From Lachnospiraceae bacterium (GTDB taxonomy: Bacteria; Bacillota; Clostridia; Lachnospirales; Lachnospiraceae), in contig JAAWCS010000017.1 in the NCBI GenBank assembly GCA_022793375.1, positions 1 to 44,214 on the forward strand: 44,214 nt of DNA. The letters run 5' to 3'. This document shows positions 1 through 44,214 of the stretch, piece by piece. Position 1 is the stretch's first letter; each line of letters opens with the position of its first letter. The notes beneath the pieces were generated by a model. The model saw only the letters and a program-made list of their open reading frames with translations, was not told where the DNA came from and ran no database searches. A program made the translations under genes and the position numbers.

Positions 1-137
1 GTCCGTATTCTCAGGACATCATGGGACACCCTTGTGGTGTTTCATCTGTCTGTCCGTATTCTCAGGACATCATGGGACACCCTTGTGGTGTTTCATCTGT
101 TTGTCCGTATTCTCAGGACATCATGGGACACCCTTGT
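1..137. repeat. Three tandem 51-bp units of a two-hairpin repeat
   Basis: Near-identical units start at 1, 52 and 103, the last one cut short near 137. Read on the minus strand each unit has a hairpin with arms ACACC/GGTGT and a second with arms GTCC/GGAC around TGAGAATAC. Related units lie at 34341-34440, just upstream of the CarD-like gene, and in diverged form at 33103-33190, upstream of vanG. The array is downstream of the histidine kinase on the minus strand, so it may be the leader of a gene to the left of the window. The 51-bp period keeps a reading frame open by chance. Between the array and the kinase gene (138-288) I see nothing convincing. Confidence 0.85.
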
Positions 138-288
138 GGTATGATATGATCTTATCATTCCTGAAAGAGGATGAAAATAGCCCTTGTCTGGTTAGGCGTT
201 TTTCTTGTTCTCTTAGGCGGCGCCGGGGCCGCTTTCTTTCGCGCCGGTTCTTTCTGCCCGCATAAACAGAGCAGCGTATCTTTATTGT

Positions 289-1686
289 TTATCCGGATAC
301 GGTCCCGGTTTCCTGGGGAAACATGATATTGACGGCAAATTTTCCGTCTTTTACTTCGATTGCCATATTGCCGTTGTATTTTTTTACTGCATAACGGATG
401 CTGTCAAGGCCAAAACCGTGAAACTCTTTTTGAGCTTTTGTTGTTGCCGGTTTTCCATCTTGCCAGAGCAGGCGGGACGGGTCGCAGTAGTTTTCAAATC
501 GAAGGATCAGCCACCCGGGACGGGAGGACACTTTCATGGTTATCTCTTTTTGATCGGGGGAGGCCTGCTTTTGTGCTTCTTCGATAGCGTTGTCCAGAGC
601 GTTGCCAAAAATTGCGGTGATGTCAAAGGGGTTTAAAAAGCTTAGGTCGCTGCCGTCAAGCATAAAGATGAGACGGATTTGTTCTTTTTGGCATTTTTCG
701 TTTTTGTCGAAGAGGACAATATCGAGCGTTTCGTTGCCGGTCTGGAAAATGGTTTCGTATTTTTTCAATTCTGCTTTGAGATTTTGGATTCCGGCCAGCC
801 GCCTTTCGTCGGCGGAGAGTTGTTCCAGGTAGGTGAGACTTTTTTTGAGATCGTGGTATTTTTGATTGATAAGTTCGATGCTTTCTTTTTTGGTTTCGTA
901 TTGTCTGTGCTGCAGGCACAGGATTTGTTCCATATGTGCGAGGTCGCTTTCACGCCGGCGGGCTTTCAGCATCCATTCGTAGCCGAGGACGCAAAAAAGG
1001 CCGCAGATGCTGGCCAGGCTTTCGACGAGGATTGCGTCCAGCCCGCGGCTCCAATTGCCGTTTTGTCCCAGTGATTCAGCAAAGGCTCCGCTGTAGAGCA
1101 CGGGTACGGCGGCACTGGCCAGCAAAAGCAGATGAAGCCATGAATTTTTTTGTGATTTTTCCGTGTTTTCCGTCTGTGGGAGCCATGAACCATCTTGCGC
1201 TTTTTCTTTCAAAAGGAATTTTTTCAGGCAGGTAAAAATCGTCAGGTAAACAACGAACAAGAAAAGGCAGGCCAGAAGCCGCCAGCGCCAGGCACTGCCT
1301 TCGACCAGGTAATTGGCTCCGTCTGCAATAATCAGTAAATGGCCGATGATGTGGCGGACTGCCCTGGTGGACATAAAGATCAGAAGTGTCCAGTACAGCG
1401 CTTCCTGCAGGGACGAGCGATACACCGCGTAAATCCACACCGCTATCGTCAAATAGTATTCGGCCGTACAGCGGTAGCTGTAGATATCGCGGGTTGCGTT
1501 TTTTGTCATACTGGCAACCGTCCACAAAAAAAGCGCCAGGGCGGCCAGCGCCGACCAGACGGCTGTCGGCATGATTTTTTCCCGGCGTTTTGCAAGCGGC
1601 TGCAGCAGGCAGGCGTAAGCCTGCATTTCGAGTACGCACAGCAGGAGAAGAAAGGTATAGTCAAGAAGTTTTTGCGTATCCGTCAT
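289..1686 (-). CDS. AgrC-like sensor histidine kinase, GHKL type
   Basis: Membrane sensor kinase of 465 residues that should phosphorylate the regulator encoded just upstream. About six hydrophobic segments fill residues 8-240. A coiled linker follows, then a phospho-acceptor region with KYHDLKKSL (His278), as in AgrC-type kinases. A GHKL ATP-binding domain at 340-460 shows the N box GNALDNAIEEA (Asn362, Asn366) and the glycine motif GFGLDSI. Its ATG overlaps the stop of the regulator gene by 4 bases, so the two are translationally coupled. No AgrB protease or clear AgrD peptide gene is visible nearby, so the signal is unknown. It could sense a peptide made elsewhere or a cell-envelope cue. 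Confidence 0.9.
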   Translation of the reverse strand: MTDTQKLLDYTFLLLLCVLEMQAYACLLQPLAKRREKIMPTAVWSALAALALFLWTVASMTKNATRDIYSYRCTAEYYLTIAVWIYAVYRSSLQEALYWTLLIFMSTRAVRHIIGHLLIIADGANYLVEGSAWRWRLLACLFLFVVYLTIFTCLKKFLLKEKAQDGSWLPQTENTEKSQKNSWLHLLLLASAAVPVLYSGAFAESLGQNGNWSRGLDAILVESLASICGLFCVLGYEWMLKARRRESDLAHMEQILCLQHRQYETKKESIELINQKYHDLKKSLTYLEQLSADERRLAGIQNLKAELKKYETIFQTGNETLDIVLFDKNEKCQKEQIRLIFMLDGSDLSFLNPFDITAIFGNALDNAIEEAQKQASPDQKEITMKVSSRPGWLILRFENYCDPSRLLWQDGKPATTKAQKEFHGFGLDSIRYAVKKYNGNMAIEVKDGKFAVNIMFPQETGTVSG

Positions 1687-2390
1687 ATCTCCCCTCCCAT
1701 ATAGTTGGTTAAGGCATTGAGAAATTCTTTTTTGCGGTATTTGCTTACCAGGACTTCGCGTTGTTCGACCATGGCGCTGTTTTTCATCACTTGGCGTACA
1801 TGTTCCAGGTTTACGAGGTAGGCTACGTGACAGCGGAAAAACATATGAGGGCCGAGTTTTTCTTCAAGGTTTTGCATCGGCTCGGTGCAGTAGAAGTCTT
1901 TGTCGGCAGTGCGGATTACAAGGCGGCGGTTTACGATCTCTACGTAGTGGATTTCCTCCGGGCGCAGTCTTGTGAAACCTTTGTCTGTTTTTATTTCCAG
2001 CAGGGCGCCCTGGCGTTTTTCGAGTCGTTTTACAGCCTGCATAAATTTGTCGCAGAAGGTAAAGTAACTGACTGGTTTTAGCAGGAAATTCATTGCGTTT
2101 ACGGAATAGCCTTGTACGGCGTATTGTACCAGGTTGGTGATAAAGATCAGAATCATTTCTTCGTCACAACGGCGGATTTCCTCTGCGGCCTGCATGCCGT
2201 TCATTCGTTTCATCTGGATGTCCAGCAGTGCGATATCAAAACCTCTATTTAAGTCGCGTACAAATTCGTCGCCGTCTGAGTAGAGGTGGGTTTGTATCGT
2301 TCTTTCTTTTTCGGCGGCAAAGCGGTCCAGAAACCGGCGGATGCGTTCTGCCTGTTCTTTTTCGTCTTCTACGATGGCAACCCGTATCAT
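1683..2390 (-). CDS. LytTR-family response regulator (AgrA-like)
   Basis: Response regulator of 235 residues. The receiver domain (1-125) has the acidic pair Glu8-Asp9, the phospho-acceptor Asp57 in LLDIQM, and the Thr (IFIT) and Lys (LLKPVS) of the active site. A LytTR DNA-binding domain occupies about 135-230. I start the gene at the ATG at 2390, where MIRVAIVEDE begins and a GGAGAA site lies 6 bases upstream; an upstream extension of the frame has no ribosome binding site and reads through a dispersed repeat. It forms a two-gene operon with the kinase. Proteins of this type usually control peptide, bacteriocin or envelope genes; the target here is unknown. Confidence 0.92.
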   Translation of the reverse strand: MIRVAIVEDEKEQAERIRRFLDRFAAEKERTIQTHLYSDGDEFVRDLNRGFDIALLDIQMKRMNGMQAAEEIRRCDEEMILIFITNLVQYAVQGYSVNAMNFLLKPVSYFTFCDKFMQAVKRLEKRQGALLEIKTDKGFTRLRPEEIHYVEIVNRRLVIRTADKDFYCTEPMQNLEEKLGPHMFFRCHVAYLVNLEHVRQVMKNSAMVEQREVLVSKYRKKEFLNALTNYMGGEI

Positions 2391-2447
2391 TTGTTTCTCC
2401 TTATACTGGTTGGGTGGTTTACGGAAAGGGAGAAGGCCGTTATTTGT

Positions 2448-2508
2448 GAAAGTCCTAAGGGCAGAGTGATCGGCTTTCGTGCCTTGGCGGTGCGCCAAGC
2501 GCATGTGC
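2448..2508 (-). repeat. Dispersed hairpin repeat, copy 1 (second family)
   Basis: About 60 bp in the leader of the response-regulator gene, strongly similar to 39960-40013 in the leader of the SleB-like gene. The shared core contains ATCGGCTTTC and TGGCGGTGCGCC. It folds into TTGGCG-GTG-CGCCAA, where the other copy has CTGGCG...CGCCAG, so the outer pair changes on both sides. I see no convincing sigma-70 promoter between 2391 and 2551. Confidence 0.7.
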
Positions 2509-2551
2509 GTTTAGATAGGGAAACGGGTTTGCTGCCTTACCGCCTGTGCAC

Positions 2552-3484
2552 TTATGCCAATATGGGCTTTTTTTTCTCAATGATGGCTTTTATTTCTTCT
2601 ATGCTTTTTCCGGCTACGTCGGCAATTTGTTCCAGTGTGTATCCTTTATCGTACATGCTTATTATGAGTTTGGCTTCTCCTTTTTCGAAAATCCCTTGAC
2701 TTAGGTTACACATTGCGCTCACATCCTCTCTCATCTTGTCATCTACCAGGATATCGTATTCTTTTTCCATAATCTTTAATTTTTCATCTGCGGTCAGGTC
2801 GATCGACAGCAATGTACTTAACAGCCGGTGCAATTCGTATTTTTCTTCTTGCATGGGCGGTTTATTGTCTATGCCGATCAGGACAATATTCAGCAGATCA
2901 AGCCGGCCTTTCCAAGAATGGCTGCCTAACAGGTTGCTGTTGGTTAGATGCACATAGTCCATGCAGTTTTCATCCATGTTCATACAGACCCAGATAGAAA
3001 ATACTCGTTTTATGTCATTATAGTTTGTTTTGACGAAGTCTCTTTCTTTCTGCGAGGAAATAAGGCGGCTTACGTAAAATATAGCCCTGTTTAAAATATG
3101 GTAGCTCTTGGGTTCGTCTTTTTGCGCTTCCAGGTTGACGATTACTTGTGAGAGACCGTCTTTCATTCGTACATAGAATATGATATCAAAACGGACAAGG
3201 CCTTCGTGGATTTCTGTATTTTCTGTGTTTAATCCGACAATCCGTTTTCCGTCTTTTTCTGTTGTTACATTTGTAAGTCCTGGTTCCACTGGTACTGTGC
3301 TGATCATGGGCCTTCCTTCAATAAAGGGGACGGCATCTCCTGGGGCCATTCCCTGAAATTCATCTATGGTTTTTACCAGAATATGCGCCAGGATAATTTT
3401 GTTGCTTAGAAGGCGTTTTGCTTTTTCATCGTATTGGGCGTCGGCGTCTGCTGCATTGACGGCATTGGCAATTTCTGTACGCAT
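2552..3484 (-). CDS. Rpn-family PD-(D/E)XK nuclease / putative transposase
   Basis: 310-residue protein of the Rpn (recombination-promoting nuclease, PDDEXK_2) family. The nuclease core is seen in VRFDIIFYVR followed by IVNLEAQKD, giving the Asp ... Glu-x-Gln pattern of the family at about residues 100-125. The middle (HILNRAIFYVSRLISSQKERDF) and the part around GSHSWKGRLDLLNIV match the family's conserved body. A C-terminal helix-turn-helix-like tail (GYTLEQIADVAGKSIEEI) is also typical. E. coli members cut DNA and stimulate recA-independent recombination. The gene has its own promoter at 3554-3582 and looks intact. Such genes occur in many scattered copies in clostridial genomes, so it need not relate to its neighbours. 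Confidence 0.88.
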   Translation of the reverse strand: MRTEIANAVNAADADAQYDEKAKRLLSNKIILAHILVKTIDEFQGMAPGDAVPFIEGRPMISTVPVEPGLTNVTTEKDGKRIVGLNTENTEIHEGLVRFDIIFYVRMKDGLSQVIVNLEAQKDEPKSYHILNRAIFYVSRLISSQKERDFVKTNYNDIKRVFSIWVCMNMDENCMDYVHLTNSNLLGSHSWKGRLDLLNIVLIGIDNKPPMQEEKYELHRLLSTLLSIDLTADEKLKIMEKEYDILVDDKMREDVSAMCNLSQGIFEKGEAKLIISMYDKGYTLEQIADVAGKSIEEIKAIIEKKKPILA

Positions 3485-3553
3485 TTATTCTCCCCTCTTG
3501 TGCGTTTGTAAATACGCAAGAGCCATTCACAAAAGGGATATGACCTTGCTTTT

Positions 3554-3582
3554 ATTATAACCTGTTTTTTTTGTTGAAGCAA
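3554..3582 (-). promoter_or_regulatory. Sigma-70-type promoter for the Rpn-family gene
   Basis: On the minus strand TTGCTT (3582-3577) and TATAAT (3559-3554) are separated by 17 bases. The -10 box is perfect, and it lies about 70 bases upstream of the start codon. Confidence 0.7.
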
Positions 3583-3622
3583 CCGGGATTTTTATTATGG
3601 TTTGCGTCTGAATTTTAAATTG

Positions 3623-5188
3623 CTAATCCGACAGCAGCACACGTTTTCTTTCTATCATTTCCCCGATTCTCTCGATATATTGGTTAACATCCTTCACATT
3701 CTCGCGCCGCTCTATGCGCCCGTCGGGGTACACCCTTTTTGACATGCTGCCGGCGCCGACAGCGACTATGGTCTGTTTCTCCTCCATAATCAGGATATTG
3801 TAGATTCCTTCTTTTCCGGGGGCGGCATAGCCGACATTTTCGAGGTTGCCGGCCATGTTTTTCTGCCGGTAGAGGTAGTAGGGAAACAGGCCGAGTTCGC
3901 GGGCAGCGGCAGCGGCTACGGCCATTGTCTGGTCGGAGTTTTCCATCGACAGATGGGCGTACTGTTCCCAGAACTGGTTGAGACGGGCGGCGCGTTTGAT
4001 GGCCAGGGAATGTACGGTGATGCTGTCAGGGCGCAGTTGTTTTAATTCTTCCATGGTCTTACGGACGTCGTCGATGGTTTCGCCCGGAAGCCCTAGGATC
4101 AGGTCCATATTGATGTTGTTAAAGCCGGATTCCCGCGCCAGGCCGAAGGCTTCGCGGATTTGGGCCGCGCTGTGACGGCGGCCGATCAGATCGAGGGTTT
4201 CCTGCTTCATAGTCTGGGGGTTGATTGAGATACGGCTTATATTATGCTGTTTGAGGGCGCGCAGTTTTTCTTTGGTGATGCTGTCGGGCCGGCCGGCTTC
4301 TACGGTTAATTCCTTGAGGTTTGAGAGGTCAAAATGTTGTTCTACAAAGCAGAGCAGGCGGTCCAGCTGCGAAGCTTCGAGCGTGGTAGGCGTGCCGCCG
4401 CCGAAATAAATGGTGTTTAGCGTTTTTCCGCGAAAGGCTTTAGCGGTCCAGGCCAGTTCTTGTTCTACTGCCGCGAGGTAGGCATCGGCCTGCGCGGCGT
4501 AACGGCTGAAGGGATAAGAAGTAAAGGAGCAATAAAGGCAGGTGGTGGGGCAAAAGGGAATCCCGATGTAAAGGCTGTAGCCGTTTGTATAGTCAATACC
4601 TTGCAGAATCTGTTTTTCGCGGCAGGCGATTTCAAGGCTGAGACGGATTTTTTCTTCGCTGGCAAGGTATTCTTGTTCCATGTAGGAGGCGATCTCTTTT
4701 TCTGTTTGCCCTTGCTCAAGAAGGTGCATGGCGATTTTGGTCGGACGGATGCCGGTCAGTGTCCCCCAGGGCAGTGTTTTTTGCGTGTCTTTTTGCAGAA
4801 GGCGGTAGAGCGCCCGCTTGAGGGCGCTTTTGGCCTGACTGGTTTGGGCGGGCTCGCAGACGGCGGTTTCGGTTAGGTCGATAAGGCTGGCTCTGCCGTT
4901 GGTTTCGGTGCGTATGGAGAGGGACAGGCTGGCCTGGGAGGAACCGTAGAATACGCGCAGGCGGCGACGCCAGGGCGCGGGGACGGCGAGGCTTGTGTGG
5001 TTGGTTTTCTGCGGATGGGGGATATTTTCCCGGCTTATTTTCTGCGGGCAGGGGGCGCTTTCTTCGCAGGCATTTTGTGCGGGGGTGTCCCAGGGGTGTT
5101 TTTCGATTTCTTCGTGCGGGTAAAAGGCCATCAATAGGCCGCGGATGTCGTATTCGTATTTTTCTTCGCTGATCTGCAGGTAAATCAT
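3623..5188 (-). CDS. hemZ: Coproporphyrinogen dehydrogenase HemZ, radical SAM
   Basis: 521-residue radical SAM enzyme of the HemN/HemZ family. The cluster-binding cysteines are Cys213, Cys217 and Cys220 in CPTTCLYCS, followed by the glycine-rich strand YFGGGTPTTLE that helps bind S-adenosylmethionine. The N-terminal 200 residues are the HemZ-specific extension that sets it apart from HemN. Family members are annotated as oxygen-independent coproporphyrinogen III dehydrogenases, although in many Clostridia without a haem pathway the true substrate is uncertain; no other haem gene is in this window. The ATG at 5188 has AGAAAGGAAA upstream. It is the last gene of the rel - hydrolase - hemZ series, separated from the hydrolase by 167 bases of hairpin-rich DNA. 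Confidence 0.9.
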   Translation of the reverse strand: MIYLQISEEKYEYDIRGLLMAFYPHEEIEKHPWDTPAQNACEESAPCPQKISRENIPHPQKTNHTSLAVPAPWRRRLRVFYGSSQASLSLSIRTETNGRASLIDLTETAVCEPAQTSQAKSALKRALYRLLQKDTQKTLPWGTLTGIRPTKIAMHLLEQGQTEKEIASYMEQEYLASEEKIRLSLEIACREKQILQGIDYTNGYSLYIGIPFCPTTCLYCSFTSYPFSRYAAQADAYLAAVEQELAWTAKAFRGKTLNTIYFGGGTPTTLEASQLDRLLCFVEQHFDLSNLKELTVEAGRPDSITKEKLRALKQHNISRISINPQTMKQETLDLIGRRHSAAQIREAFGLARESGFNNINMDLILGLPGETIDDVRKTMEELKQLRPDSITVHSLAIKRAARLNQFWEQYAHLSMENSDQTMAVAAAAARELGLFPYYLYRQKNMAGNLENVGYAAPGKEGIYNILIMEEKQTIVAVGAGSMSKRVYPDGRIERRENVKDVNQYIERIGEMIERKRVLLSD

Positions 5189-5252
5189 GGGGCGTTTCCT
5201 TTCTGTTCCAACGTGCCGGTGTCTGCCTGGTGCGGCAACACATTTGGTTTGT

Positions 5253-5318
5253 CGTTTACACCGCTCGGCTTTCGCCTCGCTGCACGCGGCATCGCCGAGT
5301 GAGAGCGTAAACGCTCTC
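5253..5318. repeat. Overlapping inverted repeats before hemZ
   Basis: Arms CGTTTAC (5253-5259) and GTAAACG (5307-5313), with inner arms CTCGGC/GCCGAG (5264-5269, 5294-5299), form a long stem. A second hairpin GAGAGCG-TAAA-CGCTCTC (5301-5318) uses the same bases, so the two exclude each other. There is no uridine run, so neither is a classical terminator. Confidence 0.6.
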
Positions 5319-5344
5319 TGTTCGGCTCATTGCCCGCGCAAAAG

Positions 5345-5373
5345 AATCCGGCAGGCTAGCAGGCTGCCGGATT
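5345..5373. terminator. Hairpin across the hydrolase stop codon
   Basis: Ten-base arms AATCCGGCAG (5345-5354) and CTGCCGGATT (5364-5373) enclose a loop holding the stop codon of the metallo-hydrolase. The minus strand continues with only CTTTT, while the plus strand has a better T run (ATTTTTTC). It could slow or partly end transcription before hemZ. Confidence 0.4.
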
Positions 5374-5982
5374 GTATTTTTTCTCGTGTTCGATCGTGCT
5401 GGTTTCGTTATGGCCGGGATAGACGGCTGTCTCTTGGGGAAGAATCAACAGTTTTTCACGAATAGAGCGGCCGATTTCGGCCGGCTGGGAGGTCGGCAGG
5501 TCGGTCCGTCCATAGCTTTCGCAAAACAGTGTATCGCCGGAAAAAAGCCATTTTTCTTCGGGCAGATAGTAACAGCAGCTGCCGGCGGTGTGGCCCGGTG
5601 TTAAAATCATCTGCATCCGGCTGCCAAGCAGCGTAAATTCTTCTCTGTCCTCCAGAAGGACATCCGGCGTAAGCGTGAGGGGACGGCGCTGCCAGGAGCC
5701 GGAAAGATTGGCCTGTGAATCGGCCAGCAGGGCGGCTTCGGCGCGGGCGGCATAGACCGACGCGCCTGTTTCCCTCTGCAGGGCAGGTACGGCCAGGATA
5801 TGGTCGAAGTGGCCGTGCGTGAGCAGCAGGGCTTTGAGGGTAAGACCGCGGCGGCGGCACTGCTCAAGCAGGCAGTCGGCCTGGTCGCCGGGGTCTATAA
5901 GCGCCGCTTCCTTTGTCTCTTCATTGAAAATCATATAACAGTTGGTCATTACCATTCCGACTGTAAATTGCAAAAGCTGCAT
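5356..5982 (-). CDS. MBL-fold metallo-hydrolase (glyoxalase II-like)
   Basis: Cytosolic metallo-beta-lactamase-fold hydrolase of 208 residues. The metal motif is THGHFDH (His56, His58, Asp60, His61), with later ligands in LTPGHTAGS, FSGDTLF and YPGHNE. The short length and the FCESYGRTDLP segment match the small glyoxalase II-like group that sits beside rel in many Firmicutes. Likely substrates are thioesters such as S-lactoylglutathione analogues, but this is family-level inference. Its ATG overlaps the stop of rel by one base (ATGA), so it is coupled to rel. The D-aminoacyl-tRNA deacylase gene (dtd) often found between rel and this gene in related genomes is absent here. Confidence 0.9.
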   Translation of the reverse strand: MQLLQFTVGMVMTNCYMIFNEETKEAALIDPGDQADCLLEQCRRRGLTLKALLLTHGHFDHILAVPALQRETGASVYAARAEAALLADSQANLSGSWQRRPLTLTPDVLLEDREEFTLLGSRMQMILTPGHTAGSCCYYLPEEKWLFSGDTLFCESYGRTDLPTSQPAEIGRSIREKLLILPQETAVYPGHNETSTIEHEKKYNPAAC

Positions 5983-8282
5983 CAGCCTGTCGTCCTTTCT
6001 ATGTCTACGATTCCTTCGATTTGACGGAGTTTTTCTACCAGGGAGCGCAGGTCGTCGCGGTTTTTTGTCTCAAAGGACATGGAGATGGTTGCGATTTCCT
6101 GTTTGCTGAGCCGGGTGTTCATGGCTTTGATGTCAATCTGGCGTTCGGTGAAGATTTTGGAGATATCAACCAGAAGGCCTACGCGGTTTTGGGCAAAGAT
6201 CTTGATTTCGGCGGAGTAGGTAGCGCTCGCTTCGGCGGTTTCCTGCCATTCGGCGTCAATCAGGCGGCTTCGCTCAATATCCGGCAGGTTCATCACGTTG
6301 ATACAGTCGGTGCGGTGTACGGTGATGCCGCGGCCGCGGGTAATAAAGCCGACGATTTCGTCGCCGGGTACGGGGCTGCAGCATTTGGAGAGACGTACAG
6401 CGAGACCTTCCATGCCCTTGACGGTAATGCCGCTCTTGGATTTTATCTGAGTGGGCGGCGTGTTTTCGTTTGAGGACAGAGTGGAGAGTACGGCGGCGTC
6501 GGTGATTTCTTTTTTGGCCTGTTTTTCGTACTCTTCGAGCATTTTATTGATGATCTGGCCTTCTTTGAGACCGCCGTGTCCGATCGCGGCCAGCAGGGAA
6601 TCCCAGTCACGGAAACCGTATTTGCGCAGTACTTTTTCGACAATGGCGGTCTTGTTGAGTTCGCCAAAGAGGATTCCTTTGCTTTTACAGTAGCGGTCGA
6701 TCAGCTCCTTGCCTTTGGCAATGTTGCTCTCTTTATTTTGTGTTTTGAACCAGGCGTTGATTTTATTGCGGGCCTGTGCGCTTTTGGCGATTTTGAGCCA
6801 GTCGCGGCTGGGGCCGTTGGAGTTTTGCGAGGTGATGATTTCGACCCGATCGCCGTTTTGCAGTTCGTAGTCGATGGTCACCAGTTTTTCGTTGACGCGG
6901 GCTCCAACCATTTTGTTGCCGACGGCGCTGTGGATGCTGTAGGCAAAGTCAATGGGGGTGGAGCCGTTTGGCAGGGCCTTGACGTCTCCGCTGGGGGTAA
7001 AGCAGTATACGCTCTCGGAGAAGATGTTGAAGTCGGTTTTGACCGAGGAAAGGAATTCCCGGTTGTCCGACATATCTTGCTGCCATTCAAGGATCTCGCG
7101 CAGCCAGCTGAGTTTTTCTTCTTCGCGGTTTACGCCGGTGCTGCTGCCGCTTTCTTTGTATTTCCAGTGGGCGGCGATGCCGTATTCGGCGGTGCGGTGC
7201 ATGTCGTAGGTACGGATCTGAATTTCAAAAGGCTGGCCGTTTGTACCGATCAGTGTGGTGTGCAGGGATTGGTACATGTTTGGCTTGGGCATGGCAATAT
7301 AGTCTTTGAAACGGCCGGGAATCGGCTTGTACAATTCGTGAATAATCCCCAGGGCCGCGTAGCAGTCTTTGACAGAGTCTACGAGAATGCGGATGGCAAA
7401 GATGTCGTAGATTTCGTCGAGAGTTTTTCCCTGGTTGACCATCTTGCGGAAGATGCTGAACAAGTGTTTGACGCGGCCGTAGACATCGGCCTGGATTTCG
7501 GCTTCGTCCATGTGGCTTTTGACTTCGGCGACGATTTCTTCTACGAAGGCTTCACGCTTTTCTTTGCGGATGTCAAGGTTTTCCATCAGTTCGTCGTAGA
7601 CGAGCGGCTCGAGGTATTTCAGGCACAAATCGTCCAGTTCGATTTTGATTTTGCTGATTCCGAGACGATCGGCCAGGGGAGCATAGATGTCCATCGTCTC
7701 GGTGGCTTTTTCGTTTTGTTTGGGGCCGGACATGTATTCGAGCGTGCGCATGTTGTGCAGACGGTCGGCGAGTTTGATCAGGATCACGCGGATGTCTTTG
7801 GCCATGGCGAGGAACATTTTGCGCAGGTTTTCGGCCTGGAGTTCCATTTTGTCTTTGGACCAGGACAGCTGGGTGAGCTTTGTAACGCCGTCTACAAGCA
7901 GGGCTACTTCGCCGCCGAACTGGGCTTTCAACTCCTCCAGCGTCATCTGTGTGTCCTCTACAACGTCATGCAGGATGCCGGCGATGATACTTTCTTTGTC
8001 AAGCTCCAGATTGGCGAGGATGATCGCTACGTGTACGGGATGGATGATATAGGGTTCGCCGGATTTGCGTCTTTGGTCTTTGTGGGCGTCGCGTGCGATC
8101 TCGAAGGCGCGGCGAACCAAGGACAGGTCGTCCGAGGGGTGGTATTTATGGATACTGTGTACCAGGATTTCGTACAGCGCTTCCGGATCGTTGGTATCTA
8201 CGGCTGTGTCGAGCGTCGTTTCGGTTGCGGCTATGCCCTCTTCGCGGATTTCTGCCTGGATTTTTTGTTGTTCTTGTGTCAT
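5982..8282 (-). CDS. relA: Bifunctional (p)ppGpp synthetase/hydrolase Rel
   Basis: 766-residue long RelA/SpoT homologue that makes and degrades the alarmone (p)ppGpp. An HD hydrolase domain (about 40-200) shows HKDQRRKSGEPYIIHP and ILHDVVEDT, so hydrolysis is probably active. The synthetase domain (about 240-380) has the family motif YQSLHTTLIG. A TGS domain (about 400-460, VYCFTPSGDVKALPNGSTPIDFA), a zinc-finger region with CCSPVPGD and a C-terminal ACT domain (about 690-766) follow. The length is normal. The ATG at 8282 has GAGGTG upstream. It heads the operon with the MBL hydrolase, and pfkA ends 57 bases upstream on the same strand. Confidence 0.96.
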   Translation of the reverse strand: MTQEQQKIQAEIREEGIAATETTLDTAVDTNDPEALYEILVHSIHKYHPSDDLSLVRRAFEIARDAHKDQRRKSGEPYIIHPVHVAIILANLELDKESIIAGILHDVVEDTQMTLEELKAQFGGEVALLVDGVTKLTQLSWSKDKMELQAENLRKMFLAMAKDIRVILIKLADRLHNMRTLEYMSGPKQNEKATETMDIYAPLADRLGISKIKIELDDLCLKYLEPLVYDELMENLDIRKEKREAFVEEIVAEVKSHMDEAEIQADVYGRVKHLFSIFRKMVNQGKTLDEIYDIFAIRILVDSVKDCYAALGIIHELYKPIPGRFKDYIAMPKPNMYQSLHTTLIGTNGQPFEIQIRTYDMHRTAEYGIAAHWKYKESGSSTGVNREEEKLSWLREILEWQQDMSDNREFLSSVKTDFNIFSESVYCFTPSGDVKALPNGSTPIDFAYSIHSAVGNKMVGARVNEKLVTIDYELQNGDRVEIITSQNSNGPSRDWLKIAKSAQARNKINAWFKTQNKESNIAKGKELIDRYCKSKGILFGELNKTAIVEKVLRKYGFRDWDSLLAAIGHGGLKEGQIINKMLEEYEKQAKKEITDAAVLSTLSSNENTPPTQIKSKSGITVKGMEGLAVRLSKCCSPVPGDEIVGFITRGRGITVHRTDCINVMNLPDIERSRLIDAEWQETAEASATYSAEIKIFAQNRVGLLVDISKIFTERQIDIKAMNTRLSKQEIATISMSFETKNRDDLRSLVEKLRQIEGIVDIERTTG

Positions 8283-8339
8283 GTTTTCACCTCACTCCCC
8301 CGCCAAAATACGTTCGTTTCCCCTTAGCACGTATTTGGT

Positions 8340-9320
8340 TTAACGGTAGCCAGACAGCGTCAAGAAGATTTGATACTGGTCCTCATGGATGTCTTTTGAC
8401 GCGTTAAGTACTTCTTCGATATCAAAGTCCTGGAACTGGCCGTTTAAATAGCCGACGGCACGGTTTTTCTTTCCATCTAATAAAAGCTCGATGGCTTTGG
8501 CGCCCATGATCGATGCGTAGACGCGGTCTTTGCAGGTGGGCGTGCCGCCGCGCTGCATGTAGCCGAGAATGGTGGCGCGTGTTTCGATGCCGGTGGCGGC
8601 TTCGATGCGTTTGGCCATGCTGGCCGAGTGACCGATTCCTTCGGCGTTGACGATAATATGGTGCGCTTTGCCCTTGTTGCGGTGTTCGATAATGCGGTTG
8701 ATGATGGCTTGTTCGTTGTTGTCGTAGCGTTCGGGCAGCAGCACATCCTCGGCGCCGTTGGCGAGCCCGCACCAGAGGGCAATGTAGCCGGCGCGGCGGC
8801 CCATGACTTCGATGATGCTGCATCGCTCGTGCGAGGTTGAGGTGTCACGGACGCGGTCGATTGCTTCCATGGCCGTATTGACAGCGGTGTCAAAGCCGAT
8901 GGTGTAGTCGGTACAGTTGATATCAAGGTCAATGGTGCCGGGAAGCCCGACGGTATTGATGCCCTGGCGGGCAAGCGCGCCGGCGCCGCGGTAGGAGCCG
9001 TCGCCGCCGATCACAACAAGGCTGTCGATGCCGTGTTTGCGCAGGATGCCTGCGGCTTGTTCTTGTATGGATTCTTCTTTGAATTCTTCACAGCGAGCTG
9101 TGTAGAGGACCGTGCCGCCGCGCTGGATGATGTCCGCTACGCTGCGGTAGTCCATATCTTTGATTTCTTCGTTTAACAGGCCTGCGTAGCCGCGCAGGAT
9201 TCCTTTTACGTTAAGTCCTTTGGCGATGGCTGTCCTTACGACGGCGCGGATGGCGGCGTTCATGCCGGGTGCGTCGCCGCCGCTGGTTAATACGCCTACC
9301 GTATGCACTTTGTTTGCCAT
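8340..9320 (-). CDS. pfkA: ATP-dependent 6-phosphofructokinase
   Basis: 326-residue glycolytic enzyme that converts fructose 6-phosphate and ATP to fructose 1,6-bisphosphate. Visible motifs are the N-terminal TSGGDAPGMNAAIR, the ATP-binding IGGDGSYRGA, the catalytic PGTIDLDI, and MGRRAGYIA. The PGTID(N/L)DI loop has Leu where E. coli has Asn, which I recall as usual in clostridial enzymes. The glycine after GGDG favours ATP over pyrophosphate as donor; this is by analogy only. An AGGAGGTG site precedes the ATG at 9320. The gene lies 50 bases downstream of dnaE on the same strand, a common Firmicutes arrangement. Confidence 0.97.
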   Translation of the reverse strand: MANKVHTVGVLTSGGDAPGMNAAIRAVVRTAIAKGLNVKGILRGYAGLLNEEIKDMDYRSVADIIQRGGTVLYTARCEEFKEESIQEQAAGILRKHGIDSLVVIGGDGSYRGAGALARQGINTVGLPGTIDLDINCTDYTIGFDTAVNTAMEAIDRVRDTSTSHERCSIIEVMGRRAGYIALWCGLANGAEDVLLPERYDNNEQAIINRIIEHRNKGKAHHIIVNAEGIGHSASMAKRIEAATGIETRATILGYMQRGGTPTCKDRVYASIMGAKAIELLLDGKKNRAVGYLNGQFQDFDIEEVLNASKDIHEDQYQIFLTLSGYR

Positions 9321-9370
9321 ATGTTTACACCTCCTGTGAAAATCATCTTCTTTTCATTGTAATCTATTTT

Positions 9371-12300
9371 TCAGCGCATTTCAATAGACTTCTCTACTAC
9401 TTTTACATTTTCCGTGCCGAATTTTCCGCACAGTTTCAACAGCAAACTTTCTTCAATGCCGATATTCCAGTTTGGCGGCAGCGTTTTCCGGGCGCGTTCT
9501 TTCTTTAAGTAGAGTATGACCCGGCTGCTGCCGTCGGCGTTTTTTAGAAGGGTCTCAAGCGTTTCGGCCTGTTGTTCGTAGGCCTCGCGGCTTTCAAACT
9601 GAATCCAGAGTTCGCGGGGCGCGGCGTCAAACGGCAGCACCGATTCGAGGATCAATTTTCCTTGAGGGTCGTCTCCGATCGAAGTACGCCCTTTAATAAA
9701 CACTTTACGATCTTGAGTAAACAATTCTTTGTTTTTTTCGTAGTCCCGCGGAAATACCAGCACTTCTACGCTGCCGACTAAGTCTTCTATTGTCAGGAAG
9801 GCCATCAGCTGGCTTGTTTTTGTAGTTTTAACGGTTTTGCCGGTAATCATACCGCCGATTACGACAGCGGCCCCGTCGGACACGGCGGCATGTCCGCTGT
9901 CGTCGTCTACCAGAAAATCGGTCGTGCGGGCCGTGATATTTTTTTCCCAGAGCGCGGCACAGGATTCCATGGGATGGCCGCTGATGTAGACTCCGAGCAC
10001 TTCTTTTTCAAAGGCCAGGAATTCTTCGCGGGGGAATTCGCCTACGTCGGGGAAGTGTACTTCGTATTCCTTTCGTTCTTCCTGGCCCATCAGATCAAAC
10101 AGACTGAGCTGGCCGGCCATGTTGGTCTTTTTTTCCTGATTGCGGCGGTCAAGGAGTTCTAAGCATACGAGCATTTTTTGGCGGCGCGTGCCGGGGAGAC
10201 AGTCCATGGCTCCGCTTTTTATGAGATTTTCAAGGACTCGTTTGTTGACTTCGCCGCCGTCCATGCGGTAGATGAAGTCTTTGAGGGTGGTAAAAGGGCC
10301 GCGGGCGGCGCGCTCTTCTTCGATCCGCTGGATTACGTTGCGTCCGACGCTTTTAATCGCGGAGAGGGCGTAGCGAATGGCGTCGCCGGAGACGGAAAAG
10401 TTCATATGGCCTTCGTTGATGTCCGGCGGCAGCAGGCGGATTCCCATCTGGCGGCAGCTTAAAATGTATTCGGAAACTTTGGTGTTGTTGTCGATGACAG
10501 AGGTCATCAGGGCTGCCATAAATTCGACCGGGTAGTGACATTTCAGCCAGGCGGTGTCGTAGGAGACGACGGCGTAGGCGGCTGCGTGGGACTTATTGAA
10601 CGCGTATTGGGCGAAGTCCATCATTTCGTCAAAGATGGCGATTGCGGCCGACTCCGGAATGTCTTTGTGGATGCAGCCTTCTACGTTTTCCTTGTCGTTA
10701 CCGTAGACGAAGTTCTGGCGTTCGCGTTTCATTACGTCGGCCTTTTTCTTGCTCATGGCACGGCGTACCAGGTCGCTGCGGCCCATGGTGTAGCCGCCAA
10801 GATCGCGTACAATCTGCATCACTTGTTCCTGGTAGACCATGCAGCCGTAGGTGGGCTTTAAAATCGGCTCCAGCTGCGGGCAGTGGTAGGTGATGCTGCG
10901 GGGATCGTTTTTGCCCTTTAGGTATTTGGGGATGAACTGCATAGGGCCGGGGCGGTACAGGGAGATACCGGCGGTTAGGTCCTCCAGGGTTTCGGGCTTT
11001 AGTTCCTTGATGAAGGTTTTCATGCCCGAACTTTCGAGCTGAAACACGCCGTCGTTTTTGCCGGTGCTGAGGGATTCAAAGACTTCGCGGTCGTTAAAAT
11101 CGATGTGATCGATATCGATGTCGATGTCTTTGCTTTCTTTTATCAGGCGCACGGCATTTTGGATTACGGTAAGAGTCCGCAGGCCGAGGAAGTCCATTTT
11201 GAGCAGGCCCAGTTCTTCTAACAGGGTCATGGTATATTGGGTTGTGATGGCGCCGTCCGTGCCGCGGGAGAGCGGGACGTATTCTTCGACGGCTTTCTGG
11301 CTGATGACGACGCCGGCGGCGTGCATCGAAGTATGGCGCGGGAGTCCCTCGAGCCGTTTGGACATATCGATCAGGTTGCGGATCTGTTCGTCGTTTTGGT
11401 AGGCGCTCGCGAGTTCGGGGTTGACTTTCATGGCGGCATCGATGGTTACAAGTTTCATGTCGGGGATTCGGGCGGGTATCATTTTTGCCACCGAGTCGCA
11501 AAGAGCGTAGGGCAGGTCAAGAGCGCGGCCTACGTCGCGCACGACGCCGCGGGCTGCCATTGTACCGAAGGTAACGATTTGTACGACTCGCTCTTCGCCG
11601 TATTTGCGTACAACGTAATCGATCACCTCCTGGCGGCGTTCAAAGCAGAAGTCTACGTCGATATCGGGCATCGACACGCGTTCGGGGTTTAAGAAGCGTT
11701 CAAAAAGCAGCTGGTTGGCAATCGGGTCGATGTTGGTAATTTCCAGGCAGTAGGCTACGATGCTGCCCGCGCCGGAGCCGCGGCCGGGGCCGACGATGAT
11801 ATTCTGGCTTTTGGCATAGTGGATGAAATCCCATACGATCAGGAAGTAATCGACATAGCCCATGTTTTCGATGATGTCAAGCTCGTATTCCAGGCGTTCA
11901 CGCAGTGCGGCATCCTCCTTGGGGTAGCGTTTTTGCAGTCCCTCCCGGCAGAGCTTTCGCAGATACGCGCCGGAGGTCGTGCCGTCGGGGACATCGTATT
12001 TGGGGAGTTTGGGAACGCCGAATTCGATTTCTACGTTGCAGCGTTCGGCAATTTTGTGGGTGTTGTCGAGGGCTTCGCGGGCGTAGGGAAAAAGAGCGGC
12101 CATCTCCTCTTCGGATTTTACGTAGTACTGGCCGCCTTCGTAGCGCATGCGGTCGCTGTCGCCGACTTTTTTGTTGGTCTGGATACAGAGAAGGATGTCG
12201 TGGGGGACAACGTCGTCGGGCATGATATAGTGCGTGTCGTTTGTGCACACTAACTCGATGCCCAACTCACGGCTCATGCGCATCAGGCCGGCATTGACGG

Positions 12301-12859
12301 TGCGCTGGGCGGGAATCCCGTGATCCTGGAGTTCGAGGAAGAAATTGCCCTTGCCAAAAATTTCTTCGTAGCGGAGGGCCGCTTCTGTCGCGCGGTCGTA
12401 CAGGCCGCGGTCTAAGTTGCGGGATACTTCGCCGGCCAGGCAGGCGCTGAGAGCGATGATGCCTTCGTGATATTTGGTTAGTATTTCGTAGTCGACACGG
12501 GGTTTGTAGTAGAAGCCGTCGATGAAGCCGCGGGAGACGATTTTCATCAGGTTGTGGTAGCCGGTGTCGTTTTCTGCCAGCAGTACCAGGTGGTAATAGC
12601 GGTCATCGTCGCCGGCTTTGCCGCCTTCTTTTACGAGACGGGAGCCGGGCGCTACGTAGACTTCACAGCCGATGATCGGCTTGATTCCGGCTTTTTTGGC
12701 CGCGCGGTAGAAGTCGATCACGCCGAACATGACGCCGTGGTCGGTGATGGCAAGGCTGTCCATGCCCAGTTCTTTTGCGCGGGCGACCAGCTCGCCGATT
12801 TTGGCGGAGCCGTCTAAAAGGCTGTATTCGGTGTGGACGTGAAGATGGGTGAATGCCAT
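9371..12859 (-). CDS. dnaE: DNA polymerase III alpha subunit DnaE
   Basis: 1162-residue replicative polymerase of the DnaE type (not PolC). The PHP domain begins the protein (HLHVHTEYSLLDG, ITDHGVMFG). The palm carries the catalytic aspartates in PDIDVDFCFERR, and the family motif GPGRGSGAGS lies just before it. The middle holds YQEQVMQI and FNKSHAAAYA, the helix-hairpin-helix region follows, and an OB fold is near 985-1080 (VVIGGMITGK). In Firmicutes DnaE is thought to extend primers before PolC takes over. The length fits clostridial DnaE. GAGGAA precedes the ATG, and a good promoter lies at 12951-12979. Confidence 0.97.
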   Translation of the reverse strand: MAFTHLHVHTEYSLLDGSAKIGELVARAKELGMDSLAITDHGVMFGVIDFYRAAKKAGIKPIIGCEVYVAPGSRLVKEGGKAGDDDRYYHLVLLAENDTGYHNLMKIVSRGFIDGFYYKPRVDYEILTKYHEGIIALSACLAGEVSRNLDRGLYDRATEAALRYEEIFGKGNFFLELQDHGIPAQRTVNAGLMRMSRELGIELVCTNDTHYIMPDDVVPHDILLCIQTNKKVGDSDRMRYEGGQYYVKSEEEMAALFPYAREALDNTHKIAERCNVEIEFGVPKLPKYDVPDGTTSGAYLRKLCREGLQKRYPKEDAALRERLEYELDIIENMGYVDYFLIVWDFIHYAKSQNIIVGPGRGSGAGSIVAYCLEITNIDPIANQLLFERFLNPERVSMPDIDVDFCFERRQEVIDYVVRKYGEERVVQIVTFGTMAARGVVRDVGRALDLPYALCDSVAKMIPARIPDMKLVTIDAAMKVNPELASAYQNDEQIRNLIDMSKRLEGLPRHTSMHAAGVVISQKAVEEYVPLSRGTDGAITTQYTMTLLEELGLLKMDFLGLRTLTVIQNAVRLIKESKDIDIDIDHIDFNDREVFESLSTGKNDGVFQLESSGMKTFIKELKPETLEDLTAGISLYRPGPMQFIPKYLKGKNDPRSITYHCPQLEPILKPTYGCMVYQEQVMQIVRDLGGYTMGRSDLVRRAMSKKKADVMKRERQNFVYGNDKENVEGCIHKDIPESAAIAIFDEMMDFAQYAFNKSHAAAYAVVSYDTAWLKCHYPVEFMAALMTSVIDNNTKVSEYILSCRQMGIRLLPPDINEGHMNFSVSGDAIRYALSAIKSVGRNVIQRIEEERAARGPFTTLKDFIYRMDGGEVNKRVLENLIKSGAMDCLPGTRRQKMLVCLELLDRRNQEKKTNMAGQLSLFDLMGQEERKEYEVHFPDVGEFPREEFLAFEKEVLGVYISGHPMESCAALWEKNITARTTDFLVDDDSGHAAVSDGAAVVIGGMITGKTVKTTKTSQLMAFLTIEDLVGSVEVLVFPRDYEKNKELFTQDRKVFIKGRTSIGDDPQGKLILESVLPFDAAPRELWIQFESREAYEQQAETLETLLKNADGSSRVILYLKKERARKTLPPNWNIGIEESLLLKLCGKFGTENVKVVEKSIEMR

Positions 12860-12950
12860 GGCGGTGCGGTTCCTCTCTTATGTAATATTCAGATGCTTCC
12901 CTTGTGTTGTTTTTAAGTGGCAGACAATCTCGTTTTTATGGATTACGACC

Positions 12951-12979
12951 ATCATAGCATAAAATTTTTTTGCTTTCAA
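12951..12979 (-). promoter_or_regulatory. Promoter of dnaE-pfkA
   Basis: On the minus strand TTGAAA (12979-12974) and TATGAT (12956-12951) are spaced by 17 bases, about 95 bases upstream of the dnaE start codon. It is the only strong candidate in the 12860-13083 gap. Confidence 0.7.
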
Positions 12980-13013
12980 GCAGTCCGTTTTTGCGCTCCG
13001 CACAGCTGCAAAA

Positions 13014-13032
13014 CAGGCCCTAAAAGGCCCTG
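13014..13032 (-). terminator. Probable terminator of the glycerate kinase operon
   Basis: Arms CAGG.CC and GG.CCTG around a short A/T loop form a stem with one mismatch. The minus-strand continuation is TTTTG. It lies 50 bases past the glycerate kinase stop and before the dnaE promoter. Confidence 0.45.
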
Positions 13033-13083
13033 GTCGCGGATCATACATGTATCGTTATCGAGACTTCCCGGCAACCGCTGCCG

Positions 13084-14226
13084 CTATCGTCCGCCGCCCG
13101 CCATCACCCGAAACACCTCTTCCACCGCCGCCGCCATGTTCCGCTTCGCCCGCTCCGGCTCCATCGCCTCCGCCAGCGAAACCGCCCCGCGCACAATCGG
13201 GAAATACGCATCGATCCCCTGCTCATGGCAGGCCTCCGCCCCCTCTGCCACACCGCCGGCAAACGCTATGACTCTCGCCCCATAGCACTTCGCCAGCCGC
13301 GCTACGCCGATTGGCGCCTTGCCCATGGCTGTCTGCCTGTCTAGCCGCCCCTCTCCGGTAAGTACCACATCCGCGTCCGCAAGCTCCTGTTTAAGGCCCA
13401 CCGCCTCCAGCACGAGCGCCGCTCCTGTCTCCAGCCTGGCCTCCGGAAAATAACTTAAAAAAGCAAACCCCAGCCCGCCGGCCGCCCCGGCCCCGGGTTC
13501 CCAGTCCAGCCGTCTCCCCAGAAAACGGCCGGTTCTTTCGGCGTAGTGCCGCATTTTTTCATCAAACGCCGCCCGCTCTGCTTCCCGTATCCCTTTCTGC
13601 GGGCCGTACACAAACACCGCTCCGCTCTCGCCGTACAGCGGATTCCCCACATCGCAGGCCACCCGAAAACGACATTCCTTCAGCTGCCGCGCCGCCTGCT
13701 CCACACAAATTGTCTCAATGTCTCCCAGCCCCAGTATCCCGGGCCCGACCTCCTTCCCCTGCGCGTCCAGAAATTCATACCCCAGCGCCTGCAGCATCCC
13801 CACGCCGCCGTCCGAAGTGGCGCTGCCGCCAATCCCCACGATAAAATCCCGGCAGCCCCGGCCGATTGCGTCGAGAATCATTTCCCCCACTCCCCGCGTC
13901 GTCGCCCGGCCGGCGTCCCGTTCTCCCTCCCGTACCAGCGTAAGTCCGGCTGCTTCGGCCATCTCCAAAACTGCCGTCTTTCCGTCCGCCAAAATCCCGT
14001 AGCGAGCCGTTACCGGCTGTCCCTGCGGCCCGGTTACTGCGACATGCACGTACCTTCCTCCCAATCCCTCTACCAGCGCCTGCGTGGTGCCCTCCCCGCC
14101 GTCTGCCAGCGGCTTCACTACCACATCCGCGCTGCAAACCCGCAAAATCCCTTCCCTGGCCGCGCGGCCGGCCTCCATTGAACGCATGCTTCCCTTAAAT
14201 GAATCCATCGCGATGACTACCTTCAT
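13084..14226 (-). CDS. glxK: Glycerate kinase, GlxK/GarK family
   Basis: 380-residue enzyme that phosphorylates D-glycerate with ATP, linking glyoxylate, tartronate or serine breakdown to lower glycolysis. The opening KVVIAMDSFKGS with the following SMEAGRAAREGI is typical. Other family marks are ADGGEGT, IGIGGSATSDGG (the glycine-rich loop) and LTGEGRLDRQT. The length is standard for class II kinases. AGGAGG precedes the ATG at 14226. It is 23 bases downstream of the GntR regulator and almost surely co-transcribed with it. No other glycerate gene is nearby, so whether it shares a pathway with the divergent plus-strand cluster is open. Confidence 0.95.
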   Translation of the reverse strand: MKVVIAMDSFKGSMRSMEAGRAAREGILRVCSADVVVKPLADGGEGTTQALVEGLGGRYVHVAVTGPQGQPVTARYGILADGKTAVLEMAEAAGLTLVREGERDAGRATTRGVGEMILDAIGRGCRDFIVGIGGSATSDGGVGMLQALGYEFLDAQGKEVGPGILGLGDIETICVEQAARQLKECRFRVACDVGNPLYGESGAVFVYGPQKGIREAERAAFDEKMRHYAERTGRFLGRRLDWEPGAGAAGGLGFAFLSYFPEARLETGAALVLEAVGLKQELADADVVLTGEGRLDRQTAMGKAPIGVARLAKCYGARVIAFAGGVAEGAEACHEQGIDAYFPIVRGAVSLAEAMEPERAKRNMAAAVEEVFRVMAGGGR

Positions 14227-14249
14227 ACCTGCCTCCTGTCTTAACGCCG

Positions 14250-14960
14250 CTATTCTCTCAGGGCCGTCAGATATCCCTTATATTTCTCAATGCATCCCGT
14301 AAACAGCCGTACCGCCCCTTCCGCGTCCCCGTTGCGGATATATTCCGTCGTGCGCGCCAGCACCTCATACGTCTGCCGACGCCCGATATACTCGCAGTAA
14401 TCCGTCCAGGCAGACACCGACGGGGTAAAAAACGCATTCATAATAAAAGGGGACACACAGTTCCCGCTCAGAGAAACAACCGCTTTTCGGTAGGCAAACA
14501 GCGCCGCCGCAAACGTCGCCGCCTCCAGCGAAATTGCTTTTTTTACTTCCTCCTGCAGCGCCTCCAGCCTGCGGATATGCTCCGGATTTTGCTGCCGGCA
14601 AAGCGCCCTGAGCGCCGGGCATTCCAGATAGACGCGGGTATCCAGAAGGCTGATCAGCATTTTTGTATCCAGTACGCCGCCCTGGTTGCGCACAATCGCC
14701 AGCAAGGTATCCAGATTGCCGGTGCTTGTATAATCCGCCACGTACACGCCCTTGCGCGACACTACATCCAGAAAACCGATCCGTGCCAGTTCCCGGATGC
14801 CTTCATGAACGATCGTCTTGCTGATTCCCATCGTATCCGCCAGTTCCCGTTCCGTGGGCAGACGGTCGCCTGGTTTTAGTTCGCCGGATAAGATCATCCC
14901 CTCCATCTGGGACAGAAACAGTTCTTTGATAGAGGGAGCCGTAATTCGTTTAAAAGCCAA
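14250..14960 (-). CDS. GntR-family regulator, FadR-like
   Basis: About 236 residues. A winged helix-turn-helix (SGELKPGDRLPTERELADTMGISKTIV, read in two pieces) fills residues 20-75, and an all-helical effector domain follows. The metal-binding histidines of FCD domains are not seen, so the effector pocket is closer to FadR itself, which binds acyl-CoA; that is an analogy, not proof. Start choice: TTG at 14960 lies 9 bases after GGAA; GTG at 14969 is also possible. A longer frame to 15029 starts without a ribosome binding site and would overlap the region next to the operator. A FadR-type palindrome at 15035-15045 suggests self-control and control of the divergent cluster. Confidence 0.88.
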   Translation of the reverse strand: MAFKRITAPSIKELFLSQMEGMILSGELKPGDRLPTERELADTMGISKTIVHEGIRELARIGFLDVVSRKGVYVADYTSTGNLDTLLAIVRNQGGVLDTKMLISLLDTRVYLECPALRALCRQQNPEHIRRLEALQEEVKKAISLEAATFAAALFAYRKAVVSLSGNCVSPFIMNAFFTPSVSAWTDYCEYIGRRQTYEVLARTTEYIRNGDAEGAVRLFTGCIEKYKGYLTALRE

Positions 14961-15034
14961 TGGCGTCACTTCCTTTTCCCTTGTCCTCTTTTCCCAAACT
15001 ATATCATGCCCGGAAAGCTCCGTCAACAAAAATC

Positions 15035-15045
15035 TGGTCGGACCA
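15035..15045. promoter_or_regulatory. FadR-type operator palindrome
   Basis: TGGTCGGACCA is a palindrome with 5-base arms matching the TGGTCNGACCA core of FadR-type operators. It overlaps a second inverted repeat, TCTGGTC (15033-15039) with GACCAGA (15047-15053). It lies between the divergent GntR gene and the HypB-led cluster. Confidence 0.65.
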
Positions 15046-15069
15046 TGACCAGAAAAATATCCGCTATTT

Positions 15070-15132
15070 TTTTGTCAATTCTGTCAATTTACAAAGACAA
15101 AATTATATCCGAAAATAGATGTATTGACAAAA
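15070..15132. promoter_or_regulatory. AT-rich control region of the plus-strand cluster
   Basis: Perfect 10-base arms TTTTGTCAAT (15070-15079) and ATTGACAAAA (15123-15132) are 43 bases apart, with another TGTCAA at 15082. A weak plus-strand promoter may be CTGTCA (15081-15086), a 16-base gap, then TTATAT (15103-15108). The repeated TGTCAA/TTGACA boxes could be -35 elements for both directions or sites for a second regulator. Confidence 0.35.
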
Positions 15133-15158
15133 GCACGACGATTCGGGAGGAATCCAAT

Positions 15159-15833
15159 ATGCCCAACGATATCCGCATCATCGAAGTAAAACGCAGTATT
15201 TTTGACGATAACGACAAAGACGCCGCACGCCTGCGGGCCGAGCTGAAGGAGAAACAGGTTTTCCTTTTAAACCTGATGTCTTCCCCCGGCTCCGGTAAGA
15301 CCACCACCCTTTTGGCGCTGGCCAGGCTCCTTTCCGGCCGCATCCGGATGGGCGTCCTGGAAGCAGACATCGATGCCAGCGTAGATGCCGAGGCAATGGC
15401 CGCCGCCGGCGTCAAGTCCATTCAGATCCACACCGGCGGCATGTGCCACCTGGATGCCGATATGACCCGCCAGGGGCTTTACGAATTCGGCCTTGACGAC
15501 GCCGAGCTGGTTATTCTCGAAAACGTCGGCAACCTGGTCTGCCCCGCCGAATTTGACACCGGAGCCGTCAAAAACATGACGATCCTCTCCGTTCCCGAAG
15601 GTGACGACAAACCGTTAAAATACCCTCTCATGTACGAAAAATGTGACCTCTTAGTCATCAACAAGATGGATGTCCTGCCCTATTTCGATTTTGATCTGGA
15701 AAAGGCCGCCGCTTATGCCAAAGCGCGTAATCCACACATCGAAATCCTTCCGATCTCCGCCAAAACCGGCGAAGGAATGGAAGCCCTGGCCGAGTGGATC
15801 CTCTGCCAGGTTGCAAGCTGGCGAGAAGGATAG
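15159..15833 (+). CDS. hypB: HypB-like nickel-insertion GTPase
   Basis: 224-residue GTPase of the HypB family, which loads nickel into [NiFe] hydrogenase with HypA. Motifs are the P loop SSPGSGKTT (42-50), the metal-site CHLDA (Cys96, His97), ENVGNLVCP (Cys128) and the guanine-specificity NKMD. The three metal ligands of the E. coli G domain are thus kept, while the histidine-rich or CXXCGC N-terminal tail of some HypB proteins is absent. The ATG at 15159 follows GGGAGG; an upstream open extension has no such site. It is the first gene of the cluster. No hydrogenase gene is present, so its client is probably one of the cluster's own enzymes. Confidence 0.9.
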   Translation: MPNDIRIIEVKRSIFDDNDKDAARLRAELKEKQVFLLNLMSSPGSGKTTTLLALARLLSGRIRMGVLEADIDASVDAEAMAAAGVKSIQIHTGGMCHLDADMTRQGLYEFGLDDAELVILENVGNLVCPAEFDTGAVKNMTILSVPEGDDKPLKYPLMYEKCDLLVINKMDVLPYFDFDLEKAAAYAKARNPHIEILPISAKTGEGMEALAEWILCQVASWREG

Positions 15834-15905
15834 GCATGCCGACCGGGAATTCAGCCCCGCAAAGCATACGGCTCCAAACAAAAAAATGAACCAAGGAGAA
15901 CGAGT

Positions 15906-16676
15906 ATGGAAAAGCACTCCCCCAAAATCCTTGCCGTTGCCGGCAAAGGCGGCGTCGGAAAAACATCTGTGGCTGCTACTTTAGTCCGCCTGCTTACCGA
16001 AGCCCATCCCGATCAACGAATCCTTGCCATTGATGCCGACCCTGCCGTCGGTCTCTCCACCGCTCTCGGTATCGAGGTTCGGACCACCATCGACGATATC
16101 CGCAAGGCCGTCGTTTCCACTGCCCAAAGCGGCGATACAAAAAGCGCTCTTGAGCTTTTGGGCGAGGCTCGCTACCGTATTTTCGACGCGCTCACTGAGA
16201 CCGACGGCTTCAGCTTCATCGCCATCGGCCGCCCGGAGACCGCGGGCTGTTACTGCAAAATCAACTCCTATTTAAAAGAAGTCATCGGCATCCTCGCAGA
16301 ACATTTTGACTACATCGTCATCGACGGCGAAGCCGGCATTGAGCAGATCAACCGCCGCGTCATGGAAAAAGTCACCCACCTTCTTCTGATTACGGATTCC
16401 AGCAAAAAAGGAATTCAGGTCGTCCGGACCATAAAAAAGGTCGCCGACGAGCTTGTCCTGTATGAGCGGGCCGGACTCATCGCCAACCGCCTGCCCTCTT
16501 TGGATATTCAAGCCCATTTAGATACCGGCGGCATTCCCCTCTTAGCCTGTATTCCCGCGGATACGTCCCTGGCGGAATTCGACCTCAAAGGAGAAAATGT
16601 CTTTTATCTGCCAAAGCAATCCGCTATCGTCCAGGGCGTAATGGAAGCCATGAACCAATGGGGAGGTATCCTATGA
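15906..16676 (+). CDS. cooC: CooC-like nickel-insertion ATPase
   Basis: 256-residue MinD/ParA-type ATPase of the CooC group, which helps insert nickel into CO dehydrogenase. The deviant Walker A motif is GKGGVGKTS (13-21), and the switch region contains DADPAVGLS. RPETAGCYCKIN carries Cys115-Tyr-Cys117, which corresponds to the CXC nickel-binding motif of CooC. Later DGEAGIEQIN matches the Walker B region. AAGGAG precedes the ATG at 15906. The stop overlaps the start of the next gene by 4 bases (ATGA), showing coupled translation. No CO dehydrogenase catalytic subunit is encoded in the window. Confidence 0.88.
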   Translation: MEKHSPKILAVAGKGGVGKTSVAATLVRLLTEAHPDQRILAIDADPAVGLSTALGIEVRTTIDDIRKAVVSTAQSGDTKSALELLGEARYRIFDALTETDGFSFIAIGRPETAGCYCKINSYLKEVIGILAEHFDYIVIDGEAGIEQINRRVMEKVTHLLLITDSSKKGIQVVRTIKKVADELVLYERAGLIANRLPSLDIQAHLDTGGIPLLACIPADTSLAEFDLKGENVFYLPKQSAIVQGVMEAMNQWGGIL

Positions 16677-17860
16677 AAGACCTGAAGCATCTGTACTATT
16701 TCGAAAAGCTCCTTGAGGATGCCCATAACGAGCTGATACAAAAAGCCCAGGAACAAGGCCGCAAATGCATTGCCACTCTCTGTGAAAACATTCCCGAGCC
16801 TCTTTTAAACCTGCCCGGGAGTTTTTCTGCGCGTCTGCGCGCCCCTCGTACCGGCTCCATGGACATGGCCACCTACTACATGACCAGCTTCCTCTGCGAA
16901 TACACAAGAGCCCTGCTGGAACGCGCGATGGAGGGCGGCTACCAATTTGCCGACTGTCTGATCGTACCCGACGGCTGCTCCATGTTAAACCGCTGCGCCG
17001 AAAACATGGAACTGCTAAATACCATGCAAAAGGAGCACTTTTTCCATGAATACATGGAAATCCCCCTGAAAGCCAATGACAACGGCCTCAATCTCTACGT
17101 CCTGCAGTGCCGAAACCACATATTAAAACCTCTGGCAAAAGCATTCGGTCTTGATACCTCCGACGATGCCCTGCGCCAGGCCGTACAAGAACACAACGAA
17201 CTTTGCCGCCTGATTCGTCAAATCGGGGAATTCCGCAAAGAAAACGCGCCCCGGATTACCGGCTACGAATTCCATATTCTTACCCTGGCCACCTATGCCG
17301 CGCCCAAAGACCTGCTCCTCCCCTACCTGCGTGAAACCCTCGAGGAACTGGCCGGCCGAAAGCCCGACGAAAAGCCCTCCTGCCGGATCCGCGTCTTGTT
17401 AGCCGGTTCGGAAGTGGACGACATGGATTTGATACGCCTGATTGAAGAATCCGGCGCTTATGTCTGTGCCGACCGCTTCTGCTACGGCTCTTTTCCCGGA
17501 CGCGATCCCCTTGTGTTAAACGACGAAGAAGACGCCCTCACCCAAATCTGCCGTCAGTACATGTACCGCGGGCAATGCGCCCGCTATATGAACCAGGAGA
17601 AAATATCGGAACGGCGCGCCTACATCGACGCACTGGCAAAAGAATACCGTGCCGACGGAATCATCTGCCAGCAGATGAAATTCTGCGATCCCTGGGCCTA
17701 TGAACGCACGGTCGCAACCCACGTCCTGCGAACCGACTATCATTACCCCGTACTGTCGATCGACCGCCCCTACGCCGCAGGCAGCTTTGGTCAGCTTCGC
17801 ACCCGCGTTCAGGCCTTTGTTGAAAGCGTAGAGCTCAAAAAAATCCAGGGAGGTGCCTAA
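16673..17860 (+). CDS. 2-hydroxyacyl-CoA dehydratase-like subunit (first)
   Basis: 395-residue protein of the HgdB/BcrC/FldB superfamily, whose members bind a [4Fe-4S] cluster and take electrons from an ATP-dependent activase. Cysteines likely to be ligands are in PDGCSMLNRC (about 101-107), ICRQYMYRGQC (about 293-303) and MKFCDPW (about 343), matching the positions of cluster cysteines in the family. The length is normal. The ATG overlaps the CooC stop; an earlier in-frame start at 16658 would overlap it more and is less likely. With the next gene it should form a two-subunit complex. Because nickel chaperone genes flank it, its metal site may differ from plain dehydratases. The substrate is unknown. 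Confidence 0.85.
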   Translation: MKDLKHLYYFEKLLEDAHNELIQKAQEQGRKCIATLCENIPEPLLNLPGSFSARLRAPRTGSMDMATYYMTSFLCEYTRALLERAMEGGYQFADCLIVPDGCSMLNRCAENMELLNTMQKEHFFHEYMEIPLKANDNGLNLYVLQCRNHILKPLAKAFGLDTSDDALRQAVQEHNELCRLIRQIGEFRKENAPRITGYEFHILTLATYAAPKDLLLPYLRETLEELAGRKPDEKPSCRIRVLLAGSEVDDMDLIRLIEESGAYVCADRFCYGSFPGRDPLVLNDEEDALTQICRQYMYRGQCARYMNQEKISERRAYIDALAKEYRADGIICQQMKFCDPWAYERTVATHVLRTDYHYPVLSIDRPYAAGSFGQLRTRVQAFVESVELKKIQGGA

Positions 17861-17862
17861 TA

Positions 17863-19413
17863 GTGGGAAAACAAATCGGAAGCGAACGCCTGGGAGACCT
17901 GTATACCAGCGGAAAGGTCAAAAAACGCCGGGAGTGGCGCGGCATAAAAGACACCCTCTACGACTACTCCCGTTGGCTTCGCATCATGGGAATCCTGACC
18001 AGATTCATTATAAAGCCGCGTAACGTCAAGGCCTTCTTCCGCTACCGCTGGATGGCCAATTACCTGGCCGCCCCCATGATGGTGGACCGACATACTCAGG
18101 GGCTGCGGGGACCTCAGCTGCGCATCGCTCACACGGAATTCGACCTCGTCATGGAGGACGTAGCCAAACTTTTGGACAGCCTTTTTCGCGGAGACCGCCG
18201 CATCGGAAATGATACCAAGTTTTCTCAAAAGGTCGTGCTGATGGATGAAAACGAAATGACCGCCGTCATGATGGGCTTTCCTACCCTGAAGGGGCTGAGC
18301 CGCGAAACGCCGGCCGTATATGTCTCCGTACTCCTGAACCAATATGCGGCCTGTCACTACATCGACGTAGCCCAGGAATTCGGCCTGCCGGGAGATGTCT
18401 GTCCGATGCCTGAAGCCGAAGCCGGCGTCTCCATCGATGACGACTTCCCTGTCCTGGGCGCCTGCGCCATCCAGTGCAACACTACCTGCGACGGCTCCCT
18501 TATGGGCAACGGCATTATTTCCAGGCGTCTGGAGCTTGAGGATAAAATCCCCTGCTTTCAGCTGGCTGCGCCTCTGCGCCACCAGCAAGACGACGTTCAG
18601 GAATACGCCGCCCAGGAAATCCGCGACGCCATCCGTTTTATTGAGCAGCATACCGGTGAAACCTGGGACTGGGACTACTACTTTGAATGCGCCAAACGCG
18701 TCAACGAATCCACCCGCCACCGCCTCGAATGGCTGGAAATGAACAAAACCGACTACCCGCAGGTCTTTGGCTCCAACCTGGCTCTTTATACCGAGACCAA
18801 CTATATGGCGATCTGCGGCAAAGTTCCCGCCTTCGTTGAAGCCGACCGCAAGATTTCCGCTCTCGCCGAGCAGGCATACAAAAATAAAACTATGGTAGTA
18901 AAGGAATACCGCCACCGCGCGATCATCTGGGGCGTCCAGTCCCACTTTTATTTCGACTTCCTGATCTGGCTGCAAAACTGCTGGGGAATCCTGCCCCTCA
19001 CCGATATGCTTTCCATGGTTTCCACCAAGGTGCTTTCGGAAAACGATAAAGAACAGGCCATCTACGATATGGCCTGGCTCACCGAAAACATGATTATGCG
19101 CAACCGTACCCATGGCGGCTACAAAGTCCTGCTCGATGAGCTGTGGGAATTCTGCGAAGAATTCCGCGCCGATACGGTGATTCTGTGGGAGCATATCAGC
19201 TGCAAGGCTTTAGACGGCATGCACGGTCAGTTTGAAGAAAAAGCCCGCGAAAAAGGGATTCACCTGATCTGGGTCGATCACGATCTCTTTGACCCCCGCG
19301 TCATCTCCCGCCAGGAAATCCGCGACCAGGTCAACCGCTACATGCGCGCCGTTTTCCGCGAAGAACCTCTAGACCCCACGCTGGAAGTCATCCAGGACGA
19401 ACATTCGTGGTAA
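17863..19413 (+). CDS. 2-hydroxyacyl-CoA dehydratase-like subunit (second, long)
   Basis: 516-residue partner of the preceding subunit, from the same superfamily but longer than the usual 380-480 residues, with a basic N-terminal region of about 80 residues before the core. Cysteine-rich segments are GLPGDVCP, LGACAIQCNTTCDGS and HISCKALDG near the C-terminus; the middle one, CAIQCNTTC, is unusually dense. The start is GTG at 17863, 2 bases after the previous stop, with GGGAGGTG just upstream. No CoA-transferase or 2-hydroxyacid dehydrogenase gene is near, which argues against ordinary amino-acid fermentation. The double-cubane cluster reductases are another possible relative. Confidence 0.8.
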   Translation: MGKQIGSERLGDLYTSGKVKKRREWRGIKDTLYDYSRWLRIMGILTRFIIKPRNVKAFFRYRWMANYLAAPMMVDRHTQGLRGPQLRIAHTEFDLVMEDVAKLLDSLFRGDRRIGNDTKFSQKVVLMDENEMTAVMMGFPTLKGLSRETPAVYVSVLLNQYAACHYIDVAQEFGLPGDVCPMPEAEAGVSIDDDFPVLGACAIQCNTTCDGSLMGNGIISRRLELEDKIPCFQLAAPLRHQQDDVQEYAAQEIRDAIRFIEQHTGETWDWDYYFECAKRVNESTRHRLEWLEMNKTDYPQVFGSNLALYTETNYMAICGKVPAFVEADRKISALAEQAYKNKTMVVKEYRHRAIIWGVQSHFYFDFLIWLQNCWGILPLTDMLSMVSTKVLSENDKEQAIYDMAWLTENMIMRNRTHGGYKVLLDELWEFCEEFRADTVILWEHISCKALDGMHGQFEEKAREKGIHLIWVDHDLFDPRVISRQEIRDQVNRYMRAVFREEPLDPTLEVIQDEHSW

Positions 19414-19422
19414 ATTTACATA

Positions 19423-19438
19423 CGCCGCTTGCGCGGCG
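19423..19438 (+). repeat. Hairpin between dehydratase-like and activase genes
   Basis: CGCCGC-TTGC-GCGGCG is a perfect 6-base stem, followed closely by the short palindrome GCCATCATGGC. It sits in the only sizeable gap (55 bases) between these two genes and lacks a T run, so it may set transcript stability or relative expression rather than end transcription. Confidence 0.55.
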
Positions 19439-19468
19439 CGCCATCATGGCATGAAAGGAGCCGCAAAT

Positions 19469-20260
19469 ATGAACTACTACGGAGGCTGCGATTCCGGCAG
19501 CACTTATACCAAATGTGTTATCCTTGACGAAAAAGGCCGCATGGCCGCCAACGTAACGCTGCGCAGCCGGATCAATTCCGTTTTAAGCGCCCAGGAAGCC
19601 CTGGATCAGGCTGTCACTCAGGTTCCCGGTCTAAAAAGCGCCAAGGACCTCGCTTACCTGGTCGGTACCGGCTACGGGCGCAACAAAGTCCCTTTTGCCG
19701 ATGAAAATATTTCCGAAATCAGCTGTCACGCCATGGGAGTCCATGTCGCCGCCCCGCAGGTCAAGGCCGTTATCGACATTGGCGGTCAGGATGTAAAGGG
19801 CATTGCCGTGGACAAAGACGGAACCGTGCAGAACTTCGCCATGAACGATAAATGCGCTGCCGGGACCGGCCGCTTTTTCGAAGCCATGGCCCGGGCCTTT
19901 GAAATGGAATTAAGCGAATTTTCCCGCCTGTCCCTCACGGCAAAAAACGTGATCCCAATCACGTCCCAGTGTACCGTCTTTGCTGAATCCGAAGTCATCT
20001 CCCTGGTTGGCGAAGGCAAGCCCATGGAGGAAATCGCCGCCGGAATCGAACTGTCCGTCGCCAAGCGCTGCTTCGTCATGGCAAAAAAAGCCGGCGCCGC
20101 CGACTGTATCGCCCTCACCGGGGGCTGCGCCAAAAACGACGGACTCAAAGCCGCTATCGAAAAAGTGCTGCACTTAAAAGTCATCGAACTTCCCATCGAC
20201 CCCCAGCTGATGGGCGCGTTGGGAGCCGCTGAGTTTGCCCGCCAAAAAGCGGCACGATAA
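19469..20260 (+). CDS. ATP-dependent activase, HgdC/BadF family
   Basis: 263-residue member of the BadF/BadG/BcrA/BcrD ATPase family; HgdC-type activases form a dimer around one [4Fe-4S] cluster and drive electrons into the dehydratase with ATP. The actin-fold phosphate loops are GGCDSGSTYTK and DIGGQDVK. Both cluster cysteines are present: Cys129 in NDKCAAGTGRF and Cys168 in TSQCTVFAESE. The C-terminal ATP site has LTGGCAKN. I use the ATG at 19469, 7 bases after AGGAG, rather than the one at 19451. The activase fits the two subunits encoded before it, which supports a working electron-transfer system rather than a relic. Confidence 0.93.
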   Translation: MNYYGGCDSGSTYTKCVILDEKGRMAANVTLRSRINSVLSAQEALDQAVTQVPGLKSAKDLAYLVGTGYGRNKVPFADENISEISCHAMGVHVAAPQVKAVIDIGGQDVKGIAVDKDGTVQNFAMNDKCAAGTGRFFEAMARAFEMELSEFSRLSLTAKNVIPITSQCTVFAESEVISLVGEGKPMEEIAAGIELSVAKRCFVMAKKAGAADCIALTGGCAKNDGLKAAIEKVLHLKVIELPIDPQLMGALGAAEFARQKAAR

Positions 20261-20284
20261 CCATCGCTTACGAGGAGGATACAT

Positions 20285-20452
20285 ATGCAAGGATTCCTAC
20301 ACACCCTGTTCATCATCGCCGTTGTCATTGCCTGTCTTTTTGCCGCGACCTTTGCCGTCTATTTCTTCAACCTCGATATGAAGCTGACGGCCGCGCTGGC
20401 TCCGCTGTTTGAAAAGCACTATGACAGAATCGACCGCGATAAACACCTGTAG
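20285..20452 (+). CDS. Small single-pass membrane protein
   Basis: A 55-residue open frame with a strong GAGGAGG site 6 bases before its ATG and only 5 bases before the next gene. Residues 5-29 (HTLFIIAVVIACLFAATFAV in the core) are hydrophobic and would span the membrane once. The tail is charged (EKHYDRIDRDKHL). I do not recognise the family. Its position inside a tightly packed operon and its good ribosome binding site make it likely to be real. It may tether the reductase to the membrane or act with an unseen partner; this is inference. Confidence 0.75.
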   Translation: MQGFLHTLFIIAVVIACLFAATFAVYFFNLDMKLTAALAPLFEKHYDRIDRDKHL

Positions 20453-20457
20453 CCACC

Positions 20458-21186
20458 ATGAAGCTATATGATGAAATCATCGCAGACTGCCGGCGTCTGC
20501 TGGATACAGACTACAGCCGTCCTCTGCCGGTCGGCCCGGCCGACTGGCCGCAGGTTTCCGACCGCAGCATGATCCTGCGAAGCGACATGGCCTACGAGCT
20601 GGGCGGTGAACACCTCCCCGCCATCGGCTGTACCCTGGTCACCGCCGACAGAGCACTTGTACCTGCCGACCGGCTTACACTGCTGGGACCGGATCTCCCT
20701 CAGATTCATGCCGACGTTCCCTACGCCCGCATCGCCCTGATCCGCACAGACGACGCAAGCCTGAAAGAAGGTCCCGCCCTGTACCGCGCCATCCGCGACC
20801 TGGAACATACCCGCTACCACTTTTATCCCCGGGGCTTTATGATGCGCATCAGCGCATCCCACCAAAAAGAAAGTGTACGAATTGCCAAACAGGCGCTGCA
20901 GGACGGACTCTCTTTTGAAAAAACCGGAAACCGGATGATATCCGCTTTTCGCAAAAATCCCTGCGTCAGAGCCGTACAGCTTTTCTACATAACCCAGGAG
21001 GATTTCGACTACCAGGCGCTCTCACGCTATACCAAAGAGGCCGAGCGCATTACAAAGACCATCGACCACATCGCAAAAACCAGCCTTATGGACTGCCGGT
21101 CCTGCAGCCTGCAGTCGGTCTGCGACGAAGTGGAGGGACTCAAGGATCTTCACTTTCGCGGACAAAAAGCCTTAAAGCTGCAATGA
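20458..21186 (+). CDS. Acetyl-CoA synthase beta-like protein, truncated form
   Basis: 242-residue protein. From memory it resembles the middle part of the AcsB/CdhC subunit of CO dehydrogenase/acetyl-CoA synthase: the element TLLGPDLPQIHADVPYARIAL, a central RDLEH region, then MMRISASHQKESV and VQLFYITQEDFDYQAL. The C-terminal DCRSCSLQSVC (Cys213, Cys216, Cys222) sits where the synthase starts its A-cluster cysteines, but the fourth cysteine and the nickel-binding CGC motif are missing because the protein ends. It is therefore not a synthase; it could be a scaffold, metal carrier or electron-transfer subunit. ATG at 20458 overlaps the small gene's vicinity with only a weak ribosome binding site, so coupling to it is likely. 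Confidence 0.65.
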   Translation: MKLYDEIIADCRRLLDTDYSRPLPVGPADWPQVSDRSMILRSDMAYELGGEHLPAIGCTLVTADRALVPADRLTLLGPDLPQIHADVPYARIALIRTDDASLKEGPALYRAIRDLEHTRYHFYPRGFMMRISASHQKESVRIAKQALQDGLSFEKTGNRMISAFRKNPCVRAVQLFYITQEDFDYQALSRYTKEAERITKTIDHIAKTSLMDCRSCSLQSVCDEVEGLKDLHFRGQKALKLQ

Positions 21187-21236
21187 CCCGCAGCGCCAAA
21201 CCAAAACCATCGCCAACAAGCAAGGAGGAACCCCCT

Positions 21237-24047
21237 ATGGCATTCGATATGGAACAATACAATCGCTGGCCTGCCAATCACAAGCATGACAAAGAGCCCA
21301 GCAAAAAAATCATCGCCCTCGGCAAAAAAATCACTGACGTAGCCGCCCATATGATCGGCGGCGTCAAAGTCGAAGATCCCGAATACTGGGGTCTCGCCGA
21401 AATCATCACCGAAGAAATGGCCGAAGTCGGTCTGGCAATGAAAAAGCGTACTCCCTACACCTTTGCCGAACTCTGCCAATTAAACCGCATCGACAAGGCC
21501 GGCGAAGAAAAATTTCAAAAGCTCCTTGATGAAATGAGCTACATCGGCCTTCTCGAATACGACTACGGCTACCACTACGACCACCATGGCCGCACCCGCG
21601 AACAGACCGAGCGCCGCTACATTCTGCCCATGTTCGTACCCGGCTCCGCCGAACTCTTCAACATGGAAGAACTCCCCGACGGCAGCAACCCCCGCCTGCG
21701 CGACCATCCTGACGTGGCTTCTTTCTTCGAGCGTATGACCTTTATTCCTCTGGCCGGAATCACCCAGATGGTTCCTCCCGGCGGCGCCGGCATCGGCATG
21801 CACGTCATCCCCGTCGAAAAAGCCATCTCCATGGAAAATCAGTCCGTGGATCTGGAGCATCTTTCCTACTGGCTGAAAAAATACGAAGGGCATATCGGCG
21901 TCGGCCGCTGTTCCTGCCGCGCTTCCCGCAAAGTCCTCGGCGAAGGCGTAGCCGACGACGATTACGGCTGGTGCATCGGCGTCGGCGACTTCGCCGACTA
22001 TTGCCGCGAAACCGGAAAGGGCCATGACATCACCTACGACGAGGCCATGGCAATCCTCAAGCGTGCCGAGGAAAACGGCTTCGTCCACCAGATTACCAAC
22101 ATCGACGGCGAAAACAAAATCTTCGGTATCTGCAACTGCAACGTAAACATCTGCAACGCCCTGCGCACTTCGCAGCTGTTCAACACACCGAATATGTCCC
22201 GCTCCGCCTATGTCGCACACGTCGACAAGGATAAATGCGTCGCCTGCGGACGCTGCGTCGAATACTGCCCTGCCGGAGCCACCCGCCTCGGCCAAAAGCT
22301 CTGCCAAAAAGACGGCAGTCAAATTCAATACCCCAAACAGGAGCTGCCCGACGCCGTCAAATGGGGCAAAGACAAATGGGACCCCGACTACCGCGACAAC
22401 AACCGCATTAACAGCCACAAAACCGGTACGTCTCCCTGTAAGACCGCCTGCCCGGCCCACATTGCCGTTCAGGGCTACCTGAAGAAGGCTTCTCAGGGTA
22501 AATACACCGAAGCCCTGGCCCTCATCAAAAAACAGAATCCCTTCCCGGCCGTCTGCGGACGTATCTGCAACCGCCGCTGCGAAGACGCCTGCACCCGCGA
22601 CTCCATTGACCAGGCCGTCGCGATCGACGCTGTCAAAAAATTCATCGCCGAGCAGGACCTGCATGCAAAGACCCGCTATATCCCGCCTATCGTCATCCCG
22701 GCCAGCATCCATATGGATCGCTTCCCGGAGAAAATCGCCGTCATCGGCGGCGGCCCGGCCGGATTAAGCGCCGCCTACTATCTCGCCGAAAAAGGCTACC
22801 GTCCCACAGTCTTTGAGAAAAACGAAACCCCCGGCGGCATGCTCCGCTACGGCATCCCTTCCTACAAGCTTGAAAAGGACGTCATCGCCGCCGAAATCGA
22901 CGTCATGCGTGAAATGGGCGTCGAGATCCGGACCGGGATCGAAGTCGGCAAAGACATCACCCTAAATGAACTGCGCGCCCAAGGCTACAAAGCCTTTTAT
23001 ATTGCTATCGGCTGCGGCGCCGGACGACTTCCCGGTATCCCCGGAGAAACCGCCGACGGCGTCCTGACTGCGATCGATTATCTGCATAACGCCGGCACCG
23101 GCAATACCGACTATGCCGGCCGTGTCGTCGTAGTCGGCGGCGGCAACGTTGCTATCGACGCTTCCCGCGTCAGTATCCGAAGCGGCGCTTCCCAGGTGAC
23201 CATGCTCTGCCTGGAAGCGGAAAAAGAAATGCCCGCCTCCGCCGAAGAAGTCCGCGAAGCCACACAAGACGGCGTAGCAATCCAATGCGGCTGGGGGCCC
23301 AAAGAAGTCCTCGTAAAAGACGGCCAGGTAACCGGCATCACCTTCCAAAAATGCCTCTCCGTCTTTGCTCCCGACGGCCGCTTTGCTCCGTCCTACGACG
23401 AAAACGATACAATCACTCTGGCCTGCGACCGCGTCATTTTCGCTATTGGTCAAAAAACCGTCTGGGGCGATCTGCTGAAAGACGAGGCCGTCGAATTCAA
23501 AGGCCCGGCCATCGTCGCCGACAAGCTCACCTTCCAGACCACGAAGCCGGATCTGTTCGTCGGCGGCGACGTTTATACCGGTCCCAAATTTGCAATCGAC
23601 GCCATTGCCGCCGGCCATTATGCGGCCGAATCCCTGCACCGTTACGTCCACGATGCCCATATGACAATCGGCCGCAACCGCTGGGAATTCAACGAACTTG
23701 ACAAAGAAAACATCCGCGTCGAAAGCTACGATAACTCCTCCCGCCAGATCGAAGGGACAGACCCCGCGATCCCGGCCAAATCCTTTAAAGACGCGCATCT
23801 GACCCTCACCGAAGAACAGGTGCGCAAAGAAACCGCCCGCTGCTTAGGCTGCGGCGCCACGATCGTAGACGCCAATAAATGTATTGGCTGCGGCGTATGC
23901 ACCACTAAGTGTGAATTCGACGCCATTACCCTGCACCGGGATCATCCCGAATGCACCAAGATGGTGACGGCGGAAGATAAGTTTAAGCATATTATTCCGT
24001 ACCAGCTGAAGCGGGCCGTAAAAATTGTCACCCATAAAAAGAGCTAA
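21237..24047 (+). CDS. FAD/iron-sulfur oxidoreductase, GltD-like fusion
   Basis: 936-residue multidomain redox protein. An N-terminal iron-sulfur region has GRCSCRAS (about 224), a GWC segment and ICNCNVNIC (about 298-305). A ferredoxin-type motif CVACGRCVEYCP follows (about 332-343). A GltD-like half begins with CKTACPAHI and CGRICNRRCEDAC (about 400-452), then FAD-binding VIGGGPAGLSAA (about 500) and the NAD(P)H-binding VVGGGNVAIDASR (about 631). The C-terminus carries another cluster site, CIGCGVCTTKC. It probably moves electrons from NAD(P)H to a low-potential acceptor such as the activase. AAGGAGG precedes the ATG at 21237; an upstream in-frame ATG at 21183 overlaps the previous gene and lacks a site. 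The donor and acceptor are inferred. Confidence 0.9.
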   Translation: MAFDMEQYNRWPANHKHDKEPSKKIIALGKKITDVAAHMIGGVKVEDPEYWGLAEIITEEMAEVGLAMKKRTPYTFAELCQLNRIDKAGEEKFQKLLDEMSYIGLLEYDYGYHYDHHGRTREQTERRYILPMFVPGSAELFNMEELPDGSNPRLRDHPDVASFFERMTFIPLAGITQMVPPGGAGIGMHVIPVEKAISMENQSVDLEHLSYWLKKYEGHIGVGRCSCRASRKVLGEGVADDDYGWCIGVGDFADYCRETGKGHDITYDEAMAILKRAEENGFVHQITNIDGENKIFGICNCNVNICNALRTSQLFNTPNMSRSAYVAHVDKDKCVACGRCVEYCPAGATRLGQKLCQKDGSQIQYPKQELPDAVKWGKDKWDPDYRDNNRINSHKTGTSPCKTACPAHIAVQGYLKKASQGKYTEALALIKKQNPFPAVCGRICNRRCEDACTRDSIDQAVAIDAVKKFIAEQDLHAKTRYIPPIVIPASIHMDRFPEKIAVIGGGPAGLSAAYYLAEKGYRPTVFEKNETPGGMLRYGIPSYKLEKDVIAAEIDVMREMGVEIRTGIEVGKDITLNELRAQGYKAFYIAIGCGAGRLPGIPGETADGVLTAIDYLHNAGTGNTDYAGRVVVVGGGNVAIDASRVSIRSGASQVTMLCLEAEKEMPASAEEVREATQDGVAIQCGWGPKEVLVKDGQVTGITFQKCLSVFAPDGRFAPSYDENDTITLACDRVIFAIGQKTVWGDLLKDEAVEFKGPAIVADKLTFQTTKPDLFVGGDVYTGPKFAIDAIAAGHYAAESLHRYVHDAHMTIGRNRWEFNELDKENIRVESYDNSSRQIEGTDPAIPAKSFKDAHLTLTEEQVRKETARCLGCGATIVDANKCIGCGVCTTKCEFDAITLHRDHPECTKMVTAEDKFKHIIPYQLKRAVKIVTHKKS

Positions 24048-24098
24048 ATACGGACAGGGCCGGATTTAGTGAGGCGCGCAAGTGACGCCAGGCTCCCG

Positions 24099-24167
24099 CT
24101 GTCTTTCCTGTCCGGGCGCGCTCTCGCTCCGTTCCAAACGCAGCGAGAGCGGGTCCGGGAAGGACAG
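24099..24167 (+). repeat. Long imperfect stem-loop between oxidoreductase and hypA
   Basis: Outer arms CTGTCTTTCC (24099-24108) and GGAAGGACAG (24158-24167) pair with one G-T wobble. Inner arms CGCTCTCGCT (24119-24128) and AGCGAGAGCG (24142-24151) pair perfectly. There is no T run after it, so it is not a simple terminator; it may protect the transcript or lower hypA expression. The rest of 24048-24256 shows no gene, and no clear promoter for hypA. Confidence 0.6.
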
Positions 24168-24256
24168 TCACAAGCCGGGCGTCCCTCTGCTTCCCCCTTT
24201 AATAACTCTCTGTAAATCAATGACATTCTGTCATCCCATTTGAAAGGAGCCTCCCC

Positions 24257-24601
24257 ATGCACGAACTGGGCGTCGTCTTTTACGTTGTCCGCGACGTAAA
24301 AAAAGTAGCCGAAGAAAACAATGTCAAAAAAGTAACCTCCGTAACTCTGCAAATCGGTGAAGTCTCCGGCATTCTCCATGACTACCTGACCGACTGCTGG
24401 AACTGGGCCAGAAAAAAAGAACCTGTCATGGCAGAAGCCGATCTTCTCATCGAGTCGATCGACGCTGTTTCCTTCTGCGAAGGCTGCGGGCAGGAATATC
24501 CCACCGTGCGGTACAAAAAGATCTGCCCCTACTGCAGCAGCGAGCATACTTTTCTGCGCCGGGGGAATGAGTTTCTGATTAAAGAGATTGCGGTGTATTG
24601 A
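24257..24601 (+). CDS. hypA: HypA-like nickel metallochaperone
   Basis: 114-residue HypA family protein that hands nickel to HypB and the target enzyme. The N-terminal Met-His-Glu, whose backbone and His2 bind nickel, is intact (MHELGVV). The zinc site has two Cys-x-x-Cys pairs, CEGCG and CPYCSS. The length is standard. AAAGGAG lies 8 bases before the ATG. It is the last gene of the plus-strand cluster, 209 bases after the oxidoreductase, and converges on the ABC permease gene. With HypB and CooC it gives the cluster three nickel-handling proteins and no classical nickel enzyme. Confidence 0.92.
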   Translation: MHELGVVFYVVRDVKKVAEENNVKKVTSVTLQIGEVSGILHDYLTDCWNWARKKEPVMAEADLLIESIDAVSFCEGCGQEYPTVRYKKICPYCSSEHTFLRRGNEFLIKEIAVY

Positions 24602-24636
24602 CTGCTGCGCAAGCTACCCCCATGCCCAGCGTTATC

Positions 24637-25485
24637 TCACAGATAGCTTTTCTTACGATTCCCCCGCTCCCGCAGCCAGTCTCCCGCCTCTGTCACGCAC
24701 AGCAGCGTAACGACCAGAAAACCGCCCGGAATCACGATCATCCACCACGAGCCGGTAAGCATCGCCCTTTCGGAAAGACTCAGCATACTTCCCCATGAAA
24801 CCACCTCCAGCGGCAGGCCCAGCCCCATAAAGCTAAGAGTTGCCTCCGCGCCGATCGCCCCCCGCAGGTTCATCACCGCCATAAATAAAACCGAAGGCAT
24901 AAAATTCGGCGCCAGATGCGACCACAAAATACGCCAGAACCCGGCTCCCATGCATTGAGCTGCCAGTATGTACTCCTTCTCTCTTAATTGTCTCGTCTCT
25001 GTGCGCACCACCTTCGCAATCTCCGCCCAGCCCGTCATGCCGATTACAAAGGAAAGTCCGGCCACATCCGCCCCGCCAAGCGCGCCCCGCAGGAGTACAA
25101 TCCACAACAGCCCCGGAACGCTCAAAAACAACTCCGTCATCCGCATCAGTCCCGCGTCCAGCCACTTAGGCGCCAGCCCCGATGCCGCGCCGATCAAAAT
25201 CCCCAGCCCCGTCGAAATCCCCATCGACAAAACGCCAATTTCCAGGGAAACGCGCCCGCCATACCAAATCATTGAAAAAACATCGCGGCCCATGCTGTCC
25301 GTGCCAAACCAAAATGCCCGCCCCGGCGCTTCCTGTGCATGGTACAAATCCATATAAGCCGCATCCCCGGCCAGAAAAAAACCGCCGGACAAACAGCCCA
25401 GCCCAATCAAAGAAAGGACACACAAAGGAATTGTCGGCATCCCCCTGCTTCGCTGCTTTTTGGGCCGTCTAAGCCGCTCACCCAT
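24637..25485 (-). CDS. ABC transporter permease, NikC/OppC type
   Basis: 282-residue inner-membrane permease of the dipeptide/nickel family, with about five or six membrane segments. The N-terminal FGTDSMGRDVFSMIWYGGRVSL and the EAA-loop region around EYILAAQCMGAGFWRILWSH are typical of OppC/NikC proteins. I use the ATG at 25485, which overlaps the end of the NikB-like gene by 8 bases and follows AAAGGGG; an earlier start at 25548 lies deeper in that gene. No ATPase gene follows: the operon ends here and converges on hypA. Confidence 0.9.
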   Translation of the reverse strand: MGERLRRPKKQRSRGMPTIPLCVLSLIGLGCLSGGFFLAGDAAYMDLYHAQEAPGRAFWFGTDSMGRDVFSMIWYGGRVSLEIGVLSMGISTGLGILIGAASGLAPKWLDAGLMRMTELFLSVPGLLWIVLLRGALGGADVAGLSFVIGMTGWAEIAKVVRTETRQLREKEYILAAQCMGAGFWRILWSHLAPNFMPSVLFMAVMNLRGAIGAEATLSFMGLGLPLEVVSWGSMLSLSERAMLTGSWWMIVIPGGFLVVTLLCVTEAGDWLRERGNRKKSYL

Positions 25486-26470
25486 GCCCCTTTCCCTCCG
25501 AACCCAAAATCCTATCCGTCTCTCGAATCCGCGGATCAATCCTCTCATTCACCGCCTGCGCCAACAAGCCGCCCAGCATCGTGATCGCCCCCGAAAGCAG
25601 GCACAAAAGCATCAGCAGATTGTAGTCCTTATAACGTGCGCTCTCATACGCCAGCGATCCCAGCCCCGGATACGAAAAAACCACCTCAATCACATAGGTT
25701 CCTCCCAAAATATGCGGCAGGCCGACCGCCAGCACGCTCACATACGACGGCAGCATATTCGGCAGACAATGCCGGCAGAGCACCGTCCCCCGCCCAAGCC
25801 CCTTCGCCCTCGCAAGCAGCACATACTCACAGCGTACTTCTTCCAAAAGCCGATTGCGCACCAGAAATGCATAATACCACAAATGTCCGGCCACCGCTGC
25901 CGTCACCGGCAAAACCAGATGCATCAGACGATCCGCCGCATCCTCTCTGTTCCCCACGCAGTAAGCCCCGCTGCCCGGAAGCCAGCGCAAGCCGACCGCA
26001 AATGCCAAAATCAAGACCAGCGACAGCCAAAATTCAGGAATCACACTGATCGCTGTTCCCACCTGACAAAGCAAACGGTCAGGCCATCTTCCTGCCAGCC
26101 GCGCGCACAAAAGCCCCAGCGCCAGCGCCCCCGCCGCCAGCAGCACAAACGCCGTACCGCCCAAGCGCAGCGTATTGCCCACACGCTCGCCAATCACCGC
26201 CGTCACCGCTGTCTTATATTTATAAGAAACGCCGAAATCTCCTTTAAGCGCCCGCAAAAACCATCGTATGTACTGCACGTAAAGCGGCGCATCCAGCCCC
26301 AGCTTTTCCTCTGCCCACTCCCGCTCCTGCGGCGTCATCTTCTCCGCCCGTTCTCCGTAATATGATACCAGCGGATCGCCTGGCGCCAGACGCGCCGCAT
26401 AAAACACGATCACCGACAGCAAAAACAGGCTAAGCAAAAACGAAAGTATCTTTTTCCATAATGCAGGCAC
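25478..26470 (-). CDS. ABC transporter permease, NikB/OppB type
   Basis: 330-residue permease that would pair with the NikC-like protein. Family marks are the N-terminal hydrophobic segment, LAPGDPLVSYYG, a long periplasmic loop (EKLGLDAPLYVQYIRW) and the EAA-loop YVLLARAKGLGRGTVLCRH. The start is GTG at 26470 with GGGGAG 7 bases upstream. It lies 13 bases after the substrate-binding protein gene. Sequence alone cannot separate nickel from peptide permeases; the genes for nickel chaperones next door favour nickel. Confidence 0.9.
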   Translation of the reverse strand: MPALWKKILSFLLSLFLLSVIVFYAARLAPGDPLVSYYGERAEKMTPQEREWAEEKLGLDAPLYVQYIRWFLRALKGDFGVSYKYKTAVTAVIGERVGNTLRLGGTAFVLLAAGALALGLLCARLAGRWPDRLLCQVGTAISVIPEFWLSLVLILAFAVGLRWLPGSGAYCVGNREDAADRLMHLVLPVTAAVAGHLWYYAFLVRNRLLEEVRCEYVLLARAKGLGRGTVLCRHCLPNMLPSYVSVLAVGLPHILGGTYVIEVVFSYPGLGSLAYESARYKDYNLLMLLCLLSGAITMLGGLLAQAVNERIDPRIRETDRILGSEGKGHG

Positions 26471-26483
26471 AAACGCTCCCCCC

Positions 26484-28067
26484 TCATTCCATCGTCCACT
26501 CTGTCACGTTCCAGAAGATTCCCACGCCATGGTGCCCCATCACCGTATCCGCATCGATCCCCCTAATGGAAGCATTTGCAACATAATCCGCGTCAATATA
26601 ACAGATAAACGCAAAGGCCGGGTCCTCCGAAAGCGCTTTCTGGAAGCCGGCATACGCTTCCTCTCGCTGCTTTGGCTCTGCCGTGCGACGCGCCTCGACC
26701 AGATACCGATCCACATCGGCATTTGAATATGCCGAATAATTCGCCCCCTTGTCCGTAGCGAACACTTTGTATGTATGGTCATCCGCGTCAAACGGACTTC
26801 CCCAGCCGATCAGGTATGCCATTTGTCCGCCCCAGTCTACCCGTTCCGGAATTTCCACCGTACAGCGGATACCCGCTTCCCCCAGCATCTGAGCCGCCGC
26901 CTGCGCAATCGAAAGACGCACCTGATCCCCTGCGCCCACGCTCAGCACAAACCCAACCGTTTCCCCGTTCCGCTCATAAAACCCGTCCTCTCCCTTCACA
27001 CATCCCGCTTCTTCCAGCACCTGCCGCGCCCTTTCCACATCGTACTCATACCGTTCTACCTGATCACAATTGTAACGATTACGCTGCAACGGCCCGTATG
27101 CCGGAATTCCATGGCCAAGCAAAACCGTGTCTACGATTGCCTGCCGGTCCAGCGCCCGGCAGATTGCCGGGATCAAATCCCGATTTTCTTCCCAGTACGC
27201 ATGACGAAAATTAAACATAATCCCCCGATAATCCGAAGTCTGCATATGATATACCTCATACCCTTCCTGCCCCTCAAACCGTTCGCAGTCCTGCGGCGTC
27301 AAAAGCGCCAGGTCAAGCTCCCCCGCCTGCATCTGCATCGCCCTCGCCGTATCATCCGCCGCAATTTTAAACACAATCGTGCCGATATGGGGCGCCCCTT
27401 TGAAATACCCCTCATTTTTTACCAGCGTAATCGCCTGCCCCTCATCCCAGGCTTCCAGCCTGTAAGGCCCCGTTCCGACCGGCGCACGGAAAAAATCCGC
27501 TTCCCGCATATCTTCCCCCGCCAGCAAATGCTGCGGGAGGATCGGCATCGTCATATATTCAAGAAATGCAATGTTCGCAGACGCCAGTTTAAAAGAAATC
27601 GTATACGTATCCACAACCGTGATTTCCTCCACATCCTCGAAATCCGGCGCATTCTCCGAGCCATTTTCCGGGTCCATGATTGCCTCGATCGTAAACTTTA
27701 CGTCTTTTGCCGTAAATTCCTGCCCGTCATGCCAGCGTACCCCCTCTTCCAGATAAAACGTGTATGTACAGGCCGTCTCGTCCCATGTCCACTCCCGCGC
27801 CAGTCCGGGCACGATCTCATTCTCGCCATTGTGAGCCGTCAAGCCGTCGAAAAGCAGGATATTGATCTCACCGTGCTCGTCCATCGCCGGGTTAATGCGC
27901 GTATAATCGCCGCTGCCGTAGACAAGAACGTCTCCCGTCCGGTCCGCCGCATCTGCCCCCGCCCCACTCTTTGCAGTCGTGTCCGATCCCGCAGCCGTAC
28001 AGGCAGCCAGGGAAATCAGAAAGCAAAAAATCAAAACCATCCGCATCATTCGCCCGTGTTTTTTCAT
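26484..28067 (-). CDS. Substrate-binding lipoprotein of nickel/peptide ABC transporter
   Basis: 527-residue SBP_bac_5 family protein with a lipoprotein signal: a hydrophobic stretch and the lipobox LAAC (Cys23 lipidated). Family features are GLAREWTWDE, YTFYLEEGVRWHDGQEFTAKDV and ALDRQAIVDTVLLGHG. The C-terminus reads MGHHGVGIFWN, with His512-His513. Paired histidines near the C-terminus recall the HH-prong of some nickel-binding proteins; this is from memory and not checked. Together with hypA, hypB and cooC nearby it points to nickel (or a nickel chelate) as substrate, though peptides cannot be excluded. GGGAGA precedes the ATG. Expression starts from 28231-28259 and passes a leader terminator. 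Confidence 0.87.
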   Translation of the reverse strand: MKKHGRMMRMVLIFCFLISLAACTAAGSDTTAKSGAGADAADRTGDVLVYGSGDYTRINPAMDEHGEINILLFDGLTAHNGENEIVPGLAREWTWDETACTYTFYLEEGVRWHDGQEFTAKDVKFTIEAIMDPENGSENAPDFEDVEEITVVDTYTISFKLASANIAFLEYMTMPILPQHLLAGEDMREADFFRAPVGTGPYRLEAWDEGQAITLVKNEGYFKGAPHIGTIVFKIAADDTARAMQMQAGELDLALLTPQDCERFEGQEGYEVYHMQTSDYRGIMFNFRHAYWEENRDLIPAICRALDRQAIVDTVLLGHGIPAYGPLQRNRYNCDQVERYEYDVERARQVLEEAGCVKGEDGFYERNGETVGFVLSVGAGDQVRLSIAQAAAQMLGEAGIRCTVEIPERVDWGGQMAYLIGWGSPFDADDHTYKVFATDKGANYSAYSNADVDRYLVEARRTAEPKQREEAYAGFQKALSEDPAFAFICYIDADYVANASIRGIDADTVMGHHGVGIFWNVTEWTME

Positions 28068-28093
28068 CTAAATTGTCTCCCTTCTCCTCATGC

Positions 28094-28140
28094 AAAAAAG
28101 AAAGCCCACTAAGACTCTTCAGAGACTTTGTGCGCTTTCT
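28094..28140 (-). terminator. Leader terminator (possible attenuator) before the ABC operon
   Basis: Arms AGAAAGC (minus, from 28140) and GCTTTCT close an approximately 42-base hairpin with further inner pairing (CAC/GTG and AGTCTCT-like arms), followed by six U residues. It lies between promoter and start codon, so it must be passed to express the operon. Upstream leader hairpins are ACAGC-AGGAA-GCTGT and AAACGC-TGAA-GCGTTT. Confidence 0.7.
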
Positions 28141-28230
28141 AAGACCGCGTTCTTTGTTATTCGATTGAAATTGCAAATAAAAATCGAAACGCTTCAGCGT
28201 TTTTCCTTACAGCTTCCTGCTGTTTTTTCT

Positions 28231-28259
28231 ATTATACAATGTTTTAGCCCGAAAGTCTA
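28231..28259 (-). promoter_or_regulatory. Promoter of the nickel/peptide ABC operon
   Basis: On the minus strand TAGACT (28259-28254), a 17-base gap and TATAAT (28236-28231). Transcription should start near 28224, giving a leader of about 155 bases. Confidence 0.7.
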
Positions 28260-28354
28260 CCAATTTGTGCGGATTTACCACAAGTTTACCTTAGAAGGCC
28301 CATAGGGGAGCGTCAAGGCATTCAGCCCGTCTCTTTTCCTGCTTCCCGGCCGTG

Positions 28355-28753
28355 TTAAGCCGGCAGTTCTCCCACCGCTTCACGAATCAATTCCCCCATG
28401 CTCAAGTCCCTCGTCCCCACCACAATATTATCGCAGTGATTCACCGGAATTAAAATCCGCCTTGCACCGCTCTGCGCCACCGCCAACGCCATCCCCGGCG
28501 TAATCTCCCCAAACAGCGCATCCGCGATCACAATCCCGATCGGTCCCAAAATCACATCGGCTCCCCGGCAATTCACCACAACCGCATTCTCTCCTGTCGC
28601 CGCGTGATCCGCCCCGGCCTTCAGCATCGCCGAGGTCGCCACCGTATTCGTTCCCACCGCCGTAATCACCGCCTCCGGCCGTGCTTCCCGAACAGCCGGA
28701 ATCAGCTGCTTCCCAATTCCGCCGCCCTGCGAATCAATAATCAGCACGTTCAT
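28355..28753 (-). CDS. DUF3842-family protein
   Basis: 132-residue protein of a small conserved family of unknown role (DUF3842 by recollection). The N-terminus VLIIDSQGGGIGKQL looks like a nucleotide-binding loop of the Rossmann or P-loop kind, and AVVVNCRGADVILGPIGIV continues an alternating strand-helix fold. It is cytosolic, with no signal or membrane segment. The start overlaps the 3' end of vanT by 20 bases, with GGAGGAGG inside vanT, so it is co-expressed with the van genes. This link is worth noting because I know of no resistance role for the family. Confidence 0.8.
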   Translation of the reverse strand: MNVLIIDSQGGGIGKQLIPAVREARPEAVITAVGTNTVATSAMLKAGADHAATGENAVVVNCRGADVILGPIGIVIADALFGEITPGMALAVAQSGARRILIPVNHCDNIVVGTRDLSMGELIREAVGELPA

Positions 28754-31184
28754 GTATCCTGTCCTCCTCCGACACCACCGCTTCGTCTTTCGTCATATAC
28801 CGCTTCAGGCGGCCGCCCATCCGGCACAAAAGCTCATTGGTAATCGTATCGCACCAGCCGGCTGCCTCCTCGGCCCGAATCTCTTCCTCGCCGTCGCGGC
28901 CGATCAGCGTCACTACGTCTCCGGACCGGACCGCGTCGCTGCCGCCGCTCTCTTCCTCTTCCCATTCGTCCCAATTAAGGATTTCCGTACCGAGCAGCTT
29001 ACTGCCCTCCGGCCTGCTCTCTGCGGATTCTTCGCCTGTTACATCCACCAGCAGCTGATCCATGCATACACGCCCCACGACCGGATACCGCCTTCCGCGG
29101 ATCAGCACCTGGGCACGCCCGTTTCCGTAGCTGCGCGGGATTCCGTCCGCATAACCGATCGTCACCGTTGCCACCTGCCGCCGCCCCGGCGCCCGCCAGG
29201 CCCGGCCGTACCCCAGCTCCATTCCTGGCTGCACGGTACGCACCATTGCCACCCGCGCCCGCACCGCCATCACCGGTTCCAGTCCAAGTTCCAGCTGCGG
29301 CCGATCCTCTGCCGTCTCATACGCGCCGTACAGAGCAATCCCCATCCGCACAAAATCGTATTTCAGCTGCGGATAATTCAGCAGGCCGAAACTGTTCTGG
29401 ATGTGATAGCAAAGCCGCTCGCCGTCCCCTCGGTTTAACTGGATGCAAAGCTTCTCAATATACCCCCGCATCGCCTCAAACCGCTTTAACTGCTGCCTCG
29501 TATATTCCACGTCCGAATCCGACCGGCTGCCCGCCACACACAGATGGCTGAATACGCCCTCGATCCGAATCGCCGGCAGCAGGAAAATCTCCCGCACCGC
29601 CTCAATATCCCCGGCGCTCACGCCAAGGCGGTGCATCCCCGTATCCAGCGCCAGATGCGCCCGCAGAGACCCGTTCGCACAGCCGAAACGGTTCATCGCC
29701 ACCGCGTACTCTTCATCGACAATCGTCTGGATTAAATCGTTCTCATACACCCCCGGCCATTCCTCCGGACTCGTATAACCCAAAATCAGGATATTGCCGC
29801 GAATCCCCGCCTGCCGCAGCGAAATTCCCTCCGCTGCCGTCGCCACGGCAAAATCCGTAATCCCCTGCTTTTGCAGATGCAAAGACACCGGAACCGCCCC
29901 ATGGCCGTATGCGTCGGCTTTGACCACCGCCATCACCCGGCTTCCCGGTGAAAGCACCTGACGGAACTGGTTTACATTGCCTGAAAGCGCCGCCAGATCT
30001 GTCTCCACCCAGGCCCGGCCGCCCGCTGTCTTTTTTTCCAGCTGCCGCTTCTCTTCCATTTGTTTCGCGTCCTCCTTCTCTTCTTCCCACGACATATGCT
30101 CTTGTTCCGACTTCACCCAGATGGACGGCGCCCGCCGCCGGCGTCTACCCGTATCCGTAAATAAAGACAAAATATATGCCGCTCCCAGCGAAGCGACTGT
30201 CACGCACAGATAGTGAACCAGATGGTTCTCCACCAAAAGCGCCTCCGTTTTCGTGACTCCTGCAAAGGCCCGCACCACGACAATGCACAGCGGATGCAGC
30301 AAATACACCCACAGAGCAACCGCCCGCAGTTTCGGCTTTTGTGCAGCCGGCAGCCGCACCAGCAGCCCGAATAAAAACGTCATAACAACCGGCAGCGTCA
30401 GATACATGCTGTCGTGATGCGGCCAGCCCGCCGCATGCACCAGGAGTCCCTCTGCCGTCATTCCTGCCAGTGAAACGGCCAAACCGATCCCCCAAAATAA
30501 AAATTCCTCCTGCAGCCGCCCGCGCATGCCCTGTTCTGGTAAAGCCCGCTCCCGCGTCTTTAGCCTGCCGCCGCCTGCTACGTGCCGCTTCCTTCCCATC
30601 TGCGCCCCCAGAAGCAGAAACAGCGGCGCCAGAAACACCCCGTTGCGCGTATTTTCCATTATGGCAAACAGACCTGCATACAGCGACTCAAGCGCCGGTA
30701 TCTGTGCCGCCAGCCCGTAATAACTGTCGCCCAGGACTCCCACAAGATAAAGAGTCGCCGCCGCAAAGAGCGCCTTTTTGCTCCCCAGCCACCGCCAAAG
30801 CCCCCAGGAAATTAGAAGGCCTGTAATCACCCCCGGCAAATACCACAGATGATAAAAGGTCCCCCCGATCAGCAGCTCTCTCAGCGCCGTGCCAAATGTA
30901 AGGCCCGCAAGCTTCCCCGCATACCAGTTGACCGGCAGATACATCACAATCGCCGCCAGATACCAGCGCAGGTTCTTTGCCAGCGATTCCTGTACCCGTT
31001 CCCAGCGCCCCTGCGCCAATACAAAATACCCGGTGACCATAAAAAAGAAGGGAACCGCCACCCGCCCCACAATCCGCGTCAGCATCAGATCGCCCCAAAA
31101 GCTGAAATCCTCTAACGGCGAAATATGGATTGCCGCTACCAGAAATGCCGCTATGATCCGAAACCAGTCTAAAGCTCCCATCAA
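28734..31184 (-). CDS. vanT: VanT-type membrane serine/alanine racemase
   Basis: 816-residue two-domain protein. Residues 1-340 form an acyltransferase-3-like membrane domain with about ten hydrophobic segments, starting LDWFRIIAAFLVAAIHISP. Residues about 375-816 are a PLP-dependent racemase with VVKADAYGHG (the lysine binds PLP) and the catalytic tyrosine region IGYADGIPRSYGNG. VanT makes D-serine for D-Ala-D-Ser termini. It is about 100 residues longer than the enterococcal VanT I recall, with charged insertions near 200-230, in the linker, and near 735-760. Its ATG overlaps the stop of vanXY (ATGA). Plain alanine racemases lack the membrane domain. Confidence 0.9.
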   Translation of the reverse strand: MMGALDWFRIIAAFLVAAIHISPLEDFSFWGDLMLTRIVGRVAVPFFFMVTGYFVLAQGRWERVQESLAKNLRWYLAAIVMYLPVNWYAGKLAGLTFGTALRELLIGGTFYHLWYLPGVITGLLISWGLWRWLGSKKALFAAATLYLVGVLGDSYYGLAAQIPALESLYAGLFAIMENTRNGVFLAPLFLLLGAQMGRKRHVAGGGRLKTRERALPEQGMRGRLQEEFLFWGIGLAVSLAGMTAEGLLVHAAGWPHHDSMYLTLPVVMTFLFGLLVRLPAAQKPKLRAVALWVYLLHPLCIVVVRAFAGVTKTEALLVENHLVHYLCVTVASLGAAYILSLFTDTGRRRRRAPSIWVKSEQEHMSWEEEKEDAKQMEEKRQLEKKTAGGRAWVETDLAALSGNVNQFRQVLSPGSRVMAVVKADAYGHGAVPVSLHLQKQGITDFAVATAAEGISLRQAGIRGNILILGYTSPEEWPGVYENDLIQTIVDEEYAVAMNRFGCANGSLRAHLALDTGMHRLGVSAGDIEAVREIFLLPAIRIEGVFSHLCVAGSRSDSDVEYTRQQLKRFEAMRGYIEKLCIQLNRGDGERLCYHIQNSFGLLNYPQLKYDFVRMGIALYGAYETAEDRPQLELGLEPVMAVRARVAMVRTVQPGMELGYGRAWRAPGRRQVATVTIGYADGIPRSYGNGRAQVLIRGRRYPVVGRVCMDQLLVDVTGEESAESRPEGSKLLGTEILNWDEWEEEESGGSDAVRSGDVVTLIGRDGEEEIRAEEAAGWCDTITNELLCRMGGRLKRYMTKDEAVVSEEDRIHERADY

Positions 31185-32002
31185 GATTTTCTCCAGATTG
31201 TCAGGATCAAACCATTTTGATTATCACCGGACACGCTGTACAGCTCGCTGTCCTTTGGCAGCTCCACACGCATTGTCTCCTCCACCGCTTCGATATACCG
31301 CACCTCAATGCGGTTGTTATGTCTCTCCCAGTATACGCCTTTTGGCTGCTTTCGCAGAAAATCCGTATACTCCTCCAATACAAGCCCCTGTTCCTCCATA
31401 ATCATCGAATGCGGATAACCGACATAGCGAAAATGCCATGGTTCATGGGCAATGCCCGTGAGTTCCTCCTTCTCTGCCGGATAGCGCAGGATAAAACCAA
31501 ACCGGGCCGCTTCCTGCCGAAAGCGCCCGCAAATCCCCTCTTCCGGAAAAGACGGCCGAATAAAATCCAGTTCTTTACCGCCTTCGCCCAGGTCAATCGC
31601 GTAGCCGGTCTGATGCTCGCTGCGGTCAGGAAGCGCTACATATCTGCCGGTAAATTCCGGCCCGTTTTCCTCCAGGGATTCCCGGTAAATCTGCTCCTGT
31701 TCCCGGCGGCTGCGATAGCCGCTGACCGGCACAATCCGGCCAAATGCCGAAAGGCTCTCCAGTCCCCGGCAAAGCGCCATGGCCGCCGCGCTTTCCAGGC
31801 GAATCTGCGGGAAGGACCGATCTATGACTGCCAGTTCCATCTCTTCTGCCGGTTTTGTTTCGGCTTCTTCCGGCGACCGGGCCCACATGCAAAGACAGCC
31901 GGCCGCTTCCGGCTGAGCGGCCCTGTGCAGCGCATATTTCCGGTTCACCAAAATGAGCGGCCCCCGACAGCAGTCCTCTCTATTTAAAACCAATGGTTTC
32001 AT
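31181..32002 (-). CDS. vanXY: VanY/VanXY-type D,D-peptidase
   Basis: 273-residue zinc D-Ala-D-Ala peptidase. The active-site pattern is SGYRSRREQEQIY, SEHQTGYAIDLG (His and Asp zinc ligands) and EPWHFRYVG (catalytic Glu and third zinc His), as in VanY and VanXY. No signal peptide or N-terminal membrane anchor is seen, so it should act in the cytoplasm like VanXY, removing D-Ala-D-Ala and D-Ala-ended precursors. A unique N-terminal 55 residues and a C-terminal 60-residue extension lie outside the core. It overlaps vanG and vanT by 4 bases each. VanY alone is possible, but the operon context favours VanXY. Confidence 0.87.
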   Translation of the reverse strand: MKPLVLNREDCCRGPLILVNRKYALHRAAQPEAAGCLCMWARSPEEAETKPAEEMELAVIDRSFPQIRLESAAAMALCRGLESLSAFGRIVPVSGYRSRREQEQIYRESLEENGPEFTGRYVALPDRSEHQTGYAIDLGEGGKELDFIRPSFPEEGICGRFRQEAARFGFILRYPAEKEELTGIAHEPWHFRYVGYPHSMIMEEQGLVLEEYTDFLRKQPKGVYWERHNNRIEVRYIEAVEETMRVELPKDSELYSVSGDNQNGLILTIWRKS

Positions 32003-33060
32003 TCCGTCTCCTTCCCCTCGTCTAACAGGCGGTTTACTACCTCCTCAAAGGAGATTCCCGCCGCCTTCATCATACTGGGGAAACGACTGTGAGACGTAAA
32101 GCCGGGAATCGTATTCACTTCGTTAAAAACGATCCGCTCCTCTGGCGTCAAAAACATATCCACACGGGCAAACCCGCTGCAGCCCAGCGCGCGGTAAATT
32201 ACCTGCGCCGCCTCCTTAATGCGCTCTGCCGTCTCCGGCCGGATGCGCGCCGGCACATAAATCCGCGAACTTTTCAGCGTATATTTCTCCGTATAATCAA
32301 AAAATCCGTGCGTCAGCTCAATCTCGTCCACCTCGCCGACCGTCAGCTTCTGCTCTCCCATCACCGCGCAGCCAACCTCAAAGCCGTCGATCGCCTCTTC
32401 CATAATCACTTCCACGTCGTGGCAGAACGCGTCGCGCACCGCCCCTGCCAGTTCTTCCGGCGCCTTCACTTTTGTTACGCCAAACGACGAACCGGCACGC
32501 ACCGGCTTGACAAACAGCGGATAACCGATCTTCTCTGCCGCTTGTTTCCACTCTTCCTCCTGGGTGTCCATGTTCTTTGGCTGTACAAATACCACCGACG
32601 CCGGCGCCTCCACCCCGGCCAGCTCTGCCAGCTTATGCGCCCGGTCCTTATCCATGCAGAGCGCCGAACACAGCGTATTGCAGCCGATCAGCCGAATCCC
32701 TGCCAGCTCAATCAGCCCCTGTACCGTACCGTCCTCCCCGTTTTTGCCATGCAGCACCGGAAGCGCCATGTCCAGACGCGTCACAACGACCTGGCCCTTG
32801 TGAAACTCCAGCAGCCCGCAGGTCTCCCGATCCGGCGACAAAACTGCGCGCACGCAATCCGTTTCATTGCACCAGGTATCCCGCAGAATCTTTTCCACGT
32901 CGCCGTAATATCGATACCAGCGTCCCTCCCGGTCAATGCCGATCAGTACCTTCTCATATCGCTCTTCATCCACCGCCGCAATCACCGCGCCGGCCGATTG
33001 CAGCGACACCTCGTATTCCGTCGATTTTCCCCCGAACAGGATAGCAACCTTTCTCTTCAT
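31999..33060 (-). CDS. vanG: VanG-type D-alanine:D-serine ligase
   Basis: 353-residue ATP-grasp ligase of the Ddl family. It begins KVAILFGGKSTEYEVSL and has VLHGKNGEDGTVQGL, YPLFVKPVRAGSSFGVTKV and FNEVNTIPGFT. The omega-loop region FFDYTEKYTLKSS followed by IYVPARI resembles VanG rather than VanA, which agrees with the serine racemase gene in the same operon. D-Ser specificity is inferred. I start it at the ATG at 33060 after GGTGG, since the frame upstream runs through hairpin repeats. It is the first gene of vanG-vanXY-vanT-DUF3842; no vanR or vanS gene is in the window. Confidence 0.88.
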   Translation of the reverse strand: MKRKVAILFGGKSTEYEVSLQSAGAVIAAVDEERYEKVLIGIDREGRWYRYYGDVEKILRDTWCNETDCVRAVLSPDRETCGLLEFHKGQVVVTRLDMALPVLHGKNGEDGTVQGLIELAGIRLIGCNTLCSALCMDKDRAHKLAELAGVEAPASVVFVQPKNMDTQEEEWKQAAEKIGYPLFVKPVRAGSSFGVTKVKAPEELAGAVRDAFCHDVEVIMEEAIDGFEVGCAVMGEQKLTVGEVDEIELTHGFFDYTEKYTLKSSRIYVPARIRPETAERIKEAAQVIYRALGCSGFARVDMFLTPEERIVFNEVNTIPGFTSHSRFPSMMKAAGISFEEVVNRLLDEGKETE

Positions 33061-33072
33061 CTTATCCACCCT

Positions 33073-33086
33073 GCGGCTTTCGCCGC
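33073..33086 (-). repeat. GAAA-loop hairpin just before the vanG ribosome binding site
   Basis: On the minus strand GCGGC-GAAA-GCCGC, a perfect 5-base stem with a GNRA tetraloop, ends 2 bases before GGTGG. It could affect vanG translation. Confidence 0.5.
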
Positions 33087-33102
33087 TTCCTTTCTTGTTC
33101 TT

Positions 33103-33190
33103 ACCCGCATATTCAGGACATTCTGCGTATCCTCTGCGGTACTCCTTATCTTTCATGTTCTCAGGACATGCCGGCTGTCCTCGCCGGCGC
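33103..33190. repeat. Diverged copies of the two-hairpin repeat in the vanG leader
   Basis: Two diverged units near 33103 and 33154 share RTATTC(TC)AGGACAT and TGCGGT with the family at 1-137 and 34341-34440. The first keeps the smaller hairpin in altered form (GTATCC/GGTAC around TCTGC). Confidence 0.5.
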
Positions 33191-33198
33191 CTTTTGCC

Positions 33199-33227
33199 AG
33201 TATAAACAGTGTACCAGACACAGCCAA
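33199..33227 (-). promoter_or_regulatory. Promoter of the vanG operon
   Basis: On the minus strand TTGGCT (33227-33222), a 17-base gap and TATACT (33204-33199). The gap contains the dyad GTGTCTGGTACAC, a possible regulator site. The leader is about 130 bases. Confidence 0.6.
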
Positions 33228-33419
33228 ATAGTTTCTTTCCATCGCTTTAGCGTTTTATAAACAGAACATTAAGATTTTCTTACGTTCTCTCCACGCCCGG
33301 CTGCCGGCTGTCCTCGTTATTTTACAACAGAATTCAGGCACTGTAAACCGTTCTTTCAAAATCGCTGTCCCTGTCAATGAAAAAATGTTCCCTGTTTGGG
33401 ACCGTCTCCGCAGGCAGAC
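33228..33419. other. Gap without a recognised gene
   Basis: Between the vanG promoter and the terminator at 33420 I see no gene with a ribosome binding site and no long repeat. A short dyad, CTTTAGCG...CGCT-like, near 33245 is too weak to name. Confidence 0.4.
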
Positions 33420-33461
33420 AAAAATCCCCTTGTTTCCACTCTTATTGAGCAAAAACAAGGG
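33420..33461 (-). terminator. Intrinsic terminator after the carD-like gene and GNAT remnant
   Basis: Minus-strand arms CCCTTGTTT (33461-33453) and AAACAAGGG (33435-33427) form a perfect 9-base stem, followed by GATTTTT. It lies about 40 bases past the GNAT remnant. Confidence 0.8.
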
Positions 33462-33501
33462 AATACCAAAAGGATGCCGTATTCCGAAAAGAGAAATCCG
33501 C

Positions 33502-33820
33502 CTAAAGCAAACCCGGATTCTCCAATGCCATTATGTAAATCTGGCACGGATTCCATTCATCCCACAGCGTCGGAAACACCTCAAACTCTTTAAAACCCAG
33601 ACTCAAATAAAAGCGGTTCGTTTCATCATACTCCTGATGCCGCCCCATTTGCACCGTTTTCACCTGTAAAAAAGAGTAGCCCTCAGAAGCCGCAAACGCC
33701 CGCGCGGCCGCAAACAGCGCTGTCCCGATCCCCTGTCTGTGAAACTCCTTCAATACCCCCCATCACATACAGTTCCACGGTATCCCGGCCGGTCTCTTCC
33801 AGGCAAAGAAAACCGACCGA
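33502..33820 (-). pseudogene. GNAT acetyltransferase remnant
   Basis: The C-terminal half of a GNAT N-acetyltransferase: 33502-33753 encodes KEFHRQGIGTALF (the acetyl-CoA loop) and NRFYLSLGFKEFEVFP. Upstream, in a different frame, GFLCLEETGRDTVELYVMG fits the preceding strand of the same fold. The frames join at a run of six G residues near 33758, where five would restore the frame. The N-terminal part of the domain is missing, since the stop of the carD-like gene lies directly before it. So the gene is truncated and frameshifted. A sequencing error could explain the frameshift but not the truncation. Confidence 0.75.
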
Positions 33821-34324
33821 TTACTCCTTCAGTTTCCCGGCAATAAACCCCATCACTTCCGACGGTTTCAAATTAAGCACCACGGCAAATTCGTCGCATA
33901 AAAGCTTCTCCGCTTCCTTGAAAAGCCGTTCGTCGGCCACATGCAGCCGCCGGCCCGCAGCCGTCAGCTTCTGCCGATGGCTGTAGAGCGCTTTCGCCAT
34001 GCCGATCAATTCCCGGCGGTCGCCGCGCCGCAGCATTCCCTTGTACGTCTCCTGGCGCGCTTTCTCATCGGCAATCCACAGCGCCTCTTCCTGCGGCATT
34101 GAAGCGATCAGCTTCTCGATTTCCTCCACCGACAAAAGCCGTTTCATTTTTGCCCGCAGCGCTTCGCTGTCCACCGGCACATACAAGGTTGTACGCGCAT
34201 CATGCACCGGCATCAGTACATAATACTCCCGCTCCCCCGCCTCGCCGAATTTCCGGGTACAGATTTCCGTGACCGTACAGGCCCCCGCCGCACCGTACAA
34301 AACCTTCTCGCCAATTTTCAGCAT
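33821..34324 (-). CDS. CarD/CdnL-like transcription factor
   Basis: 167-residue protein with an N-terminal CarD_CdnL/TRCF RNA-polymerase-interaction domain (IGEKVLYGAAGACTVTEI, TLYVPVDS) and a helical C-terminal domain (about 70-167) that would bind upstream promoter DNA. CarD proteins stabilise open promoter complexes, often at rRNA genes. The ATG at 34324 has AGGAGG 6 bases upstream; the frame stays open further upstream through a tandem repeat, but no better start exists there. It is followed at once by a GNAT gene remnant and then by a terminator. Confidence 0.88.
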   Translation of the reverse strand: MLKIGEKVLYGAAGACTVTEICTRKFGEAGEREYYVLMPVHDARTTLYVPVDSEALRAKMKRLLSVEEIEKLIASMPQEEALWIADEKARQETYKGMLRRGDRRELIGMAKALYSHRQKLTAAGRRLHVADERLFKEAEKLLCDEFAVVLNLKPSEVMGFIAGKLKE

Positions 34325-34340
34325 GGTTACCTCCTTTTTG

Positions 34341-34440
34341 GCCCGTGTTCTCAGGGCATAGTGGTACACCCCTGCGGTGTTTCCTCCTTTTTGCCCGTGT
34401 TTTAAGGGCATAATGGTACACCCTCGCAGCATTTCCTCGC
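34341..34440 (-). repeat. Two tandem units of the two-hairpin repeat before carD-like gene
   Basis: Units start at 34341 and 34393 (period 52). On the minus strand the first has ACACC-GCAGG-GGTGT and GCCC-TGAGAACAC-GGGC. The unit ends in AAAAAGGAGG, which at the gene-proximal copy supplies the ribosome binding site. The copies at 1-137 have GTCC/GGAC, so the stem pairs change together. Confidence 0.8.
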
Positions 34441-34572
34441 TTCTACTAAATAGTATTGCCATTTTTCCTTTTTCTAACAAAAGTATACCATTTTCTGACA
34501 CAAAAAAGTCATAGGCATTTTACACAAAAAAGAGGTCTTATCTGTCTGTATATTTTTTCAATCCATCTGTTT

Positions 34573-35334
34573 TTATTGATACAACTCAACCCGCACGGCA
34601 AAACGTCCTTTTTTCGTCGTATGCGCCACGCCGCCGTAGACAAAACGTCCGTAGCCCCGCACCGATACAATTGCCCCCTCCTTAGGCTGGGCGCTCACAT
34701 TTTCACACAGCCGCCCGTCGATGAATACGCGCCCGGCGCGAAACAGCTCCGCACTCTGGCTGCGCGACAGGTTGTAGACGGCCGCTGCCACCACATCCAG
34801 ACGCTCGGACGCTGCGTTTACCAGCCGTTCCTGTCGGCGGGGGAGCGCTTCCGGCGGCGCAGCCTCCACCGGCCGGCAGACAACCGCCGTATGTTTTACC
34901 CGCTCCAGATTCCCGCAGATAAACGAAGCCATCGCCGCCTGCACATAGGCATACGCCTTCTCCCCCACAAACAAATCGCCCAAGACGCTCCGCTCAATGC
35001 CCAGATTCAGCAGCGCTCCCAGATAATCCCGGTGCCCCAGCTTTTCCGCAAACTTCGGCGCCGCCGGGCGTATCTCCAGGCAGGCAATCGGGAATGCCTC
35101 CTCATACCCAATCATCCCGGCATCGCCAAACCGCGCCATCACCCGCTCGCAGGCCGCATGGCCGCCAAACAATTCCCAGGGCACGCCCGCCAACCGCGTT
35201 TCCACCTGGTGAAAGACCGCCTGCTCCCCCAGGCCCAGAAACCCCGTATACTGATATACCCCCTGCCGGTACGCCTTCTGCGAAAGCTCCGCAAAGCGCT
35301 TTTTCAGCCGTTCTTCCTCTTCTCCCGCCATCAA
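34573..35334 (-). CDS. ylmH: YlmH-type RNA-binding protein with S4 domain
   Basis: 253-residue cytosolic protein. The N-terminal half holds the YlmH body (GYEEAFPIACLEIRP, LGHRDYLGALLNLGIER). The S4 RNA-binding domain is at about 180-240 (VYNLSRSQSAELFRAGRVFIDG, then CENVSAQPKEGAIVSVRG). In Firmicutes ylmH usually lies in the sepF/divIVA cell-division region, and YlmH acts in ribosome quality control. Here it follows the citrate synthase gene with a 4-base overlap, away from that region. A pseudouridine synthase identity is unlikely because the catalytic Asp domain is missing. Confidence 0.87.
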   Translation of the reverse strand: MMAGEEEERLKKRFAELSQKAYRQGVYQYTGFLGLGEQAVFHQVETRLAGVPWELFGGHAACERVMARFGDAGMIGYEEAFPIACLEIRPAAPKFAEKLGHRDYLGALLNLGIERSVLGDLFVGEKAYAYVQAAMASFICGNLERVKHTAVVCRPVEAAPPEALPRRQERLVNAASERLDVVAAAVYNLSRSQSAELFRAGRVFIDGRLCENVSAQPKEGAIVSVRGYGRFVYGGVAHTTKKGRFAVRVELYQ

Positions 35335-36713
35335 TCCCTCTCTTCCATCGGCACAAAATCCGTATGCGTCCCTACATATTTATAAGCCGGCCGAATAATC
35401 TTGCCCGCATTCAGCAGCTCCTCCAAACGATGCGCGCTCCAGCCCGGCATCCGCGCGATCGCAAACATCGGTGTAAACAGCTCCTGCGGAATTCCCAGCA
35501 TCGAGTAGACAAAGCCGCTGTAAAAATCCACGTTGGCGCACACGTTTTTAAACAGCTTGCGGTGCTCCATCACCAGGCGGCCGGCCAGGCTCTCGGTCAG
35601 CTCATAAAGAGCGAATTCCGCCTGCCGCCCCTTTTCCTCGGCCAACGCCTGGGCAAATTTCTTCAAAATCACTTCGCGGGGGTCCGAAAGCGTGTAAACG
35701 GCATGTCCCATGCCGTAAATCAGCCCGGAGCCGTCAAACGCTTCTTTGCTCAATATCTTTTTCAGATAGGCGGCAACCTCTTCTTCGTCCGCCCAGTCGC
35801 TCACATGGGCCTTGATGTCCGCGAACATATTCTCGACTTTCAAATTTGCGCCGCCGTGACGGGGGCCCTTCAGCGAGCCGATGGAGGCCGCCACCGACGA
35901 ATACGTATCCGTGCCCGAAGATGTCACCACATGGGTCGTAAAGGTTGAATTATTGCCGCCGCCGTGTTCCGCATGGAGAATCAGCGCGATGTCCAGCACC
36001 TTGGCTTCCAGCTCCGTATATTTCCCGTCCGGCCGCAGCATCAGCAGGATATTCTCGGCAAACGAAAGCCCTTTTTGCGGATTGCGGATCAAAAGCGTAT
36101 CGTCTTTGCGGAAATGGCGGTACGAATGATACGAATATACCGCCAAAAGCGGCAGTTTGGCAATCAGCTCCAGACACTGGCGCAGCACATTGCCCACGGA
36201 GATATCCTCGGCATCCGCATCGTAGGTATACAGCGTCAAAATACAGCGCTGCATCGCATTCATAATATTTGCGCTCGAAGCCTTCATCACCACATCGCGC
36301 ACAAAACGTCCGCTCAATTCCTGCATCGCAAACAGCACATTGAGAAAACTTTCAAGTTCCTCTTGATTGGGCATCCGCCCAAACAGCAGCAAGTACACGG
36401 TCTCTTCAAACCCAAACCGTCTCCCGTTCAGCCCTGCGACAATCTCCCTGACGTTGACGCCCTGATAATACAGGGAACCCTCCGCCGGAATCTGGCGGCC
36501 GCCCACAAGTTCATAACCGCTTACATCGGAAATCTCCGTCAGCCCCGTCAGCACGCCCTTGCCCGCCGAATCGCGCAGCCCGCGCTTTACGTCATATTCC
36601 ACATACAAATTCGGATTGATCCGGCGCCCCTTTAGCAGCTCCGCCTCCAACCGTTCCATATCCTGGCGCAATTCTCCCAAATCCTCCAGGCTCATTTTTT
36701 CTTCTTCCGACAT
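35331..36713 (-). CDS. gltA: Citrate synthase
   Basis: 460-residue Si-type citrate synthase that condenses oxaloacetate and acetyl-CoA. Catalytic motifs are LHAEHGGGNNSTFT, GPRHGGAN and YGMGHAVYTLSDPRE. An N-terminal extension of about 60 residues precedes GLRDSAGKGVLTGLTEIS. The ATG at 36713 has GGGAGG upstream; an upstream extension of the frame to 36896 crosses an intergenic hairpin and overlaps malQ, so I reject it. In anaerobic Clostridia this enzyme usually serves glutamate synthesis. It is the first gene of a pair with ylmH. Confidence 0.94.
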   Translation of the reverse strand: MSEEEKMSLEDLGELRQDMERLEAELLKGRRINPNLYVEYDVKRGLRDSAGKGVLTGLTEISDVSGYELVGGRQIPAEGSLYYQGVNVREIVAGLNGRRFGFEETVYLLLFGRMPNQEELESFLNVLFAMQELSGRFVRDVVMKASSANIMNAMQRCILTLYTYDADAEDISVGNVLRQCLELIAKLPLLAVYSYHSYRHFRKDDTLLIRNPQKGLSFAENILLMLRPDGKYTELEAKVLDIALILHAEHGGGNNSTFTTHVVTSSGTDTYSSVAASIGSLKGPRHGGANLKVENMFADIKAHVSDWADEEEVAAYLKKILSKEAFDGSGLIYGMGHAVYTLSDPREVILKKFAQALAEEKGRQAEFALYELTESLAGRLVMEHRKLFKNVCANVDFYSGFVYSMLGIPQELFTPMFAIARMPGWSAHRLEELLNAGKIIRPAYKYVGTHTDFVPMEERD

Positions 36714-36761
36714 ACGGATTACCTCCCATTTTGATTTTAACTTCCTGTTTATCCTGACACG

Positions 36762-36792
36762 CAGGGCGGCCCCTGCCAAGGCCGCCCCCCTG
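36762..36792. repeat. Strong hairpin between malQ and citrate synthase
   Basis: CAGGGCGGCC (36762-36771) pairs with GGCCGCCC(CC)CTG (36780-36792). A T run (GTTTTT) follows only on the plus strand, against the direction of both genes, so it is not a clear terminator for malQ. Confidence 0.55.
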
Positions 36793-36814
36793 TTTTTACC
36801 ATTTCTTCCTGCGC

Positions 36815-38263
36815 TTACCCGCGCCCTGTTCCCCGGATCACCCGCGTCAAAAACGCTTTCTGCCGTTTCAGCCGGCCAAAATCCGCCAGCCGCCACTGCC
36901 AGTTCGGCGCCCCGAGCGTCCCCGGCGTATTCAGCCTGCCCTCCTCGCCAAGGCCCAACAGATCGGCCACCGGTACAATAGCCAGTTCCGCCGGGCGCTG
37001 CATCGTATACGTCACAAATGCATGCGCGATATGACGCGTGTCAATGCCCTGCTTCCGAAGAAATGCCCGGCACTGCTCCTGTTCCTCCTTCGGCTTTTCC
37101 CGGAACCACTGCCGAATTGTCTCGTTATCGTGAGTCCCCGTATAAGAAATCATCCGCTCTTCCGAATGCGTATCTCCCTTTTGCAGGTCAAAATTAAACT
37201 GCACCACATCCATGCCGGGAAGCTTGCAGGCATCCCGCAGTTCATAGACCTGCGGGCGCATCTCGCCCAAATCCTCCGCCACGATATCCAGCTGCGGATA
37301 CTCCTGATAGAGCCGCTTAAAGAAATCAATCCCCGGCCCTTCCACCCATTGGCCCTCGACCGCCGTCGGGCAGTCCGCCGGAATCTTCCAATAGGTGTCA
37401 AACGCCCGAAAATGATCGATGCGTATCTTGTTAAACAATTTCGCCGTATACGCGATCCGTTTAATCCAGAACGAATAATCCTCTTTCGCAAGCCGCTCCC
37501 AGTCGTAGATCGGATTGCCCCAGCGCTGCCCGGTCTCGCTGAAATAATCCGGCGGCACGCCCGCGATAAAGGCCGGCCGGCCATCCGCTTCCAGCAGGAA
37601 ATTCTCCCGGTTCATCCACACATCCAGCGAATCCACTCCCACATAAAAGGGAATGTCGCCCATGATCTCGACTTCCCGGCGGTTCGCATACTGTTTAAGC
37701 GCGATCCACTGCCGGTAAAACGTATACTGGACAAACATCTCGTAGGCAATGTCCTCTGCCCACTGCGTCTCGTCCACGCCCTGGCCTGACGGCCATTCCT
37801 TCTGTTCCTGCGGCCATTCCAGCCAGCTGCGCAGCCCGTTCTGTTTTTTGAATGTCAGAAAAACCGCATACGGATAGACCCATTCCTGCGAGATAAATTC
37901 CTCATAGCGCTCATCCGGCTGAAAGTGCCGAAATGCCTCCCGTAACAGCTCGCCTTTTTTCCGGCGGATCTCTTCATAATCAATCGCCGCGGCCCGCGAC
38001 AAATTCCGGGGCAGCTTCCCCCGCAAAAGCCCCTGATGACGCAAATCTTCCAGATCAATGTACAGCTCGTCGCCCGCCATCGACGAATATGGCTGATATG
38101 GTGAATTGCCATACCCTAACGGATTTAACGGCAGAATCTGCCACACATGCACGCCGCACTCCGCCAAAAAATCCACAAACTGATAACAATAATTCCCAAA
38201 GTCTCCGATCCCATACGGGGACGGCAGCGATGCCACCGGCATCAAAACCCCTGCTTTTCTCAT
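36815..38263 (-). CDS. malQ: 4-alpha-glucanotransferase (amylomaltase)
   Basis: 482-residue GH77 enzyme that moves maltodextrin segments between chains in starch and maltose breakdown. Early motifs are SLPSPYGIGDFG and QILPLNPLGYGNSPY. The catalytic set includes RIDHFRAFDTYW (Asp nucleophile), IVAEDLGEM (acid/base Glu) and TGTHDNETI (transition-state Asp). The length is typical for bacterial amylomaltases without an N-terminal extension. It starts 17 bases after the SleB-like gene with a weak GGGG site, so it is probably read from the promoter at 40045-40073. Confidence 0.96.
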   Translation of the reverse strand: MRKAGVLMPVASLPSPYGIGDFGNYCYQFVDFLAECGVHVWQILPLNPLGYGNSPYQPYSSMAGDELYIDLEDLRHQGLLRGKLPRNLSRAAAIDYEEIRRKKGELLREAFRHFQPDERYEEFISQEWVYPYAVFLTFKKQNGLRSWLEWPQEQKEWPSGQGVDETQWAEDIAYEMFVQYTFYRQWIALKQYANRREVEIMGDIPFYVGVDSLDVWMNRENFLLEADGRPAFIAGVPPDYFSETGQRWGNPIYDWERLAKEDYSFWIKRIAYTAKLFNKIRIDHFRAFDTYWKIPADCPTAVEGQWVEGPGIDFFKRLYQEYPQLDIVAEDLGEMRPQVYELRDACKLPGMDVVQFNFDLQKGDTHSEERMISYTGTHDNETIRQWFREKPKEEQEQCRAFLRKQGIDTRHIAHAFVTYTMQRPAELAIVPVADLLGLGEEGRLNTPGTLGAPNWQWRLADFGRLKRQKAFLTRVIRGTGRG

Positions 38264-38279
38264 TTTGTATGTACCCCTT

Positions 38280-39929
38280 TTAGTATGCCACCCATCTGTG
38301 ATAGAATATGTGACCGCCGATAATATAATACGGAACTTCGTTGGCCTTTAAGTTTTCTTCCAGCTGCGGCACCGGCTTATGCGTCCGGAAAAACAGGCTT
38401 TCCCCGACATTGCTGCTTCCGGTCAATACCTCCGCCGCCGCCCGCCGGCAGTCGTCCGTCACTTTGCCTTTTACATCCGGATCGGCTTCCATGGCCAGCA
38501 CCGTCGCCAGACGGCCGCTGCCCACCGGCGAGAACTGGTTTGTCTGGTAGACCACCCCGGTAATCGAATTGGGGAACTTATTGCTTCGCACCCGGTTCAT
38601 AATCACGTATCCGACCGCCAGCTTGCCGTCATAGCTTTCACCGCCTGCTTCGCAGTAGATAATCGCCGCCAGCAGCGTATATTCTTCGTCGCTGATATCG
38701 ACGTTCATGCCGTGGTCAATGCCGGAATCGCCCTCCTTGATGTCGCTGTTCGTATCATTGGCCGCCTGCTCGGCTTTGCGGCGTTCCTCCTCCGCCTCCA
38801 GCGCCTTTTTCTTACTCAGCAGCTCCTCATAATACTTGCGCTTCATCTCGATTTTTTCTTCGTAGCTGGTGATCGTATCGGATGAGGATGCCAGCTGATC
38901 TACATACGCCTGCAGATCGGCCGCCGACGCGGCCTGCTGGTTCGCTACGCTGGCCTGCTGCTTTTTTAAATCCGCTTTCAGCTTGTCCAGCTCTTTTTTC
39001 TGCTCCACCAACTCCTGATTCTCTTCTTTGAGCGTCTCCCGCTCCTGCTCTAAGCTCTTTTGCTCCTGCTCCAGCGCTTCCCGCTCCGATACCAGACGCG
39101 CCTCATCTGCTTCCAGGGAGGCTTTCTTTCCGTCCAGTTCTTCCTTCGTCGCCTGATAGCGCTCGCGCATCTTCTGGTCGTAGTCGAGCATCGCTTCGTA
39201 GTACTCCGCCTGGTTTAAAAAAGCCGTCAGGCTCTCCGACTCCAAAAACACTTCCAAATACTGGGCGGACGCCGCGTTTTCATACATGTACTGGATCCGC
39301 AGCTTCATCGACTCGTACTGCTCTGCCAGGTCCGCTTCCGTCTCTTTGATCTCCTCCTGGGTCCTGGCAATCGAAGCCACGATTGCCGTAATCTCCGCCT
39401 GCTTGGCCGTAATATCGTTTTCCTTGGCGGCGATGGCCTCTTCCTTGGCAGCGATGGCCTCTTCCTTGGCGGCGATGGCCGCCTCCTGGGCCTGAATATC
39501 TTTCTCTACCTTTGCAAGCTTGGAGGAAACGCTCCTGTACTGGCCGTTCAGCTGATCCAGGTAATTTTCCACCTCGGTTTTATCCTTCTGCAAGGTATCA
39601 TGGGTCTGCTGGGCATTGTCCAGGTTGTTCTCCAATTCGCCCAGCTCGTCGCCGACTTTATCAATCTCGTCTCCGACCTTGTCAATCTCTTCTCCAAGCC
39701 CGCTCTGCGTTGTCTCCGGCGGTTCCGTCTGCGGCGCGGCTGTCGGCGCCTGCGTCGATGCGGCAGGCTGTGATTCTGTCCGCGGCTCCTGCGCTACGGC
39801 CGTCGTCGGCTCGCCGCCCGGCGTCTCTCCCCCCTCCGGCTCCGTAGCCCGGGCATAGAGGACATTGCCTGTCATCAGGGACAGACACAGCGCAGCCGTC
39901 AAAATCCTGTATCGTATGTTTTTCTTCAT
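38280..39929 (-). CDS. Secreted coiled-coil cell wall hydrolase, SleB domain
   Basis: 549-residue exported protein. It has a signal peptide (about 1-30), then a Pro/Thr-rich stretch, then a long coiled coil (about 80-390, rich in Glu/Lys/Ala) of the PcsB/CwlO-like kind, and a C-terminal hydrolase_2 (SleB) domain with TLLAAIIYCEAGGESYDGK, NRVRSNKFP and TNQFSPVG. The Glu in IYCEAGGE is the likely catalytic acid for cutting peptidoglycan glycan strands. Short in-frame repeats AIAAKEE and DKVGDEI occur in the coil. A promoter with a perfect -10 lies upstream, and a dispersed repeat lies in its leader. Confidence 0.9.
   Translation of the reverse strand: MKKNIRYRILTAALCLSLMTGNVLYARATEPEGGETPGGEPTTAVAQEPRTESQPAASTQAPTAAPQTEPPETTQSGLGEEIDKVGDEIDKVGDELGELENNLDNAQQTHDTLQKDKTEVENYLDQLNGQYRSVSSKLAKVEKDIQAQEAAIAAKEEAIAAKEEAIAAKENDITAKQAEITAIVASIARTQEEIKETEADLAEQYESMKLRIQYMYENAASAQYLEVFLESESLTAFLNQAEYYEAMLDYDQKMRERYQATKEELDGKKASLEADEARLVSEREALEQEQKSLEQERETLKEENQELVEQKKELDKLKADLKKQQASVANQQAASAADLQAYVDQLASSSDTITSYEEKIEMKRKYYEELLSKKKALEAEEERRKAEQAANDTNSDIKEGDSGIDHGMNVDISDEEYTLLAAIIYCEAGGESYDGKLAVGYVIMNRVRSNKFPNSITGVVYQTNQFSPVGSGRLATVLAMEADPDVKGKVTDDCRRAAAEVLTGSSNVGESLFFRTHKPVPQLEENLKANEVPYYIIGGHIFYHRWVAY
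39421..39483 (-). repeat. Three 21-bp in-frame repeats in the coiled coil
   Basis: Units at 39421, 39442 and 39463 each encode one AIAAKEE heptad and differ by one to three bases. They lengthen the coil without breaking the heptad pattern and could change number by slippage. Confidence 0.85.
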
Positions 39930-39959
39930 AAAAACTCCTATGTATTCCGATCTTATTTT

Positions 39960-40013
39960 GAAAGCCCCTCAGGGATCGGCTTTCATGCCCTGGCGGTGCG
40001 CCGCCAGGTGCAT
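39960..40013 (-). repeat. Dispersed hairpin repeat, copy 2 (second family)
   Basis: Shares ATCGGCTTTC and TGGCGGTGCGCC with 2448-2508. It holds CTGGCG-GTGCGC-CGCCAG and a second stem GAAAGCC/GGCTTTC. It lies between the promoter at 40045-40073 and the SleB-like gene, in transcribed leader. Confidence 0.7.
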
Positions 40014-40044
40014 TAAGTTTGCTTGTTGTTTCTATATCACTTGC

Positions 40045-40073
40045 ATTATACCCAAAAATATGGCATTGCGCAA
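40045..40073 (-). promoter_or_regulatory. Promoter of the SleB-like gene
   Basis: On the minus strand TTGCGC (40073-40068), a 17-base gap and TATAAT (40050-40045). Confidence 0.7.
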
Positions 40074-40114
40074 CGAAAAAATTTATTACGGCGCAGAGAG
40101 CTTTGCCGGCCGGC

Positions 40115-40143
40115 TTGTAAAACCAACGGTTCTATGATAGTAT
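40115..40143 (+). promoter_or_regulatory. Possible promoter of the AAA-ATPase gene
   Basis: TTGTAA (40115-40120), a 17-base gap and TAGTAT (40138-40143), about 30 bases before the start codon. Confidence 0.45.
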
Positions 40144-40175
40144 GAAAATACAAACCAAAAACGGGGGACTGCCCT

Positions 40176-41526
40176 ATGGGAATTTATTTCAATCCAAACA
40201 ACGATCGATTTCAAAAAGCCGTTCGTTCTGAGATTTACGTCGATAAAACGGGCCTGATTTCTTATACCAATAAGTATTTAAACACAGAACAGCAGTTTAT
40301 GTGTGTCAGCCGGCCGCGTCGCTTTGGAAAATCCATGGCTCTCGTTATGCTGGCCGCCTACTACAGCCGTGGCTGCCATTCCGGAGAACTCTTTGCCGGG
40401 CGAGCGATCGAAGGCGATCCGACATTTAAAAAACATCTAAATCAACACGACGTAATTTTTTTGAATATGCAGCAATTCTTAACCGGCGCAAAAAAACAAA
40501 CCGCGACCGAATATCTGGAGCAGGAGGTTCTTGAAGAACTCAGGGAGGAATACGGGGCCTTGCTCTGTCGTCCCGGTCTTGGACTGTCAGACACATTAAA
40601 AAAAATCTATGTAAAAACAGGAACACAATTTATTTTTCTGATTGACGAGTGGGACTGTGTAATGCGGGAACAGGTCGAAGCGGAACATCTTCAGCGGCAC
40701 TATCTTAATTTCCTGCAAAACCTTTTAAAAGACCAGCCTTATGTTGCGCTTGTCTATATGACAGGAATTCTTCCGGTAAAAAAGTACGGCCGCCAGTCCG
40801 CTCTGAATATGTTTTGGGAATATTCCATGACCGACCAGGGATTCCTGGAAGAATACACGGGATTCACCGAAGCAGAGGTAAAAACACTGTGCACCCGTTA
40901 CGGCATGGACTTTGAAGAAGCCAGCCACTGGTACGACGGGTATCAGTTTACAAGGTTTATGCATATTTACAATCCAAAATCCGTTGTGGAGGCAATGCAT
41001 CGCGGCAAATTTTCTAATTATTGGACGTCGACCGAAACCTACGATTCTCTAAAAATTTATATGGACATGGATTTCGACGGACTGCGCTCTGCTATTGTAC
41101 AAATGCTCGGCGGAGCGCATGTCAAGGTCAATACGCTGAGTTTTCAGAACGATATGCATAATTTCCGTACTAAAGACGATGTGCTTACTTTGTTGATCCA
41201 TCTGGGATATTTGGCTTATGATTCCGAAAAAGAAGAGGCGTTTATTCCCAACAGGGAAATCATCCGCGAATTTGAGAATGCTATGAGCACAGGTGGATGG
41301 TCTGAGATTGCTTCCTTTTTGCGGCCAACCAGCCCTGGTCGTTGAACTAAAGTACGGTCAACCCGCCAATACCGCGATTCAGCAGATCAAGGACAGGCGT
41401 TATACACAGGCGCTTGAGGGGTATTTCGGTGAAATCCTGCTGATTGGAGTCAGCTATGACAAAGACACAAAAGACAAGAAGCACCACTGCCTCATCGAAC
41501 GATTTGAGGGGAAATGCTGCCCTTAA
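40176..41526 (+). pseudogene. AAA-ATPase/PD-(D/E)XK nuclease gene broken by internal deletion
   Basis: Member of the AAA-ATPase_like/DUF1703 family. The first part (40176-41345) has the N-terminal YVDKTGLI, the P loop SRPRRFGKSM and FLIDEWDC (Walker B) and runs to REFENAM. Then the frame shifts near 41320 and continues to 41526 as ALVVELKYG..., AIQQIKDRRY and EGYFGEILLIGVSYDKD, the end of the nuclease domain. The roughly 90-110 residues normally between them, including the first catalytic Asp of the nuclease, are missing. So this is a deletion plus frame change, not just a sequencing slip. The ATPase half could still be made as a 389-residue protein. Its last bases overlap the next gene's end on the other strand. 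Confidence 0.8.
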
Positions 41527-41996
41527 TGCAGCTGCGCCAGGGCAAAGAAAAAAGCAAGCATCCCAAATAAAAGCAGATTGTTCATCAGAGACATAAACAG
41601 GTTCTTCCGAAAATCGTTTTGGCGTTTTCCGTAAAATATTAGAAACGCCAGCTTTGTAAATTCATACAAGCCCACGCAGGCCCAGAATCCGTTCCAGCAA
41701 AGACGCATAAATATGGCTGTCGCAGAGAGAGCGCCAAAGAGGAACAGCTCCAGAAACATATCCTCCGCCGGGATTTTGCTGCCGCAGTTTCGGCAGGCGC
41801 CATGGTTTTTAAAATAGGAAACGATCGGTATCTGGTCCTTTAGGGCAATCGCGGTCTTGCAGACCGGACAATAACATTTGGAATCGTTTATGGAACGTGT
41901 ACTGCCTTTTAGAAGGCGCAGGATATCTGTCGTCGCATACGCGCTCAAAATATAAAACGTAAAAAACACTGCCGCTCGAGCCAGAAAAATTTTCAT
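41523..41996 (-). CDS. Prepilin-peptidase N-terminal-like membrane protein
   Basis: 157-residue protein with a hydrophobic start, a zinc-binding middle and two or three further membrane segments. The middle CPVCKTAI...CRNCGSKIPAEDMFLELF matches the Cys-x-x-Cys pairs of the methylase-like N-terminal domain of type IV prepilin peptidases (A24). The aspartates of the peptidase half are not found, and no pilin or secretion gene is near, so it is not a working peptidase by itself. I start it at 41996 (MKIFLARAA) with AAAGAG upstream; 42017 is possible. It may be a degraded peptidase or a distinct small membrane protein. Confidence 0.65.
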   Translation of the reverse strand: MKIFLARAAVFFTFYILSAYATTDILRLLKGSTRSINDSKCYCPVCKTAIALKDQIPIVSYFKNHGACRNCGSKIPAEDMFLELFLFGALSATAIFMRLCWNGFWACVGLYEFTKLAFLIFYGKRQNDFRKNLFMSLMNNLLLFGMLAFFFALAQLH

Positions 41997-42091
41997 CAAA
42001 TCTCTTTTTCCTTTCATTAACAGGACATGCTTTCCCGCTGCTTTTGCCGTTCCAAAGCGTCGTCCCGGGCAAGTTTCGTTCAACCGCCAAG

Positions 42092-42132
42092 ATGGCGACA
42101 CTGCCGGAAGTCGCTTCCCGTCGTGCCGCCAT
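42092..42132. repeat. Strong inverted repeat between two minus-strand genes
   Basis: Arms ATGGCGACAC (42092-42101) and GTGCCGCCAT (42123-42132), with inner GGAAG-TCG-CTTCC. A T-rich run follows on the plus strand only. It lies 36 bases past the LRR/LysM gene stop. Confidence 0.55.
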
Positions 42133-42167
42133 TTCTTAATTTCTTGCTTTCAATTATAATTTCGATA

Positions 42168-43943
42168 TTATTGTACAGGGATCGTAAACACCTGTCCTGT
42201 GCGGATACGGTCCGGATTCGCAATCCGGCTTTGGTTTGCCTGATAAATCAATTGCCACAGGCTCCCTTTTCCATAGCATTTGCGGGCGATTCTCCACAGG
42301 CTGTCCCCCGATTTCACGGTGTAGGTATCGCCGTCCATGAATGTCTCTGTTTCCGCAGGACCTTCGTTGGCATCCGTTAAGTAAATCGTGAGGACTTGTC
42401 CCACACGCAGCCGGTGCGGGGAACGGATCGTATCCCTATTATCCTGATAAATTCTTGTCCAGAATCGTCCGGCGCCGTAATAGCGGGCCGCTAATTTCCA
42501 CAACGTATCGCCGCGCTGTACAACATAGGAAATCACGGTTTCGGTTTCCTCCTCAGCGGGAGCGGCCGGAGGCTGGACAGAACTGCCGCCGTTGCTGCTG
42601 TTTGTGTTATTATTATTGTTTTCGGACGGGGCCTTGCCGGCCAGGACCCTATAGTTCTGCGCGGCCCGCCGCAGGGTATTGTCCGCCGTGCGGAATTCGA
42701 TGCCGATCGTGTGCGTTCCCACGCCTTCGTCCGTCAAAGTCTGGTCAATGATCGTAATCCGTGTACTGCCGGAAGCCGAGGTGTAGTCTTTTCCTTCGGT
42801 CAGCTTACGGCCGTTTAGGTATACGGCGACAAATTCGCTGTAGTCGCCCTGCGAAACGAGGGTGTGGGTTCCGGTTCCTGACAGGGATTCAAGATATAGG
42901 TCCGGGACGAATTCGATTAGTTCGTAGCCAGGATCAGACATATCGTTTACGTTGGGGGTGGTGTTTTCCTGTATAATCAGGCGATACATCGCTACTGCGT
43001 CTATGCCTGTTTCATCCTGCCAACGTATTGAAAGGCGAAAATCACCGGCCGTAAGCGGTACGCCTGATATTTTTCCATTTTCTTCCAGCCCGAGGCCGTC
43101 CGGAAGAGAACCGCTTGCCAATGTGGCTTTCCATTCCTTCCCTTCTTCCCATTCTCCATCCAGATCGGACAACAGCTGGAGAGGGCCATAGAATATCTCG
43201 TAGGGGACATATTTTGTTCCTTTGGCAAGCGGATATATACGATTCAGCAAAATGCTGGTTGCGGAATTTTGGGGAAGTTCTGTCCATTCCTTGCCAGAGG
43301 TATCCGCCCAAAAGTCCATGCTGGAATCGATTCTTTCACCTTCATCACTCCAACTCCAATATGATGTTGGTAAAGTGACCGAAACCGAGACATTTATTGG
43401 CGTGTTTATTTTTTCAAGCCTATTGCAGAATTCAAGCATATCCGACATATCCGTTGCTTTTCCTGCATCAAACCCGCTCAGATCTAAATGTTCCAGGGCG
43501 ATACAATACCCGAACATCTCAGACATATTTTCCACGTTGCTTACATCAAATCCGCTCACGTCCAGTGTGGGCAAGCTGTGGCAACCGTAAAACATCATTG
43601 ACATATCTGTCACGTTGCTCGTGTTAAAACTGCTTACATTCAAACTTTCCAGTTTTTCACAGAGGAAAAACATTTCCGACATATTTGTTACTTTGCTTGT
43701 GTCAAAGCGGCTCACATCCAAATTTCGCAGGCTCATGCAACCAGAAAACATTCCGCCTAAACTGGTTGCATTGCTTACGTTAAAGCCAGTCAAATCAATA
43801 CTTTCCAGTTTTTCACAACCAAAGAACATTGCGGACAGATTCGTTACATTCTCTGTGTCAAAACTGCTTAGATTCAAAGTTTTCAGGTTTTTACAATTCA
43901 CTGATATGGACAAGACCACAAAATCATGCGGAGCTGCTGACAA
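42168..43943 (-). CDS. Leucine-rich-repeat/LysM surface protein, N-terminus missing
   Basis: 591-residue open frame. Residues about 10-165 hold six 24-residue DUF285/BspA-type repeats (pattern L..LDLS.FDTSNVT.MS.MF.GC). Next comes a putative Ig-like domain (about 240-325, with ISGVPLTAGDFRLSI), then an X2-like domain (about 345-435), an Asn/Ser linker, and two LysM domains (YVVQRGDTLWKLA, YTVKSGDSLWRIA) that bind peptidoglycan. The protein should be surface-bound, yet it has no signal peptide: the frame starts at a TTG within the repeats, without a ribosome binding site, next to a terminator hairpin. So the 5' part of the gene has probably been lost. It might be silent. Confidence 0.8.
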   Translation of the reverse strand: MSAAPHDFVVLSISVNCKNLKTLNLSSFDTENVTNLSAMFFGCEKLESIDLTGFNVSNATSLGGMFSGCMSLRNLDVSRFDTSKVTNMSEMFFLCEKLESLNVSSFNTSNVTDMSMMFYGCHSLPTLDVSGFDVSNVENMSEMFGYCIALEHLDLSGFDAGKATDMSDMLEFCNRLEKINTPINVSVSVTLPTSYWSWSDEGERIDSSMDFWADTSGKEWTELPQNSATSILLNRIYPLAKGTKYVPYEIFYGPLQLLSDLDGEWEEGKEWKATLASGSLPDGLGLEENGKISGVPLTAGDFRLSIRWQDETGIDAVAMYRLIIQENTTPNVNDMSDPGYELIEFVPDLYLESLSGTGTHTLVSQGDYSEFVAVYLNGRKLTEGKDYTSASGSTRITIIDQTLTDEGVGTHTIGIEFRTADNTLRRAAQNYRVLAGKAPSENNNNNTNSSNGGSSVQPPAAPAEEETETVISYVVQRGDTLWKLAARYYGAGRFWTRIYQDNRDTIRSPHRLRVGQVLTIYLTDANEGPAETETFMDGDTYTVKSGDSLWRIARKCYGKGSLWQLIYQANQSRIANPDRIRTGQVFTIPVQ

Positions 43944-43949
43944 TAAACC

Positions 43950-43982
43950 AAAAGCTGGAAGGCAAGTCCCTTCCAGCTTTTT
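43950..43982. terminator. Strong bidirectional terminator hairpin
   Basis: Arms AAAAGCTGGAAGG (43950-43962) and CCTTCCAGCTTTT (43969-43981), a perfect 13-base stem with a 6-base loop and T runs on both sides. It sits at the 5' edge of the truncated LRR/LysM gene, where no terminator is expected. Confidence 0.85.
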
Positions 43983-44046
43983 ATATCTTAGAGCCTTTCA
44001 CCTTCCAAATAATTTGCCGATAATACATGAAAATACAAAAAAGGTC

Positions 44047-44077
44047 TTGCTCATGACGTAACGTAATGAAGTATACT
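44047..44077 (+). promoter_or_regulatory. MerR-type promoter with 19-base spacer
   Basis: TTGCTC (44047-44052), a 19-base gap and TATACT (44072-44077). The long gap is typical of promoters twisted open by MerR proteins. The gap contains GACGTAACGTA, a likely operator. Confidence 0.5.
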
Positions 44078-44099
44078 ACCCGCAGGAGGTGTTTTGAAC

Positions 44100-44214
44100 G
44101 TGGAAAGATACCGAGCGATTCCACAGGGATATATGACCGCAGGTGCAGTTGCAAAGAAAATGGGAGTAACGGTCAGAACCTTACAGCATTATGACAAGGA
44201 AGGACTGCTCTCAC
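44100..44214 (+). CDS. MerR-family regulator (5' part, cut by window end)
   Basis: First 38 residues of a MerR-family DNA-binding protein, continuing past the window. The helix-turn-helix MTAGAVAKKMGVTVRTLQHYD is characteristic. The start is GTG at 44100, 9 bases after GGAGGT; TTG at 44094 would be too close. Effector and target are unknown; Firmicutes members often control efflux pumps. Confidence 0.85.
   Translation, partial: MERYRAIPQGYMTAGAVAKKMGVTVRTLQHYDKEGLLS

Follow-up and report, generated by a model that had tools for sequence, protein, structure and literature searches.

A candidate membrane-anchored, ATP-driven double-cubane reductase with a recruited acetyl-CoA-synthase domain in gut and rumen bacteria

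Introduction

ATP-driven double-cubane reductases attain potentials that few enzymes reach. In acetyl-CoA synthase (ACS; AcsB/CdhC), the complete A-cluster consists of four cysteines plus a CGC motif in the C-terminal domain, and CODH/ACS is matured by CooC-type ATPases. The closest described systems include the double-cubane protein DCCP with its reductase and the bzd-type class I benzoyl-CoA reductase (BzdNO and BzdPQ). BzdNO has been called the first double-cubane reductase with a defined catabolic function, and the cluster ligands given in its description were used as alignment reference in this study (PMC11971306). Moreover, for the putative isoprene reductase IsrA of Acetobacterium wieringae (accession VUZ27132.1), two CxC pairs with a spacing of 74 residues have been described, and it has been proposed that HypA/HypB serve this enzyme (PMC10134865).

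Here, we analyze a locus in which features of all these systems meet. On balance, it is predicted to encode a membrane-anchored, ATP-driven reductase of the double-cubane/class I benzoyl-CoA reductase type. Its six-gene core likely cooperates with a flavoenzyme of its own gene and with two nickel-handling proteins in the hydrogenation of a C=C bond that is hard to reduce. As the initial sequence-only reading had supposed, no described enzyme with this gene set was found in the literature searched.

Organization of the locus

The window, i.e., the whole stretch of DNA analyzed, comprises 44,214 nucleotides. All nine genes listed in the sequence-only reading were located on the plus strand, at the place and in the order proposed there, with intergenic gaps of -19 to 72 bases and a single larger gap of 209 bases before hypA (Table 1; the start of hypB was picked by its Shine-Dalgarno sequence). 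For comparison, a synteny sample of 80 named loci and 15 fetched regions was used, gene presence in the 80 loci being set by our own score thresholds. In 7 of the 80 loci, a relative of the divergent GntR/FCD-type gene with 68–76% identity occupies the divergent upstream position, and one further full-length match (locus L039) has 33% identity; this gene is likely the operon's regulator in close relatives.

Table 1. Genes of the operon and the divergent regulator, with the positions in the window.
Gene	Assignment	Position	Strand	Evidence and remarks
	GntR/FCD-type regulator	14253..15029	-	divergent from operon; Pfam PF00392 and PF07729
hypB	nickel-type GTPase	15159..15833	+	TIGR00073, 235 bits (cut-off 121)
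cooC	CooC-type P-loop ATPase, CxC = C115-Y-C117	15906..16676	+	PF01656
dehA	BzdN/DCCP-like subunit, predicted [8Fe-9S] double-cubane carrier	16658..17860	+	PF06050, 280 bits
dehB	BzdO/HadB-like subunit, predicted [4Fe-4S] site	17863..19413	+	GTG start; PF06050
act	HgdC/BcrA-D-type ATP-dependent activase	19451..20260	+	TIGR00241, 223 bits (cut-off 125)
tm55	single-helix membrane protein	20285..20452	+	Kyte-Doolittle 2.75 over 19 residues
acsL	one acetyl-CoA-synthase domain and CxxCx5C tail	20458..21186	+	fold match to ACS
oxr	IsrA-type NAD(P)H/FAD/iron-sulfur oxidoreductase, 936 aa	21237..24047	+	PF07992, PF14691, Fer4
hypA	nickel-type metallochaperone	24257..24601	+	PF01155, 103 bits (cut-off 28.9); MHE start, two CxxC

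Neither a tRNA nor an Rfam match above the gathering score was found in the window, and a promoter scan gave 6 sites where 5.7 are expected by chance. Terminator-like sites numbered 24, compared to 13.5 expected. As a separate observation, contig C13 of the same genome encodes a 1438-aa protein with two ATPase domains, for which a PlsA-like plasmalogen synthase is a candidate idea.

Cysteine signature of DehA, DehB and the activase

The six DehA cysteines C42, C80, C107, C275, C307 and C343 align with the BzdN ligands 36/73/100/263/293/327 and are kept in 82–83 of 83 sequences; this and the other cysteine counts refer to sequences above a length limit (for fetched regions also above 60 bits), shorter and truncated copies being left out. 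HadC carries P35 and A261 at two of these double-cubane ligand positions, whereas DehA has all six. In DehB, C180 is aligned with the BzdO ligand C95, and C209 with BzdO C129, i.e., one residue off the ligand C128 and exactly on C144 of DCCP, while C447 is paired with the third ligand only via a weak stretch of the MbdO alignment. These three residues are kept in 87–88 of 88 sequences and are predicted to fit a [4Fe-4S] site. In the HgdC-type activase, both cluster cysteines noticed in the initial reading are present (C135 and C174, in 43/43 aligned sequences).

Scores against the NCBIfam models stay far under the cut-offs, for DehA with 85.8 of 700 bits for HadC, 86.1 of 453.8 for BzdN and 137.2 of 350 for DCCP (NF040772), and for DehB with 19.7 of 750 for HadB and 37.6 of 350 for DCCP (NF040772). 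The initial reading had proposed to compare these subunits with known families by tree and structure model. This set DehA apart, the core sequences forming a clade with 100% support on a long branch separate from BzdN, HadC, MbdN and DCCP in a tree with only four partial references. The structure model of DehB ties between HadB, DCCP and BzdO in a Foldseek comparison covering the protein without its first 45–80 residues, which form extra N-terminal helices. As a correction to the term dehydratase-like used in that reading, the cysteine signature of the two subunits, as predicted from the alignments, is that of the double-cubane proteins and the class I benzoyl-CoA reductase.

A conserved six-gene core and a variable flavoenzyme

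The expectation that the nine genes occur together in other genomes proved right for six of them: cooC-dehA-dehB-act-tm55-acsL form a conserved core recurring in gut and rumen bacteria. Of 295 genomes from the order, 14 encode AcsL, and a strong DehB match occurs in these 14 and in no other (Fisher p 3e-24, ignoring kinship among the sampled genomes, which inflates this statistic); cooC, dehA, act and tm55 are assigned to the core by their neighborhood to these two. Of the 77 loci that extend far enough beyond dehB, 75 encode the membrane peptide, which has the motif YxFNLDMK in the 21 aligned sequences. Plasmids searched with DehB gave no match, and the sole match in the phage collection, MT837370.1, is a contig carrying the six-gene core.

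The remaining three genes behave differently. The oxidoreductase has the architecture of IsrA, the type assigned to clade 9 in the published tree: its N-terminal domain matches no Pfam family and carries two CxC pairs at a distance of 74 residues, followed by Fer4, the DPD domain II and the FAD/NAD(P)H module. C225xC227, C246 and C299xC301 are kept in 25/25 sequences. In other genomes its place is taken by an OYE/BaiCD-like ene-reductase. None of the 80 loci contains hypA without a gene for an IsrA-type oxidoreductase, and hypA accompanies this gene in 23 of 29 loci. In HypB, the CH-Xn-C residues are C96-H97 and C128 (C96 in 9/10, C128 in 10/10 sequences). The distribution of hypA and oxr across loci and genomes does not support a single unit of nine genes. 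Since hypA tracks oxr, and oxr is both missing from some core-bearing genomes and present in others without the core, the simplest assignment is that HypA/HypB act for the oxidoreductase and that CooC belongs with AcsL.

It is less likely that two unrelated systems lie side by side, HypA/HypB with an IsrA-type enzyme on the one hand and CooC/AcsL with a double-cubane reductase on the other. This would fit to the behavior of hypA and to the distribution of IsrA-type oxr, which occurs in at least 32 of the 281 genomes that lack the core and is absent at cut-off from 3 of the 14 with it (lower bounds, the best three candidates per genome being scored). However, oxr adjoins dehAB in more than one kind of arrangement, among them 6 of 33 loci longer than 12 kb in which act, acsL and cooC are missing, and core-bearing genomes are enriched in oxr (p 5e-8, uncorrected for kinship).

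Many genomes encode stand-alone dehA-dehB-tm55 copies besides an acsL-linked copy. AcsL is single-copy in most genomes examined. These represent 50 of the 80 loci, the majority selected because acsL was unlinked: for 42 of the 50 it is not in the locus, and in 38 of these 42 it is encoded elsewhere, in one case as a fragment of 30 residues at the end of a contig and in another split into two pieces. Such a pattern would fit if the acsL-linked dehAB, CooC and AcsL acted as a NifEN-like cofactor assembly scaffold for the stand-alone copies. We regard this as unlikely, because 8 of the 14 core-bearing genomes, the window's genome included, have a single DehB match, so that in the window's genome the linked copy must work alone, and because both types of copy keep the same cysteines.

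AcsL, CooC and the nickel context

AcsL was described initially as similar to the beta subunit of acetyl-CoA synthase. The ACS fold stood up to the structure model comparison, with the limit that a single ACS domain is present: AcsL has 242 aa compared to about 730 in ACS, its fold corresponds to ACS residues 316–506 (comparison without the tail), and its only invariant cysteines, C213, C216 and C222, form a CxxCx5C tail that is unordered in the model (pLDDT <50). The CxxC falls about where the A-cluster domain of ACS starts, the protein ends soon after C222, and AcsL has neither the C-terminal ACS domain nor a complete A-cluster. The adjacent ATPase contains the P-loop GKGGVGKT and a CxC motif in 42/42 aligned sequences, a putative nickel-binding site; the name CooC follows the initial reading and is given by no library model.

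The window's genome, which is 92.6% complete, gave no match for HypD (PF01924) and none for the CODH/prismane family (PF03063), and [NiFe]-hydrogenase maturation and a CODH/ACS system were therefore set aside for this genome. Eight of the 14 core-bearing genomes have HypD over the cut-off, and 8 of 14 have a prismane-family match in which CODH and hybrid-cluster protein are not told apart. The nickel-type chaperones and these absences in the window's genome are in line with the initial reading; the dehydratase-like core itself might carry nickel.

Is AcsL with CooC the catalyst itself, a nickel site for one-carbon or acyl-transfer chemistry on CO2, CO or acyl groups that is fed by the reductase? 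The ACS-domain fold, the invariant cysteines and the known partners of CooC-type ATPases speak for it. We consider it rather improbable, given where AcsL ends, the missing CODH/prismane match in the window's genome and the stand-alone dehAB copies, which have no adjoining acsL. Finally, it is very unlikely that the core works as an ordinary 2-hydroxyacyl-CoA dehydratase, activated in the usual manner and with the nickel genes as bystanders. This view was set aside on the DehA cysteine pattern: it draws on the PF06050 and TIGR00241 matches and the DehB tie, but the equivalog scores are far too low, and no CoA-transferase or hydroxyacid dehydrogenase was found among the ten most recurrent neighbor clusters scanned, three of which had no match at all. 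The initial distinction from 2-hydroxyacyl-CoA fermentation is hereby retained.

Discussion

The preferred reading, a membrane-anchored double-cubane reductase, suggests the following route. Electrons would pass from NAD(P)H via the flavoenzyme or ferredoxin to the activase, which would raise them singly, at the expense of ATP, to the double cubane of DehA, and the DehB cluster may deliver them to the substrate. CooC would load nickel at the tri-cysteine site of AcsL, HypB/HypA would load the oxidoreductase, and tm55 may hold the complex at the membrane. The ATP-dependent transfer of low-potential electrons to a core of the dehydratase family, as anticipated initially, is borne out as far as sequence features can support it.

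Like the bzd-type reductase, the core combines an HGD-D pair with six and three cluster-type cysteines and a BcrA/D-type activase; a distant cluster (L137), in which acsL-cooC lie beside a four-subunit benzoyl-CoA-reductase-like set, also resembles BzdPQ in having two activases. Unlike the BzdNO system, the core has one activase gene and in addition the membrane peptide, the ACS-domain protein and CooC. DehA differs from BzdN by its score, and no CoA-ester pathway genes were seen around the operon in the window. With DCCP and its reductase it shares the six double-cubane cysteines and the ATP-dependent activase partner, but DehA and DehB are two unlike subunits and DCCP is a homodimer from whose model DehA also stays distant. 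Compared with IsrA by its published description, oxr agrees in the CxC spacing, the FAD/NAD(P)H module, the Fer4 sites and the HypA/HypB neighbors; the published isr operon is listed without activase, dehydratase-like subunit, CooC or AcsL (PMC10134865). AcsL resembles ACS in its fold and in a CxxC near the start of the A-cluster domain, of which it lacks the remainder, keeping the tri-cysteine motif only.

The substrate might be a lipophilic diene or an unsaturated fatty acid, a guess made because the classifiable neighboring flavoenzymes are C=C-reductase types, IsrA-like or OYE/BaiCD-like. A doubtful extension is that the system represents the missing machinery of fatty-acid biohydrogenation in gut and rumen, a membrane-bound, ATP-driven, nickel-assisted benzoyl-CoA-reductase relative with a recruited nickel-bearing ACS-domain subunit that would saturate isolated C=C bonds, the conjugated-diene step being reduced by the IsrA-like or OYE-like enzyme. 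Oleate hydratase, as a fatty-acid marker, gave no support for a lipid role (0 of 14 core-bearing genomes compared to 42 of 281 others, p 0.23), and another gene sequence was reportedly given for the rumen reductase by Fukuda in 2007. Furthermore, a 1:1 use of NADH was reported for the rumen reductase by authors who describe no ATP step, which argues against lipid hydrogenation (PMC4478896). Authors also report having failed to find the fatty-acid oxidoreductase in databases and a gene for linoleate isomerase in Butyrivibrio genomes (PMC4478896, PMC6249431). Biohydrogenation end products have been published for named strains (the Paillard 2007 groups, described in PMC4478896), and B. fibrisolvens MDT-5 is described as having no CLA reductase (PMC12254105).

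As a summary, the locus would add to the double-cubane reductases a member from gut and rumen whose membrane peptide is constant. The recruitment of an acetyl-CoA-synthase domain together with its own nickel-type ATPase is apparently new, and this pairing is repeated in the distant cluster. It makes two questions testable, namely whether such reductases can use nickel and which enzyme in the rumen reduces double bonds that are not activated.

Gene Layout in the Window

Gene calls and domain matches confirmed hypB, cooC, dehA, dehB, act (activase), tm55 (55-residue membrane peptide), acsL (ACS-domain protein), oxr and hypA as real genes on the plus strand, in the order claimed in the sequence-only reading. 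The start of hypB was chosen by its good ribosome-binding sequence, and the start of oxr, encoding 936 residues, has one as well. From cooC through oxr the genes are almost contiguous with intergenic gaps of −19 to 50 bases, while hypB and cooC are spaced by 72 and oxr and hypA by 209 bases. A divergent GntR/FCD regulator gene lies upstream of the operon and recurs at 68–76% identity in 7 of 80 related loci, i.e., the best 80 of 428 relatives recovered with a DehB profile from the named genome collection. The window's genome has 3.42 Mb and is 92.6% complete; the nearest named relatives are Lachnospiraceae MAGs. Many other window genes are housekeeping-like.

Coordinates of features in the window, its genome and related loci
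Location	Strand	Feature
Window, 15159	+	hypB start
Window, 21237	+	oxr start
Window, 28737-33156	-	Consecutive genes for an acyltransferase/alanine-racemase fusion of 816 aa, a VanY-type carboxypeptidase and a D-Ala-D-Ala-ligase-like protein (Pfam); resembling a VanC/VanG-type D-Ala-D-Ser module
Window's genome (G000), C13:31291-33000		Open frame of 1438 aa with two BcrAD/BadFG ATPase domains; perhaps a PlsA-like plasmalogen synthase
L137 (distant acsL cluster), 14686-16470	-	594-residue protein heading the cluster beside two acyl-CoA-dehydrogenase-like genes; no Pfam or NCBIfam match
L139 (MT837370.1), 83-5238		cooC-dehA-dehB-act-tm55-acsL in order

Distribution and Co-occurrence of the Core

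Most of the 80 loci kept from the 428 relatives belong to MAGs, whose titles often name the rumen or gut, and a few to isolates such as Butyrivibrio sp. FCS014; they cover Lachnospiraceae (including Butyrivibrio and Roseburia), Erysipelotrichaceae, Oscillospiraceae, Mogibacterium and Treponemataceae. Within them dehA, dehB and tm55 are near-constant, tm55 being present in 75 of the 77 loci having room 3' of dehB, and in many, above all in Butyrivibrio, these three stand alone. The genes act and acsL share 31 loci, 28 of which also have cooC, and each is present without the other in three. The acsL gene was found in 46 of 50 genomes examined from these loci, including 38 of the 42 whose locus lacks it; the remaining four are MAGs. 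The complete order cooC-dehA-dehB-act-acsL was present in 10 of 15 genome stretches, with tm55 called before acsL in 8 of the 10, and several of the 15 carry additional dehA-dehB copies nearby or elsewhere. In L116, L118, L127 and L128 a second, diverged pair (dehB with 32–34% identity to the window's) adjoins the full cluster. The 7-kb record MT837370.1, deposited as 'Bacteriophage sp.', is more likely a bacterial contig than a phage, and an internal direct repeat of ~170 residues in the 690-residue DehB relative P0121 is possibly an assembly artefact.

The genome-wide co-occurrence test covers acsL and dehB. In a sample of 295 genomes of the order, 14 match acsL and 20 match DehB; 14 of the DehB matches are strong (E < 1e-130) and fall in exactly the acsL genomes (Fisher p 3e-24, kinship ignored), while the other six are weak and generic to the family. 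Across 363 genomes of the phylum, the acsL profile matched six: the window's own, four within frames of 734–781 residues resembling genuine ACS, and the short, distant one of G503, a genome from another family. Among these genomes, none but the window's own gave a strong DehB match; the DehB-like gene of G503 is too distant for the profile.

The G503 cluster encodes two acyl-CoA-dehydrogenase-like proteins, a 594-residue protein, a DehA-like protein keeping all six cysteines, a DehB-like protein keeping the three, a pair of activases, an AcsL that bears CxxCx5C and a CooC that bears CxC, and thereby shares with benzoyl-CoA reductase the layout of two HGD-D subunits and two activases. Searching its 20-kb stretch with tblastn gave no match of note to tm55, oxr, hypA or hypB (best E 0.095 for oxr, 0.73 for hypA). 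The acsL-cooC pair thus accompanies a reductase of double-cubane type in another, distant context as well, as seen in one genome.

HypA/HypB and the Flavoenzymes

Among the 80 loci hypA never occurs without an oxr-type gene and is present in 23 of the 29 loci bearing one, while hypB lacks it in two only (L009, L016), where contigs end before its place. The oxr N-terminal domain carries two CxC pairs (C225xC227, C299xC301), 74 residues apart, in 25 of 25 sequences. The putative isoprene reductase IsrA has CxC pairs at 180/182 and 254/256, i.e., at the same spacing, and an unassigned N-terminal domain of ~270 residues; its authors suggest the cysteines as a possible nickel site and report that, of 988 homologues, 73% have HypA and 56% have HypB no more than five genes away (PMC10134865). 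Given this linkage, the shared neighbours and the proposed nickel site, HypA/HypB most simply serve oxr. That the nine genes form a single unit, as proposed in the sequence-only reading, is thus not supported: HypA/HypB go with oxr, whose type occurs in at least 43 of the 295 genomes, 11 of 14 with and 32 of 281 without the core.

In other genomes, including Butyrivibrio sp. FCS014 (L127), a flavoenzyme of 687–767 residues occupies the slot after acsL; in L120 it precedes cooC. Five of six scanned proteins matched BaiCD or long bilirubin reductase best, followed by OYE families, all below the NCBIfam cut-off; the sixth, another L120 gene, had no NCBIfam match. Both flavoenzymes are of kinds that reduce C=C bonds, an activity that for IsrA is a proposal.

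Proposed Mechanism and Substrate

The literature searched (open-licence papers) contains no description of this gene combination, which appears to be undescribed as such and related to known double-cubane/benzoyl-CoA-reductase-type enzymes. From family knowledge and residues we infer that the flavoenzyme would take electrons from NAD(P)H and pass them directly or via ferredoxin to the activase. The activase would use ATP hydrolysis to lift them to the double cubane of DehA, and the substrate would then be reduced at the open-site cluster of DehB. Tm55 would anchor the complex to the membrane, and CooC would supply AcsL with nickel.

The substrate is the weakest point of the proposal. Against a lipid, oleate hydratase does not co-occur with the core in the 295 genomes of the order, and a CLA-reductase sequence has reportedly been described already. 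Roseburia and Treponema are classical rumen biohydrogenators. So is Butyrivibrio, according to a study that also speaks against a lipid, reporting a rumen reductase with 1:1 NADH use and describing no ATP step; its authors failed to locate the fatty-acid oxidoreductase in databases (PMC4478896). An acsL of B. proteoclasticus is among the matches listed. The authors of another study could not trace a linoleate isomerase gene in B. fibrisolvens INBov1 or other Butyrivibrio (PMC6249431). The small membrane protein, the flavoenzymes of C=C-reductase type and hosts that include rumen biohydrogenators point to unsaturated lipids as candidate substrates.
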